Shown here: positions 1-64,000 of the stretch, piece after piece
Layout of the letters: every line of letters starts with the position of its first letter
How positions within the stretch are numbered: position 1 is the stretch's first letter
Assembly (NCBI RefSeq): GCF_034372165.1
Contig: NZ_CP139698.1
Span: 2,170,001 to 2,234,000, forward strand
Direction: 5' to 3'
DNA: 64,000 nucleotides
DNA from: Christiangramia sp. OXR-203
Lineage (GTDB): Bacteria > Bacteroidota > Bacteroidia > Flavobacteriales > Flavobacteriaceae
Notes under the pieces: generated by a model
Seen by the model: only the letters and a program-made list of their open reading frames with translations
Told to the model about the DNA's origin: nothing
Databases searched by the model: none
Made by a program: the position numbers and the translations under genes

Positions 1-1
1 A

Positions 2-433
2 CTGGGTAAAGATGATGCTACAGATGTAGAGATTATTGATGCTTTAAAAATTGCCAACGCCTGGGAATTCGTGAAAGAACTTCCCAAACAGCTGGATACA
101 AATATTGGAGATAGCGGAAATAAATTGAGTGGTGGCCAGAAGCAACGTTTATCTATCGCTAGAGCTGTACTTAAAAACCCACCAGTTATGATACTTGATG
201 AAGCCACTTCTGCCCTGGATACTGAAAGTGAAAAACTGGTTCAGAAAGCTTTGGAGAATATGATGAAGAACCGAACCTCTATCGTGATCGCGCACAGATT
301 ATCTACGATACAGAATGCAGACAAGATTGTCGTGATGCAAAAAGGTGAAATTGTGGAACAGGGAAAACATCAGGAATTGATCGACGCCAATGGAACCTAT
401 AAAAAATTGGTTGCCATGCAGTCTTTCGAATGA
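2..433 (+). CDS. ABC transporter ATP-binding domain, C-terminal part (5' end outside window)
   Basis: This is the end of an ABC ATPase domain, most like those of MsbA-type exporters in which a membrane domain and an ATPase share one chain. The frame is open from the left edge, so the gene starts outside the window; the GTG at 71 is internal, because clear ATPase sequence precedes it. Visible in order are the signature motif LSGGQKQRLSIARA, Walker B VMILDEATSALD with its D-loop, and the H-loop in IVIAHRLSTI. The protein ends about 30 residues after the H-loop, as is usual for half-size exporters whose ATPase is C-terminal. The membrane domain, Walker A and the substrate cannot be seen. A terminator follows directly. 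Confidence 0.93.
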   Translation: MGKDDATDVEIIDALKIANAWEFVKELPKQLDTNIGDSGNKLSGGQKQRLSIARAVLKNPPVMILDEATSALDTESEKLVQKALENMMKNRTSIVIAHRLSTIQNADKIVVMQKGEIVEQGKHQELIDANGTYKKLVAMQSFE

Positions 434-452
434 TTTTATGAAGTAACAACAT

Positions 453-490
453 AAAAAAAAGGATGACTACATAGGTATCATCCTTTTTTT
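453..490 (+). terminator. Rho-independent terminator after the ABC transporter
   Basis: AAAGGATGA (about 458-466) pairs with TCATCCTTT (478-486) around an 11-base loop and runs into a T tract ending at 490. It closes the ABC transporter transcript. The rest of the 316-base gap up to the sigma factor gene shows only AT-rich sequence and the promoter at 706-734. Confidence 0.85.
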
Positions 491-705
491 AATTATTATT
501 CTCACTTGGGGCAGCAAGAATAATGCGATATAATTCAATTTTTAAGGGGCAAAAAAAGGATTAAATCTTTTAACTGTTGTAAATATACGTTAAAATGCAT
601 ATCAACCAAATTTATTTTGCTTTTAATCCGTAAATACTTCCTTTCGTCCGAATATTTAGTTGTTTTGTAAGTTAATCTTTACAAGCTTTTATTTCAATCT
701 CCGTT

Positions 706-734
706 TTGACCGATGATCGAATTGAATATCTTTG
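706..734 (+). promoter_or_regulatory. Flavobacterial-type promoter of the ECF sigma operon
   Basis: TTG at 706-708 and TATCTTTG at 727-734 are separated by 18 bases. They match the Bacteroidota consensus TTG / TAnnTTTG recognised by the primary sigma factor. The ATG at 750 lies 15 bases after the -7 element, so the leader is very short. Confidence 0.7.
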
Positions 735-749
735 CATTGAACGTCCATT

Positions 750-1304
750 ATGTCCAACACACCAGAAGCTGAACAGGATCTTATCCTAAGATTGCAGAAG
801 CAATCAACTTCCCAGGAAGCTTTCATGGAATTGATCACGCTTTATAAAGAGCGTTTGTACTGGCATATCCGGAATATTGCAAAAAGTCATGATGATACAG
901 ACGATATTTTGCAGAATACCTTCATAAAGATCTTCAGAAATATTGATAAATTTAAAGGAGATAGCAAACTGTACAGCTGGATGTACCGTATCGCGACTAA
1001 CGAAGCGATCACATTTATCAATAAAAAAGCCCGACGCCTAAAGATCACTTCTGAAGAGTTACAGGATCAAATTATCGATAATCTTGAAAGTGACGTATAT
1101 TTTGAAGGAAGTGAAATACAATTGAAATTACAAAAAGCCATCGCCACGCTTCCGCAGAAACAACAACAGGTCTTTAATATGAAATATTTCGAAGAACTGA
1201 AATATAGAGAAATGGCAGAGATTTTGAGTACTAGTGAAGGAGCCTTGAAAGCTTCGTATCACATTGCGACCAAGAAGATCGAAGAATTTTTAAAGTCGAA
1301 TTAA
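750..1304 (+). CDS. ECF-type RNA polymerase sigma factor
   Basis: A 184-residue sigma-70 family factor of the extracytoplasmic function type. Region 2 is visible at about residues 25-95 (DDTDDILQNTFIKIFRNI, then YSWMYRIATNEA), and region 4 at about 125-178 (LPQKQQQVFNMKYFEELKYREMAEIL, a helix-turn-helix for the -35 element). It would redirect RNA polymerase to a small regulon in response to an envelope signal. It heads an operon with a one-pass membrane protein (1336) and a periplasmic Spy-like protein (1860), a common Bacteroidota trio in which the downstream proteins are presumed to control the sigma factor. The target regulon cannot be read from this window. Confidence 0.93.
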   Translation: MSNTPEAEQDLILRLQKQSTSQEAFMELITLYKERLYWHIRNIAKSHDDTDDILQNTFIKIFRNIDKFKGDSKLYSWMYRIATNEAITFINKKARRLKITSEELQDQIIDNLESDVYFEGSEIQLKLQKAIATLPQKQQQVFNMKYFEELKYREMAEILSTSEGALKASYHIATKKIEEFLKSN

Positions 1305-1335
1305 ACCATTACTAAAAAACCAAGTCATAAGTACG

Positions 1336-1857
1336 ATGAAAACCGATAATTTTAAACATAAGAACAATTCTGGATTTAAAGTCCCGGAAACTTATTTCCA
1401 GGATCTTGAACATAGTCTTATGAATAAAATTTCTCACGAAAAAGAACTACCTGCGATCGAAAGTTCAGGTTTTACTACGCCAGATAATTATTTCGATGAG
1501 CTTGAAGATAGTATCCTGTCAAAAACTTTTACTCCTGAAACCAAAGTTGTACCGTTATTCAAAAAAGAATACTGGCTATATGCCTCAGCCATCGCTGCAA
1601 TCCTGGTCATCATGCTTGGCAATTTCTTTCCTTCTAACCAAACTAATGATCTTGGATGGGATGATATTGAGGTTACAGCATTAGAAAATTACATTTACGA
1701 TAGTTACGAAATGGGAAGTATCGATCTTAATAGTGTTGAATATTCAGATTTGATAACTCAAGGTGACCTGGAAGCTGACTTTACCGAAATTGATACTGAG
1801 GCAGCTTTCGAATATATTGATGAGAACGTTGAAGATCCATCTTATATAATGGACTAA
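1336..1857 (+). CDS. Single-pass membrane protein of the sigma operon, putative anti-sigma factor
   Basis: A 173-residue protein with no signal peptide, one membrane helix at about residues 79-98 (YWLYASAIAAILVIMLGNFF) and an acidic C-terminal half. The N-terminal cytoplasmic part holds two copies of one motif: GFKVPETYFQDLEHSLMNK near residue 13 and GFTTPDNYFDELEDSILSK near residue 45. Position (31 bases after the sigma gene) and topology suggest an anti-sigma factor, with the N-terminal repeat region facing the sigma factor and the acidic region in the periplasm. No ZAS zinc motif (HxxxCxxC) is present, so the assignment rests on context. It ends two bases before the next gene. Confidence 0.75.
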   Translation: MKTDNFKHKNNSGFKVPETYFQDLEHSLMNKISHEKELPAIESSGFTTPDNYFDELEDSILSKTFTPETKVVPLFKKEYWLYASAIAAILVIMLGNFFPSNQTNDLGWDDIEVTALENYIYDSYEMGSIDLNSVEYSDLITQGDLEADFTEIDTEAAFEYIDENVEDPSYIMD

Positions 1858-1859
1858 TT

Positions 1860-2318
1860 ATGAAAAAATACCTACTTATAATTCTATTTCTTTTGCCAGC
1901 AAATATTTTACTGGCACAGGAAAAAAGTGAAGACCGGGAAGCACAGCATAAGAGGATTAAAGCTTTAAAAGTGGCTTTTATTACTCAGGAACTTGAACTT
2001 ACCGATAAACTGGCTCAGGAATTCTGGCCAATTTATAATGAATACGAACGAAAGAAGCGAAAACTTCATGAACGTGAGCATATTGAACTGGAAGATGTAA
2101 ATTGCTATAATGAGGACCAGGCAGAAGATCTTCTAAATGAATTCCTTTCTGTTGAAAACGAAGAATACAAGATCAAGAAACAACTCTTTAAAGACTTGAA
2201 GCAGATCATTACAGCGAAAGACATTATTAAATTACATAAACTCGAGGATGAATTTCATAAAAAGCTCATTAGAGAATACAGAGCGAAAAAAGGAAATAAT
2301 AAATCGAGTGACGAATAA
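1860..2318 (+). CDS. Periplasmic Spy/CpxP-like helical protein of the sigma operon
   Basis: A 152-residue exported protein. A signal peptide (MKKYLLIILFLLPANILLAQ, cleavage after LAQ) is followed by a charged, almost wholly helical domain rich in Glu and Lys. The pattern AFITQELELTDKLAQEFWPIY is typical of the small Bacteroidota proteins annotated as sensor of ECF-type sigma factor, which resemble Spy/CpxP periplasmic chaperones. It follows the putative anti-sigma gene by two bases, so the two are translated together. Likely role: sensing or buffering periplasmic protein stress. Direct evidence for sensing is absent, and a structural or chaperone role alone is equally possible. Confidence 0.78.
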   Translation: MKKYLLIILFLLPANILLAQEKSEDREAQHKRIKALKVAFITQELELTDKLAQEFWPIYNEYERKKRKLHEREHIELEDVNCYNEDQAEDLLNEFLSVENEEYKIKKQLFKDLKQIITAKDIIKLHKLEDEFHKKLIREYRAKKGNNKSSDE

Positions 2319-2349
2319 TATTGGTTAAGTATTTGGTTAGAATGAAACG

Positions 2350-2378
2350 GCCCGGCTTTAAAAGTCGGGCTTTTTTTA
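2350..2378 (+). terminator. Rho-independent terminator of the sigma operon
   Basis: GCCCGGCT (2350-2357) pairs with AGTCGGGC (2363-2370), including one G-T pair, and is followed by seven T. The T tract overlaps the stop codon of the convergent gene. Confidence 0.88.
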
Positions 2379-3443
2379 TTTAAATCTAAGCTTAGCTACT
2401 CTTCCACTTCCAGCAGCATATGCAGTAGAATCATTGATGAATCTAATCGTGAAAAATCCTTCATCACTCAATTCTGACCAGGTTACTCCACTATCCTTGC
2501 TATAATTGATGCCTTCAAAACCTACGGCAACTAATTCTTTCCCAGCACCACCGGGAACGAATCTAACCGAACTTCTATAGCCGGGCTCCTGCCCTTCTGC
2601 AACTAAATTCCAGGTTTTACCACCGTCTGTTGTGATCGCTTTGTTTCTTTTATTTTCTTTAGACTTGGTATAATCTCCACCAATAATGAATCCAATTTCA
2701 GAATTAAAAAAATCTACACTATACCCTCCTGATGTGGCAGTACCCTGAGTAAGTGGGGTATCAAAAATCTCCCAATTATTTCCTTTATCTGAAGAGTATA
2801 AAATTCTCGATTTCATTCCGCCTGTTAGAATCCAGGTTTCATCCTTATAAATTGCAATATTTGAATTACTGGCTGCAAAAGCTGCTTCACCCTCGGCTGC
2901 CTCGGGTAGCTGTGCACAGTCAAGTTTTTCCCAGCTTTTCCCCGCATCTCTCGTGATTATAATGGAAATACAGCCATCAGTAGGATCGCCCATCGCAATT
3001 CCTTCTGTATCATTCCAGAAAGTCATGGAATCATAGAACGCTTTCTCATCATCTTCTTTGTAGACCAGTTCTAACTGGCCATCATTACCAGTTTTGTATA
3101 AAAGCGCCGGACTTCCTACCCCAAGCATAAAGAAGTCGTTCGATGTGCTGGCAATAGCACGAAACTCAGGATAAATACTATCGTAAGCCTGAGTATTCGT
3201 CTTCCAGGTTCTGGTCGCTGCATTATACAAACCGTAAGTTCCCTTATTAGCTGCAAAGGCCAGATTCTCACCTATCACCTGGATAGCCCGTATGCTCAAT
3301 GAATCATCTTTAAGTATATTTTCGATGTGGACGTCAGTAAAGGTTTCACGCTTACTTGTAGAAACTGAATCATCAGCTTCCGCCTTATTATCATTTTTGC
3401 AACCTGCAGTAAGGACTAATAGAAGAAGTACCAGTTTTTTCAT
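2376..3443 (-). CDS. Ycf48-like beta-propeller lipoprotein
   Basis: A lipoprotein of 355 residues starting at 3443, where MKKLVLLLLVLTAGCKN gives a clear signal with lipobox LTAGC. An in-frame start at 3482 would add 13 residues that break the signal, and a TATATTTG element lies between the two starts, so the inner one is preferred. The rest is a propeller of BNR/sortilin-type blades: repeated S.D.G..W motifs such as SSDKGNNWEIF, TRDAGKSWEKL, TTDGGKTWNLV and SKDSGVTWSEL. It resembles the photosystem II assembly factor Ycf48 and the proteins named oxidoreductase in Bacteroidota. In a non-phototroph its role is unknown; a surface or periplasmic protein-binding scaffold is likely. Confidence 0.85.
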   Translation of the reverse strand: MKKLVLLLLVLTAGCKNDNKAEADDSVSTSKRETFTDVHIENILKDDSLSIRAIQVIGENLAFAANKGTYGLYNAATRTWKTNTQAYDSIYPEFRAIASTSNDFFMLGVGSPALLYKTGNDGQLELVYKEDDEKAFYDSMTFWNDTEGIAMGDPTDGCISIIITRDAGKSWEKLDCAQLPEAAEGEAAFAASNSNIAIYKDETWILTGGMKSRILYSSDKGNNWEIFDTPLTQGTATSGGYSVDFFNSEIGFIIGGDYTKSKENKRNKAITTDGGKTWNLVAEGQEPGYRSSVRFVPGGAGKELVAVGFEGINYSKDSGVTWSELSDEGFFTIRFINDSTAYAAGSGRVAKLRFK

Positions 3444-3458
3444 AAAATAGATTTGATC

Positions 3459-3466
3459 CAAATATA
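3459..3466 (-). promoter_or_regulatory. -7 promoter element for the Ycf48-like gene
   Basis: On the minus strand this reads TATATTTG, an exact match to TAnnTTTG, 16 bases upstream of the ATG at 3443. No TTG is seen at the expected -33 distance. Confidence 0.5.
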
Positions 3467-3489
3467 GATTTTTCCGAATCAAAAAAACG

Positions 3490-3497
3490 TAACTTTG
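3490..3497 (+). promoter_or_regulatory. -7 promoter element for the RNA methyltransferase gene
   Basis: TAACTTTG matches TAnnTTTG exactly and lies 18 bases before the ATG at 3516. A TTG at -33 is not obvious. It sits back to back with the minus-strand element at 3459-3466. Confidence 0.5.
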
Positions 3498-3515
3498 CCG
3501 GCTTAAAGAAGAATT

Positions 3516-4730
3516 ATGCGCCTACACAGAAATCTCGTTTTTGCAACTATTGATGCTCTTGCTGAAATTTTCAACGATGGAAAATATGCCGACAAGGTAA
3601 TTGAAAAGACGCTAAAGCGTGATAAAAGATGGGGATCAAGAGATCGCAGTTTCATTGCTGAAACCACTTACGATATTGTTCGTTGGAAAAGATTATATGC
3701 TGAAATTGCTGAAGTAAAAGAACCATTTTCCAGAGAAGACCTGTTTAGGATCTTTGCTGTCTGGTGTGTACTTAGAGGCGTTAAGATTCCGGAATGGCCA
3801 CAATTCGATGGAACTCCGGTGCGACGAATTAAAGGGAAATTTGACGAACTAAGCAGAACTCGAAAATTCAGAGAATCTGTGCCAGACTGGCTGGACGAAC
3901 TTGGTGTGGAAGAGTTAGGTGAAAAGATATGGACACAGGAATTGAGCGCTTTAAATACACAAGCTCCGGTAGTCCTGAGAGCCAATAGCCTAAAAACTGA
4001 TCCTGATAAACTGGCTGGTACTCTACTGGAAGAAGGTATAGAAACCAATAAAGTAAGAAATTATCCTGAGGCACTGGAGCTAAAGGTGCGTTCTAACATT
4101 TTTAGAACTAAGGCCTTCCAGGATGGTCTTTTTGAAGTTCAGGATGCAAATTCACAGAGAGTGGCAGCGTTTCTTGACGTACAACCAGGAATGAGAGTTG
4201 TAGATACCTGCGCAGGCGCAGGTGGGAAAACCCTTCACTTGGCGGCACTTATGGAGAATAAAGGCCAGATCATTGCGCTGGATATTTATGGAAATAAGTT
4301 GAAAGAATTAAAACGACGTGCAAAACGAGCTGGCGCTCATAACGTGGAAACCAGAAGTATTGAGACCACGAAAGTGATTAAAAAATTATATAATTCGGCA
4401 GACAGGGTTCTAATCGATGCTCCATGTAGCGGACTTGGAGTTCTTAGTAGAAATCCAGATGCGAAATGGAAACTACAACCAGAGTTTCTGGAAAAGATCA
4501 ACCATACTCAGGCTGAGGTCCTTCAGCAATATTCCAAGATCTTGAAAAAAGGTGGAAAAATGGTGTATGCAACCTGTTCCATACTACCTTCGGAAAATGA
4601 TAAACAGGTTCAGAAGTTTCTAAAGACGGAAGAAGGGAAAGAATTCCGTTTGCTAAGAGAAAAGAAGATTCTATCCAGCGAAAGTGGCTATGATGGATTC
4701 TATATGGCGCTGCTGGAAAAACAGGCTTAG
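3516..4730 (+). CDS. RsmB/NOP-family RNA 5-methylcytosine methyltransferase
   Basis: A 404-residue SAM-dependent methyltransferase for cytosine C5 in RNA, probably 16S rRNA. The first 130 or so residues form an all-helical region like the NusB-type domain of RsmB. The catalytic domain follows: SAM-binding motif VVDTCAGAGGKTLHLA, motif IV DAPCSGLG with Cys304, and motif VI VYATCSILPSEND with Cys354. Family members use both cysteines, one as the nucleophile on C6 of cytosine and one to release the product, and both are present here. The length is near that of E. coli RsmB (429). The substrate base cannot be decided from sequence. It stands alone between its own promoter and purL. Confidence 0.9.
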   Translation: MRLHRNLVFATIDALAEIFNDGKYADKVIEKTLKRDKRWGSRDRSFIAETTYDIVRWKRLYAEIAEVKEPFSREDLFRIFAVWCVLRGVKIPEWPQFDGTPVRRIKGKFDELSRTRKFRESVPDWLDELGVEELGEKIWTQELSALNTQAPVVLRANSLKTDPDKLAGTLLEEGIETNKVRNYPEALELKVRSNIFRTKAFQDGLFEVQDANSQRVAAFLDVQPGMRVVDTCAGAGGKTLHLAALMENKGQIIALDIYGNKLKELKRRAKRAGAHNVETRSIETTKVIKKLYNSADRVLIDAPCSGLGVLSRNPDAKWKLQPEFLEKINHTQAEVLQQYSKILKKGGKMVYATCSILPSENDKQVQKFLKTEEGKEFRLLREKKILSSESGYDGFYMALLEKQA

Positions 4731-4819
4731 AAATCGGTATACTTCCGAAGCATCAAAATTTGTCCTTATATAGATATGATATTGACAAGTTTTAATTTCA
4801 TGAATTGAAGGCAAAAAAG

Positions 4820-4827
4820 TAAATTTG
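4820..4827 (+). promoter_or_regulatory. -7 promoter element of purL
   Basis: TAAATTTG matches TAnnTTTG exactly. A possible TTG start codon at 4825 lies inside this element, which argues that translation begins at the ATG at 4861 instead. No well-spaced TTG is found upstream (the nearest are 12 and 35 bases away), so support comes from the -7 element alone. No riboswitch-like structure is obvious in the short leader. Confidence 0.5.
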
Positions 4828-4860
4828 TGTCCTGTTCAAAACAACACAAACACAACTTAC

Positions 4861-7800
4861 ATGATCCTTTTCTTCGGAAATCAAACTACCAAGGTTTTTG
4901 CGGTTGAAACGCACTCCAACCTTTCTGCACAGTCTATTTCAAAACTAAACTGGCTTTTTGGAAATACTCTTCAAATAAATAAATCTGCTCTGGCAGATTT
5001 TTTTGTTGGTCCACGTGCCGCAATGATCACTCCCTGGAGTACGAATGCTGTCGAGATCACTCAGAACATGGGAATTACCGGAATTATTAGAATCGAGGAA
5101 TTTCTGAAAGTTGATGAACATTTTTCTGATTTTGATCCAATGTTATCTCAGAAATACAAGCAACTCGATCAGGAGATCTTTGATATTCATGTTGAGCCTA
5201 AGCCAATTATAGAGATAGATGATATCGCTGCCTATAATAAACAGGAAGGTTTAGCATTGAATGCTGAAGAAGTTAAATACCTGGAAGATCTTTCAGTAAA
5301 ACTGGATCGAAAACTTACAGATTCTGAAGTTTTTGGTTTTTCCCAGGTGAACTCAGAACATTGCAGACACAAGATCTTTAATGGAACTTTTGTTATTGAT
5401 GGCGAGGAAAAACCTGTATCTCTTTTTAAACTGATAAGAAAAACTTCCGAAGAGAACCCAAACGAGATCGTTTCAGCATATAAGGATAACGTCGCATTTA
5501 TAAACGGACCTGTTGTTGAACAGTTCGCTCCCAAAGCTCCCGATGTTCCGGAATATTATGAAATAAAGAACTTCGAATCTGTTATTTCCATTAAAGCTGA
5601 AACTCATAATTTCCCTACGACCGTAGAACCATTTAATGGAGCAGCAACTGGTAGTGGTGGAGAAATTAGGGACAGGCTTGCTGGTGGTAAAGGTTCGCTT
5701 CCTTTGGCGGGAACTTCAGTCTATATGACCTCTTACTCCAGACTTGAGGAAGATCGACCATGGGAGAAAGGCATGAAAAAGCGTGAATGGTTGTACCAAA
5801 CTCCAATGGACATCTTAATAAAAGCATCTAATGGTGCTTCAGATTTTGGTAACAAATTTGGTCAGCCCCTAATTTCAGGATCTGTACTTACCTTCGAACA
5901 TATGGAACACGAACGTTCTCTGGGTTACGATAAAGTGATCATGCTTGCTGGTGGAATTGGCTACGGAAAAAAGGACCAGGCATTAAAGGATATTCCTCAG
6001 GAAAATGACAAGATCGTCGTTCTTGGTGGTGAAAACTATAGAATTGGAATGGGTGGCGCTGCTGTTTCCTCAGCAGATACTGGTGCATTTAGCAGTGGTA
6101 TAGAACTAAATGCCATACAGCGTTCTAATCCGGAAATGCAGAAAAGAGCTGCTAATGCCGTTCGTGGAATGGTAGAAAGCGAGCACAATCCCATAGTTTC
6201 CATTCATGATCATGGCGCTGGTGGTCACTTGAACTGTTTAAGTGAGCTGGTAGAAGAAAAAGGTGGAAAGATAGATCTTGATAGTTTACCTGTTGGAGAT
6301 CCAACCCTTTCTGCCAAGGAGATCATTGGTAATGAATCCCAGGAAAGGATGGGTCTGGTTATTGGCGAGAAAGACCTCGATACATTAAGACGAGTTGCAG
6401 ATCGTGAGCGTTCTCCAATGTTTGAAGTTGGTAATGTGACCGGTGATTATAAATTTACCTTTGAAGGCATGAAATCTGGCGATAAACCAATGGATCTTGC
6501 TCTGGCAGATATGTTTGGAAGTTCACCCAGGACGATCATGGAAGACAGGACGGTTACTCGCGATTATGAAAAACTCAGTTATCAACAAGAAAAAATTCAC
6601 GAGTATTTACAACAGGTCCTGCAACTAGAAGCGGTTGCCTGTAAAGATTGGCTTACTAATAAAGTGGATCGTTGTGTTTCGGGACGCGTTGCTAAACAGC
6701 AAACTGCAGGACCTTTACAGCTGCCATTAAACAATTGCGGAGTAATGGCTTTGGATTACAAAGGCAATGAAGGAGTTGCCACCTCAATTGGACACTCCCC
6801 TATTTCTGCATTAATCGATCCTGTAGCTGGCTCTCGTAATTCTATTGCAGAGGCGTTATCTAATATCATCTGGGCTCCTTTAGAAAAAGGACTTAAATCT
6901 ATATCACTTTCCGCCAACTGGATGTGGCCCTGTAATAACGAAGGTGAAGATGCAAGACTTTATGAAGCGGTAAAAGGAATTTCAGATTTTGCTATTTCTC
7001 TGGGTATTAATGTCCCAACCGGAAAGGATTCGCTATCCATGAAACAGAAATACAAAGATGGTGATGTTCTCTCGCCAGGTACGGTGATTATTTCTGCTGC
7101 AGGACATTGTGATAATATTAAATCGGTTGTAGAACCGGTACTAAAAAAGAATGCAGGGAGCATTTATTATATCAATCTTTCCGGAGATGATTATAAACTG
7201 GGAGGATCCACTTTCGCGCAAATTCTGAATAAAGTTGGCGATGAAGCTCCTACCGTAAAGAATGATGAGCGTTTCAGCAAAATCTTTAATGCCGTACAAT
7301 CCATGATCAAGAGCGATATGATCGCAGCGGGTCACGATGTTGCCTCAGGTGGATTGATCACAACCTTGCTTGAGATGTGTTTTGCAGATATTGATCTGGG
7401 TGCAAATCTTGACCTGAGTGCACTAGGCGAAAAAGATATTATCAAGTTGTTCTTTAATGAAAACTGCGGAATAGTATTCCAGGCTAAAGATGATACTGCG
7501 GAAACTTTTATGAAGGAACTTGAAATAGACTATCATAAGATTGGAACTGCGACTGAAGGTACAGCGCTAAATATCAAGGTTGGTGATGATGCTTTCCATT
7601 TTCATATTCCTGAATTAAGAGACACCTGGTACAAAACCAGTTTTCTTTTGGATGAGCGTCAAAGCGGGATCGATAAAGCAATTGAACGATTCAATAACTA
7701 TAAGAAGCAACCACTGGAATTTAAATTTCCAGAACATTTTACCGGAAAGTTACCTGAAATGGATACTAAGAAACCGCGAATAAAGGCAGCGATCATTCGT

Positions 7801-8520
7801 GAAAAAGGTTCTAATTCTGAAAGGGAAATGGCCCGGGCTATGTACCTTGCTGGTTTTGATGTGAAAGATGTGCACATGACCGATCTGATCACCGGAAGAG
7901 AAACCCTTGAAGACATACAATTTATTGCAGCAGTTGGGGGATTCTCAAATTCAGATGTTCTTGGTAGTGCAAAAGGATGGGCTGGCGCATTCTTATATAA
8001 TGAAAAAGCAAAGGCTGCACTGGAAAATTTCTTCCGTAGAGAAGATACACTAAGCCTTGGAGTTTGCAATGGATGTCAGCTGTTTATTGAGCTAGGACTT
8101 ATTAATGCGGAACATGAGCAAAAACCGAAAATGCTGCATAATGAATCGCAGAAGTTTGAATGTAATTTTACTTCCGTAGAAATTCCACAAAACAATTCTG
8201 TTATGCTTTCCACATTATCGGGAAGTAAGCTAGGGATATGGGCCGCACATGGTGAAGGTAAATTCAGTTTCCCGTACGAGGAAAACCGCTATAACATCGT
8301 GGGTAAATATTCTTATGAAGGCTACCCGGCAAATCCAAATGGTTCACATTATAACGCTGCTGCACTTACAGATTCAAGCGGTAGACACCTGGTAATGATG
8401 CCACATATGGAGCGATCTACTTTCCAATGGAACTGGGCACATTATCCGGATGGCCGCAAAGATGAAGTGTCACCGTGGCTGGAAGGCTTTGTGAATGCCA
8501 GAAAATGGCTAGAGAAATAA
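4861..8520 (+). CDS. purL: Phosphoribosylformylglycinamidine synthase (large single-chain form)
   Basis: Catalyses the fourth step of purine synthesis: FGAR plus glutamine plus ATP gives FGAM. At 1219 residues this is the large form that carries synthetase and glutaminase in one chain, instead of the PurS/PurL/PurQ set of Gram-positives. In order: N-terminal FGAR-AT domain, two AIRS-type ATP-binding halves (HNFPTTVEPFNGAATGSGGE near residue 245 and the second after about residue 650), and a class I glutamine amidotransferase domain from about residue 965. The amidotransferase nucleophile is Cys1069 in LGVCNGCQLF, and the partner pair His1182 and Glu1184 sit in MPHMERS. The start at 4861 gives the conserved N-terminus MILFFGNQTTKVFAVE. 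It is a single-gene transcript with its own terminator. Confidence 0.97.
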   Translation: MILFFGNQTTKVFAVETHSNLSAQSISKLNWLFGNTLQINKSALADFFVGPRAAMITPWSTNAVEITQNMGITGIIRIEEFLKVDEHFSDFDPMLSQKYKQLDQEIFDIHVEPKPIIEIDDIAAYNKQEGLALNAEEVKYLEDLSVKLDRKLTDSEVFGFSQVNSEHCRHKIFNGTFVIDGEEKPVSLFKLIRKTSEENPNEIVSAYKDNVAFINGPVVEQFAPKAPDVPEYYEIKNFESVISIKAETHNFPTTVEPFNGAATGSGGEIRDRLAGGKGSLPLAGTSVYMTSYSRLEEDRPWEKGMKKREWLYQTPMDILIKASNGASDFGNKFGQPLISGSVLTFEHMEHERSLGYDKVIMLAGGIGYGKKDQALKDIPQENDKIVVLGGENYRIGMGGAAVSSADTGAFSSGIELNAIQRSNPEMQKRAANAVRGMVESEHNPIVSIHDHGAGGHLNCLSELVEEKGGKIDLDSLPVGDPTLSAKEIIGNESQERMGLVIGEKDLDTLRRVADRERSPMFEVGNVTGDYKFTFEGMKSGDKPMDLALADMFGSSPRTIMEDRTVTRDYEKLSYQQEKIHEYLQQVLQLEAVACKDWLTNKVDRCVSGRVAKQQTAGPLQLPLNNCGVMALDYKGNEGVATSIGHSPISALIDPVAGSRNSIAEALSNIIWAPLEKGLKSISLSANWMWPCNNEGEDARLYEAVKGISDFAISLGINVPTGKDSLSMKQKYKDGDVLSPGTVIISAAGHCDNIKSVVEPVLKKNAGSIYYINLSGDDYKLGGSTFAQILNKVGDEAPTVKNDERFSKIFNAVQSMIKSDMIAAGHDVASGGLITTLLEMCFADIDLGANLDLSALGEKDIIKLFFNENCGIVFQAKDDTAETFMKELEIDYHKIGTATEGTALNIKVGDDAFHFHIPELRDTWYKTSFLLDERQSGIDKAIERFNNYKKQPLEFKFPEHFTGKLPEMDTKKPRIKAAIIREKGSNSEREMARAMYLAGFDVKDVHMTDLITGRETLEDIQFIAAVGGFSNSDVLGSAKGWAGAFLYNEKAKAALENFFRREDTLSLGVCNGCQLFIELGLINAEHEQKPKMLHNESQKFECNFTSVEIPQNNSVMLSTLSGSKLGIWAAHGEGKFSFPYEENRYNIVGKYSYEGYPANPNGSHYNAAALTDSSGRHLVMMPHMERSTFQWNWAHYPDGRKDEVSPWLEGFVNARKWLEK

Positions 8521-8525
8521 AATAT

Positions 8526-8552
8526 AAAAAGGAACCAATCGGTTCCTTTTTT
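8526..8552 (+). terminator. Rho-independent terminator of purL
   Basis: AAAAAGGAACC (8526-8536) and GGTTCCTTTTT (8541-8551) form a perfect stem around AATC, ending in a T tract. Confidence 0.9.
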
Positions 8553-8971
8553 CTTTTCAATACGGTAGCACAATTCTATGTTAGAGTCACTTTTCGCATA
8601 CTATAAAACCCAATAACTTCTTTCGGATTTTTAAATTGAGTATCCAGAAATAGATAATCCTATTTCAGATTGAATCGACAAATGCGCTGATGTATTCAAA
8701 AAAGAGATCAACAAATTGGTTTTAACTGAAATATTCAAGTTTTTTTTGGTTGGAAAAGCTTTGAATATTTAGTGATCGCATAGCGATTTATGAAGTCGAA
8801 TTTAGATTGATACTGAAGAGTTTAAGGAATTATTAACAGATTTTAGAAATAGAATTTTTAAGTCAGATTTTAGTAAATACTCAAACAATAAGATTTTTTT
8901 TTATCATATTTGATTTGAATGAGCTCTGAAAATTGCTATTTTGCAAGGTATATCTAAAATCTTTCCTTTTC
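8553..8971. other. AT-rich intergenic region without a recognisable gene
   Basis: About 420 bases between purL and the acyl-CoA ligase. I see no intact gene, RNA gene or mobile element. On the minus strand, roughly 8655 down to 8577, one frame reads like protein (DYLFLDTQFKNPKEVIGFY and a few more residues to a stop) but it is interrupted upstream, so it may be a decayed fragment or chance. A near-match to the -7 element (TATTTTGC, 8937-8944) lies before the ligase start at 8972. Confidence 0.4.
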
Positions 8972-10753
8972 ATGAACGACATTAAACGTCTATTTGACTT
9001 TCCTTACTATCAATTAGAAAATCATCCACTGGATGTTGCTTTTGCTACTAAATATGATGGAAAATGGGAAACTGTTTCGACTCAGCAATATATTGATAAG
9101 GCGAATGCAATTAGTCGGGGACTTCTTCGACTTGGCGTGAAACCGAATGATAAAATTGCAGTTATCTCCACTAATAATAGAACTGAGTGGAATATTATGG
9201 ACATTGGAATACTTCAGATCGGAGCTCAAAATGTTCCAATCTACCCTACCATTTCCGAAGAAGATTATGAATATGTTTTGAATCATAGTGGAGCTACTTA
9301 CTGCTTTGTTTCAGATGAAGAGATCCTTGAAAAATTAAACAGTATTAAAGCCACGACCAGCCTGCTGGAAGTTTATAGTTTTGACGAGATCACTGGCTGT
9401 AAGAATTGGAAAGAATTACTAAAATCTGGAGAGGATAAGGCTAACCAGGATGAAGTAGATAAGCTTAAGAAAGCAGTTACAGAAGATGATCTGGCTACAT
9501 TAATATATACTTCCGGAACCACAGGAAGACCAAAAGGCGTCATGTTAACTCATAAGAATATCGTAAGTGACGTGCTAGGAAGTGCGCCTCGTGTTCCCTT
9601 CGATACCGGAACTTACGTAGGTTTAAGTTTCCTACCAGTTTGCCATATCTTTGAGCGAATGATCCTCTATCTATACCAGTATTATTCAGTATCGGTATAT
9701 TTTGCTGAATCTATCGAAAAGATAAGTGATAACCTGAAAGAGGTAAAACCACATGTAATAACTGCCGTTCCGAGATTGCTGGAAAAAGTATATGATAAGA
9801 TCATCGCTAAAGGAACTGCCCTTGGCGGTGTAAAACAAAAATTATTCTACTGGGCTGTAGAGCTTGGACTGGAATATGAGCCATATGGACAAAACGGCTG
9901 GTGGTACGAAACAAAATTAAAACTTGCCCGTAAACTAATATTTTCTAAGTGGAAAGAAGGTTTGGGTGGAAATATAGACCTGATCGTTTCTGGAAGTGCA
10001 GCATTGCAACCAAGACTCGCAAGAGTTTTCGCTGCTGCTGAAATTCCCGTAATGGAAGGTTATGGTCTAACAGAGACATCACCAGTAATCGCGGTGAATG
10101 ACGAACGCAATGGAGGTTTCAGAATTGGTACTGTTGGAAAAGTGCTGGATAATGTAGAAGTCAAAATTGCTGAAGACGGAGAAATCCTGACTAAAGGGCC
10201 TAACGTTATGAAAGGTTATTATAAGGATGAAGAAAAAACCAGAGAAGTAATTAATTCTGAAGGTTTCTTCCATACGGGAGATATTGGAGAGATCGATAAA
10301 GATGGTTTCCTCAAGATCACAGATCGTAAGAAAGAGATGTTCAAAACATCTGGAGGGAAATATGTTGCACCGCAGCTTATCGAAAATACCATGAAGCAAT
10401 CAAGATTTATTGAGCAGATCATGGTGGTTGGAGATGGAGAGAAAATGCCGGCAGCTTTGATCCAGCCTAATTACGAATTTATTACAGAATGGGCGCAGAG
10501 AAAGAATATCGATCTTGGCGCGGGTGATCCTGCAGACATATCACGTAACAATTTGGTGCGTGAACGCATACAGGAAGAAGTAGATTTCTACAATCAGAAA
10601 TTCGGAAAATGGGAAAGAGTTAAGACATTTGAATTAACCCCAGATCCATGGACGATAGAAGATGAGCACCTTACTCCTACTATGAAGTTAAAACGACGTA
10701 ATATTCGTGACCGGTACCAGGATCTTTATGAAAAACTCTACGGTAGATTCTAA
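8972..10753 (+). CDS. Long-chain fatty acid--CoA ligase (AMP-forming)
   Basis: Activates fatty acids to acyl-CoA through an acyl-AMP intermediate, feeding the beta-oxidation genes downstream. The protein has 593 residues from the ATG at 8972; an in-frame TTG at 8933 adds 13 residues unlike the family. Motifs of the adenylate-forming superfamily are all present: P-loop YTSGTTGRPKG (Tyr179 on), HIFERMILYLYQY of the long-chain type, GYGLTETSPV, HTGDIGEIDKDGFL and the hinge/catalytic DRKKEMFKTSGGKYVAP. The length and the last motif fit the long-chain ACSL/FadD15-like group common in Bacteroidota. It has its own terminator, so it is transcribed apart from the MarR-fad operon. Confidence 0.93.
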   Translation: MNDIKRLFDFPYYQLENHPLDVAFATKYDGKWETVSTQQYIDKANAISRGLLRLGVKPNDKIAVISTNNRTEWNIMDIGILQIGAQNVPIYPTISEEDYEYVLNHSGATYCFVSDEEILEKLNSIKATTSLLEVYSFDEITGCKNWKELLKSGEDKANQDEVDKLKKAVTEDDLATLIYTSGTTGRPKGVMLTHKNIVSDVLGSAPRVPFDTGTYVGLSFLPVCHIFERMILYLYQYYSVSVYFAESIEKISDNLKEVKPHVITAVPRLLEKVYDKIIAKGTALGGVKQKLFYWAVELGLEYEPYGQNGWWYETKLKLARKLIFSKWKEGLGGNIDLIVSGSAALQPRLARVFAAAEIPVMEGYGLTETSPVIAVNDERNGGFRIGTVGKVLDNVEVKIAEDGEILTKGPNVMKGYYKDEEKTREVINSEGFFHTGDIGEIDKDGFLKITDRKKEMFKTSGGKYVAPQLIENTMKQSRFIEQIMVVGDGEKMPAALIQPNYEFITEWAQRKNIDLGAGDPADISRNNLVRERIQEEVDFYNQKFGKWERVKTFELTPDPWTIEDEHLTPTMKLKRRNIRDRYQDLYEKLYGRF

Positions 10754-10776
10754 TCTATCATTAAGAATATGCTAAT

Positions 10777-10806
10777 AAAAGCTCCCCAACTACCGGGGAG
10801 TTTTTT
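10777..10806 (+). terminator. Rho-independent terminator of the acyl-CoA ligase gene
   Basis: CTCCCC (10782-10787) pairs with GGGGAG (10795-10800), extended by AAAAG on the left, and is followed by six T. Confidence 0.87.
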
Positions 10807-10862
10807 GGTTTTAGGAATTTAAATAACATTAAAACAAGATATTAGTATTTTTAAAGACATTT

Positions 10863-10880
10863 TATTATGCATGCATAATA
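10863..10880. promoter_or_regulatory. Perfect 18-bp palindrome, probable operator of the MarR regulator
   Basis: TATTATGCATGCATAATA is its own reverse complement over all 18 bases. It ends eight bases before the -7 element of the MarR gene, so a dimeric repressor bound here would cover the promoter spacer and block RNA polymerase. MarR proteins typically bind such palindromes in their own promoters. Binding is inferred, not shown. Confidence 0.65.
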
Positions 10881-10888
10881 TTTTTCCC

Positions 10889-10896
10889 TAACTTTG
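10889..10896 (+). promoter_or_regulatory. -7 promoter element of the MarR-fad operon
   Basis: TAACTTTG matches TAnnTTTG exactly, 20 bases before the ATG at 10917. The -33 position falls in the palindrome at 10863-10880 and has no TTG. Confidence 0.55.
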
Positions 10897-10916
10897 GAAT
10901 CAATCCAAAATCCCCC

Positions 10917-11372
10917 ATGAAGGAGAAAACCATAGATTATGTTTTACGTGCCACCTGGATGGCGGTTTCTAAAATGTATAATGAAGAAGCAGGTAAGGCT
11001 GGAAGTACGATGGCTACAGGTTTTGCCTTATTGAGTATAGATCCGGAAGATGGAACCCCATCAACCTCTTTGGGTCCCAAAATGGGGATGGAAGCCACCA
11101 GCCTTTCGAGAATTTTGAAAACTATGGAAGAAAAAGGTTTAATAGAAAGAAAACGCAATCCACATGATGGACGTAGCGTTCTTATCTACTTGACAGATTT
11201 CGGAAAGGAAATGCGCGATTATTCTAAGAGAGTGGTTTTGAGGTTCGATGAGTCTGTAAAGGAAAATGTGAGCGATAAGGATCTTAAAACTTTTATACAG
11301 GTAGCAAATACGATCACTGGTCTTATTAGTGAAAAGAAAATATATACTGAAGAAATTAGTGTAAAACAATAA
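10917..11372 (+). CDS. MarR-family transcriptional regulator of the beta-oxidation operon
   Basis: A 151-residue winged helix regulator. The helix-turn-helix and wing are visible at about residues 55-105: ATSLSRILKTMEEKGLIERK as recognition helices, and NPHDGRSVLIYLTDFGKE as the wing with the family's DGRS motif. It stands first in front of fadN-fadA-fadE, with an 18-bp palindrome in its promoter. The likely role is autorepression and control of fatty acid degradation, released by acyl-CoA or fatty acid. The ligand is inferred from context only. Confidence 0.9.
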   Translation: MKEKTIDYVLRATWMAVSKMYNEEAGKAGSTMATGFALLSIDPEDGTPSTSLGPKMGMEATSLSRILKTMEEKGLIERKRNPHDGRSVLIYLTDFGKEMRDYSKRVVLRFDESVKENVSDKDLKTFIQVANTITGLISEKKIYTEEISVKQ

Positions 11373-11373
11373 T

Positions 11374-11403
11374 AAACCAGGCCTGAACAGGTTTGGTTTT
11401 TTT
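11374..11403 (+). terminator. Imperfect hairpin with T tract between marR and fadN, possible attenuator
   Basis: AAACC and CCTG pair with CAGG and GGTTT around an AA loop, with a three-base internal mismatch, followed by seven T. Only 50 bases separate the two genes, so this may be a leaky terminator that lowers readthrough into fadN. Confidence 0.5.
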
Positions 11404-11422
11404 GAACCATAAAAATCAAATA

Positions 11423-13828
11423 ATGAAAAGAAGGATTAATAAAGTTGCAGTTATTGGGTCCGGTATAATGGGAAGTGGTATTGCATGTCACTTTGCAAAT
11501 ATTGGAGTGGAAGTACTTCTACTTGATATCGTTCCCCGTGAGCTCAATGAAAAAGAACAGAAAAAAGGCCTTAGCCTTGATGACAAGGTCGTTAGAAATA
11601 GGATCGTAAATGATGCTTTAACGGCTTCAGTAAAATCCAAACCATCTCCAATTTATCACAAGGACTTCGTTAACCGAATTACTACTGGAAATCTGGAAGA
11701 TGATATTTCAAAAGTTTCTGAAGTGGACTGGATCATTGAGGTTGTAGTAGAACGACTGGACATTAAAAAACAGGTCTTTGAAAACCTGGAAAAGCACAGA
11801 AAACCAGGAACTCTTATTACTTCAAATACTTCAGGTATTCCTATCAATTTCATGACCGATGGAAGATCTGATGATTTTAAAAAGCATTTCTGTGGAACTC
11901 ACTTCTTTAATCCACCAAGATATTTAAGATTATTTGAGATCATTCCAGGAAAAGAAACTTCTTCTGAAGTTCTGGAATTCCTAAAAATGTATGGTGAAAA
12001 ATTCCTTGGGAAAAATGCTGTATTAGCGAAAGATACTCCTGCCTTTATTGGGAATAGAATTGGTATCTTCTCTATTATGAGCTTATTCCACACCGTAAAG
12101 GATATGGGAATGACCATTGAAGAGGTTGATAAGCTTACTGGTCCGGTGATAGGACGTCAGAAGTCGGCAACCTTTAGAACAGTAGACGTTGTTGGTTTAG
12201 ATACTTTAGTACATGTTGCGAACGGACTTCATGAGAATGTTCCAAATGATGAGCAGCATGATCTCTTCGCTTTGCCAGACTTTATCGACACTATGATGGA
12301 GAAAAAGTGGCTGGGAAGCAAAACTGGTCAGGGTTTCTATAAAAAGATTAAAAATAAAGATGGTTCAAGTGAGATCAAATCTCTGGATCTTGATACCATG
12401 GAATATAGAGACCGTAAGAGTGCATCTTTCGCAACTCTTGAAATGACCAAGTCTATTGATAATGTAGCAGATCGTTTCGAAGTGTTGATCAAAGGAAAAG
12501 ATAAAGCGGGAGATTTTTACAGAAAGAATTTCTCAGCACTATTCGCTTATGTGTCGAATCGTATTCCTGAAATTTCAGACGGGTTATACAAGATCGATGA
12601 TGCCATGAAAGCTGGTTTTGGATGGGAACATGGACCATTCCAGATCTGGGACGCAATTGGTGTTGAAAAGGGTATTGAAATGATGAAAGCTGAAGGTTAT
12701 GAACCTGCAGCCTGGGTAAGTGAAATGCTGGAAAATGGAAGTAAGAGCTTCTACACTGTAAAAGATGGTAATACCTACTATTATGACATTGAGGATAAGA
12801 AGCAAACTAAGGTTCCTGGTCAGGATTCATTTATAATTCTTGATAATATTCGAGAATCTAAAGAAGTTTTCAAGAACAGCGGAGTGGTAGTGGAAGATCT
12901 TGGCGACGGAATCCTTAATGTTGAATTCAGAAGTAAAATGAATTCTATTGGAGGTGATGTTCTTGACGGACTCAACAAAGCCATAGATATTGCTGAAAAA
13001 GATTATCAAGGTCTTGTAGTTGCGAATGATGGAAAGAACTTTTCTGTAGGAGCAAATATTGGGATGATTTTCATGATGGCTGTAGAGCAGGAATATGAAG
13101 AATTGAACATGGCGATCAAGTATTTTCAGGATACCATGATGAGAATGCGCTACTCCTCTATTCCAACAGTAGCTGCACCGCATGGAATGACGTTGGGTGG
13201 TGGTTGTGAACTTTCACTTCATGCCGATAAAGTTGTCGCTGCAGCAGAAACCTATACTGGACTTGTAGAATTTGGTGTTGGAGTAATACCTGGCGGTGGT
13301 GGAACCAAAGAGATGACACTGCGTGCTTCTGATACTTATGAGAAGGATGATGTCGAATTAAACCGACTAAGAGAAAACTTCTTGGCCATTGGAATGGCAA
13401 AAGTATCTACTTCAGCATATGAAGCATTTGATCTAAATATTCTTCAAAAGGGAAAAGATATAGTAGTGATCAATCCAGACAGACAATTGGCGATCGCCAA
13501 GAAACATGCGCTGTTAATGGCAGAAAACGGTTACACCATGCCTATCAAACGTACAGATATAAAGGTACTAGGGAAGCAGGCACTTGGAGCATTTATGGTT
13601 GGAACAGACCAGATGGCTGCAGGGAAATACATTAGCGAACATGATCACAAGATCGCAAACAAACTGGCATATGTTATGGCCGGTGGAGATTTATCATCCA
13701 GCCAGATGGTGAGCGAACAATATTTACTTGACCTTGAAAGAGAAGCATTCCTATCCTTAACCGGGGAGAGAAAAACGCTGGAACGCCTTCAGCATATGTT
13801 GAAAAAAGGAAAACCTTTAAGAAACTAA
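11423..13828 (+). CDS. fadN: 3-hydroxyacyl-CoA dehydrogenase / enoyl-CoA hydratase, FadN type
   Basis: Bifunctional beta-oxidation enzyme of 801 residues: hydrates trans-2-enoyl-CoA and oxidises the 3-hydroxyacyl-CoA with NAD. The start at 11423 gives MKRRINKVAVIGSGIMGSG with the Rossmann glycines at residues 12, 14 and 17; an upstream in-frame start at 11393 lies in the hairpin region. The dehydrogenase domain comes first (NAD-binding part, then the C-terminal 3HCDH part near residues 200-310), and the crotonase domain follows at about 490-690 with MTLGGGCELSLHADKVVAA and FGVGVIPGGGGTKE. This order is the reverse of E. coli FadB and matches Bacillus FadN. It is followed by the thiolase and acyl-CoA dehydrogenase genes in the same order as Bacillus fadNAE. 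Confidence 0.93.
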   Translation: MKRRINKVAVIGSGIMGSGIACHFANIGVEVLLLDIVPRELNEKEQKKGLSLDDKVVRNRIVNDALTASVKSKPSPIYHKDFVNRITTGNLEDDISKVSEVDWIIEVVVERLDIKKQVFENLEKHRKPGTLITSNTSGIPINFMTDGRSDDFKKHFCGTHFFNPPRYLRLFEIIPGKETSSEVLEFLKMYGEKFLGKNAVLAKDTPAFIGNRIGIFSIMSLFHTVKDMGMTIEEVDKLTGPVIGRQKSATFRTVDVVGLDTLVHVANGLHENVPNDEQHDLFALPDFIDTMMEKKWLGSKTGQGFYKKIKNKDGSSEIKSLDLDTMEYRDRKSASFATLEMTKSIDNVADRFEVLIKGKDKAGDFYRKNFSALFAYVSNRIPEISDGLYKIDDAMKAGFGWEHGPFQIWDAIGVEKGIEMMKAEGYEPAAWVSEMLENGSKSFYTVKDGNTYYYDIEDKKQTKVPGQDSFIILDNIRESKEVFKNSGVVVEDLGDGILNVEFRSKMNSIGGDVLDGLNKAIDIAEKDYQGLVVANDGKNFSVGANIGMIFMMAVEQEYEELNMAIKYFQDTMMRMRYSSIPTVAAPHGMTLGGGCELSLHADKVVAAAETYTGLVEFGVGVIPGGGGTKEMTLRASDTYEKDDVELNRLRENFLAIGMAKVSTSAYEAFDLNILQKGKDIVVINPDRQLAIAKKHALLMAENGYTMPIKRTDIKVLGKQALGAFMVGTDQMAAGKYISEHDHKIANKLAYVMAGGDLSSSQMVSEQYLLDLEREAFLSLTGERKTLERLQHMLKKGKPLRN

Positions 13829-13864
13829 GCGGGAAGTGAAGTTCTAACAATAAAAAAGTATAAA

Positions 13865-15052
13865 ATGAAAACAGCATATATAGTTAAAGCATACAGAACA
13901 GCAGTTGGGAAAGCTCCCAGAGGTGTTTTTAGATTTAAAAGACCTGATGAACTTGCTGCAGAAACCATCCAGTATATGATGGATAAGTTACCAGATTTTG
14001 ACAAGACTCGTATTGATGATGTCATGGTTGGTAATGCTATGCCAGAAGCAGAACAGGGTTTGAACGTAGGTAGATTGATCTCATTAATGGGATTAAAGAT
14101 CGAAGATGTTCCGGGTATGACCGTAAATAGATACTGTGCTTCAGGATTGGAGACGATCTCCATTGCAACTGCTAAGATCCAGATGGGAATGGCAGATTGT
14201 GTGATCGCAGGTGGTGCGGAAAGCATGAGTTATATTCCTATGGGAGGTTATAAGCCAGTTCCAAATTACGAAGTTGCCAAAAATGGTAATGAAGATTATT
14301 ACTGGGGAATGGGTCTTACTGCGGAAGCGGTAGCGAACAAATACAATGTATCCAGGGAAGATCAGGATCAATTTGCATACGATTCCCACCAGAAAGCTAT
14401 TAAAGCGCAGCAGGAAGATCGTTTTCAAGATCAGATAGTTCCAATTACTATCGATGAGACTTATGTTGAAGATGGTAAAAAGAAAACGAGGTCTTATACA
14501 GTAAACAAAGATGAAGGTCCTAGAAAAGATACTTCAGTTGAAGTTCTGAATAAATTACGACCTGTTTTTGCTGATGGTGGAAGTGTTACTGCAGGTAACT
14601 CATCGCAAATGAGTGATGGTGCGGCCTTCGTAATGGTTATGAGTGAAGAAAGGGTTAAAGAACTAAATCTCGAGCCAATAGCAAGAATGGTAAGTTATTC
14701 TGCAGTAGGTGTAGAGCCTAGAATTATGGGTATTGGACCGGTTCATGCTATTCCGAAGGCTTTAAAACAAGCTGGCTTGAAACAGGATGACCTTGAGCTT
14801 ATCGAATTGAACGAGGCATTTGCTTCGCAGTCACTTGCTGTAATTCGGGAACTTGGTCTGGATAAAGAAAAACTAAATGTGAATGGTGGCGCGATCTCGA
14901 TGGGACACCCACTGGGATGTACAGGAGCAAAACTTTCAGTCCAGATATTTGACGAAATGCGTAAGCGTGATCTTAAGAACAAGCATTGTATGGTAACAAT
15001 GTGCGTTGGAACCGGACAGGGAGCTGCCGGAGTTTTCGAATTTTTAAACTAA
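13865..15052 (+). CDS. fadA: Acetyl-CoA C-acyltransferase (3-ketoacyl-CoA thiolase)
   Basis: Performs the last step of beta-oxidation, cleaving 3-ketoacyl-CoA with CoA to acetyl-CoA and a shortened acyl-CoA. The 395 residues match thiolase length. The nucleophile is Cys91 in NRYCASGLE; His348 lies in GGAISMGHPLGCTGAK and the second catalytic Cys in MCVGTGQGAAGVF near residue 380. LNEAFASQSLAV is the usual NEAF motif. It follows fadN by 36 bases. A biosynthetic acetoacetyl-CoA thiolase has the same motifs, but the operon makes the degradative role more likely. Confidence 0.94.
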   Translation: MKTAYIVKAYRTAVGKAPRGVFRFKRPDELAAETIQYMMDKLPDFDKTRIDDVMVGNAMPEAEQGLNVGRLISLMGLKIEDVPGMTVNRYCASGLETISIATAKIQMGMADCVIAGGAESMSYIPMGGYKPVPNYEVAKNGNEDYYWGMGLTAEAVANKYNVSREDQDQFAYDSHQKAIKAQQEDRFQDQIVPITIDETYVEDGKKKTRSYTVNKDEGPRKDTSVEVLNKLRPVFADGGSVTAGNSSQMSDGAAFVMVMSEERVKELNLEPIARMVSYSAVGVEPRIMGIGPVHAIPKALKQAGLKQDDLELIELNEAFASQSLAVIRELGLDKEKLNVNGGAISMGHPLGCTGAKLSVQIFDEMRKRDLKNKHCMVTMCVGTGQGAAGVFEFLN

Positions 15053-15054
15053 AC

Positions 15055-15145
15055 CTGAGATTTTAGATCTTAGATATGAGACTAACAAACTATAAATAAT
15101 ATAAATTAATTGAGATACTAAGTCTAAAATCTTACATCTCAATAC
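15055..15145. repeat. Imperfect inverted repeat of TGAGAT/TTAGAT type between fadA and fadE
   Basis: The left arm at about 15055-15082 contains AGATTTTAGATCTTAGATAT; the right arm at about 15113-15140 contains its near-complement ATACTAAGTCTAAAATCTT. About 35 bases of AT-only-like sequence separate them. Short elements made of TGAGAT and TTAGAT units recur between genes in flavobacterial genomes, as far as I recall. Transcribed, the element would form a long weak hairpin inside the operon. Confidence 0.55.
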
Positions 15146-15163
15146 TAATATCTTAATATAAAA

Positions 15164-16972
15164 ATGAGTACAGATACAACTAAAAAAGATCTTCTTCGCG
15201 GTGGTCAGTTTCTTGTAAAGGAGACTAAATGTGAAGACGTTTTCACGCCGGAAGATTTTAATGAGGAACAGAAAATGATGCGCGATTCCGTTCAGGAATT
15301 TGTAGAGCGCGAGATCTGGCCTCATAAAGAAGAATTCGAAAAGAAAAATTATGCTCTTACTGAAGAGGTAATGCGTAAAGCTGGAGAATTAGGATTTCTA
15401 GGTGTTGCGGTACCTGAAGAGTATGATGGTTTAGGAATGGGCTTCGTTTCTACGATGCTTGTTTGTGACTATATTTCTGGTGCTACAGGTTCTGTGGCTA
15501 CTGCTTTCGGAGCGCATACTGGGATTGGAACGATGCCAATCACCTTATATGGCAATGAAGAACAGAAGAAAAAATACGTACCAAAATTGGCGACCGGTGA
15601 ATGGTTTGGAGCTTACTGTCTTACAGAACCAGGTGCGGGAAGTGATGCCAACTCTGGAAAAACAAAGGCTGTCCTTTCTGAAGATGGTAAATATTATAGC
15701 ATTAGTGGACAGAAAATGTGGATCTCCAATGCTGGTTTTGCAGATGTATTCATTGTTTTTACACGAATTGAAGATGACAAGAACATTACCGGTTTTATCG
15801 TAGAAAACGAAGAAGGTAATGGGATTAGCTTTGGAGAGGAAGAAAAGAAATTAGGGATTCACTCCTCCTCTACCCGCCAGGTATTCTTTAATGAAACCAA
15901 GGTGCCAGTAGAAAATATGCTTTCAGACCGTGGAAATGGTTTTAAGATCGCGATGAACGCTTTAAACGTAGGTCGTATAAAACTTGCTGCAGCTTCTTTA
16001 GATGCACAGCGTCGAGTAACAGATCTTTCAGTTAAATACGCAAATGACAGAGTTCAGTTCAATACGCCTATTGCGAAATTCGGAGCTATAAAATCCAAGC
16101 TTGCAGAGATGGCTACTTCAGCATACGTTGGAGAAGCAGCGTCTTACCGTGCGGCTAAAAATATCGAAGACCGAATAAATATCAGACTGGAAGAAGGAAG
16201 CTCACATGCAGATGCTGAACTTAAAGGGGTTGAGGAATACGCGATCGAATGTTCTATTCTGAAGGTTGCATGTTCAGAAGATGTTCAGAATTGTGCTGAT
16301 GAAGGTATCCAGGTATTTGGTGGAATGGGATTCTCTGCAGATACTCCAATGGAGTCTGCCTGGAGAGATGCGAGAATTGCTCGAATCTATGAAGGAACCA
16401 ACGAAATCAACAGAATGTTATCTGTAGGAATGCTGGTTAAGAAAGCGATGAAAGGACATGTAGACCTACTAGGCCCAGCAACGAAAGTAGCAGATGAGCT
16501 TACAGGAATTCCTTCCATGGACAAACCAGACTATTCTGAACTGTTCGCTGAAGAGAAGGAAATGATCGGTAAACTGAAAAAGGTATTTCTGATGGTTGCA
16601 GGTAGCGCCGTTCAGAAATTTGGTCCACAATTGGAAGAGCATCAACAATTATTATTGGCTGCAGCAGATATTTTAATTGAAGTTTATATGGCTGAATCTG
16701 GTATTCTTAGAGCAGAGAAAAATGCAAAGAGATTTGGAGTAGATACTCAGAAGGAACAGATCGCCATGGCTAAACTTTATCTTTATCATGCAGTAGATAC
16801 TGTGAATACTAAGGCGAAAGAGGGAATTGCTTCTTTTGCTGAAGGAGATGAGCAACGTATGATGCTTATGGGACTGAAGAGATACACAAAGTATACGAAC
16901 CTGCCAAATATTGTGGCACTTCGAAATACGATCGCAGAGAAATTAACTTCTGAAAACAAATACTGTTTTTAG
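15164..16972 (+). CDS. fadE: Acyl-CoA dehydrogenase, FadE (Bacillus type)
   Basis: FAD-dependent first step of beta-oxidation, forming trans-2-enoyl-CoA. At 602 residues it is longer than the usual 380-residue enzymes, matching Bacillus FadE (about 590) with an added C-terminal helical domain. The core shows the family signatures YCLTEPGAGSDANSGKTKA and QVFGGMGFSADTPMESAWRDAR, then IYEGTNEINRM whose Glu410 is the likely catalytic base. The C-terminal region (about 450-600) is specific to this subgroup. It is the last gene of the operon, separated from fadA by 111 bases that hold an inverted repeat. Electrons would go to electron transfer flavoprotein, encoded elsewhere. Confidence 0.93.
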   Translation: MSTDTTKKDLLRGGQFLVKETKCEDVFTPEDFNEEQKMMRDSVQEFVEREIWPHKEEFEKKNYALTEEVMRKAGELGFLGVAVPEEYDGLGMGFVSTMLVCDYISGATGSVATAFGAHTGIGTMPITLYGNEEQKKKYVPKLATGEWFGAYCLTEPGAGSDANSGKTKAVLSEDGKYYSISGQKMWISNAGFADVFIVFTRIEDDKNITGFIVENEEGNGISFGEEEKKLGIHSSSTRQVFFNETKVPVENMLSDRGNGFKIAMNALNVGRIKLAAASLDAQRRVTDLSVKYANDRVQFNTPIAKFGAIKSKLAEMATSAYVGEAASYRAAKNIEDRINIRLEEGSSHADAELKGVEEYAIECSILKVACSEDVQNCADEGIQVFGGMGFSADTPMESAWRDARIARIYEGTNEINRMLSVGMLVKKAMKGHVDLLGPATKVADELTGIPSMDKPDYSELFAEEKEMIGKLKKVFLMVAGSAVQKFGPQLEEHQQLLLAAADILIEVYMAESGILRAEKNAKRFGVDTQKEQIAMAKLYLYHAVDTVNTKAKEGIASFAEGDEQRMMLMGLKRYTKYTNLPNIVALRNTIAEKLTSENKYCF

Positions 16973-16992
16973 ATACATTCTTTTGAACTGAG

Positions 16993-17020
16993 AAAAACCA
17001 CCTAATCGGGTGGTTTTTTT
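16993..17020 (+). terminator. Rho-independent terminator of the fad operon
   Basis: AACCACC pairs with GGTGGTT around a short loop (TAATCG), with flanking A and T runs giving seven T at the 3' side. Confidence 0.9.
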
Positions 17021-17073
17021 ATTTTTATACTAATTGTTTCAATAATGTTACAATTTCATTTAGATATCGTTAA

Positions 17074-17100
17074 TTGTTTCTAAATATTTAGATATATTGG
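17074..17100 (+). promoter_or_regulatory. Weak promoter candidate of the M43 protease gene
   Basis: TTG at 17074-17076 and TATATTGG at 17093-17100 are 16 bases apart. The second element differs from TAnnTTTG at one base and the spacing is one base short of the usual range. Confidence 0.3.
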
Positions 17101-17127
17101 CTCTAAATCAAACAATAACTTAACATT

Positions 17128-18186
17128 ATGAAAAAAGTTTTTCTCGGAATGGCAGCTATGGCCTTCCTATTTGCTTCTTGTGAGCAAGATCCTACAGAAA
17201 ACAATGTTGACCAGGAAGTAGCACAGGTAGACATGAGTGATTTTTATCTTTACACAGATGCTGAGGTAGACGGCAAAAAGACTGAAGATGATAAAACGAA
17301 ATGTTACTCTATGAGAAACTTGAATCGTTTACTAAACGAGAATCCAGGTTTACACAAGAAAATGTACGATGTAGAACAGAATACTCGATCTATTCTGGCT
17401 AAGAATGGAAACGGCAAAGGTAAACCAGGATCTGGTGATGGTGGAGGAACTACTGAGCCACCAGTAGGTGATAATCTAGGAATTGTAAATATTCCTGTTG
17501 TGGTTCATGTTATTTACAGTAACTCTCAGCAGAATATTTCTGATGCTCAGATCAATTCTCAGATTGCTGTGCTGAATGATGACTTTAGAGCTTCCAATAA
17601 TGATGCAGGTAATGTTCCTAGTGAATTTGCTGGATTAGTTGCAGATTCAGAAATCAGTTTTACTCTTGCAGGAGTAAACAGATACAGTGATTCAAGATCT
17701 GAATGGGGAACAAGCGATGCTATGAAATATGCATATCCTCCAACCTCCCCTTCTAATACTTTAAACATCTGGATTTGTAACATTGGTGGTGGTATCCTTG
17801 GGTATGCACAATTCCCTGGTGGACCATCTGCAACTGATGGTGTAGTAATTTCTCCTCAGTACTTTGGAACAACTGGATATGTTTCAGCACCATTTAACAA
17901 AGGTAGAACCGCTACTCACGAAGTAGGACATTACCTAAACCTACGTCACATCTGGGGTGATGGAAGATGTAGACAGGATGACTTCGTAGCAGATACTCCT
18001 TCTTCTGATGGACCTAACTACAGCTGTCCTTCTTACCCTACTGTTAACTGTAGATCTACAGATATGACTATGAACTACATGGATTATACAAACGATGCAT
18101 GTATGTACATGTTCTCTGAAGGCCAGAAAGCTCGTATGAGAACAGTTTTTGCTAGTGGAGGACCAAGAACTGGTTTCGTAAACTAA
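17128..18186 (+). CDS. M43-family (cytophagalysin-like) zinc metalloprotease, lipoprotein
   Basis: A secreted or surface protease of 352 residues. The N-terminus MKKVFLGMAAMAFLFASCEQD is a lipoprotein signal with lipobox FASC. A propeptide-like region follows, then a glycine-rich linker (about residues 92-115, GNGKGKPGSGDGGG), then the catalytic domain. The metzincin zinc site is HEVGHYLNLRH at residues 264-274 (three His and the catalytic Glu), with a Met-turn in MNYMDYTNDACMYMF near residue 312. The position usually held by Gly in HExxHxxGxxH is Asn, as in related flavobacterial enzymes. There is no C-terminal sorting domain. It is a single gene between two terminators; its substrate is unknown. 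Confidence 0.9.
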   Translation: MKKVFLGMAAMAFLFASCEQDPTENNVDQEVAQVDMSDFYLYTDAEVDGKKTEDDKTKCYSMRNLNRLLNENPGLHKKMYDVEQNTRSILAKNGNGKGKPGSGDGGGTTEPPVGDNLGIVNIPVVVHVIYSNSQQNISDAQINSQIAVLNDDFRASNNDAGNVPSEFAGLVADSEISFTLAGVNRYSDSRSEWGTSDAMKYAYPPTSPSNTLNIWICNIGGGILGYAQFPGGPSATDGVVISPQYFGTTGYVSAPFNKGRTATHEVGHYLNLRHIWGDGRCRQDDFVADTPSSDGPNYSCPSYPTVNCRSTDMTMNYMDYTNDACMYMFSEGQKARMRTVFASGGPRTGFVN

Positions 18187-18206
18187 AACCATAATTATAA
18201 CCACAT

Positions 18207-18232
18207 AAAGCCACCATTAAGGTGGCTTTTTT
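18207..18232 (+). terminator. Rho-independent terminator of the M43 protease gene
   Basis: GCCACC (18210-18215) pairs with GGTGGC (18221-18226) around ATTAA, with flanking A and T runs. Confidence 0.9.
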
Positions 18233-18305
18233 CGTTTACCAGCCTGCCATTCTTTTTTAAAATCGAAAATTGAGTATCTTAGTTGACCGACCAAAGAAAT
18301 CACTC

Positions 18306-20099
18306 ATGAATCGCTTCCTACGCCATATATGGCTATATTTTTCCATCCTATTTTTACAGCAAACTACCTTTGCTTACCAACAGGAACCAGAAGACACCAA
18401 ATCTCAAAACCAGGAATTGCCCAGTAAAGCAACGGTCCTTAACGACTCAGCTGCTGTTGCTACTAATGATATTGGTGAATATGCAGATGCCTACTACCAG
18501 ACAGATCAATGGAATGACGGAATTGGCTTCCCTCCTAATACAATAAACCTTCAATCTCCCCAGGCCGCTTTAGAACATTTTATAGTACAGGCCAGAAACG
18601 ATAATTACGAAGAAGCACTGTATGCAATGAATTTTAATTTGTTGCCAGATAATATTTCTAAGGCAGATGCAGCGATACTTGCTGAAAAACTACATTTTGT
18701 TCTTGAACAACGAATTTCAATTGGGTGGGATGGTCTTCCTGATCGTCCCGATGGACAAATTGATGTGAGTACCTCAACAAACAAGGCTGTAGCTGGAAAA
18801 CCCAGAAGAAGTCTATTATTTGGTACTACAACACTGGATGATCGTGATATAACTTTTAGAGTACAACGTGTAAAGTATAAAGATGAGCATCCTGTCTGGC
18901 TAATTTCATCACAAACTGTTGAAAATACCGAACCGCTTTACGCGGCTTACGGTCCAAGAAAACTGGATAGGATGATTCCTGAATGGATTAGTTTTGAGGT
19001 CTTGGGAATACCAATATGGAAGGTTGTAGGAACCCTGCTACTTATTTTAATCTGTTATTTAATAGCCAAAGGCATTAGCGCCATCATTAGAAAAGCATTT
19101 TCAGGTGTGGACCGCTACTGGATTCGGAATATTGCCTATAGATTAGCCTCACCAGCAGGAGCCGCTATAGGAATTTTAGCTTTCTATTTATTACTTAATC
19201 ACCTGATTTCATTTACCGGATCTCTCGCTAAAGGTATTTACACTTTTATTCTAATTGTGCTTATATCAATTTTCACCTGGTTGATCATGCGAATCATTGA
19301 TTATGTCATGGACTTTTTTGCTGTGGAAAAAGTAGGCGACGTGAGAACCGAGGAAGATAGCAAAGCGAAAAGCTTGATGACCTATATCTCTGTAGGTAGA
19401 AGAATATTTATTTTCATAATCGTAATTATTGGTGCATCCGTAATTTTCTCTCAATTTCCATCTCTTGAGAAACTTGGAATATCTTTAATGGCTTCCGCAG
19501 GAATCGCCACGGTGGTAGTTGGTATTGCAGCTCAAAGTACGCTTGGTAATATTATCGCCGGGGTTCAAATTGCACTTACTCGTCCCGCTAAAATTGGTGA
19601 TGCAGTCATTATTGAAGGTGAATATGGTTTTGTGGAAGACATCACATTTACTTATATGGTTGTTAATACCTTCAAATTAAGAAGATTGGTCATACCTCTT
19701 TCTGATGTTATTACTGAAAGTTTTGAGAATCTTTCTATGTCTAACCCACAGAATATTATGGAGATCGAATTATTTGTAGACCACCGGGTAGACGTTCAAA
19801 AAGTACGTGAGAAGTTTACAGAATTACTGAAAGCTTCAGATAACTGGGATGGTGATGAGGATAGATCGCCACTGGTTGAAGCTTCAGGCATGGATCATAA
19901 TTACCTTAAATTGCGCTGCCTGGTAAGTGCAAAGGATTTTCCAACTGCATGGACGCTACATTGCGAGCTTAGAGAAAATATCGTGCGTTACATCAGTGAA
20001 CTGGAAGATGGAATTTATTTAAAACGGGAGCGCGTTGTACTGGACGGAAAATATTCAGAAGATGAGAAACAAGATAATAAATTAGATGAACAAGGCTAA
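18306..20099 (+). CDS. MscS-family mechanosensitive ion channel with periplasmic N-terminal domain
   Basis: A channel that opens under membrane tension to release solutes in osmotic downshock. From the ATG at 18306 it has 597 residues: a signal peptide (LYFSILFLQQTTFA), about 200 exported residues, membrane helices between about 235 and 400, then the MscS pore helix and beta domain. The pore region reads MASAGIATVVVGIAAQSTLGNI and is followed by IIAGVQIALTRPAKIGDAVII, the conserved MscS core. The in-frame TTG at 18270 adds 12 residues that spoil the signal peptide. A second, smaller MscS paralogue follows at 20180, then trehalose genes, suggesting an osmotic stress group. Confidence 0.9.
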   Translation: MNRFLRHIWLYFSILFLQQTTFAYQQEPEDTKSQNQELPSKATVLNDSAAVATNDIGEYADAYYQTDQWNDGIGFPPNTINLQSPQAALEHFIVQARNDNYEEALYAMNFNLLPDNISKADAAILAEKLHFVLEQRISIGWDGLPDRPDGQIDVSTSTNKAVAGKPRRSLLFGTTTLDDRDITFRVQRVKYKDEHPVWLISSQTVENTEPLYAAYGPRKLDRMIPEWISFEVLGIPIWKVVGTLLLILICYLIAKGISAIIRKAFSGVDRYWIRNIAYRLASPAGAAIGILAFYLLLNHLISFTGSLAKGIYTFILIVLISIFTWLIMRIIDYVMDFFAVEKVGDVRTEEDSKAKSLMTYISVGRRIFIFIIVIIGASVIFSQFPSLEKLGISLMASAGIATVVVGIAAQSTLGNIIAGVQIALTRPAKIGDAVIIEGEYGFVEDITFTYMVVNTFKLRRLVIPLSDVITESFENLSMSNPQNIMEIELFVDHRVDVQKVREKFTELLKASDNWDGDEDRSPLVEASGMDHNYLKLRCLVSAKDFPTAWTLHCELRENIVRYISELEDGIYLKRERVVLDGKYSEDEKQDNKLDEQG

Positions 20100-20179
20100 A
20101 ACGTTGTAGGTTAATCTTCTGTAAACCTAAAGCAACTATGCGTCCAAAATTTTAATTTTAGAATATCTAAATCTACATC

Positions 20180-21229
20180 ATGCTCGAATTTGAAAAAAAC
20201 GGACTAGTTTACCTCGTTTCTGCTCTTATCATTTTAATGGTAAGTTTCGGTCTTGCATTTTATATCATCAGGAAGCTTGGTAAAAATCCAACGAATATAC
20301 TTCCGGTTAATTTCGCTTATAAGATTCGGCTGCCTTTATTAATTTTTCTGGCCTCCATAATTGCCAGAATTGCGATCATTAGTAAAATTTTTAGGTTTGA
20401 AGCAACCTATGAAATTGTTGGCCACCTTAGTACAGTGGGTATCATTTTAAGTGTTGCCTGGTTTCTGATCTTACTGTTCAGAGTAGTTAAAAAGAGAATG
20501 CTCAAGAAGTACGATATGGCTAGTGATGATAATCTCAAAGCCCGGAAGGTTTACACCCAGTATATGATCCTTGAAAATATTGTTATTTTCATTATTGTAA
20601 TACTTGCCGTTGGAATTGCTTTGATGAGCTTTGAAAGTATACGCTCTGTTGGAATTAGTGTATTGACCTCAGCAGGTATTGCTGGAATCATTATAGGTCT
20701 GGCTGCGCAAAAAGCAATTGCTACTTTACTTGCAGGCATACAGATCGCTATCACACAGCCTATCCGTTTGGATGATGTAGTGATTGTTGAAGGTGAATGG
20801 GGTTGGATCGAAGAGATCAATCTTACTTATGTGGTGGTTCGGGTTTGGGATAAAAGACGACTCGTTGTTCCCACAACATATTTTATTGAAAAAACCTTCC
20901 AGAACTGGACAAGAAGTTCCGCAGATATACTGGGAACAGTTTTTATTTATGCAGATTATGGTTTGCCTTTAGAACCGCTTCGGGAAGAACTCACAAGACT
21001 ATTAAATAATACTCCTCTCTGGGATGGTAATGTAAATGTACTTCAGGTTACAAATGCTTCGGAAAAGACTGTGGAGCTAAGAATACTGGTAAGTGCAAAA
21101 AATTCACCTACAGCCTGGGATCTTCGTGTACATCTAAGAGAGAAATTGCTTGATTTCATACAAAAAAATTACCCGGGACATCTTCCGAAGGCCCGGGTAA
21201 GTATAGAAAAGGATCAGGAATTAAATTAA
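20180..21229 (+). CDS. Small MscS-family mechanosensitive ion channel
   Basis: A 349-residue MscS-type channel without the long periplasmic domain of its upstream neighbour. About four membrane helices cover residues 8-165, and the pore helix plus beta domain reads LTSAGIAGIIIGLAAQKAIATLL then GIQIAITQPIRLDDVVIVEGEWGWIEEI, closely parallel to the matching part of the gene at 18306, which suggests an old duplication. The C-terminal alpha/beta domain ends at about residue 340. Its stop codon overlaps the stop region of the convergent GH15 gene by four bases. Likely a solute release valve. Confidence 0.9.
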   Translation: MLEFEKNGLVYLVSALIILMVSFGLAFYIIRKLGKNPTNILPVNFAYKIRLPLLIFLASIIARIAIISKIFRFEATYEIVGHLSTVGIILSVAWFLILLFRVVKKRMLKKYDMASDDNLKARKVYTQYMILENIVIFIIVILAVGIALMSFESIRSVGISVLTSAGIAGIIIGLAAQKAIATLLAGIQIAITQPIRLDDVVIVEGEWGWIEEINLTYVVVRVWDKRRLVVPTTYFIEKTFQNWTRSSADILGTVFIYADYGLPLEPLREELTRLLNNTPLWDGNVNVLQVTNASEKTVELRILVSAKNSPTAWDLRVHLREKLLDFIQKNYPGHLPKARVSIEKDQELN

Positions 21230-23022
21230 TCCTGAAATAAGGCATTTTCCGCAGAAATTCCTTTTGAGAAATTCGCAGCTGTTTCAATAAGTGCTAAATG
21301 TGAATATGCCTGTGGGAAATTCCCGAGCAGGCGTTTGGTTTTAAAATCGATATCCTCACTAAATAAACCTAAATGGTTACTGTATGATAACAACTGGTCA
21401 AACATATCTTTTGCTTTCTTCTTCTCTCCAATTTTATATAGACTATCAATTAGCCAGAAGGTACAGATCGTAAAGGATGAGGTTGGTTTCCCAAAATCAT
21501 CATTATTCTTATATCTATACATCAGTCCGTCTTCACAAAGCTCCCTTTCAGTAGCCTGAACAGTGCTCACAAATCGTGGATCATTTGCCTCTATAAAACC
21601 ATAAGGCTGCATCAAAAGCGTAGATGCATCAAGATCTGCCGAACCATAGGATTGTGTATAAGCCTGTTTTTCCTCGTTCCATCCATTCTCATAGATATCC
21701 TGGTAAATTTCTTCTCTTAACGCGATCCATTTGGTATCGTTAATTCCCATTCTTAGGACCTCACCAATTTTTATAGCTCTGTCCACAGCTACCCAGCAAA
21801 GCAGTTTTGAAAATACAAAGTGTCTGTCCTCTGTACGAAGCTCCCAGATACCTTTATCTGGTTTCTTCCAGTTTTCTTCCACGATCATGACAATACCGCG
21901 AACCACGGTCCACAGCGCTTCAGAGTTTTCAAGTGAAGTTTCAAACATGAGAAATTGCTGGTAGATCACTTCCATCAAAATCCCGTAAATATCGTTCTGC
22001 TTTTGGATATAAGCGGCATTACCAGTACGAACGGGACTGGATCCTTCATAGCCTTTTAAATGACTTAAAATATGTTCGGTTAGTTCCTTTTCACCGTTGA
22101 TCCCGTACATGATCTGGATCTTCTCATCCTTATGCGGAATAATATCTATAATGAACTGAAGGAAATCCTTGGCAGATTTAATATGCCCCAGACCTGCCAT
22201 CACCTTGATCACCATGGAAGCATCACGAATCCAGCAAAAACGGTAATCCCAGTTTCGCTCCTCTCCTATAGTTTCCGGAAGACTTGTAGTCGCGGCGGCA
22301 AGTACAGCACCTGACTTTTTATAGCTCAATGCTTTAAGTACAAGCGCACTTCTCATGATCTCTTTCCCATAATGCGTATATCTGGTTGTATTATCTGCCC
22401 AATTCATCCAGTAAACCTTCGTTCTCTGGAATTTCAAATAAGACCTGTCCAGGGTCTGTTCTACCAGTTTTTCGTGATAGCCTACCAGGCAATATGCATT
22501 TCCAGAAAGAGTGATCTCCTTTTGTTCCAGAATATCATTCAGGTTCAAACTTGAATATAGATATGCAGAATCATATTTACCTTCTTTGGTAAAACTCTTT
22601 ATATAATCACCCTTATTCTCGTTATAGGTTTTCTCTCTTGCAAAATCCAGTTTTGGATCATATTTGATCCTGAATTTTGGTTCGCCTTTCATTAATCTGA
22701 AGAATCTAATAACATCTGGCGGCGCATAATAAGATCCATCTTCACGAGGATACCTGGGCATAAAATCTATTAGCTGAAAGGCATCAGTTCCATTATCGAA
22801 CACCGTACTTAAGATATTAGTGTCCCAAAGATATTCTTGCTTCACATTATAATCGTCGCCGATAAGTATTTCAAAACTTCCTCCAATTTCATCATCAAGT
22901 ATTTTTGCGAAAACTGCCGAGGAGTTAAAATTTGGCATACAGCACCAATCCAGAGAGCCTGTTTTGGAGATTAAAGCTGCACTTTTACAATTACTTATTA
23001 TTCCGTAGTCGAGATTATCCAT
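21226..23022 (-). CDS. Glycoside hydrolase family 15 protein (glucoamylase/trehalase type)
   Basis: A 598-residue intracellular enzyme without signal peptide. The N-terminal domain (DYGIISNCKSAALISKTGSLDWCCMP) is the beta-rich trehalase-like domain found before bacterial GH15 catalytic domains. The (alpha/alpha)6 barrel begins near residue 215 and shows SLPETIGEERNWDYRFCWIRDAS and GIWELRTEDRHFVFSKLLCWVA, the latter holding the likely catalytic acid Glu. Bacterial GH15 enzymes of this architecture include mycobacterial trehalases. Because it is divergent from a trehalose-6-phosphate synthase/phosphatase, trehalase is a likely activity, but glucoamylase cannot be excluded. Confidence 0.87.
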   Translation of the reverse strand: MDNLDYGIISNCKSAALISKTGSLDWCCMPNFNSSAVFAKILDDEIGGSFEILIGDDYNVKQEYLWDTNILSTVFDNGTDAFQLIDFMPRYPREDGSYYAPPDVIRFFRLMKGEPKFRIKYDPKLDFAREKTYNENKGDYIKSFTKEGKYDSAYLYSSLNLNDILEQKEITLSGNAYCLVGYHEKLVEQTLDRSYLKFQRTKVYWMNWADNTTRYTHYGKEIMRSALVLKALSYKKSGAVLAAATTSLPETIGEERNWDYRFCWIRDASMVIKVMAGLGHIKSAKDFLQFIIDIIPHKDEKIQIMYGINGEKELTEHILSHLKGYEGSSPVRTGNAAYIQKQNDIYGILMEVIYQQFLMFETSLENSEALWTVVRGIVMIVEENWKKPDKGIWELRTEDRHFVFSKLLCWVAVDRAIKIGEVLRMGINDTKWIALREEIYQDIYENGWNEEKQAYTQSYGSADLDASTLLMQPYGFIEANDPRFVSTVQATERELCEDGLMYRYKNNDDFGKPTSSFTICTFWLIDSLYKIGEKKKAKDMFDQLLSYSNHLGLFSEDIDFKTKRLLGNFPQAYSHLALIETAANFSKGISAENALFQD

Positions 23023-23117
23023 ATATCTTAAAAATCTTATAAATCAATGGCTGTCTTAAATGATTTTCGGAAATTTAATAAAAATCAATTTCGCGACCAC
23101 GGCATTTATAATTAATT

Positions 23118-25331
23118 ATGAGCAAAACAATCATTATTTCCAACCGCTTACCATTGCAAATTTCTATTTCTGAAGATCATCTCGAAGTAACACCTAGTGT
23201 GGGAGGACTCGCAACAGGCTTAAAATCATTTCATAAAGATGGAGACAGTATCTGGATAGGATGGCCAGGAATGACTGAAGAGGAAATTCCCGAAAATCTG
23301 AAGGATGAAGTTCAGCAGAAGGCCCGGGAAGAAAATTGTGTAGCCGTCCATCTAAATGCCAATGAGATCGACGGCTTTTATTATGGCTTTAGTAATCGTA
23401 CTATCTGGCCTCTATTCCATTATTTTATGGAGTATACTGAATCTGACGATGATTACTGGCATACCTACAAGGAAGTAAATCAAAAGTATGCAGATGAAAT
23501 ATTGAAACATTATAAAGAAGGTGATGTCATCTGGGTTCATGATTATCAACTTTTACTGGTTCCTAATATGGTAAGAGAACAGGCACCAGATGCTATCATT
23601 GGATTCTTCAATCATATCCCATTCCCTTCTTATGAAGTTTTTAGAACGCTTCCATGGAGAGATGAAGTTTTACAGGGAATGCTTGGGGCTGATCTTATTG
23701 GTTTTCACACCTATGATTATGAAAGACATTTTTTAAGTTCGGTAAGTCGTATTCTGCGACACCAGGTAGATTTTAACCAGATCACCCTCCCAGACAGGAT
23801 CGTTAAAGTAGATTCTTTCCCTATGGGTATCGATTACAAGAAGTTTGAGCAGGCTGCACTTGATCATTACGAAAGCACTTCCGCAGACCAGTCTGAATTA
23901 CAAAAAAGACTGGACCACCATTTAGAATCTACACCAGATGCCAAATTGATCCTTAGTATAGACAGACTGGATTATACTAAAGGTATTGCACACCGTATAA
24001 GAGCTTATGAATACTTCCTGGACAAGAACCCGGAGTATATTGAAAAAGTAAGGCTGGTGATGCTGGCTGTGCCATCGAGATCTAATGTACCACAGTATAG
24101 AAGGCTGAAACGTGAAATTGATGAATTGGTTGGACGCATCAACGGTAAATTTTCTACCGTGAGCTGGACACCTATCTGGTATTTCTATCGTTCCATGCCT
24201 TTTGAAAACCTGATCGACCTTTATACTACCTGTGAGATCGCCCTACTAACACCAATTCGTGATGGAATGAATCTGGTAGCTAAGGAGTATATCGCAACGC
24301 GAACAGATCATACAGGAGTTCTGATCCTAAGTGAAATGGCCGGAGCTGCCCATGAAATGAACGAAGCGCTAATAATTAATCCTAATAATTTTGAGCAGGT
24401 GGCCGAAGCCTTAAAAACCGCGTTTGAAATGCCTAAGGAAGAGCAGATCGAAAGAAATAAGATGCTTCAGAAGCGATTAAGGCGGTATAGTGTAGAAAAA
24501 TGGGCAGGTGATTTTATGAAATCTCTTAGATCCACCAAAGAGAACAGAGAGTCCTTTCAATCCATTAAGATCAATTCTGAAATTTCACAGGAGATCATGA
24601 CTAAATTTCAGCAAGCCAAAAGAAGGATTTTATTTATTGATTATGATGGAACATTAGTGAACTTTACAGACAAACCAGAGAACGCCCGCCCAGATGCCGA
24701 TCTTAAAGAACTTATACGTGAACTTAATGCAGATGATAAAACCGATGTTATATTAATAAGCGGTAGAGATAAAGATACTTTGGGAACATGGTGGAAAGAT
24801 GTACCGATAGAACTAATTTCTGAACATGGAGTTTGGATGAGACAGATTGATGGAGAATGGGAACTTTCAGAGAATGTAAAAAGTGAATGGATGGATGCAG
24901 TTCGTCCTGTGATCGAAAATTTTGTGGATAGAACACCAGGTACATTCATAGAAGAAAAGAATTACTCTCTGGCATGGCACTACAGAAAGGCAGATCCAGA
25001 ACTAGGAGAGATTCGTGCCAATGAATTGAGCAACACTTTAAAAGAGCTTATTTCCAATCGTGGACTAAGCGTTCTGGAAGGAAATAAAGTGTTGGAGATT
25101 AAGAGTAGCGGTGTGAATAAAGGAAAGGCCTCTACTAAAAAACTGGTAGGTAAGGATTACGATTTTATTTTCGCAATTGGTGACGATTGGACAGATGAGT
25201 ATATGTTTGAAGATCTTCCGGAAGATAGCGTTACCGTTAAAGTAGGTATTAAGAAAACAAGTGCCAGATACTATGTGGAGGGTACTCCGAAAGTTCGAAC
25301 CTTACTGGAAAAATTCAGAGCAAATAGTTGA
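23118..25331 (+). CDS. Bifunctional trehalose-6-phosphate synthase/phosphatase
   Basis: Makes trehalose from UDP-glucose and glucose-6-phosphate through trehalose-6-phosphate. Of the 737 residues, about 1-470 are a GT20 synthase: glycine loop SVGGLATGLKSF, WIGWPG, then VHDYQLLLVPNMV and LIGFHTYDYERHFLSS, and DRLDYTKGI near residue 280. Residues about 500-735 form a HAD phosphatase of the OtsB type: DYDGT at 508-512 (nucleophile Asp508), motif II LISGRD, and FAIGDDWTDEYMF as motif IV. This fusion of OtsA and OtsB is common in Bacteroidota and eukaryotes. It is divergent from the GH15 gene with a 95-base shared promoter region, so synthesis and breakdown could be controlled together. Confidence 0.94.
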   Translation: MSKTIIISNRLPLQISISEDHLEVTPSVGGLATGLKSFHKDGDSIWIGWPGMTEEEIPENLKDEVQQKAREENCVAVHLNANEIDGFYYGFSNRTIWPLFHYFMEYTESDDDYWHTYKEVNQKYADEILKHYKEGDVIWVHDYQLLLVPNMVREQAPDAIIGFFNHIPFPSYEVFRTLPWRDEVLQGMLGADLIGFHTYDYERHFLSSVSRILRHQVDFNQITLPDRIVKVDSFPMGIDYKKFEQAALDHYESTSADQSELQKRLDHHLESTPDAKLILSIDRLDYTKGIAHRIRAYEYFLDKNPEYIEKVRLVMLAVPSRSNVPQYRRLKREIDELVGRINGKFSTVSWTPIWYFYRSMPFENLIDLYTTCEIALLTPIRDGMNLVAKEYIATRTDHTGVLILSEMAGAAHEMNEALIINPNNFEQVAEALKTAFEMPKEEQIERNKMLQKRLRRYSVEKWAGDFMKSLRSTKENRESFQSIKINSEISQEIMTKFQQAKRRILFIDYDGTLVNFTDKPENARPDADLKELIRELNADDKTDVILISGRDKDTLGTWWKDVPIELISEHGVWMRQIDGEWELSENVKSEWMDAVRPVIENFVDRTPGTFIEEKNYSLAWHYRKADPELGEIRANELSNTLKELISNRGLSVLEGNKVLEIKSSGVNKGKASTKKLVGKDYDFIFAIGDDWTDEYMFEDLPEDSVTVKVGIKKTSARYYVEGTPKVRTLLEKFRANS

Positions 25332-25421
25332 ACGATTTTAGGTGTTAAATAATTTGTGAATTCTATTTAAAGTTTAGATATACATTAACTAGCAGAAGAT
25401 GGCCTAGGTTCAAATTCTCTT

Positions 25422-25429
25422 TAATTTAG
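25422..25429 (+). promoter_or_regulatory. Possible -7 element of the YtxH gene
   Basis: TAATTTAG differs from TAnnTTTG at one base and lies about 40 bases upstream of the ATG at 25469. No TTG is found at the -33 distance. Confidence 0.3.
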
Positions 25430-25468
25430 CAGCTGAATTTAAATCGAACCAATTTAAAACCAAATTCT

Positions 25469-25753
25469 ATGAAATCAGGAAAATTATTATTGGGACTAGT
25501 ATCAGGAGCAGCTGCAGGAGCAGTACTTGGATTACTATACGCACCAAAAAAAGGAACAGAAACGAGAAAAACTATTGCTGATACCAGCAACGGTTATATC
25601 AAAGACGCTAACAAAGGAATCAACGATTTTACTGATTCTTTGAGCCACAAGATGGAAGCTCTTAAATCTAAGACTAAGGCAGGTTTTGCCAGCAATAAGT
25701 CTGAAGAAAAGATCAACCAGGCTAAAGCAGAAATGCACGAAATGCAAGCCTAA
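25469..25753 (+). CDS. YtxH-domain small protein
   Basis: A 94-residue protein with a single N-terminal membrane helix (LLLGLVSGAAAGAVLGLLYAP) directly followed by KKGTETRK, the classic YtxH pattern, then a charged helical tail. Bacillus YtxH and relatives belong to general stress regulons, but no biochemical activity is known. Its place after the trehalose synthase fits a general or osmotic stress group. Both ends are supported by an upstream promoter-like element and a downstream terminator. Confidence 0.85.
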   Translation: MKSGKLLLGLVSGAAAGAVLGLLYAPKKGTETRKTIADTSNGYIKDANKGINDFTDSLSHKMEALKSKTKAGFASNKSEEKINQAKAEMHEMQA

Positions 25754-25782
25754 TTTTATTGGATCATAAAGATCAATAAATT

Positions 25783-25809
25783 AAAGCTCCGGTAACACCG
25801 GGGCTTTCT
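25783..25809 (+). terminator. Rho-independent terminator of the YtxH gene
   Basis: AAAGCTCCGGT pairs with ACCGGGGCTTT (one T-G pair) around AAC, then TTTCTT. Confidence 0.82.
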
Positions 25810-25859
25810 TATTTTATAGAGTTAAATAACTTCCCTATTTTTAAAAGAAATTTCCATTT

Positions 25860-27215
25860 ATGATGAAAACTACCTTTAAGACTGCTATCCTAATACTAGG
25901 ATTATGCATCATATCCATTAATTCCAAAGCTCAGAACACAGATCAAAAAATCTACGAGATCATTCAGAATGTAAGTGCAGATCGTATCGAAAACGATATC
26001 CGTAAACTTGCGGGTTTCGGTACACGAAATACGTTTAGTGATACAGTATCTGAAACTCGTGGAATTGGGGCTGCCAGACGTTGGATAAAATCTGAATTTG
26101 ACAAAATCTCTACAGATTGTAATGATTGTCTCGATGTGTTTTATCAAAAAGATTATGTGACTCCCAAAGACGGACAAAGAATTCCAAAGGAAGCATGGGT
26201 AGTTAACGTAGTTGCGATCCAGAAAGGAAGTAAGTACCCTAATCGTTATGTCATCATGAGCGGTGATATTGATTCAAGAAATGGCGATACCATGGATTTC
26301 ACTACAGATGCTCCCGGAGCGAACGATAATGCCAGCGGAATGGCTGGAACCTTGGAAGCCGCGAGAGTCTTATCAAATTATGATTTTGAAAGTAGTATTA
26401 TCTATGTAGGTTTATCTGGAGAAGAACAAGGTCTTTTTGGCGGGAAAGGTCTGGCAGAATATGCAAAAAAAGAAGGCTGGGATATTATTGGTATTCTGAA
26501 TAATGATATGATCGGAAATATTGAAGGTGTAGATGGAGTGATCGATAACCGCAGTTTCCGAATCTTTTCTGAACCAGTTCCACCTACCGAAACGGAGAAT
26601 GAAAGAAGAATGAGAAGATTCTATGGTGGAGAAGTTGATGGAATTTCAAGACAGTTGGCAAGATATATACATTCAAATGTAGAGACATATATGCCAGAAA
26701 TGAACCCAATGATGATCTACAGACTGGATAGATTTGGCCGTGGTGGGCACCACCGACCTTTTAATGATCTTGGATTTGCTGGGGTTCGTATAATGGAAGC
26801 TCATGAGAACTATAATAGGCAACACCAGGATATTCGAACAGAGCATGGCATAGAATACGGCGATGTGGTCTCTGGCGTTAATTTTGACTATGCTAAGAAA
26901 TTAACAGCGGTAAATGCTATCAACCTTGCCTCTCTGGCCTGGGCACCACCTGCACCTGAAAAAGTTGAAATTGGTGGAATTGTTGAACCCAATACAAAGT
27001 TGAGATGGGAAGCGGTTGATGCTGAGATCGCTGGTTACAAGATCTATTGGAGAGACACAACTTCACCGCAATGGCAATACTCCAGGTTCGTAGGTGATAT
27101 CACAGATTTTACTTTAGAGGGAATTGTTATAGATAATTACCTGTTTGGAGTTGCTGCAGTAGGTAAGAATGGCCATGAAAGTCTGGTTGTTTTCCCAAGT
27201 GGCACTTTTAGATAG
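25860..27215 (+). CDS. M28-like zinc peptidase with C-terminal FnIII-like domain and altered metal ligand
   Basis: An exported protein of 451 residues; the signal peptide ends at SKA-Q near residue 24. Residues about 40-360 are an M28 aminopeptidase domain and about 370-450 a fibronectin III-like domain (KLRWEAVDAEIAGYKIYWRD). The metal site expected from the family is mostly there: bridging Asp156 in PGANDNASG, Glu188-Glu189 in SGEEQG, Asp216 in NNDMIGN and a late His (about 322). The first ligand, normally His in a GxHxDS motif, is Asp136 in SGDIDSR. The enzyme may bind metal differently or be inactive. Translation may start at either of two adjacent ATG codons. It is a single gene with a terminator; the substrate is unknown. 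Confidence 0.85.
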   Translation: MMKTTFKTAILILGLCIISINSKAQNTDQKIYEIIQNVSADRIENDIRKLAGFGTRNTFSDTVSETRGIGAARRWIKSEFDKISTDCNDCLDVFYQKDYVTPKDGQRIPKEAWVVNVVAIQKGSKYPNRYVIMSGDIDSRNGDTMDFTTDAPGANDNASGMAGTLEAARVLSNYDFESSIIYVGLSGEEQGLFGGKGLAEYAKKEGWDIIGILNNDMIGNIEGVDGVIDNRSFRIFSEPVPPTETENERRMRRFYGGEVDGISRQLARYIHSNVETYMPEMNPMMIYRLDRFGRGGHHRPFNDLGFAGVRIMEAHENYNRQHQDIRTEHGIEYGDVVSGVNFDYAKKLTAVNAINLASLAWAPPAPEKVEIGGIVEPNTKLRWEAVDAEIAGYKIYWRDTTSPQWQYSRFVGDITDFTLEGIVIDNYLFGVAAVGKNGHESLVVFPSGTFR

Positions 27216-27242
27216 ATTATAACCTAAGAACTATACGTGAAG

Positions 27243-27270
27243 AGCCGGGGCATTAGTCCTGGCTTTTTTT
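27243..27270 (+). terminator. Rho-independent terminator of the M28-like gene
   Basis: AGCCGGGG pairs with TCCTGGCT through two G-T pairs around a short loop, followed by seven T. Confidence 0.75.
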
Positions 27271-27363
27271 ATGCGTTGTTTCTAATTAACAATACTTTAC
27301 ACAATACTTACAGCTTTTTGGCACTGCTCTGTAGTACATTAGAATAACCAAAAAATCAACAAT

Positions 27364-27555
27364 ATGGCAGAAATAAAAATTAGAAAGAAAAAACCAGTTT
27401 GGCCGTGGATTCTCTTAGTGATTATCCTCGCAATTCTTGCGTTCTTATATTTCTACGGAAGTATGGCTGAAAACGATGATAACGAAATTGATGAGACTGA
27501 TGATATTACTTTGATATTTGAGAGATCTAATGAAAACACAAACCTCCTGAGTTAA
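27364..27555 (+). CDS. Small single-pass membrane protein
   Basis: A 63-residue protein: a basic N-terminus (IKIRKKKPVWP), one membrane helix (WILLVIILAILAFLYFYG, about residues 19-36) and an acidic tail. I do not recognise a named family. It is real rather than a chance frame because the hydrophobic pattern and charge distribution are those of a membrane protein, and it ends 10 bases before the PRC-barrel gene, forming a two-gene operon. A role at the membrane together with the PRC-barrel protein is inferred. Confidence 0.7.
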   Translation: MAEIKIRKKKPVWPWILLVIILAILAFLYFYGSMAENDDNEIDETDDITLIFERSNENTNLLS

Positions 27556-27565
27556 AATATTAGTT

Positions 27566-28489
27566 ATGAGTACAAAAGAAAAACACCTGGTACATTTAAG
27601 CCAGCTAAAAGGATACAAAGTAGACAATCATGATCATGATATTCGTGGTTGGAAACTACTGGATCGAGATAAAAAGACAATAGGAAAAGTAGATAACCTC
27701 TTAGTGAATAAAGAATTGGGAAAAGTAGTCTATGTAGATGTTCAGGTAGAACAGGACATTATAGACAAAAACCACGACCCCTACTCCACTCAGCATCAAA
27801 GTGAGTTTAAGGAGTTTATCAACAAAGAAGGTGAAAATCATATCATCATTCCAATTGGACTAATCGATATCAACGCTACTGAAAAGTACGTATTTACAGA
27901 TGGAATAGATTACCAGACTTTCGCCGAAACCAAGCGCTATAGATCCGGGACAGATATTAGCAGAAATTATGAGCAGCATGTATTGGGATCCTACAATAGA
28001 GATAGAGATCATAACAATCATGATGAGTTACACAAGACCGAAAACACTGATCATAATCATACTACTTTAGATGAATCTATAATGAATGAAAATCGCGATC
28101 ACAGATATGATAAGCTTTCCGAAGAAGAAAGGCGGGTTGAGAGAGAACGAGAAAATATGCAATATTCTTCAGAAGACCGTAAAGCTGCGGTGGATACAAA
28201 CATTGATACCGGCCGGGACGATCGCCAATTCTTAGATCGTAAGGCTGGTGAAGAGCTAAACACTTCGGAAAAAAGAATTTCGCAGGATGATTCCTATTCC
28301 GGGCGAGCATTAAATGAATCGAGAAAACCTATAGATGATCACCATCGTTCCCAGGATTTTCACGATAAACATAAAGGATTCAAACCTGAAAAGTCAATCG
28401 ACGAAGATCATCAATGGCAGCATGATGACCGAAACTTAGATGATCCTGAAGATTTTTATAGTCGGAGGGAATTCAACAGAAGAAAATAA
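27566..28489 (+). CDS. PRC-barrel domain protein with long charged C-terminal tail
   Basis: A 307-residue cytoplasmic protein. Residues about 20-125 form a PRC-barrel (DIRGWKLLDRDKKTIGKVDNLL, then LGKVVYVDVQVEQ and IIIPIGLIDIN), the small beta-barrel also found in the photosynthetic reaction centre H subunit and in RimM. The rest (about 130-307) is low-complexity, strongly hydrophilic and rich in Asp, Arg, His and Glu (repeated NRDHNNHD-like stretches, RREFNRRK at the end), probably disordered. Homologues in Bacteroidota and Proteobacteria are often stress-induced. No catalytic function is visible. It is co-transcribed with the small membrane protein before it. Confidence 0.82.
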   Translation: MSTKEKHLVHLSQLKGYKVDNHDHDIRGWKLLDRDKKTIGKVDNLLVNKELGKVVYVDVQVEQDIIDKNHDPYSTQHQSEFKEFINKEGENHIIIPIGLIDINATEKYVFTDGIDYQTFAETKRYRSGTDISRNYEQHVLGSYNRDRDHNNHDELHKTENTDHNHTTLDESIMNENRDHRYDKLSEEERRVERERENMQYSSEDRKAAVDTNIDTGRDDRQFLDRKAGEELNTSEKRISQDDSYSGRALNESRKPIDDHHRSQDFHDKHKGFKPEKSIDEDHQWQHDDRNLDDPEDFYSRREFNRRK

Positions 28490-28493
28490 TACG

Positions 28494-28520
28494 AAGGGAC
28501 TTTAAAAAGTCCCTTTTTTT
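28494..28520 (+). terminator. Rho-independent terminator after the PRC-barrel gene
   Basis: AAGGGACTT pairs with AAGTCCCTT around a few A/T bases and continues into a T tract. Confidence 0.88.
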
Positions 28521-28591
28521 TGATTTGTGTTTAAAAATCGATTAATAGAAAATTGCTAACTTGAGATCATATTAAAAATTTGAACATTTTC

Positions 28592-31500
28592 ATGAAATAT
28601 TCCTACCTATTAAAGCTTTTTGCTTTAATAATTACCACCAATCTTACAGCACAGAACTTCGATCTTGAACTTTTTAAAAACAAAACTCCCCGAAATATTG
28701 GTCCAGCCGGGATGAGTGGACGTGTAACTTCCATAGATGTGGTTACCAGCGACCCAGATATTATGTACGCAGGGACAGCATCCGGTGGATTATGGAAATC
28801 TACCAGTGCAGGTATTAAATGGGAACCTGTATTTGATAATGAAGTTACCGCTTCTATAGGAGCTGTTGCGGTGCAGCAATCAAATCCATCGGTTATCTGG
28901 GTTGGAACTGGTGAAGGTAATCCCAGAAATAGCCTCAATGGTGGCTACGGAATTTATAAAAGTCTTGATGGAGGCAGAACCTGGAATAGTATGGGCCTGG
29001 AAAAAACCCGTCATATCCACCGTGTTATCATACATCCCGATAATCCCGATATAGTTTATGCAGCGGCAATAGGTTCACCCTGGGGTGCGCACGAGGAAAG
29101 AGGAGTTTACAAAACTACCGATGGTGGTGAATCCTGGAACAAAATTCTGTATACCAATAATCTTTCTGGTGCTGCAGACCTGGTGATGGATCCAAATAAT
29201 CCCAATAAACTGGTGGCTGCGATGTGGGAACATAAGAGGGATCCCTGGTTTTTTAAATCGGGTGGTGAAGGTTCCGGGCTTTACATAACCTTCGATGGTG
29301 GAAAGACATGGAAAATGAAAACAGAAAAGGACGGACTTCCCAAGGGAGAACTGGGTAGAATTGGACTTGCCATCGCAGCTTCCGATTCCAATATTATGTA
29401 TGCTTTAGTTGAGTCGAAAAAGAATGCTCTCTACAAATCTGAAGATGGTGGGTATAGCTGGAAAATGATAAACGATAAGGATGAAATTGGAAACCGACCA
29501 TTTTATTATTCAGATTTGTTTGTAGACCCTCAGAATGAGAATCGTTTGTATTCTGTTTTTACCTACGTAAACGTTTCTGAAGATGGCGGTAATAGTTTTA
29601 AAGAATTGATGCCGGCTTATGGCGTAGACAATGGTATACATCCAGATCATCACGCCTTCTGGATTCATCCGGAAGATGGAAGTTTTTTAATGGACGGGAA
29701 TGATGGCGGACTCAATATTTCTAAAGATCGTGGAAAAAGCTGGAGATTTGTAGCCAATCTTCCTGTTGCACAGTTCTATCATATTGCTGTGGACAATGAA
29801 TTTCCATACAATGTGTATGGCGGAATGCAGGACAATGGAAGCTGGAGAGGTCCCGCCTACGTATGGAAAGCACAGGGAATCCGAAATTCTTACTGGCAGG
29901 AAATTAGCTTTGGTGATGGCTTTGATGTCGTTCCAGATCCAGATGACAGCAGATATGGATGGAGTATGAGTCAGCAGGGATATGTTAGCAGATACGATCA
30001 TGAAACCGGGAATAACTATTCGGTAAGACCTACACATCCAGATCCTGATGTGGAACTTCGATTTAATTGGAATTCAGCTATAAATATTGATCCGTTCAAT
30101 AACAATACTATTTACTTCGGAAGTCAATTTGTTCACAAAAGCACAGATAAAGGCTTAACCTGGGAGATTATTTCACCAGACCTAACTACCAATGATCCTG
30201 AAAAGCAGAAGCAAACTGAAAGTGGCGGACTTACCATGGATGCCACCGGAGCTGAAAACTTTACCACCATCCTTGTTATTGAGCCTTCTCCATTAGAAGA
30301 AGATATGTTATGGGTTGGGACAGATGATGGGAAAGTTCAATATACCCGCGATGGTGGCGCAAACTGGACAGACGTATCAGATAACTTACCAAAACTACCG
30401 GAAGGGAGCTGGATCGTACAAATTAAGGCTAGTAATAAGCGAAAAGGCGAAGCATTGCTAGTCGCAAATGATTACCGAAGATTCAATTATGAGCCTTACG
30501 CTTATAGAACCAGAAATTATGGAAAAAGCTGGGAGCGAATTGTTGGCAACAAGGATACTGAGAGCTATGCCCTTAGCATTGTAGAAGACCCGGTGGAAGA
30601 AAATCTATTGTTCCTGGGAACTGATGATGGACTGTATATTTCGCTTGATGCAGGTAAGAACTGGGAGAAATACACCCATGGTTTCCCTACAGTTTCAGTA
30701 AAGGATTTGGTGATACATCCACGTGAGCATGATCTGGTCATTGGAACCTTTGGGCGTGCAGCCTGGGTTCTTGACGATATCAGGCCATTTAGAAAACTTG
30801 CAGGCGAAAATACGATCCTGGAGAATAAACTAACCTTGTTTGAACCACCTGTAGCTTATCACAATGCCACACAGCAACCAACTGGAAGTAGATTTGGTGG
30901 TGATGCAGTCTATCAGGGTGAAAATCGCGAGCAGGGAGCACGAATCTCTTACTTTATAAAAATCGATTCTTCGGAAGAGAAAATTAAGGATGAGAAAGCG
31001 AATATAATAAAAGATAAAACTGCTGATGAAGAGGTAGATAAAAAAGCTAATGCCGATAGTATAAATCTGAAGATCTACGATGCAGACCGTTTGATAAGAA
31101 CCTTGAAGCAGAAGGCTCCGGATAGCACTGGAATTTACACTATAAAATGGTATCTGGATGAAAAGGGAGCAGACAGGCCTTCAAGATCTATCAGAGAATC
31201 GAAAAGAGAACCAGGCGGTGTCGCTGTAAAACCGGGCGATTACCGACTCGTGATGAGTTTTAACGGAGAAACTTCCGAAGAAATGATGGAGGTGAAATCA
31301 GATCCTCGTCTGGAGGTTTCAGAAAAGAGTATTTCAGAAGTATACGAAGCAGCCCAGAAGATCGAAAAATGGCAACAAACCGCTGCAGATGCAGTAGAAC
31401 AATTAATAAAGAGTAAGAACAAAGCAGAAAATTTCGCCGAAGATCTTAAACAAAACCTGAAAGATACTTCAGAAAGGAAGTCGGCAATAAGGAGTGTAGA

Positions 31501-31813
31501 CTCCATTAAAAAGAAACTGGAGGAACATATCGCGCTCTTTTTAGGAAAAGTTGATGATAGACAGGGTATAACAAGAAATAGAGATAATACAGTGATGACA
31601 AGGCTTGGTACGGCATCCAGTTATGTACGATCCAGGCAGAATGGTATCACTAAAACTGAAGAAATCCTTATGAATCAGGCGCGGGAAGAGCTTCAGGAAG
31701 CTTTGAACAAAACGAACAAATTCTATAGGGATGTATGGCCAGATTTTAAGGAAGAAATGAACCAAATAGAAATGTCGGCTTTTAAAGAAACCAAAATATT
31801 TGAAATAGAATAA
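28592..31813 (+). CDS. Large exported BNR/sortilin-repeat protein
   Basis: A 1073-residue exported protein from the ATG at 28592 (signal peptide ending TAQ-N; an in-frame TTG at 28580 adds four residues). Residues about 25-750 contain many BNR/Asp-box blades of the VPS10/sortilin type, with the pattern S.DGG.TW: SLDGGRTWNSM, TTDGGESWNKI, TFDGGKTWKM, SEDGGYSWKM and TRDGGANWTDV. They form one or two beta-propellers. The C-terminal 300 residues are helical and charged, possibly coiled coil (repeated Lys/Glu at about 910-1000). Such proteins are often labelled glycosyl hydrolase, but I see no glycosidase active site. Binding or a peptidase-accessory role is plausible. It is a single gene with a terminator. 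Confidence 0.85.
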   Translation: MKYSYLLKLFALIITTNLTAQNFDLELFKNKTPRNIGPAGMSGRVTSIDVVTSDPDIMYAGTASGGLWKSTSAGIKWEPVFDNEVTASIGAVAVQQSNPSVIWVGTGEGNPRNSLNGGYGIYKSLDGGRTWNSMGLEKTRHIHRVIIHPDNPDIVYAAAIGSPWGAHEERGVYKTTDGGESWNKILYTNNLSGAADLVMDPNNPNKLVAAMWEHKRDPWFFKSGGEGSGLYITFDGGKTWKMKTEKDGLPKGELGRIGLAIAASDSNIMYALVESKKNALYKSEDGGYSWKMINDKDEIGNRPFYYSDLFVDPQNENRLYSVFTYVNVSEDGGNSFKELMPAYGVDNGIHPDHHAFWIHPEDGSFLMDGNDGGLNISKDRGKSWRFVANLPVAQFYHIAVDNEFPYNVYGGMQDNGSWRGPAYVWKAQGIRNSYWQEISFGDGFDVVPDPDDSRYGWSMSQQGYVSRYDHETGNNYSVRPTHPDPDVELRFNWNSAINIDPFNNNTIYFGSQFVHKSTDKGLTWEIISPDLTTNDPEKQKQTESGGLTMDATGAENFTTILVIEPSPLEEDMLWVGTDDGKVQYTRDGGANWTDVSDNLPKLPEGSWIVQIKASNKRKGEALLVANDYRRFNYEPYAYRTRNYGKSWERIVGNKDTESYALSIVEDPVEENLLFLGTDDGLYISLDAGKNWEKYTHGFPTVSVKDLVIHPREHDLVIGTFGRAAWVLDDIRPFRKLAGENTILENKLTLFEPPVAYHNATQQPTGSRFGGDAVYQGENREQGARISYFIKIDSSEEKIKDEKANIIKDKTADEEVDKKANADSINLKIYDADRLIRTLKQKAPDSTGIYTIKWYLDEKGADRPSRSIRESKREPGGVAVKPGDYRLVMSFNGETSEEMMEVKSDPRLEVSEKSISEVYEAAQKIEKWQQTAADAVEQLIKSKNKAENFAEDLKQNLKDTSERKSAIRSVDSIKKKLEEHIALFLGKVDDRQGITRNRDNTVMTRLGTASSYVRSRQNGITKTEEILMNQAREELQEALNKTNKFYRDVWPDFKEEMNQIEMSAFKETKIFEIE

Positions 31814-31820
31814 GCAGATT

Positions 31821-31849
31821 AAAAGCTCTTCTCCGGAAGGGCTTTTTTT
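31821..31849. terminator. Terminator between convergent genes
   Basis: AAAGCTCTTC pairs with GGAAGGGCTTT (one T-G pair) around TCC, with seven T on the plus side. The minus side has only a short A/T run, so it works mainly for the BNR-repeat gene. Confidence 0.78.
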
Positions 31850-31859
31850 CCAATGCACT

Positions 31860-32849
31860 CTAGATTATTCCGATCTTCTCAGAATGTTCTATGGCAAGCT
31901 TACTATCCCTGAAATAGCAGGTTTTTACATTCATACTTTCAATATTAGCCAGCACTTCCTGAATTTCTTTTTTTGGAGATTTAGAAGTCTGCCGTATATA
32001 GATCGCTCTAATATTTTTTGGAAATGTTTTGCAAATTCGTTCGTATAAATAAGGATCATGCTGAGAGTCATCACCTAAAAGGACATATTCCAGATGTGGA
32101 TAAAATGATATAATATCTTTGATCTTAACAAACTTATGATCGTGATCTCCCCTACCCGTTTTAATGAAATCCATCAATCCGGTCTTTATCTGCTTTAATT
32201 TGATCACAGCTTTAGGAAGATCGTGCAAACGTGCGAATTCATCAATAAAATCGTATAGATTCCATTCACTGGATGACACATAAAAAAATGAATTAAACGA
32301 ATTATCTTCTTCTCTACCCGCCCTGCTTAGCTTATGATAATGATCCTTTACCTCTTCAAATATCTTACGATTGTTGATATTCTTAGACAGCATTACGTAG
32401 ATCTTTTTAAAAAACTTACTGCTGTGTGAAACAAGGAAAGTATCATCGATATCTGAAATGATAGCAAGTTTGCCAGGATGCGGCTTTAGCAGCTCACCTT
32501 TTTCTATCATTCCAATATCGCCAGTGTTACAGGTAACTTCATACTCGTGCCAACCCGGCTCTATCTTAGAGTCATAGGGTACAGTAAATCTAAAATATCC
32601 ATCATCCAAGGTTCTTGTGCTAACTTCCATATCCTGAAATTTTAAATGAACTTCATAGTTGGGTAACGGTTCAATACGAAATTTATGAAGTAAAGCATAA
32701 GCGTGTTTAATTCCTTTCCTGTCTACACTATATTTATCTGGAGCCCAGGATTGGAACAGATGTCCAAAAACAACTAGTTCTTCTTCATTTACATAACCCC
32801 GATAAAGTTTAAGATCAAGCTTCAAAATTTGGCCTTTTTTTAAAATCAC
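31860..32849 (-). CDS. APP1-type phosphatidate phosphatase domain protein (DUF2183)
   Basis: A 329-residue protein with an N-terminal beta-rich region (about 1-120) and a HAD-like phosphatase domain from about residue 125: AIISDIDDTFLVSHS carries the DxDxT nucleophile motif, and YVLLGDDSQHDPYLYERI is the distal acidic motif. In yeast the same catalytic domain in App1 hydrolyses phosphatidate to diacylglycerol. The divergent neighbour at 32896 is a lipid kinase of the diacylglycerol kinase family, so the pair could interconvert phosphatidate and diacylglycerol. No signal peptide or membrane helix is visible, so it probably works on the cytoplasmic face of the membrane. Confidence 0.86.
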   Translation of the reverse strand: MILKKGQILKLDLKLYRGYVNEEELVVFGHLFQSWAPDKYSVDRKGIKHAYALLHKFRIEPLPNYEVHLKFQDMEVSTRTLDDGYFRFTVPYDSKIEPGWHEYEVTCNTGDIGMIEKGELLKPHPGKLAIISDIDDTFLVSHSSKFFKKIYVMLSKNINNRKIFEEVKDHYHKLSRAGREEDNSFNSFFYVSSSEWNLYDFIDEFARLHDLPKAVIKLKQIKTGLMDFIKTGRGDHDHKFVKIKDIISFYPHLEYVLLGDDSQHDPYLYERICKTFPKNIRAIYIRQTSKSPKKEIQEVLANIESMNVKTCYFRDSKLAIEHSEKIGII

Positions 32850-32895
32850 TCCGTTCCAAAATACTTAATTTTAGAGGTATATCAACCAATAACAC

Positions 32896-33798
32896 ATGAA
32901 TTTTAACCAAGTTTTATTGATAGTGAACCCGATTTCCGGTGATTTGGATAAAAAGCAGATTATCCAACAGGCACGTGATTATGCAAAAACTCATCAAATA
33001 ACTATACATCTTTTCGCTACTACTGGAAAAGAGGACGTTCAGAAGATCCAGGATCGCTTGAAATCGCTAAAGATCGAAAGGATCATTGCAATAGGTGGGG
33101 ATGGGACTATTAACCTGGTAGCCAAAGCGATAAAAAGCTATAGTATTCCCTTAGGCATTATTCCCGCAGGATCTGCAAATGGATTAGCTACAAATTTTGG
33201 GATTCCCGAATCTCTTGAAGAACAGGTGAAAATAGCCTTTGGTGACACTATTTTTGAAATGGATCTACTAAAAATGAATGACGATATCTGTCTTCATCTC
33301 AGTGATTTTGGTGTAAATGCTGAACTTATTCAGAATTATGAAGATTCCAAATTTCGTGGGAAATTCGGGTATTTATTGCAATCACTTCCAACATTAATAA
33401 ATAGTGAATATCCTTTTGATTTTGAAGTAGAAACCAACTTTAAAAAACGACAAACCAGCGGTGCACTTCTTGCCATAGCGAATGCAAATAAGTATGGTAC
33501 TGGGGCTAATATCAATCCCACTGGAAAGATGGACGATGGTAAGTTTGAGATCATTATTTATAAAAAACTAGATTTGGTAGAAATAGTTAAGACTGTACGT
33601 AATGAAACCGATATTAATTCTGATGTTGTGGAAACCTTTCAGGTAAAAGAAGCAAAGATCACCTGTAAAAAGCCTGTAGCCTTTCAGATCGATGGAGAAT
33701 TCAAAGGAGAAAGTTCTGAAGTGAAAATTTGTATTATGGATGACAAACTAAAGGTTGTGGTACCGGCAGATTTTAATTCTCAGGCTTCACAGGCATAA
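32896..33798 (+). CDS. Diacylglycerol kinase/YegS-family lipid kinase
   Basis: A 300-residue kinase of the DAGK catalytic family (PF00781 type). The nucleotide site motifs are clear: LLIVNPISGD at the start, AIGGDGTINLVAKAI near residue 60, and IPAGSANGLATNFGIP near residue 88. The C-terminal beta-sandwich domain ends in VAFQIDGEFKGES. Bacterial relatives (DgkB, YegS) phosphorylate diacylglycerol or related lipids. It is divergent from the APP1-type phosphatase, 46 bases apart. Its last 26 bases overlap the convergent gene ending at 33773, an unusually deep convergent overlap with no room for a terminator. Confidence 0.9.
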   Translation: MNFNQVLLIVNPISGDLDKKQIIQQARDYAKTHQITIHLFATTGKEDVQKIQDRLKSLKIERIIAIGGDGTINLVAKAIKSYSIPLGIIPAGSANGLATNFGIPESLEEQVKIAFGDTIFEMDLLKMNDDICLHLSDFGVNAELIQNYEDSKFRGKFGYLLQSLPTLINSEYPFDFEVETNFKKRQTSGALLAIANANKYGTGANINPTGKMDDGKFEIIIYKKLDLVEIVKTVRNETDINSDVVETFQVKEAKITCKKPVAFQIDGEFKGESSEVKICIMDDKLKVVVPADFNSQASQA

Positions 33799-34696
33799 AG
33801 ATCTCGGCTTTCCAGCTTAATGCTTCACCACCAGTTTTAGGATTGTTCCAGAAGATCTCCAGTGGTAAATTACTTGTCTTAAGGTCCCTGTTCTTAGCTT
33901 CAGAAAGCAATTCGTGCCATGCAAGATCTGAGCTTCTGTAATTCCCATTATAGATCGCTTTCAAAGATGTAGTAGCTGGAAATTGCTGAAATTCAATAAA
34001 TGTATTGGGTCTTATATCCTGGGCAAGATTTACCGGGAAACAAAAATTGTAATCTATGGTCCCCGCCTCCTGATCCCAGGCTCGAATTTTTACAAAAGGG
34101 TATCCGGTCAGTTTTAACCGATGAGCTATCTGGAAGTCTTCGAGATAACCAATATCCCTGACCATCTGCATTGCCTTGTTCTCAACCTTAATATCTTCAG
34201 CAGGTTTGCAAATACAATCTAGTGCCGGGGAATAAACAATACTGTCTATAACCTGCACTTTATAAGCCGACTGCTTTATAAGAAGCTCCTTACCAAATTT
34301 GAGAAATGAATTTTCGAGGCTATCTATATATTCACTTCTAGAAAATGGATTCAATAACGCCAGTCTGTTTTTAATTTTCTCACCCGATGCTACATTTAAA
34401 GAAATATTAGTAACGGTATCTTCTTGATTTTCAAGCTCCCAAAGAAGATCAAGTTCCCGCTCTCCAAATTGCAGGGTTTGTTTTAGTGCATCATATCCGT
34501 CAGTTTGCTGATAGGAGACTGCCGGTTCACTATCAAAAATGCTATAACTTTCTATTTTTTTAAGTTCTTGCTGAACCATGGCAGGTGAATGATTTGCCCG
34601 AAATCTAAACTGGTAATCGTATTCTTTTATAAATAAAAACCAAACCAGGCTAAAGAGTAGAACACCCAGCAGGATAATAATAAACTTCTTCATCAT
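33773..34696 (-). CDS. Membrane-anchored SRPBCC/GyrI-like protein
   Basis: A 307-residue protein held by one N-terminal membrane helix (FIIILLGVLLFSLVWFLFI). The next 130 or so residues look like an SRPBCC-type fold and the C-terminal 130 resemble the GyrI/AraC-type effector-binding domain: YNGNYRSSDLAWHELLSEAKN and LEIFWNNPKTGG are the matching motifs. Such domains bind small molecules, but here the domain would lie in the periplasm and no DNA-binding part is present. It is the last gene of the minus-strand operon, one base after the haloperoxidase-like gene. Function unknown; binding of a small product or substrate of the locus is a reasonable guess. Confidence 0.78.
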   Translation of the reverse strand: MMKKFIIILLGVLLFSLVWFLFIKEYDYQFRFRANHSPAMVQQELKKIESYSIFDSEPAVSYQQTDGYDALKQTLQFGERELDLLWELENQEDTVTNISLNVASGEKIKNRLALLNPFSRSEYIDSLENSFLKFGKELLIKQSAYKVQVIDSIVYSPALDCICKPAEDIKVENKAMQMVRDIGYLEDFQIAHRLKLTGYPFVKIRAWDQEAGTIDYNFCFPVNLAQDIRPNTFIEFQQFPATTSLKAIYNGNYRSSDLAWHELLSEAKNRDLKTSNLPLEIFWNNPKTGGEALSWKAEIFMPVKPEN

Positions 34697-34697
34697 G

Positions 34698-36071
34698 TTA
34701 TTTGGAAGCTAATTCAGAATTTTCAGTAGATTTTGTCATTTGAAGATTATCGATGACATATTTTCCAAGATCCTGTCCCTGGGCCAAGCCAACTTCAATG
34801 GCAGCCCGGTAATGAATACCTCCGTATAATCTGCTGTTTGCCGCCTCTTGTGAAGCTTTATTGAATGATTCGAAGCTTCTAACCGGTAGTCCATAATCTA
34901 CTTCAGTATCATCATCAAATGCAAAGTTATCACCAAAAATATCTGTCAAAGCCGTGGCTGCAGCCGCAGAAATTACAGAATGTCCACTTGTATATTCTGG
35001 AAATGGCGGTGTTTGCAGTACAGATGTCCAGTTCTCGTCTATATATTTATTGATAATCGTTTCAGGTCTAACAAGGTTGCTACGATACTTTTCATCCCAG
35101 CAACTAATAAAACCATCTGCGATAGCTATGGCAGTCTTAGAATACGCATAAACAGATTTACTGAAGTCGGCTTCATCCTTCTGGCAGGCAATTTTTACAA
35201 TTCCCATCCAGTGACCTCCCGGAGTGATCTTTTTAGTAGCAAACATTAAGTGTCCTCTTAATATCGAAACATAAGGATTGCAGTCCCAGAACTTAGCGAT
35301 CGCCATTTCTTCGCTGTTCTCCTCGTCTTTAGCGATTTTCTCTCTAATATTATAAACTTCCATGAGTTCTGTGTGAAATCTAGAGCCTTCTTCCATAGAA
35401 AATTCTGGTGGTGGTGCCGGTTTAAACTGATCAGCTTCTTTGATCACGAAAGGTCTGATTTTCATCCAGTGCGGTTCGATCCCATCCATATAAGAAGGAG
35501 GCGTTGGCTGCCATCTGCTTTCATCATCTGTAAGAATAGAAAATTTGGGCATGGTTCGCGTTTCAGAATAATTATCCTTTTTTAACCAATCCTTTATATG
35601 AGCGGCTACCCTTTTCCCATAAGCTTCGGAAACTTTAAAGGATCTTTCATTCGTATTTTTCCACTTGGTAAATAAACTATCACTTTTGATAGTCACTTTA
35701 TCTTCTGAAAATACCAGGCTGGTTGCTATGTCGTAAAATGCTACAATTGCAGCAACTTCAGGGTTTGTGAGATCAGATTCTGGAGCCGGAACTTCCTCGA
35801 GATTGGTCAACTGACCTGAAAGACTTTGATAATTCTCATCAAACTGCGCCATGACTTCATAAGCAGCGATATTGGAATATGCATATACTCTACTTGCCAC
35901 AGGAGGTGAAAAGATATCGTGCACCATCGTTTTACTGATGTGTTCATTGGCAGTATGAAAATCATCTGCTGTTACAACGATCTCTTTCTCTTCCTTTGAA
36001 CAGGAAATGAAAAGAAGCAGACAACATGATAAGATGGTAATATTTTTAAAAACTGAATTCATAGATTTCAA
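34698..36071 (-). CDS. Vanadium-haloperoxidase-like PAP2 lipoprotein
   Basis: A 457-residue lipoprotein (lipobox FISCS near residue 24; a second Met at residue 4 is an equally good start). The PAP2/vanadium haloperoxidase core is complete: Lys328-x6-Arg335-Pro336 in KYRSNLVRP, SGH at 362-364 in EYTSGHSV, and Ser413-Arg414-x5-His420 in SRLYGGIH. These residues bind vanadate or phosphate and supply the acid-base and covalent His. The Asp often found four residues after the last His is Ala, so sequence alone cannot separate haloperoxidase from acid phosphatase. Its start overlaps the end of the CRTAC1-like gene before it by 17-26 bases, so translation is coupled. Confidence 0.87.
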   Translation of the reverse strand: MKSMNSVFKNITILSCCLLLFISCSKEEKEIVVTADDFHTANEHISKTMVHDIFSPPVASRVYAYSNIAAYEVMAQFDENYQSLSGQLTNLEEVPAPESDLTNPEVAAIVAFYDIATSLVFSEDKVTIKSDSLFTKWKNTNERSFKVSEAYGKRVAAHIKDWLKKDNYSETRTMPKFSILTDDESRWQPTPPSYMDGIEPHWMKIRPFVIKEADQFKPAPPPEFSMEEGSRFHTELMEVYNIREKIAKDEENSEEMAIAKFWDCNPYVSILRGHLMFATKKITPGGHWMGIVKIACQKDEADFSKSVYAYSKTAIAIADGFISCWDEKYRSNLVRPETIINKYIDENWTSVLQTPPFPEYTSGHSVISAAAATALTDIFGDNFAFDDDTEVDYGLPVRSFESFNKASQEAANSRLYGGIHYRAAIEVGLAQGQDLGKYVIDNLQMTKSTENSELASK

Positions 36072-39000
36072 TTTCTGAATTATTTATGGTCACTATAAGA
36101 TAGGACTTGTTAGCAATTTTAATAATCGAAAAATCTTTAACAGATTTTTGTGATAAATTTAAACCAATTTCATCAGAATCGAGAATTTTATCCTGATTTA
36201 ACATCAGCATTCCACCCATCGCATCAAATCTACCATGATACGGCGTTATCCCAAAATAATTACCACCTACCAGCACTTCCGTCCTGCCATCTTCATTGAA
36301 ATCATAACTGAGCATTGCACGTATAGGAGCTGTTTGCAGCTCTTTATCAAAAGCCCTAAAACTGAATTTCCCATTGTTATTCTCCAGGTAGCCAGATGAT
36401 AATGTATGTACTTCCAGCAGGCTTGCAGAGTCTAGTTCTTCTTTAGAAAAGATCTCATCAATGCTTTTTCCTGCATAGTCTTTATACTGAGGGAACTTCT
36501 TACGCATCTGGTTCAGCTGTGCGCTCAATTCGTCAAGACCATACGGCATATAATACTTCCCACCCTTTTCCATTGCGATGATGGTTTCAGTCAGGCCATT
36601 TTGATCAAAATCCTTATGATATAATTTTAGAGGATGCTCGGCAGAAGCTTTTAGTTTAGTATTTAGGCCCCAGTTACCCAAAAGGTAATCCATATCTCCA
36701 TCGTGATCAATATCAGAAGCTATCAAGGTTTGCCATAATCCATTGAGTGGCATATTTTCCAAAGCAGCCGATTTTGCAAATGTTCCGTTGTTATTTTCAA
36801 GGATTTGAGGAGACATCCACTCGCCTACCATCATCATATCCAGATCTTGATCACTATCAATATCTGTCCAGATCATATCATTCACCATTCCAATGTTCTC
36901 AAAAATCCCAGGTTGTACTTCAGTAAATTTGCCGTTGTCATTTCGTAATAGTACCGACTTTGGGATCGCTCCATACTGATAATTCTGTGCGTTACTGCCG
37001 ATAAAAATATCCACATCACCGTCATCATCATAATCGGCAGTTTTGATCACAGAAGAATTAAGGAATAGTTGAGGAAGCAACTCCGACTTCTGGAAATCCC
37101 CTTCTTTAGAATTATAATAGATCCTGTCCTGCAACCACTTATTCTTACCAACAGATTCTCCTCCGCCTGAAGCTATCAGGATATCCTGGAGTCCGTTACT
37201 ATTGAGATCTGCAATAGTTATCGAAGCGTCTTCGGCCAATGAGTCACTTGATATTGCCTTAAAATTCTTTTTTCTGAATTCACCTTTTTGCTGATAATAT
37301 ACAGCTGTAGGCTTAAACCTGGATGCTCCAAAAATGATATCTTCTGCCCCGTCATTATTCAAATCTGCTACCTGAACGGCAGGTCCAAGATCTGAAGTTT
37401 GATGTGGTATCAATTTTTGCACATCAAAATCATTATAAATATTCTCCTTATGCTCATAATCGATCCCAAAGTTTTCAGTTCTTTTGAATTGAAAATCGCT
37501 TCGGGATTTAAATATTTCAGAAGTTTTGATACTATCATTTGCATTGGAAAAATTGAGCGAAAGAGTAGAATTTAATTCTGGTGAAATGATACGTTGAGAA
37601 CGATTTCCAGGCCAGAATAGTCTTAGACTATCTACAGTTTCTCCTTGTTTTAAGCCGAAATGTATCAAAGGTTCAGATGAAGACTGAAAAGCTTTAGTGC
37701 TATATAATTGTCGTACTTGAAAACCTTCAGAAGTAAAAATAACAGCTTTGGTGCCTATTCCGAAGAAATTCAAATCTGGTCCCTGAAGTTTCAGTTTTAA
37801 ATAATTTCCTTCAACAAAATCATTGATATAGATACTGGCAGGTGCATTAATGTTATTGGTTACAATATCGAGATCGCCATCATTATCCAGATCGCCATAG
37901 GCCACTCCCGTTGAAATAATGGAATCATTTGCGATCCATTTATTGGTTACATTTTCAAACTGTCCACTCCCAGAACCCTTAAAGGCATAATTTGTTACTG
38001 CTCCTGAAGGCATTTTATCGAGCACTTCATTATCTACGATCGTGGTTTTATCAAGCTTCTTCTGAATTTGCTCGTTAGAAGTATATTTCACGTAATCCAG
38101 ATCATTAGGACGTCTGGGAATCCCGTTACTTATAAAAAGATCCTGAGATCCATCCTGATCAAAATCTGCAAAAAGAGGTCCCCAACTCCAGTCTGTAGCT
38201 GCTACTCCGCTCATCAAAGCTGTTTCCGCAAAGAATTTACCGCCTTTATTGATCTGCAACATATTACGGGTGTATTGCGGGTGATAACCGAGTTTCTCTA
38301 TACGAAAACGGTCAAGGTTCACATTGTCATCTCCTGCGGAAGATTTTAGAACGGTTTCGTCTTCTGGAAGCATGTCCAGTGTGATCAAGTCTACGAATCC
38401 ATCATTATTGATATCCGCCGCGTCATTTCCCATAGAAAACCTGGAAGTATGACCAAATCTGGTTTTCAATTCCTCGCTGAAAGTACCGTCCCCGTTATTA
38501 AGGTAGTAGTAATCATCTTCATGAAAATCATTTCCTATATAAACATCTGTAAAGCCATCGTTATTAAAATCGGCAGTAGTAATACCAAGTCCATACGAAT
38601 TCGCGCCACCATAGATTCCCGCTTGCTCACTGACGTCCCTAAACTTACCGTTTTCGTTAAGCATCAATTTATCACCGCTTTCATAAACCCGGTTATTCCT
38701 GATATTTGCCGGCCCGAATGATTCATTGGTATGTACGGCATGATTCAAAATATATGCATCAAGATCACCATCATTGTCAAGGTCAAAAAATGAAGTCTGG
38801 GAACTGTAAGTGTCCAGATCAAGACCATATTCAGCCGCCCTTTCGGTAAAAGTAAGATCACCGTTATTGATGAATAATTCGTTATGGCCGAGAAATCCAT
38901 TCACGCCTACTACTGCAGAAACGTAGATATCCAATAATCCATCGCCATTTACATCGGCCATGGTGGTACCTGTATTCCATGTGCTTTGACCACCAACTCC

Positions 39001-39348
39001 AGCCGTTTCAGTAATATCTTCAAATTTCAGGGATCCCTTATTGAGATACAACCGATTTTGAACCTGGTTTCCGGTGAAATAAATATCTGGAAGTCCGTCG
39101 TTATTGATGTCTCCAATACTTACGCCTCCTCCATTGTAGAAATAGAGATAATCCAGAATGTTCTGGTCCCGGGTTTCTGTAAGCTCGTTGATAAAATCAA
39201 TGCCAGTTACCTCTGCCTTGAGATTACTGAAAAACAGTGATTCCTGCTCCTTTTCTCTGTCCTTAGCACAGGAGAAAAGAAAAATAACCAGGAAAGAAAG
39301 AAAGAATCTACGGATTGCTGATTTCAAAAATTCGAGGTTTTTGGTCAT
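36046..39348 (-). CDS. CRTAC1-like FG-GAP/ASPIC-UnbV lipoprotein (third copy)
   Basis: An 1100-residue lipoprotein (signal FLVIFLFSC near residue 27). Residues about 50-480 carry FG-GAP/VCBS blades with calcium-loop motifs such as DINNDGLPDIYF, DVNGDGLLDIYV and DLDNDGDLDAYI. An ASPIC/UnbV domain covers about 515-590 (NYLKLKLQGPDLNFFGIG), and a second propeller region follows to about 1080 (DLNNDGAEDIIFG, DYDDDGDVDIFIG, DIDHDGDMDYLLG). The domain order is that of CRTAC1-type proteins. No enzyme active site is visible; surface binding of glycans or proteins with calcium is the likely role. It overlaps the preceding paralogue by 41 bases and the next gene by up to 26. Confidence 0.9.
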   Translation of the reverse strand: MTKNLEFLKSAIRRFFLSFLVIFLFSCAKDREKEQESLFFSNLKAEVTGIDFINELTETRDQNILDYLYFYNGGGVSIGDINNDGLPDIYFTGNQVQNRLYLNKGSLKFEDITETAGVGGQSTWNTGTTMADVNGDGLLDIYVSAVVGVNGFLGHNELFINNGDLTFTERAAEYGLDLDTYSSQTSFFDLDNDGDLDAYILNHAVHTNESFGPANIRNNRVYESGDKLMLNENGKFRDVSEQAGIYGGANSYGLGITTADFNNDGFTDVYIGNDFHEDDYYYLNNGDGTFSEELKTRFGHTSRFSMGNDAADINNDGFVDLITLDMLPEDETVLKSSAGDDNVNLDRFRIEKLGYHPQYTRNMLQINKGGKFFAETALMSGVAATDWSWGPLFADFDQDGSQDLFISNGIPRRPNDLDYVKYTSNEQIQKKLDKTTIVDNEVLDKMPSGAVTNYAFKGSGSGQFENVTNKWIANDSIISTGVAYGDLDNDGDLDIVTNNINAPASIYINDFVEGNYLKLKLQGPDLNFFGIGTKAVIFTSEGFQVRQLYSTKAFQSSSEPLIHFGLKQGETVDSLRLFWPGNRSQRIISPELNSTLSLNFSNANDSIKTSEIFKSRSDFQFKRTENFGIDYEHKENIYNDFDVQKLIPHQTSDLGPAVQVADLNNDGAEDIIFGASRFKPTAVYYQQKGEFRKKNFKAISSDSLAEDASITIADLNSNGLQDILIASGGGESVGKNKWLQDRIYYNSKEGDFQKSELLPQLFLNSSVIKTADYDDDGDVDIFIGSNAQNYQYGAIPKSVLLRNDNGKFTEVQPGIFENIGMVNDMIWTDIDSDQDLDMMMVGEWMSPQILENNNGTFAKSAALENMPLNGLWQTLIASDIDHDGDMDYLLGNWGLNTKLKASAEHPLKLYHKDFDQNGLTETIIAMEKGGKYYMPYGLDELSAQLNQMRKKFPQYKDYAGKSIDEIFSKEELDSASLLEVHTLSSGYLENNNGKFSFRAFDKELQTAPIRAMLSYDFNEDGRTEVLVGGNYFGITPYHGRFDAMGGMLMLNQDKILDSDEIGLNLSQKSVKDFSIIKIANKSYLIVTINNSEIEIYEFSF

Positions 39349-42300
39349 TAATAGCAGCGATTATAAAAGTCTTCCCATTCTTATCACGAATACGTTTCAG
39401 GAACTTGACTTCGTCCCGAATATGAAAACCACTTTCTTTAAAATCTTTCCATTCAAAATTCATATTTCCGTCGCCAAGCAATACGTTACCATAACCAGCA
39501 TCAAGTCGGCTAAATTGTGGTTTAAATTCAAAATCATTACCGGCCATCACCAAATCAAGATTGCCATCATTGTTCACATCTACGCAGGAAATTCCGCAAA
39601 CGCATGAAAACTGAACTCTTCCCGGAAGTTTCTGAATTTTAAACTGACCTGTCCCGTCATTGATAGCAATAATAGTTTCTGAAATATTTGCCTGCTTCAC
39701 GATGGAATTCTGAATTTTTTGATCGGGAATTAATTCCTGCACGGTTCTCTTAGCGTATTCTGAAGCTTTTATATTTTCCTTTTTCAGAAAAACCAGCTGG
39801 GAGATCATCTCTTTCTTCATATGCAATGGATAGTCCTTGCCTTCACTATGCAGGGTTACGATCTGCTCGATAGTTCCGTTATCATCATAATCGTTGACCC
39901 ATAATTTCATTGGATTTTCAAAACTGGTCTCATACGTCAGGTTCGCTCCCTTATTCCCTAAAACCAGGTCCATATCGCCATCATTATCCAGATCTGCAGC
40001 TTCCACAGTATTCCACCATCCCGTATACTTTTCCAGGTCATTCTTTAGCAAGCTTAATCTTTTTCCGGAATTTGTATAAACATGAGGTGCACCCCAATCT
40101 GAAACTGTGATCAAATCTTTTTTTCCGTCGCCATCGATATCTTCCCAGGTGGCATCAGTAATCATTCCGGCATATTTAACATCATAAGCGACCCTTTCTG
40201 TAGCGTTTACAAATTCACCATTCCCTTGATTTTCGAGAAATAAATGTTGTGGATCAATTCCATAATTTACCGCAACACTTCTGGATCCTATAAAAATATC
40301 CACATCGCCATCGTTGTCGAAATCATGGGGAGCGATCGTAGCCACGTTTTGTTCTACAGAAGGGATCTTCGCCTGAGTTGGTTTAAAATTTCCGCGACCA
40401 TCGTTGAGGTAAAGTCTTGGACGGTAATTCGTCGATTCACCAATCTCATTACCTCCAGAGCCTATCATTAGATCTATTTTACCGTCGCCATTTGCATCAA
40501 AGAATGCAGCTGCAGTATCTTCGAACATAGCATCGGCAGTTAAAGCGGGTTGATTCATCTTCTGCAGATTTCCATTTCCACGATTCAGATAAATAGTTCC
40601 AGCTTGTTTTTTAGCACCTCCAATAAATACATCCTCATTTCCATCATTGTTGATATCACCAACTGCCATTGCCGGACCTTCCTGACTCAATTTTTTATAG
40701 ATCATTCCTTCAAAATCGAAATCTGTGTATTGATTTTCGGAATGACTTTCCAGTTTATCGTTGGAAACTTCGGTAAGCAGGGTTTTTGATTTTGTTTGCT
40801 TCCTGATCTTAAACTGATCTTTAGCTTCGGAATGATCCAGCACCAGAGTTTGATTGGCTTTTACATTTTCAAGCAATTGAGTTGCATTGTCTGGCCAAAT
40901 CACTCTCAAGGAATCAAGATTCTGTTTCTTGCCTAAGCCAATATTCATCACATAATCCATGGAGGACTGAAAGCCGCGAGAAGGATTTTGATCCTGCAAA
41001 ATAATCTCTTCTCCGGTATATATCTTGACAACTGCTCCAATCGCAAACCTGTTCTTATCGGCACCCTTCAGCTTAATTCTAAGGTAATTGTGAACTGCAA
41101 TTTTTTCAGAATTGTTTCTGTAAATAAAGGAATTCATATTTACGTTATTTACGACCAGATCAAGATCTCCATCATTATCAAGATCACCGTAAGCGCTACC
41201 GTTACTAAGACCTGGCAAACCTAATCCCCATTCTTCAGCTTTATTCTTAAATTTCAGATTACCCTGATTTTGAAAAGCATAATTAGGCAGTTTGGTTACC
41301 GGCATCTTATTGATAATAGAATCAATTGCTTCCTTTTTACCAGTTAATGCCATTTTCTGAATGATCTCATTGGCAAAGAATTCAACAAAATCGAGATCGG
41401 TTAGATCATGATTAATTCCGTTCGTGACATATATATCACGGTTTCCATCATTATCCATATCAAAAATAAGACCTGCCCAACTCCAGTCTGTACTTTCAAC
41501 GCCACTAAAATGAGCGATCTCTGAAAATGACTCGTTCCCATTATTTAATTGCAGCGTATTATGAATGTATTGCTGGAAAAAATCCTTGCTTTGCTTCAGT
41601 TTAAAGACGTTGTAACCTTCGAATTCCATCACAGATTTCACCCTTTCTTCACTATCGGGAAGCATATCGGTGATAAAAATATCAGCAAAACCATCATTAT
41701 TGATATCTGCCATATCCACTCCCATCGCAGAAAGACATAAGTGCTGCGTCCAGTTTTCAATTTCTTCAGTAAAGGTGCCATCCTGATTATTGATGTATAA
41801 ATAATCACGCTCGTAGAAATCATTGGACACATAAATATCTGGATACAGGTCGTTGTTGAAATCACTAACCATCACACCAAGCCCAAAACCTATCAGACTT
41901 CCGAAGATACCTGCGTCCTCGCTTACATCGGTAAATACGCCGTCATCATTTCTAAGCAGCATATCTCCTACTCCTCTGAAAATTTTTGGCACTCCCTCCC
42001 AGTCTTGCGCTCGAATATTCCTTTGCTCGGCAAAACCAAGAGTACTCACAGGAATGTTGGAATTATTTAAAATATAGGCATCCAGATCACCATCCTTATC
42101 ATAATCAAAGAAGGATGCATGAGTGCTAAATCCGGTTTCCGCAAGGTTATATTCCTGAGCTCTTTGAGTAAAAGTTAAATCACCATTATTTATATACAGA
42201 TCATTATCGTGATTATCGCCTTCCATATTTCCGGCATTACTTACATAAATATCGAGGAGGCCGTCGTTATTGATATCTACCATATTGACTCCGGTGGACC

Positions 42301-42679
42301 ATGGTTTGTTACCTTCCACGCCAGCAGATTCACTAATATCTTCAAACTCGAAATTACCCTTGTTAAGATATAATTTGTTCGGCTTCATATTGGCGGTTAG
42401 ATAGATGTCTGGGAGTCCGTCATTATTAATATCACCAATGGCAACACCACCACCATTATAAAAGTTCCGGTACTTGAAAATATTGAAGTCTGGCTGATTC
42501 TTGACTTCGTTGATAAAATCAATTCCTGTTTCTTCTGGAAGCATTTCGGTAAAAAGAGTATTCTGAGAGCGGATTTTTTCTTCGGAATCATTCTCTTCAC
42601 TTTTTTTATTTGAATCGCAAGAGACTATAAATATTGAAAAGCAAATAGCTAAAACCTGAAAGTAACTGGTTCTATTCAT
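39308..42679 (-). CDS. CRTAC1-like FG-GAP/ASPIC-UnbV lipoprotein (second copy)
   Basis: An 1123-residue paralogue of its two neighbours. Lipobox IVSCD near residue 21, FG-GAP blades with loops such as DINNDGLPDIYLT, DINNDGLLDIYVS and DYDKDGDLDAYIL up to about 490, an ASPIC/UnbV domain at about 525-600 (NYLRIKLKGADKNRFAIG), and further blades (DINNDGNEDVFIG, DFDNDGDVDIFIG, DLDNDGDMDLVLG). The three copies align along their whole length by eye but differ clearly in sequence, so the triplication is old and each copy may bind something different. The start overlaps the first copy's end by eight bases and its own end overlaps the third copy by 41 bases. Confidence 0.9.
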   Translation of the reverse strand: MNRTSYFQVLAICFSIFIVSCDSNKKSEENDSEEKIRSQNTLFTEMLPEETGIDFINEVKNQPDFNIFKYRNFYNGGGVAIGDINNDGLPDIYLTANMKPNKLYLNKGNFEFEDISESAGVEGNKPWSTGVNMVDINNDGLLDIYVSNAGNMEGDNHDNDLYINNGDLTFTQRAQEYNLAETGFSTHASFFDYDKDGDLDAYILNNSNIPVSTLGFAEQRNIRAQDWEGVPKIFRGVGDMLLRNDDGVFTDVSEDAGIFGSLIGFGLGVMVSDFNNDLYPDIYVSNDFYERDYLYINNQDGTFTEEIENWTQHLCLSAMGVDMADINNDGFADIFITDMLPDSEERVKSVMEFEGYNVFKLKQSKDFFQQYIHNTLQLNNGNESFSEIAHFSGVESTDWSWAGLIFDMDNDGNRDIYVTNGINHDLTDLDFVEFFANEIIQKMALTGKKEAIDSIINKMPVTKLPNYAFQNQGNLKFKNKAEEWGLGLPGLSNGSAYGDLDNDGDLDLVVNNVNMNSFIYRNNSEKIAVHNYLRIKLKGADKNRFAIGAVVKIYTGEEIILQDQNPSRGFQSSMDYVMNIGLGKKQNLDSLRVIWPDNATQLLENVKANQTLVLDHSEAKDQFKIRKQTKSKTLLTEVSNDKLESHSENQYTDFDFEGMIYKKLSQEGPAMAVGDINNDGNEDVFIGGAKKQAGTIYLNRGNGNLQKMNQPALTADAMFEDTAAAFFDANGDGKIDLMIGSGGNEIGESTNYRPRLYLNDGRGNFKPTQAKIPSVEQNVATIAPHDFDNDGDVDIFIGSRSVAVNYGIDPQHLFLENQGNGEFVNATERVAYDVKYAGMITDATWEDIDGDGKKDLITVSDWGAPHVYTNSGKRLSLLKNDLEKYTGWWNTVEAADLDNDGDMDLVLGNKGANLTYETSFENPMKLWVNDYDDNGTIEQIVTLHSEGKDYPLHMKKEMISQLVFLKKENIKASEYAKRTVQELIPDQKIQNSIVKQANISETIIAINDGTGQFKIQKLPGRVQFSCVCGISCVDVNNDGNLDLVMAGNDFEFKPQFSRLDAGYGNVLLGDGNMNFEWKDFKESGFHIRDEVKFLKRIRDKNGKTFIIAAINDQKPRIFEISNP

Positions 42680-45600
42680 TTTTATTCGTTGATTTTAAAA
42701 TTACAGGAGTATCGTCGTTCCTGGTAATGACCACGTATTCCTGGTTCCCCACACATATTTTCCCTATGTCACGTGCTGACCCGGAGATCGCTGGAAATTC
42801 TTTCGAAACTGTGAAATTCGCGTTGCCATCATTTAATAGTAAAACACCGTGTGAAGCATCTAATCTACCTAATTGAGTGCTTATTTCATAGTTATTTCCT
42901 GCCAAAAGAATGTCTTGGAGACCATCAGCATTATAATCTGAAACTTCTATAGACATCATTACTGAAACCTGAGCTTCAAAAGCTAATTCATGTTTTTTGA
43001 AGGTTCCATTTCCTAGATTTTCAAAATAGCAGGAGGCTAGCTCCGTGACGTTTTTCAGCTGAGCTTCTTCTAATTTTTCCTTCGGAAATATATCTGAAAG
43101 CTCTGCATTCGCAAACTGTTCATAGGTATTGAATCTTTTCTTCAAATATGGCAGTTGTTGATCCAGTTCATCTTTTGAAGCAAATACGGTTTCTTCACCT
43201 TTATAGAAATATGTTAGAATAGGATCTGAAGTAGCGTTCCCATCAAAGTCATTCAGGTAAAGATTTACGGGCTCTTCCCGCGATGCAGTAAGCCTGGAAT
43301 TAAGACCCCAATTCGCAGCCACAAGATCAAGGTCTCCATCGTTATCAAAGTCGGCCAGCTCCAGATCATTCCACCAACCTTGATAATCTGATAAATTACT
43401 ATCCATTCTCGAAAAAGACTTGCCGCTATTATTGAGATAGATCTCCGGTGCATTCCAATGTCCTGCCAGTATTACGTCCAAATAACCATCTCTGTTGAAA
43501 TCAACCCATTTTGATGTTTGAACGCTCCCGGGAAGTTCTTTGAAGTATTTCCTGGTGGCATCTCTAAATTTACCTTTATCGTTGATAAAAAAAAACTGTT
43601 CTGAAGTGGAACCAAATTCATGCGGTTTAATACTGGAGGAGATAAAGACGTCCTGAAATCCATCATTATTAATGTCTGCCACACTAACCCCTGAAGCATT
43701 TAAGGAAATTCCGTTAAAATTGTTACTGTCTTTTCTGAATTGACCATCTTCGTTCACATATAGTTTTGGTTGAATTGCATCACCAGATCTAAATTCATTT
43801 CCACCGCTTACCACCAGAATATCGAGATCGCCATCATTATCGTGATCCAGCAAAGCGATGCCGGTATTTTCTGAAATGGCATCAGCCTCAAATGCTGGAG
43901 TCTCAAATTTTTCAAAAGTTTCATCGTTCTGGAAGAAAACCTGCAGTGGCTGTGACTTGCCACCGCCCAGAACCAGATCCATTTGGCCATCTCCATTTAA
44001 ATCCCCAGTCGCCATCGTTGGTCCTGGGTTTGAATACGCAAACAAGCTCAAAGGTTGCCTATTGAAATCAAGACTTGCCTGTTCAACATGCTTGTAGTTC
44101 AAAATAGAATCGTTAGCAATTTCATATGCTGGTAGTTTAGCGGTTTCTTTTCTATTCTTTTCTGAAGCTGAATACTTAACAGTTACTTTTTGATTTGCAT
44201 TCACTTTTCCTAATACCGTTTTGCTGCCATCATACCATTTGACCGTAACAGAATCTACTACTGTATTCGATCCCAAACCAAAATGCAATCCTGGAGCGAG
44301 TGAAGACAAATAACCTCTGGTCAGGTAATGTTCTTTCATCTGTGTTACTTCCTTTGTATGAACAGTGACCTTTGCTCCAATCCCGAATCTATTTCTATCA
44401 GGACCTTGTAGATCGATCTTTAGGAAGTTGCTTTCAGTTGTAGTGTTTTCAAAAATAAAGGCAGCATCTTCAGTATTATTGGTAACCAGATCAAGATCGC
44501 CATCATTGTCAAGATCTACATAAACACTACCATGACTAAAGCTTTTTTGAGCAGGTAACCACTCTTCAGAAGCATTTGTGAACTTTTGATCACCGCTATT
44601 CTGGAAAATGTAATTATTAACCTTTTTTTCTGGAAGTCGTTTAGTAAGATTCTCGAGGTCTATTTTTTCACCGGTGCTAATTTGTTGCTGAATCTCTTCC
44701 GTAGAAATGAATTTTATATAATCCATATTATTGGTTGCACCTTTGATACCATTGGTGATGAATAGATCCTGATGCAAATCGTTATCAAAATCGGCAAACA
44801 AAGCACTCCAGGACCATTCGGTTGCAGCAATGCCACTCAGGTAAGCTACTTCAGAAAACTTCAGATCTCCGCGATTCATATGCAATGTGTTTTGCATATA
44901 CTGCGGAGCAAATCCATTTCTTAGATAATTGGAATATGTCTGAAAGGGAAACTCCAGTCCGGAAGTCTTATAGGTATGTAAATCTTCGGGTAGCATATCA
45001 AGGGATACAATATCTGCCAGTCCATCATTGTTCATGTCGGCAATATCATTTCCCATGGAGTAATGCGAGGTATGACCAAAACTATCTGGGCTGCTGGTAA
45101 TTAGATCCTGAAATGTACCATCCTGCTGATTGATATAGACGTAATCGTTCTCGAAGAAATCATTTCCAACGTAGATATCGGGATAATTGTCATTATTTAG
45201 ATCACCAACGGCGACACCAAGGCCATAGCCCGTAGGACCCTGAAATATGCCTGTTTCTTCGGAAACATCTACAAAAGTTCCTCCGTCATTTCTGAAGATT
45301 CGATCTCCTGCCCGGGTATCGAATGAACTACGTTTATTGCCCCGACCATAATTTCTATTGGGATGAATGGAATGATTGAGTAAGAAAAGATCCAGGTCTC
45401 CATCCAGATCATAATCCAGGAAGACTGATTGAGTAGAGAACCCACTGAAATCCAGGCCGTATTCCTTAGAGCTTTCCTTAAATTTCAAATTCCCGTCGTC
45501 ATCAACTCCCTTATTTATGTATAATAAGTTATGACCTTGAAGCCCTAAAATGCCTGCTACTTTTGAAAGATAGAGATCCATGAGCCCATCATTGTTAATA

Positions 45601-45956
45601 TCGATATTGGAAACTCCTGTGGTCCAGCCTTCAGAATTATCAATATTACATTGAGCTGTTACATCCTGAAATTTAAAATTTCCAAGATTGAGATAGAGTT
45701 TATCTGATGCTTCATTAGAGGTGAAATATAGATCTGGAAGTCCATCATTATTATAATCTGCAGTAGCCACTCCAGCGCCATTATAGTAATATAAATAATT
45801 AAGGATGTTTAGGTTAGAGTCCGGATCAAGCTGATTGCTGAAATCAATTCCGGTTGATTCACTGCTTTTTTTAAGAAAAAGAGTTTGCTTTTTCTCACAG
45901 GCTGAGAACAGGATAAAGATAAAAATGAAATATGTAAGCCGAATGGCTTTTTCCAT
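42672..45956 (-). CDS. CRTAC1-like FG-GAP/ASPIC-UnbV lipoprotein (first copy)
   Basis: First gene of the five-gene operon after SusD. From the ATG at 45956 it is 1094 residues with lipobox LFSAC (MEKAIRLTYFIFIFILFSAC). A start at 46049 would add 31 residues but would lie within the terminator and -7 element, so it is rejected. FG-GAP blades (DYNNDGLPDLYFT, DINNDGLMDLYLS, DYDLDGDLDLFLL) precede an ASPIC/UnbV domain at about 505-580 (NFLKIDLQGPDRNRFGIG); later blades include DLNGDGQMDLVLG, DHDNDGDLDILVV and DFDNDGDLDLVAA. Located just after a SusC/SusD pair, so a surface glycan-binding role alongside the transporter is inferred. Confidence 0.9.
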   Translation of the reverse strand: MEKAIRLTYFIFIFILFSACEKKQTLFLKKSSESTGIDFSNQLDPDSNLNILNYLYYYNGAGVATADYNNDGLPDLYFTSNEASDKLYLNLGNFKFQDVTAQCNIDNSEGWTTGVSNIDINNDGLMDLYLSKVAGILGLQGHNLLYINKGVDDDGNLKFKESSKEYGLDFSGFSTQSVFLDYDLDGDLDLFLLNHSIHPNRNYGRGNKRSSFDTRAGDRIFRNDGGTFVDVSEETGIFQGPTGYGLGVAVGDLNNDNYPDIYVGNDFFENDYVYINQQDGTFQDLITSSPDSFGHTSHYSMGNDIADMNNDGLADIVSLDMLPEDLHTYKTSGLEFPFQTYSNYLRNGFAPQYMQNTLHMNRGDLKFSEVAYLSGIAATEWSWSALFADFDNDLHQDLFITNGIKGATNNMDYIKFISTEEIQQQISTGEKIDLENLTKRLPEKKVNNYIFQNSGDQKFTNASEEWLPAQKSFSHGSVYVDLDNDGDLDLVTNNTEDAAFIFENTTTESNFLKIDLQGPDRNRFGIGAKVTVHTKEVTQMKEHYLTRGYLSSLAPGLHFGLGSNTVVDSVTVKWYDGSKTVLGKVNANQKVTVKYSASEKNRKETAKLPAYEIANDSILNYKHVEQASLDFNRQPLSLFAYSNPGPTMATGDLNGDGQMDLVLGGGKSQPLQVFFQNDETFEKFETPAFEADAISENTGIALLDHDNDGDLDILVVSGGNEFRSGDAIQPKLYVNEDGQFRKDSNNFNGISLNASGVSVADINNDGFQDVFISSSIKPHEFGSTSEQFFFINDKGKFRDATRKYFKELPGSVQTSKWVDFNRDGYLDVILAGHWNAPEIYLNNSGKSFSRMDSNLSDYQGWWNDLELADFDNDGDLDLVAANWGLNSRLTASREEPVNLYLNDFDGNATSDPILTYFYKGEETVFASKDELDQQLPYLKKRFNTYEQFANAELSDIFPKEKLEEAQLKNVTELASCYFENLGNGTFKKHELAFEAQVSVMMSIEVSDYNADGLQDILLAGNNYEISTQLGRLDASHGVLLLNDGNANFTVSKEFPAISGSARDIGKICVGNQEYVVITRNDDTPVILKSTNKNE

Positions 45957-46000
45957 AATAAATCGCTTTGAGGAGCAGGTTGAAAGATAAATAATTTTAA

Positions 46001-46008
46001 CAAATGTA
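46001..46008 (-). promoter_or_regulatory. -7 promoter element of the CRTAC1-like operon
   Basis: On the minus strand this reads TACATTTG, an exact TAnnTTTG match, 44 bases before the ATG at 45956 and just downstream of the SusD terminator. No TTG is found at -33. It suggests the operon can be transcribed apart from susCD. Confidence 0.5.
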
Positions 46009-46012
46009 TAAC

Positions 46013-46042
46013 AAAAAAAGAGGGCTAAAATAGCCCTCTTTT
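46013..46042 (-). terminator. Rho-independent terminator of the SusC/SusD operon
   Basis: On the minus strand AAAAGAGGGCTA pairs perfectly with TAGCCCTCTTTT around TTT and is followed by three more T. It is the strongest terminator in the window and lies 18 bases after the SusD stop. Confidence 0.92.
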
Positions 46043-46060
46043 CATTCAATTTTTAAAAGT

Positions 46061-47665
46061 TTAGTAACCCTCGTTCTGAGTTAAATTCGGGTTAGATATA
46101 ATCGCCGACGCCGGGATTGGGTATAATGTTCTGTAATCTTCAGAAGCATCTTTATAACCCCATGCTTCAGTAAACTTACCAAAACGGATCAGGTCATTTC
46201 TTCTCCAGAATTCAGAGTAAAGTTCTCTACCACGTTCATCGATAATATCTTCAGAAGTAACTGAACTAAGAGGAGAAGCCTTACGTATCGTTCTAAGTTC
46301 ATTCACCAATTCTGTAGCGTCTCCACCACCGCCGTTAAGTGCAGCTTCAGCTTTCATGAGATGAGCATCCGCATATCTGAAAACGATCTTGTGCCCGGTG
46401 AAAGAACCATTCGTTGGGTGGTACTTGATCACACGAACCCCGGTAGACTGACCATTACCTAAAAGTCCAGGAAGTTCTTTTGTAAAACTAAGATCTTTAC
46501 CAGCTTCAGCCTGTAGTTTAGAACCATCGATCCCGTATTGCTGTCCTATTAACATCCCAAATCCTATTTGAGAACCATCAAGCATACCATCACCATCTTC
46601 ATCAATCTCGTCTGCTACACCATCACCATCAAAGTCAACTCCTACAGGCGATCCTTCCGTTGGAACGTATCCTCTACGCTCTTCCTGACCATCTCCCATA
46701 AAATTTGAATTTGGATCACCTTCGAAAAGGTCATAAAATTCAGCTAGAGTGGTAAAACCATTCCAACCACCACCACCATTCGCTGGTGTATTCTGGTTAT
46801 AGTGTAATGTATGCCACATAACGTTTCCAACTCCGGAATTTGTATACCAGATAGTTTCATTATCAAGTTTTGGAGAGAAGATTCCAAAGTAACCTTCTTC
46901 CAGACCAAAGCCCATAGCACTAATTGCGTCCACATTGCTAATCACCTGTTGCATGTCCCCAGCGTCTGGTGAACCCGTCCCTGTATAGATATGCTTATTA
47001 AGATACATTTTAGCAAGCATAAAGTGAACTGCTGCTTTAGTCGCACGATTCGTAGCTTCTGTTCCTGGCGAGGCCGTAGCAATATTCGCCGCAGCTGTAT
47101 TCAGATCTTCCATGATAAAGTCGAAAGCTTCTGCTCTGGACATTACCGTAGGATCTACTTCAATTCCTTCATCTGGTCCTCTAAACGGCACCTGACCGTA
47201 AAGATCCATCACCCAGAATGTAGCGAAAGCTCTTAAAAACCTTGCTTCTGCTTCCTGTTGTGGAGTAGCATTACTCCTCTCGTCAATGATTTCAGTAGTT
47301 CTGAAAATGATAGAGTTCTGCTCATTCCAGGTATCTCTTACATGCTGGTGAATTGGAGACCAGCTGTGCTGATGTAATGTTCTCCAAACACCATTATCAC
47401 CCCAGTCTGTTCCTCTGGTGGGCACCAGGAATTCATCTGTACTTACCTCGTTAAGAGCGTAAAGGTTAGCCTGATTTTCTAATTGTCCCCGTACAGCATC
47501 ATAGATACCGCTCAAGGTCGCATCTACGTCACCAACTCCGGTAAATTCTCCGGTCTGGTTTACGATGATCGAATCTGTTTCCTCAATTTCCAGGTCTGTA
47601 CATGCACTAAAGACGAACAGTGCGCAGGCTGGAATTAAAGTAAAATACTTTCTATTTTTCATCAT
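46061..47665 (-). CDS. SusD/RagB-family surface lipoprotein
   Basis: The surface lid and glycan-binding partner of the SusC transporter. From 47665 it is 534 residues (MMKNRKYFTLIPACALFVFSAC, lipobox FSAC); an ATG at 47689 would overlap susC by 14 bases and add residues before the signal. Family features are visible: the N-terminal helices (EFTGVGDVDATLSGIYDAVR), TPR-like helices with EARFLRAFATFWVMDLYGQVP, and the late KAEAALNGGG plus RGRELYSEFWRRNDLIRFGKF and LYPIPASAI motifs of SusD. An Asp-rich insertion (DFDGDGVADEIDEDGDGM, about residues 350-370) looks like calcium-binding loops. The substrate cannot be read from sequence. Confidence 0.95.
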   Translation of the reverse strand: MMKNRKYFTLIPACALFVFSACTDLEIEETDSIIVNQTGEFTGVGDVDATLSGIYDAVRGQLENQANLYALNEVSTDEFLVPTRGTDWGDNGVWRTLHQHSWSPIHQHVRDTWNEQNSIIFRTTEIIDERSNATPQQEAEARFLRAFATFWVMDLYGQVPFRGPDEGIEVDPTVMSRAEAFDFIMEDLNTAAANIATASPGTEATNRATKAAVHFMLAKMYLNKHIYTGTGSPDAGDMQQVISNVDAISAMGFGLEEGYFGIFSPKLDNETIWYTNSGVGNVMWHTLHYNQNTPANGGGGWNGFTTLAEFYDLFEGDPNSNFMGDGQEERRGYVPTEGSPVGVDFDGDGVADEIDEDGDGMLDGSQIGFGMLIGQQYGIDGSKLQAEAGKDLSFTKELPGLLGNGQSTGVRVIKYHPTNGSFTGHKIVFRYADAHLMKAEAALNGGGGDATELVNELRTIRKASPLSSVTSEDIIDERGRELYSEFWRRNDLIRFGKFTEAWGYKDASEDYRTLYPIPASAIISNPNLTQNEGY

Positions 47666-47675
47666 TAATTTTTTT

Positions 47676-50600
47676 TTAAAATTTAGCATTTAATCCAAAT
47701 GTTACCGTTCTAGGTCTAGGGAATGCTGTATAATCGATACCAGCTGTTGGTAAACCATTTAGTGACTTATCTACACTAACTTCCGGATCAAGACCTGAAT
47801 AGTCTGTGATCACGAAAAGGTTTTGACCGTTTACATAAACCCTTAGATTTTCTACGAAAGAGTCTTCAGCAAGAGGAATAGTATAACCAAGACTTGCATT
47901 TTGTAATCTTAAGAAATCACCTTTTTCAAGAAATCTTGTAGATACATCTGGAGCATTCGCTGGAAGTTCTCCGTTTGTAAGTACATCTGTAGTTACGTTT
48001 CTACCACTGTTTATACTACCTGCAGTAAAGAATGCATTGGCAGTATTGTTATAGATATAGTGACCAAACTGTCCTGCAAAGAAAATTGAGGCATCAAAGT
48101 TTCCAAATTCAGCTCTGGTATTAATACCAAGGTTTGTAGTTGGAAGTGCACTCTTATCAACGAACTGCTGCTCATCTCCATTAGGATAGATAGAAAGACC
48201 ATTTTCATCAAATCCACCGAACTCTCTTAAGTAGTAAGAAAACAATGGACGCCCTTCAGCTAATAGCTGAGCAAAAGCTCCGGTAAGACCCTGACCTGAA
48301 ATTTGAGCCGTCTGGATCAGACCATCAAAATCCTGAAGTTCATTATCGTTATAAGCTACGTTGAAACCAAAGTTCCAGAAGAAATTGTCATTATCAATGA
48401 TATCATAATCAATTGCGAATTCAACACCCTTATTAATTACACTAGCATCAAGATTCTGGAAAGTGAAAGGTACCGGTGAAGGCTGAGCCTGTTCTGCCAC
48501 AAGAAGAAGATCCTGTGTATCCTTATAGTAAAAATCAAGACTACCAGATAATCTATCATTCATGAATCCATAATCGATCCCGACATTAGCCTGAGCAGTT
48601 TCTTCCCATTTCAATCCTGGGTTAGCGAATCCTGCAGTTCCAAGTCCACCACCATTTATGTTTCCACCATTATCAATTCCGTAGCCATTAAGCACACGAC
48701 GAATAGTAAAGTTTCCATATCCAAGACCTTCCTGGTTACCAGTGATACCATAACCAAGTCTAAGTTTCAAGGTAGATAAAGCGTCTGGAGAAAAATCTTC
48801 CTGGTCGATCTTCCATGCAAATGCACCTGAAGGGAAGTAACCATATCTATTGTCTGGACCAAATCTTGAAGATCCATCTGCTCTCATGGTAAATGTAAAT
48901 AAGTATTTATCCATCAAAGAATAGTTCAACCTGGTAAAGAATGATTGAATTTCATCTGTATTATCGTAAGTTCCACTTGTAAGTACTCTGGTATTGATTC
49001 CACCTGGACCGTTTACAGATTCTCCTAATACAGGACCATTGTCTGTAAATAATCTATCTACAAGCAAGCCATCAGCATTGTAACGTAACTGGTTAAAACC
49101 ACCATTTATCGCTCCATATAACGCATCAATATCGCTTCTTAATTCTGAAGACATTGCCCCATTATCTGTGGATACAAATCCAAAACCATTAGCATATCTA
49201 CCTTCTCTCTGGAAATCCTGGAAAGAATAACCAACTAAAGCTGAAAAAGTAGAGTTATCAAACTGCTTATCGTAGTTCACTACAAACTCCATCAATCTGT
49301 TCGTAGCTTCAAGATCGTTTAACTGAGCACGACCATTTCCTGGTGATCCATTATCAAAGTTGATCACATTTCCTGAAACTGAAGCATTCTGCTCAGATTC
49401 AGCTCTGTCATAACCTAAAGTTACTTTTGCATTCAGGTTTTCAAGAATGTCATAATCTGCAGAAAGGTTTAAAAGGATTCTGTCGGTTTCTGTTTCATTC
49501 TTAACATACTCAAGAATTTCTAATGGGTTTCTACTGTTTCCAACCGGGTCAAAACCTACTTCAGCAGGCCATGTTGGATTTGCGTAATACGCTGCTCCCA
49601 GCAAGTCACCTGTAGATGGACCATCATTACCAATAGGCGCCGCTTCATCCTGTACATTGGAAAGTGTCAATTGTAAACCAAGATTTAACTTATCATCAAA
49701 GAATCTTTGATTAGCATTTAAACGACCTGTTAGACGTTCCATTTTTGAGTTCTCAACAACACCTTCAATTCCATTATATCCTAAAGATACACGAAGGTTA
49801 CCGGAACTATAACTATTCATATAAGATAAAGCATGGTTTTGAGAGATCGCAGTTCTTAGGATCTGATCCTGCCAGTCTGTATCTGCACCAAAATCCTGTG
49901 CCTCTCTGTCTCCACCATATTGCTCTACAGCATCCAGGAATTGTTCAGCGTTTAATAGATCAAATTCATTTGCTGCATTTGCAATACTTACAGAACCATC
50001 ATAAGTAAATGAACCGCCCTGGGCTCCTCTACCAGACTTGGTCTGTATAATTACCACCCCATTCGCACCTCTGGAACCATAAATTGCAGTTGCAGACGCA
50101 TCCTTTAAAACACTGATGCTTTCAATATCGCTAGGGTTTAAGAAGTTTAATGGGTTTCTTGAAGAGCTAGACCCAATTCCAAGGTCACCACCACCTGCAG
50201 CGGTAGCATCACCAGCTAATGGTACACCATCCACAACGAATAATGGATTGTTATTAGATCTTACTGAAGTTGTTCCTCGAATACGAAGCGCAATCCCAGC
50301 TCCAGGTTCACCACTTGCCTGCGTAATCTGTACACCAGCCGTTTTACCCTGAATTAATTCTTCCGGTGAAGAAATATTACCTTTATTAAATTCTTCGGAT
50401 GTTACCGAAGCAACTGCACCGGTCGCATCCCTTACAGTTGTGGTTCCATAACCAATTAAAACTACCTCTTCCAGTTCAGAAGCATCTGTTTCAAGGTTTA
50501 CATCGATAGTGTTACGACCGCTAACCTTTATCTCCTGTGTTACATAACCAACGAAGCTATACATAAGTATAGCGTCTGCCGGAACATTATTAATGGTGTA

Positions 50601-50774
50601 ATTACCATCAAAATCTGTAGTGGTACCCGTCGATGTTCCCTTGATGGAAACAGTTGCACCGGGCAGCGGACCACTCTCATCTGTCACTGTTCCGGTTACA
50701 GTTTGCGCTTTTGCCATACCGAAGGTAATAAGTGCTCCGATGAACAAAAGGCTCCTGAAAATCAATTTTCTCAT
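47676..50774 (-). CDS. SusC/RagA-family TonB-dependent outer membrane transporter
   Basis: Outer membrane channel of 1032 residues that imports oligosaccharides or other polymers with energy from TonB. A signal peptide (FGMAKAQ) precedes a carboxypeptidase-regulatory-like domain (TVTGTVTDESGPLPGATV, about 25-105), the plug domain with EEVVLIGYGT and the segment PLFVVDGVPL through IYGSRGANGVVIIQTK (about 115-230), and a 22-strand barrel ending in FGLNAKF with terminal Phe. There is no N-terminal signalling (STN) domain, so it is not itself an anti-sigma signal device. It is followed by susD after 10 bases. Together they mark a polysaccharide utilisation-type locus. Confidence 0.96.
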   Translation of the reverse strand: MRKLIFRSLLFIGALITFGMAKAQTVTGTVTDESGPLPGATVSIKGTSTGTTTDFDGNYTINNVPADAILMYSFVGYVTQEIKVSGRNTIDVNLETDASELEEVVLIGYGTTTVRDATGAVASVTSEEFNKGNISSPEELIQGKTAGVQITQASGEPGAGIALRIRGTTSVRSNNNPLFVVDGVPLAGDATAAGGGDLGIGSSSSRNPLNFLNPSDIESISVLKDASATAIYGSRGANGVVIIQTKSGRGAQGGSFTYDGSVSIANAANEFDLLNAEQFLDAVEQYGGDREAQDFGADTDWQDQILRTAISQNHALSYMNSYSSGNLRVSLGYNGIEGVVENSKMERLTGRLNANQRFFDDKLNLGLQLTLSNVQDEAAPIGNDGPSTGDLLGAAYYANPTWPAEVGFDPVGNSRNPLEILEYVKNETETDRILLNLSADYDILENLNAKVTLGYDRAESEQNASVSGNVINFDNGSPGNGRAQLNDLEATNRLMEFVVNYDKQFDNSTFSALVGYSFQDFQREGRYANGFGFVSTDNGAMSSELRSDIDALYGAINGGFNQLRYNADGLLVDRLFTDNGPVLGESVNGPGGINTRVLTSGTYDNTDEIQSFFTRLNYSLMDKYLFTFTMRADGSSRFGPDNRYGYFPSGAFAWKIDQEDFSPDALSTLKLRLGYGITGNQEGLGYGNFTIRRVLNGYGIDNGGNINGGGLGTAGFANPGLKWEETAQANVGIDYGFMNDRLSGSLDFYYKDTQDLLLVAEQAQPSPVPFTFQNLDASVINKGVEFAIDYDIIDNDNFFWNFGFNVAYNDNELQDFDGLIQTAQISGQGLTGAFAQLLAEGRPLFSYYLREFGGFDENGLSIYPNGDEQQFVDKSALPTTNLGINTRAEFGNFDASIFFAGQFGHYIYNNTANAFFTAGSINSGRNVTTDVLTNGELPANAPDVSTRFLEKGDFLRLQNASLGYTIPLAEDSFVENLRVYVNGQNLFVITDYSGLDPEVSVDKSLNGLPTAGIDYTAFPRPRTVTFGLNAKF

Positions 50775-50797
50775 AAGTTAAAGTTTTAGTTGGAATC

Positions 50798-50816
50798 GCT
50801 CAATTACACGTTGAGC
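50798..50816 (-). promoter_or_regulatory. Hairpin in the susC leader
   Basis: GCTCAA (50798-50803) and TTGAGC (50811-50816) can pair around seven bases, 24 bases upstream of the susC start. It would form in the 5' leader of the mRNA and could affect translation or stability. It has no T tract. Confidence 0.4.
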
Positions 50817-50879
50817 ACGATAAATTTATATAATTTATTGTTAACAAAACAATCGGCATTCTGAATTTATAGGATTTCG

Positions 50880-50889
50880 CAAACGTTTG
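50880..50889. promoter_or_regulatory. CAAACGTTTG palindrome upstream of susC, LacI-type operator candidate
   Basis: CAAACGTTTG is a perfect 10-bp palindrome with central CG, flanked by CG and AA, the typical core of LacI/GalR-family operators. It lies about 105 bases upstream of the susC start, upstream of the likely promoter. No LacI-family gene is in the window. Confidence 0.45.
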
Positions 50890-50935
50890 AAATTTATAAA
50901 TGTCAATTTCTTGAAGCAATTTTTAAGGAATCCAC

Positions 50936-50977
50936 AAAAAGATGGCGATAATGCAATGTAATGAGCATTATCGCCAT
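50936..50977 (-). terminator. Terminator of the GMC oxidoreductase operon
   Basis: ATGGCGATAATGC (50942-50954) and GCATTATCGCCAT (50965-50977) form a perfect 13-bp stem with a 10-base loop. On the minus strand it is followed by C and five T. The 284-base gap also holds the susC promoter region. Confidence 0.82.
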
Positions 50978-51058
50978 AATATTAAAAATTTCATAATTTG
51001 ATTTTTTTTACCAACAACTGTTGATAAATCTCAAATTTTTGTGATTCTGACTAAGAAT

Positions 51059-51703
51059 CTATAAAGACATCGCTTTTCCGCCACCAAGTTCACTAACCGG
51101 GCCGCAAGGGATGTACTCTCCAGGAATTGGATCATACCACATAACATTCTCACCTACTTCTTCGCTGTTCTTCCATGCCCAGATTGCCATATCTCTAACA
51201 TTATTTAGGTATGCATAAGCTCCAGCATCTGAATCCATTTCAACATCAGGCTCCTGATTTTGAGCATCCTGAGTTTCGGTATTACGCTTCATGTATTTCT
51301 CCCGATCTGCCGGAGTCGCTTTCAGATACTTTTTAAGTATTAGATCATATTCTTCTTTAGTTCCATTATCCTGAGATTTTTCAAATTCTTTTTCAAAGGA
51401 TTTCGCAAAAGCATCTGCAGATCGATTAAATTCTTCAGCCCTTTCCGGCTCAGCTACGGTGTCCATATAAGAATCAATGAACTGTGCAATATTCAGGTCT
51501 GAAGCTCCTGGCGTATCTGTTGCGGGTAAAATTGTATCAAGAACCTGCTTTAATGCTAGTCCGTTTGAAGCACTTAGGTACACGGGTTGCCAGTCATAAT
51601 CAGGTTCATTCTTGCAACTTTGCAAAAGACTTAATACCGAAGGCCCTACGACAAAAACTCCTGCACCCAGTCCGAGATTTTTTATTAATTGTCTTCTATT
51701 CAT
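51059..51703 (-). CDS. Gluconate 2-dehydrogenase subunit 3-like protein, Tat-type small subunit of the GMC enzyme
   Basis: A 214-residue protein with a Tat-like signal: MNRRQLIKNLGLGAGVFVVG with paired Arg, and a cysteine (LLQSC) that could be lipidated. The mature part resembles subunit 3 of gluconate dehydrogenases (LKQVLDTILPATDTPGASD near residue 48). In characterised glucoside 3-dehydrogenases of this type the small subunit carries the export signal and takes the folded flavoprotein through the Tat system. Here the partner, encoded 11 bases upstream, has no signal peptide, which fits. It is the last gene of the two-gene operon, with a terminator after it. Confidence 0.85.
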   Translation of the reverse strand: MNRRQLIKNLGLGAGVFVVGPSVLSLLQSCKNEPDYDWQPVYLSASNGLALKQVLDTILPATDTPGASDLNIAQFIDSYMDTVAEPERAEEFNRSADAFAKSFEKEFEKSQDNGTKEEYDLILKKYLKATPADREKYMKRNTETQDAQNQEPDVEMDSDAGAYAYLNNVRDMAIWAWKNSEEVGENVMWYDPIPGEYIPCGPVSELGGGKAMSL

Positions 51704-51714
51704 GATTAAAACTA

Positions 51715-53415
51715 TTATGCATTAGACTTTTTAAAGTTTTTGGAAGCATGATCTGCCGCTCTTGCAGTCATGGCCATATAGGTCAAGGAAGGGTTCTGGC
51801 AACCGGCAGAAGTCATAAATGCACCATCGGTTACATATACGTTTTTAGCTTCGTGAACCTGGTTGTTTCCATTAAGTACAGATGTCTTTGGATCTCTACC
51901 CATTCTGGCCATTCCCATTTCGTGAATTCCAAGACCTGGAGCCCCAATATCATCGTAACCACTAACATCTTTAAATCCAGCTTTTTCAAGCATCTGTACT
52001 GCCTGATCCACCATATCCTTACGCATCTTCAGCTCATTCTCTTTAAACTCGGCATCAAAAGTTACGGTTGGTAGCCCCCATTCGTCCAGTTTATTGTAAT
52101 CAAGACTCATTTTATTTTCGTGATATGGTAGAGTTTCTCCAAAGCCCATCAATCCCATGTTCCAGCCTCCTGGTTCTGTTACCGCTTTCTTAAGGTCTTC
52201 ACCAAAGCCTGCTTCCGCAACGCTATCTGTCCAATTGGTACGGCTGGCTCCACCCTGGTAACCATAACCTCTTAAGAAATCAACTTCACTATTACCGTTA
52301 AGGTTTCTGAATCTGGGCAGATATATTCCATTAGGCTTTCTTCCTTTATAGTACATGTTCTGGAAACCATCATAATTTCCGGAAGCTCCTGCTTTAAAAT
52401 GGTGATCCATCACATTATGCCCCAGTTCTCCTGAGTCATTCCCCATTCCCTCAGGAAAACGATCAGATTTTGACTGCATAAGGATACTAGTAGACGCCAC
52501 GGCTGAAGCACATAAGAAAACGACATTGGCTTTAAACTCCATAGCCTCTCCACTTTCAGTATCTACAACTTTTACTCCAGTAGCAAGTTTGGTATCTGCA
52601 TCATACAGCACTTCGCTCACGATGGAATTTGGTCTTAAGGTCATGTTCCCGGTTCTTTCCGCAGCAGGTAAAGTAGAAGAATTACTGCTAAAATACCCTC
52701 CATAAGGACAACCACGAATACATCTATTTCTAAACTGACATTTAGAACGGCCTTCGAACTTCTTATCACCGGTAATATGGGCAACACGACCGGAAGTCAT
52801 TACCCGACCGTTGAAATTTTCAGAAATACTTTGTCTAAGATGATCCTCCACACAATTTAATTCCATTGGTGGTAAGAACTGACCATCTGGCAATTGACTC
52901 AAACCTAACTTCTCACCGCAAACTCCTATATAAGATTCTACATAATCGTACCAGGGTGAAATATCCTTATAACGAATAGGCCAGTCCACTCCTACTCCGT
53001 CATTTTTATTCGCTTCAAAATCAAGATCGCTTAATCTGTAACTATGTCTTCCCCACATGATCGATCTACCTCCAACGTGGTATCCACGCATCCAGTCAAA
53101 TCTTTTAGTTTCATTATAGGGATGCTTAATATCATCTACAAACCAGTGTTTGCTAGGTTCAGCAACAGTATAGCCGGTTCTTGCCTGCTTGAGTTGTCGT
53201 TGTTTCTCTTCACGTGGAACCTGTCCTTTAAATTTGTAATCCCATGGATCATCATTCATAGTTGGATAGTCCTTGACATGCTCTACCATACGACCACGCT
53301 CCAGAACAAGTGTTTTAAAACCCTTCTCTGTGAGCTCTTTAGCTGCCCATCCACCACTAATACCTGTTCCAACAACTATGGCATCATAGCTGTCATTTTC
53401 ATAATAGTTATTCAC
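51715..53415 (-). CDS. GMC-family FAD oxidoreductase, candidate glucoside 3-dehydrogenase catalytic subunit
   Basis: A 566-residue flavoprotein: FAD-binding motif YDAIVVGTGISGGWAAKEL at residues 10-28, a cysteine-rich stretch CQFRNRCIRGCPYGGY near residue 240, and the C-terminal GMC domain with GIHEMGMARMG and VTDGAFMTSAGCQNPSLT, which carries the catalytic His/Asn region. It has no signal peptide, so export with the Tat-type small subunit (51059) is likely. The family oxidises sugar alcohols, gluconate or glycosides; the neighbours (isomerase/epimerases, Gfo/Idh/MocA enzyme, DUF1080) favour oxidation of a glycoside at C3. Electrons probably pass to a cytochrome encoded elsewhere. Confidence 0.88.
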   Translation of the reverse strand: MNNYYENDSYDAIVVGTGISGGWAAKELTEKGFKTLVLERGRMVEHVKDYPTMNDDPWDYKFKGQVPREEKQRQLKQARTGYTVAEPSKHWFVDDIKHPYNETKRFDWMRGYHVGGRSIMWGRHSYRLSDLDFEANKNDGVGVDWPIRYKDISPWYDYVESYIGVCGEKLGLSQLPDGQFLPPMELNCVEDHLRQSISENFNGRVMTSGRVAHITGDKKFEGRSKCQFRNRCIRGCPYGGYFSSNSSTLPAAERTGNMTLRPNSIVSEVLYDADTKLATGVKVVDTESGEAMEFKANVVFLCASAVASTSILMQSKSDRFPEGMGNDSGELGHNVMDHHFKAGASGNYDGFQNMYYKGRKPNGIYLPRFRNLNGNSEVDFLRGYGYQGGASRTNWTDSVAEAGFGEDLKKAVTEPGGWNMGLMGFGETLPYHENKMSLDYNKLDEWGLPTVTFDAEFKENELKMRKDMVDQAVQMLEKAGFKDVSGYDDIGAPGLGIHEMGMARMGRDPKTSVLNGNNQVHEAKNVYVTDGAFMTSAGCQNPSLTYMAMTARAADHASKNFKKSNA

Positions 53416-53456
53416 AATTCATTGATTTATCGTTGAAAAAATAGTTCGAAGTCTAC

Positions 53457-53464
53457 CAAATATA
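53457..53464 (-). promoter_or_regulatory. -7 promoter element of the GMC oxidoreductase operon
   Basis: On the minus strand this reads TATATTTG, an exact TAnnTTTG match, 41 bases upstream of the ATG at 53415. The 149-base gap up to 53565 serves both divergent operons, so co-regulation is possible. On the plus strand a TAATTTTA near 53478 is a weaker candidate. Confidence 0.5.
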
Positions 53465-53564
53465 TAAATTAATGACTATAATTTTACATCTTTAAAAAAA
53501 AGACTACATTTAATTTTCAATCTATCAATGGCATTAAAGCCATACAACCTAAGCATACCAAAAA

Positions 53565-54563
53565 ATGAATTTTAGATCACTTAGAGCCTGCAGTCTCTTT
53601 CTTGCTATTAGCCTTTCCCTATCCTTAACCTCTTGTAAAGATCAAACTGAATCCAGCAAAGAGAATGAATCCCAGGAAGTTGCAGAAAAAACAAATGATT
53701 CTTTATTCTTCAAGATTTCACTAGCACAATGGTCCCTTCACCGTCCAATTTTTGAAGGCAGCCTGAACCCAATGGATTTTGCCGAAAAATCCAGTGAAAT
53801 GGGTTTTGAAGGGGTTGAATATGTTACAAGTTTTTATGCTGAAAAAGTAAAGGATTCCAAAACTCCTGAAGAGGATTTACAAAAAGTACTGGACACACTT
53901 AAAAACAGAAGTGAAGAATTTGGTGTTCAAAACTTACTACTTATGATCGATGGCGAAGGAGATCTTGCAACCAATGACTCTGTAGCAAGAAACCAGGCAG
54001 TAGAAAATCATAAAAAATGGGTGGATGCCGCTCAATTTCTGGGTTGTCATTCTATAAGAGTGAATCTGTTTGGTGACGAGGAAAGAGAGAACTGGAAAAA
54101 TAATTCTATAGATGCCCTCAAAAAGCTATCTGAATATGCCGCAACCAAGGATATTAATGTATTAGTAGAAAATCACGGATACTTATCTTCAGATGCAGAT
54201 CTTCTGGTTAGTGTAATGGATGCCGTTAACATGGAAAACTGCGGAACTTTGCCAGATTTTGGGAATTTCTGTTTAAAACGTGAAGGCGGTGCCAGATGGC
54301 AGGCAGAATGTATCGAAGAATTCCCAAAATATGAAGGCGTGGAGAAATTGATGAAACATGCAAAAGCTGTAAGTGCAAAATCTTACACCTTCGACATGGA
54401 AGGCAATGAAGAAGTTATCGATTATAAAAAGATGCTACAAATCGTTAAAGATGGTGGCTATACAGGCTTTATCGGTATTGAATATGAAGGTACAGACATG
54501 GATCCTGAAAAAGGGATCAATGCCACCAGAGATCTACTTATCAAAGCAGGAAAGCAAATTTAA
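53565..54563 (+). CDS. Sugar isomerase/epimerase-family lipoprotein (xylose isomerase-like TIM barrel)
   Basis: A 332-residue exported lipoprotein: signal FLAISLSLSLTSC with lipobox LTSC near residue 24. The mature part is an AP endonuclease 2/xylose isomerase-like TIM barrel, with VLVENHGYLSSDADLLV and GFIGIEYEGTD showing the metal-ligand Glu positions at the strand ends. Relatives act as isomerases, epimerases or, in keto-sugar pathways, on 3-keto glycosides. Periplasmic location next to the GMC enzyme and the DUF1080 lipoprotein suggests it works on the oxidised sugar there. It is first of a five-gene operon with gaps of 23, 10, 1 and 10 bases. Confidence 0.87.
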   Translation: MNFRSLRACSLFLAISLSLSLTSCKDQTESSKENESQEVAEKTNDSLFFKISLAQWSLHRPIFEGSLNPMDFAEKSSEMGFEGVEYVTSFYAEKVKDSKTPEEDLQKVLDTLKNRSEEFGVQNLLLMIDGEGDLATNDSVARNQAVENHKKWVDAAQFLGCHSIRVNLFGDEERENWKNNSIDALKKLSEYAATKDINVLVENHGYLSSDADLLVSVMDAVNMENCGTLPDFGNFCLKREGGARWQAECIEEFPKYEGVEKLMKHAKAVSAKSYTFDMEGNEEVIDYKKMLQIVKDGGYTGFIGIEYEGTDMDPEKGINATRDLLIKAGKQI

Positions 54564-54586
54564 ACCAATTCCAACAAGTCCTATTT

Positions 54587-55825
54587 ATGAGCAAATTAGT
54601 CCGCTTCCAACTATCCTTAATGATGTTCTTAGAATTTTTCATTTGGGGTGGCTGGTTCGTTACACTGGGAACCTATCTCGGTTACAATTTAGATGCAACA
54701 GACGTTCAGATCTCAACCGCTTTTTCTACGCAATCCTGGGGAGCTATCATCGCACCTTTTATTGTAGGAATGATTGCCGACAGGTTTTTTAACGCTGAAA
54801 AGATCCTCGGAATTTTACATCTTACCGGTGCAATTTTGATGTACTTCATGTATCAAAGCACAGATTTTGCTGAATTCTATCCATTGGTACTTGCTTACAT
54901 GATCGCCTATATGCCAACACTGGCTCTTGTTAACTCGGTTAGCTTTAACCAGATGAAAGATCCCGCAAAAGAGTTCTCCTTTATACGCGTTTTTGGGACA
55001 ATTGGATGGATCATAGCAGGGCTGGTTATCAGTTATATTTTCTTCTGGGATTCTCCGGAATCCAGACAGGAAGGAATGCTGAAAAACACATTTTTGATGG
55101 TAAGTATTGCTTCAGCATTTTTAGGAATTTTCAGTTTTACGCTTCCAAAAACACCACCATCTGCAGATAAATCTAAAAAGGTAAGTGTAGTAGAAACACT
55201 AGGACTGGATGCGTTGGGATTACTGAAAGACAGAAATTTTCTCATGTTCTTCCTGGCATCTGTACTAATATGCATACCGCTAGCCTTTTATTATCAAAAT
55301 ACAAATCCATTCCTTTCTGAAGTTGGAGTAGAAAACCCAACCGGTTTAATGACCATCGGGCAGGCATCTGAAGTTTTATTCCTGTTACTACTACCCTTCT
55401 TCTTTAAGAGATTTGGTTTCAAATTGACCATTATCGCTGGAATGCTGGCCTGGACCCTGCGTTACCTGCTTTTCGCTTATGGAAATTCCGGAGAACTTAT
55501 ATTTATGCTCATTACCGGGATCGCCTTACATGGGATCTGTTATGATTTCTTTTTCGTTTCGGGACAGATCTATACAGATTTTAAAGCCGGTTCAAAATAT
55601 AAAAGTTCAGCACAGGGATTGATCACTCTCGCTACCTATGGCGTGGGAATGTTGATAGGTTTCTATGTGGCTGGTTTGATCACCAATGCTTACGTTACCG
55701 GAAATAAAATGCATGATTGGGAAACTATTTGGGTATATCCTGCGGCATTTGCATTTGGAGTCCTGCTCCTTTTTGCCTTATTTTTCAGGAACGAAAAGAT
55801 CGACAAAAAAGATATTGAAATTTAA
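54587..55825 (+). CDS. NupG-like MFS transporter (nucleoside:H+ symporter family)
   Basis: A 412-residue membrane protein with about 12 helices. The start MSKLVRFQLSLMMFLEFFIWGGWFVTLG and the later STQSWGAIIAPFIVGMIADRF are typical of the nucleoside:H+ symporter group (NupG/XapB). In Bacteroidota such transporters frequently sit beside Gfo/Idh/MocA dehydrogenases and sugar isomerases and are thought to carry sugars rather than nucleosides. Here it would import the free (keto) sugar produced in the periplasm. A nucleoside substrate is not excluded by sequence. Confidence 0.87.
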   Translation: MSKLVRFQLSLMMFLEFFIWGGWFVTLGTYLGYNLDATDVQISTAFSTQSWGAIIAPFIVGMIADRFFNAEKILGILHLTGAILMYFMYQSTDFAEFYPLVLAYMIAYMPTLALVNSVSFNQMKDPAKEFSFIRVFGTIGWIIAGLVISYIFFWDSPESRQEGMLKNTFLMVSIASAFLGIFSFTLPKTPPSADKSKKVSVVETLGLDALGLLKDRNFLMFFLASVLICIPLAFYYQNTNPFLSEVGVENPTGLMTIGQASEVLFLLLLPFFFKRFGFKLTIIAGMLAWTLRYLLFAYGNSGELIFMLITGIALHGICYDFFFVSGQIYTDFKAGSKYKSSAQGLITLATYGVGMLIGFYVAGLITNAYVTGNKMHDWETIWVYPAAFAFGVLLLFALFFRNEKIDKKDIEI

Positions 55826-55835
55826 ACATTGAATT

Positions 55836-56975
55836 ATGAGTAAGATCAAACTCGGAATATTAGGTGGCGGTGAAGAATCTCTTATTGGAATTCTGCACAG
55901 AGTCGCGGCCAATATGTTCGACCAGTTTGAAATTGTAGGTGGTGTATTTGATACCAATCATCAAAAAAGTATTGATTTTGGTGGAAAACTTCAGCTTGAT
56001 ACCTCAAGAGTCTATCGTGATCTAGACCACCTTGTAGATGAAGAAGCAAAGCTTTCAGAAGAAGATAGAATGCAGGTGGTTTCGGTACTCACTCCTAATT
56101 TTCTGCATTTCCCAATGGCAAAACAGTTGCTTGAGAATGGATATAATGTGATTTGCGAAAAACCATTGACAACCACTTTCGAAGAAGCTAAGATCCTGAA
56201 TGAACTTCAGAAGAAAAATAATAAGATTTTCGCGGTAACTTACACTTACACTGGATATCCAATGATCAGGCAGATGAAAACGATGATCGCAAATGGTGAA
56301 ATAGGTGAAATTCAGAAAGTAGATGTACAATACTACCAGGGATGGATCAATCCTTTAATTCATGATAAGGAGAAACGAGCGTCCACATGGAGACTAGATC
56401 CGGAAAAGTCCGGAATTAGCTGTTGTATTGGTGACATTGGGACACACGCATTTAATATGGCGGAGTACGTTACCGGAATGCAGGTGAAAAATATCCTATC
56501 AGACCTTAATTATCTATATGAAGATAATCCTATGGATATTGACGGAACCGTTCTTTTACGCTTTTCTGAAAAGATCAAAGGTGTTCTAAGAGCAAGCCAG
56601 ATCGCTACAGGTGAAGAGAATAATTTTTCAGTCAAGATATATGGAGATAAAGGCGGTTTAAAATGGGAACAGGAAAATCCGAATTATCTCTATTTACTGA
56701 AGGAGGATCAACCACTACAAGTCCTTAAACCAGGTCATGCTTATAACAGCGACTTCTCTCTTGAAGGCACTAAACTTCCTGCAGGACATCCTGAAGGGAT
56801 TTTTGACTCTATGGGGAATATCTATTATGGAGTTGCGCAGGCAATAAAAGATAACAGCAAATTTGAAGGAGCTTATCCTAAATTACATGATGGTTACAGA
56901 GGGATGCATTTTATAGAACAAACAGTAGCTTCCCACAAACAGGGTAATGTTTGGGTAAGCATGGAAGAAGAATAA
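55836..56975 (+). CDS. Gfo/Idh/MocA-family NAD(P)-dependent oxidoreductase
   Basis: A 379-residue cytoplasmic enzyme. The N-terminal Rossmann domain starts IKLGILGGGEESLIG, and the family's EKP motif is in ICEKPLTTTFEEA near residue 110 (Lys is catalytic in relatives). The C-terminal alpha/beta domain carries WRLDPEKSGISCCIGDIGTHAFN near residue 190, where the family's DxxxH pair lies. Relatives oxidise or reduce sugars at C3, among other positions. In this operon the most natural role is reducing an imported 3-keto sugar to the parent sugar, or the reverse. The gap to the next gene is one base. Confidence 0.92.
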   Translation: MSKIKLGILGGGEESLIGILHRVAANMFDQFEIVGGVFDTNHQKSIDFGGKLQLDTSRVYRDLDHLVDEEAKLSEEDRMQVVSVLTPNFLHFPMAKQLLENGYNVICEKPLTTTFEEAKILNELQKKNNKIFAVTYTYTGYPMIRQMKTMIANGEIGEIQKVDVQYYQGWINPLIHDKEKRASTWRLDPEKSGISCCIGDIGTHAFNMAEYVTGMQVKNILSDLNYLYEDNPMDIDGTVLLRFSEKIKGVLRASQIATGEENNFSVKIYGDKGGLKWEQENPNYLYLLKEDQPLQVLKPGHAYNSDFSLEGTKLPAGHPEGIFDSMGNIYYGVAQAIKDNSKFEGAYPKLHDGYRGMHFIEQTVASHKQGNVWVSMEEE

Positions 56976-56976
56976 T

Positions 56977-58032
56977 ATGATGAAGACAATAAAAGGACCG
57001 GCAGTTTTTCTGGCTCAGTTTATGGACGATCATGCGCCTTTCAATTCCCTGGAAGGTTTGTGCAAATGGGCTGCAGACTTAGGCTATAAAGGAATTCAGA
57101 TCCCTACCTGGGAAACCAGGCTTATAGATCTTAAAAAGGCTGCTGAAAGTAAAACATATTGCGATGAACTTGCAGGAACCGTAGGATCTTATGGACTTGA
57201 GATCACCGAACTAAGCACACACCTGCAGGGACAGCTAGTTGCTGTACATCCTGCTTATGATTTAATGTTCGATAATTTTGCTCCAGATGATTATAAGAAT
57301 AATCCAAAAGCAAGAACCGAATGGGCAGTAGATCAATTAAAATATGCGGCTAAGGCCAGTAGAAATTTAGGAATTGATGTTCATGGAACCTTTAGTGGAG
57401 CTTTGTTATGGCACACCTTTCACCCATGGCCTCAGCGACCTGAAGGACTTGTGGAAATGGGTTTTAAAGAACTTGCAGACAGATGGATGCCAATCCTGAA
57501 TACTTTTGATGAACAGGGAGTTGACGTTTGTTATGAGATACATCCTGGAGAGGACCTGCATGATGGGGTGACCTTTGAACGCTTTCTGGAGGCTACCAAT
57601 AATCATAAACGAGTGAATATTCTTTATGACCCAAGCCATTTTGTTTTACAGCAACTGGATTACCTGGAGTACATAGATCATTACCATGAGTTCATAAAAA
57701 TGTTCCATGTCAAAGATGCTGAATTTAAGCCCACGGGCAAAAAAGGAATGTTTGGTGGCTATGGGGACTGGAAAGATCGCGCTGGAAGATACAGGCATCC
57801 AGGCGACGGACAGGTAGATTTTAAAAATGCCTTTTCTAAGCTAACTGAATACGGCTGTGACGTATGGGCAGTTCTGGAATGGGAATGCTGTATTAAAAGC
57901 CCTGAACAAGGTGCCAGAGAAGGTGCTCCATTTATTCAGAAGCATATTATTGAAGCAACTCAAAAGCGTTTTGATGATTTTGCAGGTTCAGAAATCGATG
58001 AAAATAAACTCAGGAATATTTTAGGAATTTAA
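56977..58032 (+). CDS. Sugar phosphate isomerase/epimerase-family TIM barrel enzyme (cytoplasmic)
   Basis: A 351-residue protein without signal peptide; the start may be either of two adjacent ATG codons. It is an AP endonuclease 2/xylose isomerase-like TIM barrel. Likely metal ligands are visible: Glu in CYEIHPGEDLHD, Asp and His in NILYDPSHFVLQQLDY and KMFHVKDAEF, and Glu in AVLEWECC. The gene pairs with the Gfo/Idh/MocA gene immediately before it, a frequent combination in Bacteroidota sugar catabolism. It differs from the first gene of the operon by being cytoplasmic, so the two isomerases may work on the same sugar on opposite sides of the membrane. Confidence 0.9.
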   Translation: MMKTIKGPAVFLAQFMDDHAPFNSLEGLCKWAADLGYKGIQIPTWETRLIDLKKAAESKTYCDELAGTVGSYGLEITELSTHLQGQLVAVHPAYDLMFDNFAPDDYKNNPKARTEWAVDQLKYAAKASRNLGIDVHGTFSGALLWHTFHPWPQRPEGLVEMGFKELADRWMPILNTFDEQGVDVCYEIHPGEDLHDGVTFERFLEATNNHKRVNILYDPSHFVLQQLDYLEYIDHYHEFIKMFHVKDAEFKPTGKKGMFGGYGDWKDRAGRYRHPGDGQVDFKNAFSKLTEYGCDVWAVLEWECCIKSPEQGAREGAPFIQKHIIEATQKRFDDFAGSEIDENKLRNILGI

Positions 58033-58042
58033 ACACATAACA

Positions 58043-58792
58043 ATGAAAAGATTAGCAATTATAGGCTGTTCAATATTAGCGCTTACTGCGTGTAAGAACG
58101 AAAATAAAGAAACCGAAGCTGAGAATATGGACACTCAGGAGTCGGTTACCATGCAGGAAGAAGAGCAGGAATGGCAGGAACTATTTAATGGTGAAGATCT
58201 TCAGGGCTGGAAAGCATATAATAAAGACAGCATCTCTTCCCAGTGGAAGGTGGAAAATGGTGTGATCGCATTTGAACCTTCAGCTGAAGAAAGAGAATCT
58301 TCTGAAAATCTTATCACTGAAGATGAATTCGGGAACTTCGAAATGAGTTTTGAATGGAAAATTTCCGAAGGTGGAAATAGTGGTGTGATGTGGGCAGTTC
58401 AGGAAGACGAGAAATATGCTGAACCTTATTTAACAGGACCGGAAATTCAGGTACTGGACAATCAAAAGCATCCTGATGCTAAAAATGGTCCAAACCGAAC
58501 TGCAGGAGCTCTTTACGATATGGTTCCTCCAAGTGAAGATGCAACCAAACCTACAGGAGAATGGAACAAAGAGACAATTTATATCAACCACGAAGAGAAT
58601 AAAGGATGGGTAGAATTAAATGGAACTCGCGTTACTGAATTTCCTGTACATGGAGAAAAATGGGAAGAAATGGTGAAAAACTCAAAGTTTAGTGAATGGG
58701 AAGGTTTTGGCACTAATCGTAGCGGCCATATTGCCTTACAGGATCATGATGACAAGGTTTGGTATCGTAACATAAAGATTAAGGAATTATAA
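58043..58792 (+). CDS. DUF1080 lipoprotein, candidate 3-keto-glycoside hydrolase/lyase
   Basis: A 249-residue lipoprotein (lipobox LTACK, about residue 16) followed by an acidic spacer and a DUF1080 concanavalin-like beta-sandwich (about 45-249): LFNGEDLQGWKAY at the start, FEMSFEWKISEGGNSGVMWAVQ and GPEIQVLDNQKHPDAKNG in the middle, SGHIALQDHDDKVWYRNIKIK at the end. These are the standard motifs of the domain. DUF1080 proteins have been shown in other bacteria to cleave 3-keto glycosides after a dehydrogenase has oxidised C3, and the operon supplies that chemistry. It closes the operon, with a terminator 20 bases on. Confidence 0.88.
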   Translation: MKRLAIIGCSILALTACKNENKETEAENMDTQESVTMQEEEQEWQELFNGEDLQGWKAYNKDSISSQWKVENGVIAFEPSAEERESSENLITEDEFGNFEMSFEWKISEGGNSGVMWAVQEDEKYAEPYLTGPEIQVLDNQKHPDAKNGPNRTAGALYDMVPPSEDATKPTGEWNKETIYINHEENKGWVELNGTRVTEFPVHGEKWEEMVKNSKFSEWEGFGTNRSGHIALQDHDDKVWYRNIKIKEL

Positions 58793-58812
58793 AATTCTGC
58801 TAAATAATAATT

Positions 58813-58837
58813 AAAGCTGCGTGATGCAGCTTTTTTT
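58813..58837 (+). terminator. Rho-independent terminator of the isomerase-DUF1080 operon
   Basis: AAAGCTGC pairs with GCAGCTTT around GTGAT, then a run of seven T. Confidence 0.92.
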
Positions 58838-58886
58838 ATACCCCATACTCTACAAAATAAAGTATCTTAAAAAATAAATTTGATAC

Positions 58887-60098
58887 ATGAACAAGAAGGA
58901 TATAAGCTTTAAAAATGCAGATGGAAAAGAACTGAAGGGAGTTCTGGAATTACCACTTAATGAAACCCCTACAAACTTCGCGATCTTTGCCCACTGTTTT
59001 ACCTGTAACAAAAATTTTCACGCTCCTACGAATATTAGCCGAACGCTGGCATCGCATGGCTACGGAGTTCTTAGATTCGATTTTACGGGCCTGGGAGATA
59101 GTGAAGGAGACTTTGAAGACACCAACTTTTCAGGAAATGTAGAAGATCTAATTTCAGCAGCGAAGTACCTGGAAGAAAATTACCATGCTCCCAGTATTAT
59201 GATTGGACATTCACTGGGAGGAGCTGCAGCCTTATTTGCCTCAAAACAGCTCGAAAGTATTCGCTGCATGGTCACTATAAATGCACCTTCCAATCTTACC
59301 CACGTAAAATCCCATTTCAAATCCAATATGAAGGAAATTGAAGAACAGGGTTATGCCGAAGTGAATATTGGCGGTAGAGAATTCAGGATCAAACAACAAT
59401 TTGTGAAAGACCTGGATGATAATGAGGATGCAACAGCGCTTCAAGAAATTAGAAAAGCTTTGCTAATATTACATTCTCCACAAGATAACATTGTGTCCAT
59501 AGATCATGCTGAAGATTTGTATAGATCTGCATGGCATCCAAAAAGCTTCGTTAGCCTGGACGGAGCAGACCATATGCTGAGCGATAAAAGTGACTCATTA
59601 TATACAGGAAACCTGATTGCTACCTGGGCTGCACGTTATATAGATTCCGAAGAAAAGGAAGAATTAAGTACAGATCATGAGGTAGTCGCTAACCTTGGTG
59701 AACATGGCTATACTACCCAGATTAGAACAGGGAATCATAGTTTTATTGCAGATGAACCTGCTAAAGTTGGTGGCGCAGATCTTGGTCCTACTCCTTACGA
59801 GTTGGTTTCGGCGGGACTTGCCGCCTGTACCTCCATGACCATTCAAATGTATGCCCGCCGCAAGAACTGGAGTATACAGAATGTAGAAACGCATGTAAGT
59901 TATTCGAAAAAACATGCTGATGACTGCGAAAATTGCGAAGATGCCGGTGCTAAAATTGATACTTTCGAAAGAGAGATCTCGATCAAAGGTGATCTTGATG
60001 AAAAGCAACTGGAACGTGTGCTGCAGATCGCAGATAAATGCCCGGTCCATAAAACCTTATCCTCTACAGGGAAAATAAATTCAAAATTGCGTGATTAA
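58887..60098 (+). CDS. Fusion of alpha/beta hydrolase and OsmC-like peroxidase domain
   Basis: A 403-residue two-domain protein. Residues about 1-250 are an alpha/beta hydrolase: nucleophile elbow GHSLGGAAALFA (Ser near residue 112) with the acid Asp around the DNIVSIDHAED region and His in SLDGADHMLSD. Residues about 270-400 are an OsmC/Ohr-type domain: VGGADLGPTPYELVSAGLAACTSMTIQM, with the resolving or peroxidatic Cys in AACTS and the second Cys in ADKCPVHKTL. OsmC domains reduce organic hydroperoxides, so the protein may hydrolyse an ester and detoxify its peroxide, or the hydrolase may deliver substrate. The same fusion occurs in other bacteria. It has no signal peptide. Confidence 0.9.
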   Translation: MNKKDISFKNADGKELKGVLELPLNETPTNFAIFAHCFTCNKNFHAPTNISRTLASHGYGVLRFDFTGLGDSEGDFEDTNFSGNVEDLISAAKYLEENYHAPSIMIGHSLGGAAALFASKQLESIRCMVTINAPSNLTHVKSHFKSNMKEIEEQGYAEVNIGGREFRIKQQFVKDLDDNEDATALQEIRKALLILHSPQDNIVSIDHAEDLYRSAWHPKSFVSLDGADHMLSDKSDSLYTGNLIATWAARYIDSEEKEELSTDHEVVANLGEHGYTTQIRTGNHSFIADEPAKVGGADLGPTPYELVSAGLAACTSMTIQMYARRKNWSIQNVETHVSYSKKHADDCENCEDAGAKIDTFEREISIKGDLDEKQLERVLQIADKCPVHKTLSSTGKINSKLRD

Positions 60099-60135
60099 GC
60101 GGATATGGTTCTATTGTTAAGCTCTCCTTAAACTT

Positions 60136-60166
60136 TTGGCTGCACATGACAATAGGACTAATTTAG
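60136..60166 (+). promoter_or_regulatory. Promoter candidate of sodC
   Basis: TTG (60136-60138) and TAATTTAG (60159-60166) are 20 bases apart; the -7 element differs from TAnnTTTG at one base. The ATG lies 35 bases downstream at 60201. Confidence 0.45.
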
Positions 60167-60200
60167 ACCTGTAAACCGAATTTTAACCAATCGATACAGT

Positions 60201-60794
60201 ATGAAACGTATTAGTTTATCTCTAGTTCTTTGCGCCGGATTAGTTTTCACAGGATGTAAGAACGACAAGAAAGAAAAAGAAATGGATGACCAGAACGAGA
60301 CAGAAATGTCTTCAGAAATGGACAGCCAGAAAAATGAAGAAAAAAAGAAAGCAAAAGTTACTTTGCAATCTGTTAGCAACTCAGCCCTTAGTGGTAATGT
60401 AGTATTTACGCAAGAAGATGGTGAGGTTTCCATGACTGCAATTATCAGTGGTCTTGCTGAAGGAACTCACGCTATTCATATTCACGAAAAAGGAGACTGT
60501 TCAGCAGCAGATGGTAAATCTGCCGGTGGACACTGGAACCCAACTGGTGAAGACCATGGAAAATGGGGTGATCCAGAAGGTTTCCATAAAGGAGATATAG
60601 GAAATTTCGAAGTTGATGAGAATGGAAATGGAACCGTTAATCTTACTACCGATGAGTGGTGTCTTGATTGTGGTGACAAGAATAAAGATCTTGCAGGAAA
60701 AGCAGTGATCGTTCATGACGGTGTAGATGATTATACATCTCAACCTTCAGGAGCAGCCGGAACCAGAGTTGGTTGTGGAGTTATTGAAATGTAA
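60201..60794 (+). CDS. sodC: Cu,Zn superoxide dismutase lipoprotein
   Basis: Converts superoxide to oxygen and hydrogen peroxide in the periplasm. The 197 residues start with a lipoprotein signal (LVLCAGLVFTGCKN) and a charged spacer. The enzyme domain has the full ligand set: HAIHIHEKGDCSA (two copper His and the first disulfide Cys), SAGGHWNP (bridging His), then EDHGKWGDPEGFHKGDIGN with the remaining zinc His and Asp, and KAVIVHDGVDD with the last copper His. The closing motif AGTRVGCGVIEM holds the second disulfide Cys. The electrostatic loop reads SQPSGAAGTR, with the active-site Arg. It is a single gene with a terminator. Confidence 0.95.
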   Translation: MKRISLSLVLCAGLVFTGCKNDKKEKEMDDQNETEMSSEMDSQKNEEKKKAKVTLQSVSNSALSGNVVFTQEDGEVSMTAIISGLAEGTHAIHIHEKGDCSAADGKSAGGHWNPTGEDHGKWGDPEGFHKGDIGNFEVDENGNGTVNLTTDEWCLDCGDKNKDLAGKAVIVHDGVDDYTSQPSGAAGTRVGCGVIEM

Positions 60795-60814
60795 TAAGCA
60801 TCCAATATTATTTG

Positions 60815-60840
60815 AAAGCGGCTATTTAGCCGCTTTTTTT
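60815..60840 (+). terminator. Rho-independent terminator of sodC
   Basis: AAAGCGGCTA pairs with TAGCCGCTTT around TT or TTT, and continues into a T run. Confidence 0.92.
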
Positions 60841-60883
60841 ATACCATATTATGAAGTATATTTATTTTTTCTAAACATTATTT

Positions 60884-61414
60884 ATGCAGCAGGACGGTTT
60901 AATCCTTGAACTTCAGAATGGTAATCAAAGAGCTTTCGAAAGAATCTATGAGCTTTATTCTGAAAGTGTTTACGGTATTATATTCAGTATAGTGAACGAT
61001 CAGGATATTGCAGAGGAAATACTACAGGATGTCTTTTTAAAGATCTGGAATAACGCTTCATCATACAATTCAAGCAAAGGCCGGTTTTTCACCTGGATCT
61101 TAAATATCGCCCGGAACGCTTCTATAGATCAGCTTCGCTCCAAGAGACACAAGAACAGCCAGAAAAACCTGACAGCAGATAATTTCGTAGATATTCTGGA
61201 AAGTAAGTCTAACTTCTCTGCTCAGGCAGATGCTATTGGAATTCAGAAATATATTGATGTTCTAAAGCCTGTTTGTAAGAAATTGATAGACTTGCTCTTC
61301 TTTAAAGGATTTACACAGAAGGAAACAGCGGAAGAGCTGGATATGCCACTGGGCACGGTTAAAACCAGAAACAGAGCGTGTATTAATTCACTTCGGAATA
61401 TGTTAGCTGAATAA
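60884..61414 (+). CDS. ECF sigma factor of the SigK/RskA-regulated type
   Basis: A 176-residue sigma-70 family factor. Region 2 covers about residues 12-82 (YELYSESVYGIIFSIVNDQD, then AEEILQDVFLKIWNN and FFTWILNIARNASID), and region 4 about 118-172 (LIDLLFFKGFTQKETAEELDMPLGTVKTR), the helix-turn-helix. The start at 60884 gives MQQDGLILELQNGNQRAFE, a typical N-terminus. The next gene, two bases later, encodes an RskA-like anti-sigma factor, which would hold this sigma at the membrane until cleaved or released. Targets are not visible. The neighbouring sodC suggests, but does not prove, an oxidative stress theme. Confidence 0.92.
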   Translation: MQQDGLILELQNGNQRAFERIYELYSESVYGIIFSIVNDQDIAEEILQDVFLKIWNNASSYNSSKGRFFTWILNIARNASIDQLRSKRHKNSQKNLTADNFVDILESKSNFSAQADAIGIQKYIDVLKPVCKKLIDLLFFKGFTQKETAEELDMPLGTVKTRNRACINSLRNMLAE

Positions 61415-61416
61415 GA

Positions 61417-62220
61417 ATGAATATCAAAGAATACATAGAATCAGGGATTTTAGAGCTTTATGTTTATGGAGCTTTAACCGAAACTGAAAGCAGGGAAGTA
61501 TCTGCAATACTTAAGGAGCATCCCGAGGTTGAAAAGGAAGTGGAAGAGATCGAAGCTGCATTACTCAAACTCTCGGCAGCAACCGCTCCTTACAATCCAG
61601 AAGCCTTACTAGCCAGCATAAGAACCAAGCTAGCTGGAAAAGGTAATCGTAAAGTGGTAACCATGGAAACTGAAAGTAGAACACCGTGGGTATCTTATAT
61701 TGGCTGGGCAGCCAGTATCTTGCTATTAGTTGGTTTATTCTTCCTTTTCGAAGATAACAACGATCTAAGAGAGCAACTAAATTCTGAAAAAGTACGCAGC
61801 GCGAGAATGGAACAGCAAATTGTTGATATTCGTGAAAACGCAGAAAAAAGCGAAGATCTCCTTGCCATTCTTAGAAGTAAGAACGTTTCAAGGGTAAGTC
61901 TGCTAGGTCAGAACGTAGCTCCTGAAGCATATGCAGCGGTTTACTGGAACAAGGAAGATAACAAGGCGTACATTGATGCTAAGGAATTACCTGAGCCTCC
62001 AAGAGGTAAAGTGTACCAGGTCTGGTCACTAAAACTGGATCCTTTAACACCAACGAGTATAGGCCTTCTGGATACTTACGCAGTGGACGATAACAAAATA
62101 TTCGAGCTTGACAATGCAAACCAGTCTGAAGCTTTTGGTATCACACTAGAGCCTGAAGGTGGTAGTGAATCACCAACCATGGAACAACTTTATGTACTTG
62201 GTGCAGTATCTGCTCCTTAA
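61417..62220 (+). CDS. RskA-like anti-sigma factor
   Basis: A 267-residue membrane protein. The N-terminal cytoplasmic domain (about 1-85) begins MNIKEYIESGILELYVYGAL and is of the type that binds SigK-like sigma factors; one membrane helix follows (YIGWAASILLLVGLFFLF, about 90-107), then a coiled-coil stretch (LREQLNSEKVRSARMEQQ) and a periplasmic RskA C-terminal domain with AAVYWNKEDNKAYIDAKELPEPPRGKVYQVWSL split across its beta strands. In the family the periplasmic domain receives the signal. It is translated with the sigma gene and ends before a terminator. Confidence 0.9.
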   Translation: MNIKEYIESGILELYVYGALTETESREVSAILKEHPEVEKEVEEIEAALLKLSAATAPYNPEALLASIRTKLAGKGNRKVVTMETESRTPWVSYIGWAASILLLVGLFFLFEDNNDLREQLNSEKVRSARMEQQIVDIRENAEKSEDLLAILRSKNVSRVSLLGQNVAPEAYAAVYWNKEDNKAYIDAKELPEPPRGKVYQVWSLKLDPLTPTSIGLLDTYAVDDNKIFELDNANQSEAFGITLEPEGGSESPTMEQLYVLGAVSAP

Positions 62221-62248
62221 AAATTAGGACAACCTTCTACAGATATTT

Positions 62249-62276
62249 AAAACCCTGCATTAGAACGCAGGGTTTT
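62249..62276 (+). terminator. Terminator of the sigma/anti-sigma operon
   Basis: AAAACCCTGC (62249-62258) pairs perfectly with GCAGGGTTTT (62267-62276) around eight bases, then GTTTT. Confidence 0.88.
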
Positions 62277-62315
62277 GTTTTCTGAGATCAAAAAATATAT
62301 ATTATATAAATTAAT

Positions 62316-62341
62316 AAGCCCCACGCAAATGCGTGGGGCTT
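62316..62341. terminator. Second strong hairpin in the convergent gap, without a clear T tract
   Basis: AAGCCCCACGCA (62316-62327) and TGCGTGGGGCTT (62330-62341) form a perfect 12-bp GC-rich stem with a two-base loop. The plus side continues TACTTTG. The minus side continues ATTAATTTATAT, so a weak terminator for the response regulator transcript is possible, as is the end of a small RNA. The remaining 62342-62526 has no recognised gene. Confidence 0.6.
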
Positions 62342-62526
62342 ACTTTGTAAACGTTAGAAGGATTTTCGAGGGTCCTCACTCCTAACATCTAACCAACCAA
62401 AAAAATCAAAAACTCAAATCGACATAATTCGACCAAAAATTATTCAAACAAACCGAGTTTATATATCAAGATATACGGAAGCTTCTTCCTTGCGGTTTTA
62501 AAATAATCAACTTTAACATTTTAACA

Positions 62527-63282
62527 TCAATTGTTTAGCCATGATTTAAAGTCTTTTACCCGCTCACGGCTTACAATGATCTGGAATTCAGTAAAGTTTT
62601 CGATCTTCACTTCCAGTCTTGAATTGGAATAGGTTAGTATATCTTTGATTGCCTTAATGTTCAGGATACATTTTCGATTCACCCGGTAGAATTTTTGAGG
62701 GTCTAACTCATCCTCCAGTTGTTCCAGCGGAATATCAATCGGATAATTTCTTCCGGAATAACAATGCATATAAGTTGCTTTATTTTCAGAATAAAGGCAG
62801 GCGATTTCGCTGGCTTCAACCAATTTTAAATGCTGGCCAACTTGGGCTGTGAACCGGGATTTATAAGTTTTTTGGGATGACTGACCAGTCAACATGCTTC
62901 TAATTTCCTGCAGGTCCAGCCCTTCATTCTTCCTCGTGCTTTCAAATTTTGTGATCGCGGCTTCCAGTTCCTCGTCATCTATAGGCTTCAGCAGGTAATC
63001 GATACTATTTAATTTGAAGGCTTTCAAAGCATATTCATCGTAGGCAGTCGTGAAGATAATGGCACTCTTAGGAGAAACCTGTTCAAAGATCTCAAAGGAG
63101 AGTCCGTCGCTCAACTGTATGTCCAGAAATATTAGCTCCGGATCTGGATTATGCTGGAACCATTTAATAGCATCGCTCACTGAATGTAGCATTACTTCCG
63201 TGGTCAATCCAAGATCAGTAAGCATTCTATGTAAGCGTCTTGCGGCAGGTTTTTCGTCTTCAATAATTACTACTTTCGTCAC
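62527..63282 (-). CDS. LytTR-family two-component response regulator
   Basis: A 251-residue regulator: receiver domain at about 1-115 (VVIIEDEKPAARRLHRML with the acidic pocket, phosphoacceptor Asp in LIFLDIQLSDG near residue 56, and TTAYDEYALKAF, SIDYLLKPI for the conserved Thr and Lys) and a LytTR DNA-binding domain at about 150-250 (IACLYSENKATYMHCY, FYRVNRKCILNIKAI). Such regulators pair with LytS-type histidine kinases. Upstream on the same strand, nine bases away, are two 2TM-domain proteins, and further up the probable kinase end at the window edge, giving one operon. Confidence 0.93.
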   Translation of the reverse strand: MTKVVIIEDEKPAARRLHRMLTDLGLTTEVMLHSVSDAIKWFQHNPDPELIFLDIQLSDGLSFEIFEQVSPKSAIIFTTAYDEYALKAFKLNSIDYLLKPIDDEELEAAITKFESTRKNEGLDLQEIRSMLTGQSSQKTYKSRFTAQVGQHLKLVEASEIACLYSENKATYMHCYSGRNYPIDIPLEQLEDELDPQKFYRVNRKCILNIKAIKDILTYSNSRLEVKIENFTEFQIIVSRERVKDFKSWLNN

Positions 63283-63291
63283 AGTTCTGGT

Positions 63292-63606
63292 TTATTTCCA
63301 AAGTTGCTTTTTGTCCTTTTCCATGATCTCTTTGATCTTGCGCTCTTCCCATGATTTTCTGAAGATGAAATTTGGCCCGAATACGCTCGCCCAATGTGCG
63401 AATAAACCTATCCCCCAAAAGAACAGTGTAGAATAGTTCTGCCACCTGGTAAGACCCTCTTCAAAGCCTGTCTGGCGTGTACTTACCACGAAAATGGCTA
63501 TATTAACGAATATATACACGATAAGGTGAACGTAAAACCCTTTGATATCTTTGATTCTTTTCTGCGCCTGCTTGTAACGCATATCTTTTCTATAATCGAT
63601 TTCCAT
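63292..63606 (-). CDS. 2TM-domain membrane protein
   Basis: A 104-residue protein of two membrane helices (FYVHLIVYIFVNIAIFVV and the LFFWGIGLFAHWASVFG region) between charged ends; the pattern AQKRIKDIKGFYVHL at the start and SWEERKIKEIMEK at the end is that of the 2TM family, which frequently accompanies LytS/LytTR systems in Bacteroidota. Its ATG shares one base with the stop codon of the preceding gene (TAATG), so the two are translated together. The role is probably in sensing or in assembling the kinase; no activity is known. Confidence 0.85.
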   Translation of the reverse strand: MEIDYRKDMRYKQAQKRIKDIKGFYVHLIVYIFVNIAIFVVSTRQTGFEEGLTRWQNYSTLFFWGIGLFAHWASVFGPNFIFRKSWEERKIKEIMEKDKKQLWK

Positions 63607-64000
63607 TAGTTCCAGCTTTTATTTTGTTGTTGATCCTTTTCCATTAATTCTCTGATTTTACGCTCTTCCCATTCAGATCCATATCCAAATACTGAAAAAC
63701 CGTGAATGGTCAATCCAATACCCCATCCAAATAACGGAAACCAGAACCATTGAAAACCCCAGTAGGTATAGTAATTTATAAATATTAGAAAAGGGATAAC
63801 TACGCAGTAAGATATAAGGTTTCCATAAAATTCCTTAATCTCCTTTACTCTCTGTTTTGCTTTGAAATAAGCATTTTGCTCGTTAATAGTGGTCGATTCC
63901 ATAATTGATATTTGTTTAGTTAGTATTGGGAGTTTCACCTTGAAGTGATCCTCATTTTGTTCGATTAATACTTTACGTTCGGTCACCACATCGTAGCGGT
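63606..64000 (-). CDS. Probable histidine kinase C-terminus joined in frame to a 2TM domain (5' end outside window)
   Basis: The frame is open from the right edge to the stop at 63606 without a break. Its first part (RYDVVTERKVLIEQNEDHF then KVKLPIL, up to about 63930) looks like the last residues of a LytS-type kinase ATPase domain. It continues without a stop into MESTTINEQNAYFKAKQRV (Met at 63902), the start of a typical 2TM protein with two helices (LISYCVVIPFLIFINYYTY and FGWGIGLTIHGFSVF) and WEERKIRELMEK. Either kinase and 2TM domain are one protein, or the 2TM protein starts internally at 63902. The kinase part is judged by resemblance only. Confidence 0.6.
   Translation of the reverse strand, partial: RYDVVTERKVLIEQNEDHFKVKLPILTKQISIMESTTINEQNAYFKAKQRVKEIKEFYGNLISYCVVIPFLIFINYYTYWGFQWFWFPLFGWGIGLTIHGFSVFGYGSEWEERKIRELMEKDQQQNKSWN

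Follow-up and report, generated by a model that had tools for sequence, protein, structure and literature searches.

Gene content and layout of the locus

The window, a stretch of 64,000 nucleotides from Christiangramia sp. OXR-203, carries two divergent operons between positions 51059 and 58792 (Table 1). All seven predicted open reading frames are present in this interval with their main Pfam matches above the cut-offs, and the genes, families and two operons of the preliminary description were recovered at their places. The plus-strand operon is compact, with intergenic gaps of 23, 10, 1 and 10 bases, the single base lying between the Gfo/Idh/MocA gene and the hydratase gene. The two minus-strand genes are separated by 11 bases. 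Beyond the small subunit the minus strand carries on with SusC, SusD and FG-GAP/UnbV genes, and the same SusD/SusC order beside the small subunit is found in Christiangramia sediminis.

Table 1. Features of the locus, in window positions.
Feature	Position	Strand	Support or remark
SusD/SusC pair, lying downstream of the small-subunit gene	46061..50774	-	possible glycoside entry, judged from neighbourhood
Small subunit of the Gluconate_2-dh3 family, probably a lipoprotein exported by Tat	51059..51703	-	PF13618, E 1.8e-20
GMC flavoprotein, probably the catalytic subunit of a glycoside 3-dehydrogenase	51715..53415	-	PF05199 and PF00732; GTG start
Divergent intergenic region, 149 bases, putative promoters	53416..53564	.	
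TIM-barrel lipoprotein of the AP_endonuc_2 family; may act outside the cytoplasm as 3-keto-glycoside eliminase or as keto-sugar epimerase	53565..54563	+	
NupG-like (Nuc_H_symport) MFS carrier, probable keto-sugar or glucal importer	54587..55825	+	PF03825, 386 bits
Gfo/Idh/MocA oxidoreductase (GFO_IDH_MocA), probable 3-keto-glucose reductase	55836..56975	+	PF01408, PF22725
2-hydroxy-3-keto-glucal hydratase, cytoplasmic TIM barrel	56977..58032	+	8ro4, E 1.7e-162
Lipoprotein of the DUF1080 (PF06439) family, probably a 3-keto-glycoside lyase or hydrolase outside the cytoplasm	58043..58792	+	PF06439, E 1.7e-50

For comparison we used the best 80 of at least 580 confirmed matches; their titles mark these 80 as flavobacterial or Bacteroidetes/Bacteroidia, apart from one labelled Rokubacteria. 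Leaving out 19 loci with short flanks, 61 of the 80 named loci were informative, and the counts of informative loci below refer to these. Absence of a gene means a tblastn miss at 60 bits, behind which a diverged copy may lie. Of the 59 informative relatives that have both genes, 53 carry the small-subunit gene and the hydratase gene on opposite strands, so the divergent arrangement is more than chance. The divergent intergenic region holds a minus-strand match to TATATTTG at 53457-53464. A promoter call from the TANNTTTG motif was dropped, since its 62 occurrences in the window against 66 expected are at chance level.

Predicted functions of the encoded proteins

Signal peptides were judged by eye and by sequence pattern. 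The GMC protein has no N-terminal signal visible by eye and adjoins a small subunit with a Tat-type signal, bearing out the earlier reading of this pair. The small subunit has a lipobox, LLQS-C; R3, R4 and C30 are invariant in all 44 aligned sequences, the window's own counted (44 of 66 ORFs found), and the RR motif together with a lipobox was detected by pattern in 64/64 small-subunit ORFs (loci up to L111). The small subunit thus looks like a Tat-exported, lipid-anchored lipoprotein, and it probably carries the GMC subunit and anchors it to the membrane. Its model matched no solved structure.

The best solved relatives of the GMC protein are the large subunits of fructose dehydrogenase and FAD-glucose dehydrogenase (top E 4e-33). 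Its three-cysteine motif C-x5-C-x3-C aligns with that of the fructose dehydrogenase large subunit and occurs in 90 of 92 GMC ORFs, the window's included, the remaining two having undetermined residues at this place. In FAD sugar dehydrogenases these cysteines form the 3Fe-4S site. The flavin oxidase route proposed in the preliminary description is accordingly replaced: judged from these relatives and the motif, the protein looks like an iron-sulfur FAD sugar dehydrogenase that would feed a respiratory acceptor, not an oxidase, and it is probably the catalytic subunit of a glycoside 3-dehydrogenase. Since it shares only 27-30% identity with the seven Rhizobium and Agrobacterium GMC proteins listed, we do not take it as an orthologue of GlycDH.

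A glucoside 3-dehydrogenase hands its electrons to a cytochrome c of Rhizobium radiobacter (PMC9915066). No CxxCH motif was found among window ORFs of at least 50 residues. A cytochrome of the Hymenobacter type had no match in the strain's own genome, and one of the flavobacterial type gave a single weak partial match. Cytochrome_CBB3, the one cytochrome family that was searched for, occurs at four places in this genome, all outside the window. Three of them, other than a 455-residue frame near 2989 kb, were judged from their ORFs and neighbours: one lies beside a GSDH-type sugar dehydrogenase, and, by eye, one resembles a cbb3-type subunit and one belongs to an alternative complex III-like gene run; none of the three had a tie to the locus. 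Near the cluster, a cytochrome-like ORF was present in 5/61 relatives; in other Bacteroidota families such an ORF adjoined the hydratase at 6 of the 15 loci.

The DUF1080 protein covers the entire PF06439 profile (1-187 of 187) with 172 bits at a cut-off of 26.8, and is the sole match in its genome at E 0.001. Pfam now names this family 3-keto-disaccharide hydrolase. The lipoprotein is, by its sequence, probably an extracytoplasmic 3-keto-glycoside lyase or hydrolase. A crude lipobox-like pattern was found at the N-terminus of 55/66 DUF1080 proteins and of 58/65 TIM-barrel lipoproteins. The residues following the lipid-bearing Cys in the three cluster lipoproteins (K-N-E-P-D, K-D-Q-T-E and K-N-E-N-K) fit neither of the surface-export signals C-X-K-(D/E)2 and SDDFE described in PMC5080379, a weak hint that these proteins may face the periplasm. 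The corresponding residues of SusD, T-D-L-E-I, are nearer to these signals than those of the cluster lipoproteins.

The cytoplasmic TIM barrel, called an isomerase in the preliminary description, is reassigned. It is 66% identical to the solved structure 8ro4, whose molecule name is "2-hydroxy-3-keto-glucal hydratase" and which we take to be AtHYD of Agrobacterium tumefaciens; at E 1e-50 the hydratase match is unique in the genome. Identification as a 2-hydroxy-3-keto-glucal hydratase is therefore well supported by sequence. From this identity it follows that the glucal probably enters the cell and that cleavage outside is probably performed by a lyase, which gives a predicted route of C3 oxidation, bond cleavage, import, hydration and reduction.

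The adjoining Gfo/Idh/MocA enzyme, whose best solved relative is 3v5n (E 2.9e-90), stays below the NCBIfam equivalog cut-offs for BT_2158 and BT_2159 (38.1 vs 750 and 26.8 vs 650 bits) and for levoglucosan dehydrogenase (102.3 vs 650 bits). It is found alongside the hydratase in 60/61 informative loci, and this constant neighbourhood makes it a probable 3-keto-glucose reductase. The NupG-like carrier likewise falls under the NCBIfam nucleoside-permease cut-off (373.8 vs 446.1); it probably imports the keto-sugar or the glucal. Its match is missing in 11/61 informative loci, and in the only one of these that we viewed (L052) a different MFS protein occupies its slot. Matches to SusC (4/61) and SusD (2/61) are rare among informative loci, and the neighbouring pair is a possible outer-membrane entry for the glycoside, judged from its position.

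Conservation and distribution of the gene set

The complete set of seven genes lies together in 45/61 informative loci. One locus (L025) is without the small subunit only because the sequence stops inside its GMC gene. Among 199 genomes of the family, one per genus, 101 have the hydratase; 97 have both hydratase and GMC, 4 the hydratase alone and 10 the GMC alone (Fisher p 2e-39, uncorrected for kinship). The three family searches were run at differing E limits (1e-50, 1e-20 and 1e-100). Positions of both genes were available for 94 genomes, and in 86 of these they lie within 10 kb of each other; four genomes with a GMC match but no position were left out of this count. Conservation of the two operons as a unit, on which the preliminary description had staked its reading, thus holds in Flavobacteriaceae (45/61 loci, 97/199 genomes).

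Outside this family the full set is less constant. In 15 loci of other Bacteroidota families, picked from 57 genomes with a match, GMC was found in 5. Related clusters lie on plasmids of Hymenobacter, Halomonas and Xanthomonas sacchari. In records of Azospirillum and Sulfitobacter and in two Rhizobium plasmid records, hydratase and Gfo enzyme adjoin ABC importers, with no annotated GMC in the stretch; consequently, this pair alone is no proof of the outer steps.

Pathway reading, alternatives and known systems

Taken together, we consider it likely that the enzymes of this locus process glycosides in an oxidation-elimination-hydration-reduction pathway that is split across the inner membrane. 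A glycoside would enter the periplasm, possibly through the SusCD pair, and would be oxidised at C3 by the GMC subunit, which its family and motif suggest is exported and anchored by the Tat-lipoprotein partner and passes electrons through the 3Fe-4S cluster to the respiratory chain. The DUF1080 lipoprotein would convert the 3-keto-glycoside to 2-hydroxy-3-keto-glucal and aglycone by beta-elimination, perhaps aided or replaced by the TIM-barrel lipoprotein. Brought inside by the NupG-like carrier, the glucal would be hydrated to 3-keto-glucose by the homologue of the solved hydratase, and the Gfo/Idh/MocA enzyme would reduce this to glucose. Of the earlier outline, oxidation and cleavage outside, import and reduction inside fit the sequence; the hydration step had been missed, and it is probably the glucal that is imported. 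A bolder reading, which we consider less likely than not, is a flavobacterial transmembrane relay: a lipid-anchored, Tat-exported GMC would donate electrons to the respiratory chain at large with no dedicated cytochrome, cleavage outside would fall to two lipoproteins, of which one belongs to a TIM-barrel class that has lost a metal ligand, and the NupG-like carrier would import the reactive glucal itself for hydration and reduction.

Which protein cleaves the bond, and how, is where the alternatives lie. It is rather doubtful that beta-elimination in the periplasm is mainly the work of the TIM-barrel lipoprotein, with DUF1080 in a minor part such as acting on other anomers or binding. The AtOGE structure 8BVK is not among the listed matches of the TIM lipoprotein; other candidates for the eliminase are present. 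The set that marks C-glycoside deglycosidase alpha-subunits (four metal ligands and a catalytic His) is incomplete in this protein: with metal-ligand roles taken from PMC10628242 and assigned by order in sequence, S270 sits at the third-ligand His position of DgpC, in 38/38 aligned sequences (38 of 66 ORFs found, the window's own among them). Their pattern of absences says nothing on whether the two lipoproteins are mutual substitutes: both are missing only in L049, a locus with the hydratase alone, but with each absent only 5 times about 0.4 joint absences are expected. It is unlikely that DUF1080 is a true hydrolase, so that 3-keto-glucose arises outside and the hydratase homologue serves another enol-keto sugar or scavenges spontaneous glucal. 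The family name would fit this, hydrolysis was proposed in Caulobacter (PMC9007349), and the Azospirillum and Sulfitobacter records, where hydratase and Gfo enzyme accompany ABC importers and xylAB, indicate that this pair has other suppliers. However, hydratase and GMC co-occur far above independence and a DUF1080 match lies near the hydratase in 55/61 informative loci, and this linkage points to glucal as an intermediate that is formed regularly. Gut DUF1080 proteins have lyase activity.

Finally, the GMC pair might be an ordinary periplasmic dehydrogenase of the gluconate or polyol type in a neighbourhood of general sugar catabolism. The Pfam names are indeed generic and the closest solved structures act on fructose and glucose, but the recurrent linkage to PF06439 and the glucal hydratase across Flavobacteriaceae, and again in clusters of other Bacteroidota and of Gammaproteobacteria, makes this explanation highly improbable.

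The route itself, as read in our preferred interpretation of oxidation, elimination, hydration and reduction, is of a known kind; what is added here is the correction of one step and the placing of the parts. Once the hydratase is named, a loosely defined cluster becomes a series of reactions whose intermediate can be tested for. Since the hydratase occurs in 101/199 family genomes, 97 of these 101 with GMC, organisms that are usually read only for glycoside hydrolases may commonly release sugars without hydrolysis, a trait masked by generic names such as isomerase, nucleoside permease and gluconate dehydrogenase subunit.

We found no published account of this flavobacterial cluster in a search that covered little of the subscription literature. 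A 2024 Nature paper reportedly deals with gut redox glycosidases, and another 2024 paper is said to treat the Agrobacterium hydratase. In the Agrobacterium four-enzyme pathway GlycDH oxidises C3, AtOGE eliminates, AtHYD hydrates, in a step given as preliminary, and a Gfo enzyme reduces (PMC10628242). The window resembles it in the 66% identical hydratase and in the Gfo family reductase. GlycDH, likened here by description, is a flavin glycoside 3-dehydrogenase whose activity with ferricyanide exceeds that with O2 at least 100-fold, and a TAT-pathway signal protein beside it is among the expressed proteins (PMC10628242), a partnership that the predicted dehydrogenase of the window appears to parallel. 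Where Agrobacterium has AtOGE, the window has the DUF1080 and TIM-barrel lipoproteins, and its cleavage is predicted to be extracytoplasmic. The levoglucosan pathway of Bacillus smithii (LgdA-LgdB1-LgdB2-LgdC) shares the four chemical steps via 2-hydroxy-3-keto-glucal and 3-keto-glucose, but its first step is NAD-linked, and the accessible text mentions no flavoprotein, Tat partner or DUF1080 (PMC7676230).

With the FAD/3Fe-4S fructose and glucose dehydrogenases (7w2j, 6a2u) the window's GMC has the family and the C-x5-C-x3-C motif in common, although the match is only about 118 bits and a cytochrome subunit gene does not adjoin it. The TIM-barrel lipoprotein has the fold of the C-glycoside deglycosidases DgpB/C and CGD (7exz, 8qvc) and retains their catalytic His; of their four metal positions it keeps three, with Ser for the third metal His. 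No gene for a second deglycosidase subunit was recognised in the window's cluster.

In Caulobacter crescentus, LacA and LacC presumably belong to the same families as the two minus-strand genes of the window, and LacB we take to be a cytochrome. The Caulobacter cluster, for which fitness phenotypes on lactose are described, joins lacABC and DUF1080 to genes for a transporter, a reductase and two epimerases (PMC9007349). Unlike it, the window is without a cytochrome c gene, and one of its epimerase-like genes is the assigned glucal hydratase. Compared by description, transporter, two epimerase-like genes, reductase and DUF1080 recur in the window; the Caulobacter DUF1080 protein has a putative signal peptide, as the window's is a predicted lipoprotein, and both systems appear alike in periplasmic 3-oxidation of sugars by a membrane-bound dehydrogenase, predicted from sequence for the window (PMC9007349).

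The second TIM barrel and the layout of the cluster

The most informative gene of the cluster is the second TIM barrel. Its best solved relative is 8ro4 (E 1.7e-162, 66% identity), a structure named 2-hydroxy-3-keto-glucal hydratase which, by that name, is probably AtHYD itself. In an Agrobacterium operon, a flavin glycoside dehydrogenase is reported to oxidize at C3 and AtOGE to carry out an elimination, followed by hydration by AtHYD (evidence described there as preliminary) and reduction to glucose by a Gfo oxidoreductase (PMC10628242). The same four steps are reported for a levoglucosan route (PMC7676230).

All seven ORFs lie exactly where the preliminary description had placed them, and Pfam assigned each protein to the family proposed there. 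The genes of the plus operon are separated by 23, 10, 1 and 10 bases and the two minus genes by 11 bases, with a divergent gap of 149 bases between the operons. Neither the Gfo enzyme nor the carrier reached the NCBIfam cut-offs of named families. Searches of the organism's own genome, a single contig of 3.395 Mb, gave one match each for the hydratase (at E 1e-50), the window GMC protein (at E 1e-5) and PF06439 (at E 0.001).

Features of the cluster and of its surroundings, in window positions
Feature	Position	Strand	Pfam family
GH15 trehalase-type-looking glycosidase (by eye from translation)	within 21226-25331	-	
Adjoining trehalose-6-phosphate synthase/phosphatase-type fusion (by eye from translation)	within 21226-25331	+	
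SusC, SusD, three FG-GAP/UnbV_ASPIC proteins, PAP2 protein (beyond the small subunit)	34698-50774	-	
Small subunit		-	Gluconate_2-dh3
GMC subunit		-	GMC
TIM lipoprotein	53565-54563	+	AP_endonuc_2
NupG-like carrier	54587-55825	+	Nuc_H_symport
Gfo/Idh/MocA enzyme	55836-56975	+	GFO_IDH_MocA
Predicted hydratase (second TIM barrel)	56977-58032	+	AP_endonuc_2
DUF1080 lipoprotein	58043-58792	+	PF06439
Alpha/beta hydrolase-OsmC domain fusion	58887-60098	+	
Cu/Zn superoxide dismutase lipoprotein, after the OsmC fusion	60201-60794		

Conservation within and beyond Flavobacteriaceae

Genome contigs were scanned with the hydratase, and the best 80 of at least 580 confirmed matches were taken as named loci (L-numbers). 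Christiangramia sediminis is the nearest named relative among the matches listed, from which very near records are possibly omitted; its hydratase is 89% identical. Loci were considered informative when their sequence extended 9 kb or more upstream and 2 kb or more downstream of the hydratase, which left 61. Of these, 60 had a GMC gene and 60 a Gfo gene, 59 the small subunit, 55 the TIM lipoprotein, 55 DUF1080 and 50 the NupG-like carrier; the complete seven-gene set was present in 45. The small-subunit gene ran opposite to that of the hydratase in 53 of the 59 informative loci that have it.

We also surveyed the family at one genome per genus (199 genomes) and found the hydratase in 101, the TIM lipoprotein in 102 and GMC in 107. 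Both hydratase and GMC were present in 97 genomes; 4 had only the hydratase, 10 only GMC and 88 neither (Fisher p 2e-39, kinship ignored). Of the 94 genomes for which the positions of both genes were listed, 86 have the two within 10 kb of each other; the genes for hydratase and TIM lipoprotein are as close in 90 of 96 genomes.

Several variants were observed among the loci. A crude pattern detected a Tat-like signal in 16 of 65 TIM lipoproteins (L025, L032, L034-L036 and others), and other relatives have a Sec lipoprotein signal; the export route was apparently switched inside one family. Locus L052 carries a different MFS protein (7591-8817) in place of the NupG-like gene, which suggests an importer replacement, and L063 has an extra, similar MFS gene (5239-6477). 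L057, filed as Candidatus Rokubacteria, combines a hydratase 81% identical to that of the window with flavobacterial gene order and is probably a mis-binned flavobacterial contig. FG-GAP, PAP2 or SusC/SusD genes similar in type to those of the window, where the PAP2 protein has a weak vanadium-chloroperoxidase-like match, occur near the cluster in L005, L023, L029, L039, L068 and L077. Among the relatives examined, the window's arrangement of SusCD adjoining the small-subunit gene recurs in Christiangramia sediminis only, and 4 of the 61 informative loci gave a SusC match of whatever kind.

Among 296 Bacteroidota genomes with a completeness of 90% or more, 57 had the hydratase. Fifteen loci were picked from these 57, all from other families; a GMC match lay nearby in 5 and a DUF1080 match in 7, and hence the full set is less constant beyond Flavobacteriaceae. 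A Halomonas plasmid record matched GMC, small subunit, DUF1080, carrier, hydratase and Gfo enzyme, some in pieces. Related clusters were present in Hymenobacter, Croceicoccus and Xanthomonas sacchari records, with DUF1080 not seen in that of Croceicoccus. In Azospirillum, Sulfitobacter and two Rhizobium records, ABC importers adjoin hydratase and Gfo genes, and no GMC gene is annotated in the fetched stretches. We read hydratase and Gfo as a conserved cytoplasmic pair whose suppliers are exchangeable.

The probable dehydrogenase pair and its possible electron acceptors

Among solved structures, the GMC subunit is closest to the large subunits of fructose dehydrogenase and of FAD-glucose dehydrogenase (best E 4e-33), in which three cysteines hold a 3Fe-4S cluster. 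These align in the window protein as C-x5-C-x3-C. The motif was found in 90 of 92 GMC ORFs of the fetched loci, the window's own counted in, and in 88 with the following proline; the two ORFs without a readable motif (L024, L075) have unknown residues at the cysteine places. A Tat pattern was absent from the first 40 residues of all 92. The small subunit starts with a Tat motif and then a lipobox, both patterns being present in all 64 small-subunit ORFs from loci up to L111, and all 44 aligned sequences share R3, R4 and C30. In Agrobacterium, a TAT-pathway signal protein next to the flavin dehydrogenase GlycDH is reported among the expressed proteins, and GlycDH preferred ferricyanide at least 100-fold over O2 (PMC10628242). 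By this reported preference, an enzyme of such type is a dehydrogenase and not an oxidase. C3 specificity of the GMC pair is predicted from the neighbourhood and from published relatives. Seventeen of the 80 named loci (L002-L081), among them L063 (at 8170) and L045 (at 8162), have a second GMC gene close upstream of the hydratase; it is about 62-66% identical to that of the window and looks like a dehydrogenase duplication for another substrate.

A cytochrome c is reported as acceptor of a Rhizobium radiobacter glucoside 3-dehydrogenase (PMC9915066). The CxxCH motif was absent from all window ORFs of at least 50 residues. Of the 61 informative loci, 5 have a cytochrome-like ORF close to the cluster, and a cytochrome adjoined the hydratase in 6 of the 15 loci from other Bacteroidota families; cytochromes are also annotated in the Hymenobacter and Xanthomonas sacchari clusters. 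Searching the own genome with the Hymenobacter-type cytochrome gave no match, and with the flavobacterial type a single weak and partial one. Near 2394 kb of this genome (locus L126), a GSDH-type sugar dehydrogenase gene is followed by a small cytochrome c, which gives this bacterium another route of sugar oxidation.

Relation to the Caulobacter cluster

New here are the missing cytochrome gene, the family-wide count, the altered metal site seen in the TIM lipoprotein, the probable lipid anchoring of the small subunit that carries GMC, and the hydratase assignment. In Caulobacter, lacABC, DUF1080, a transporter, two epimerases and a reductase had already been linked, and similar clusters were reported from other bacteria, without settling what becomes of the keto sugar (PMC9007349). 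The window cluster is of the same kind as the Caulobacter lacABC-DUF1080 cluster.
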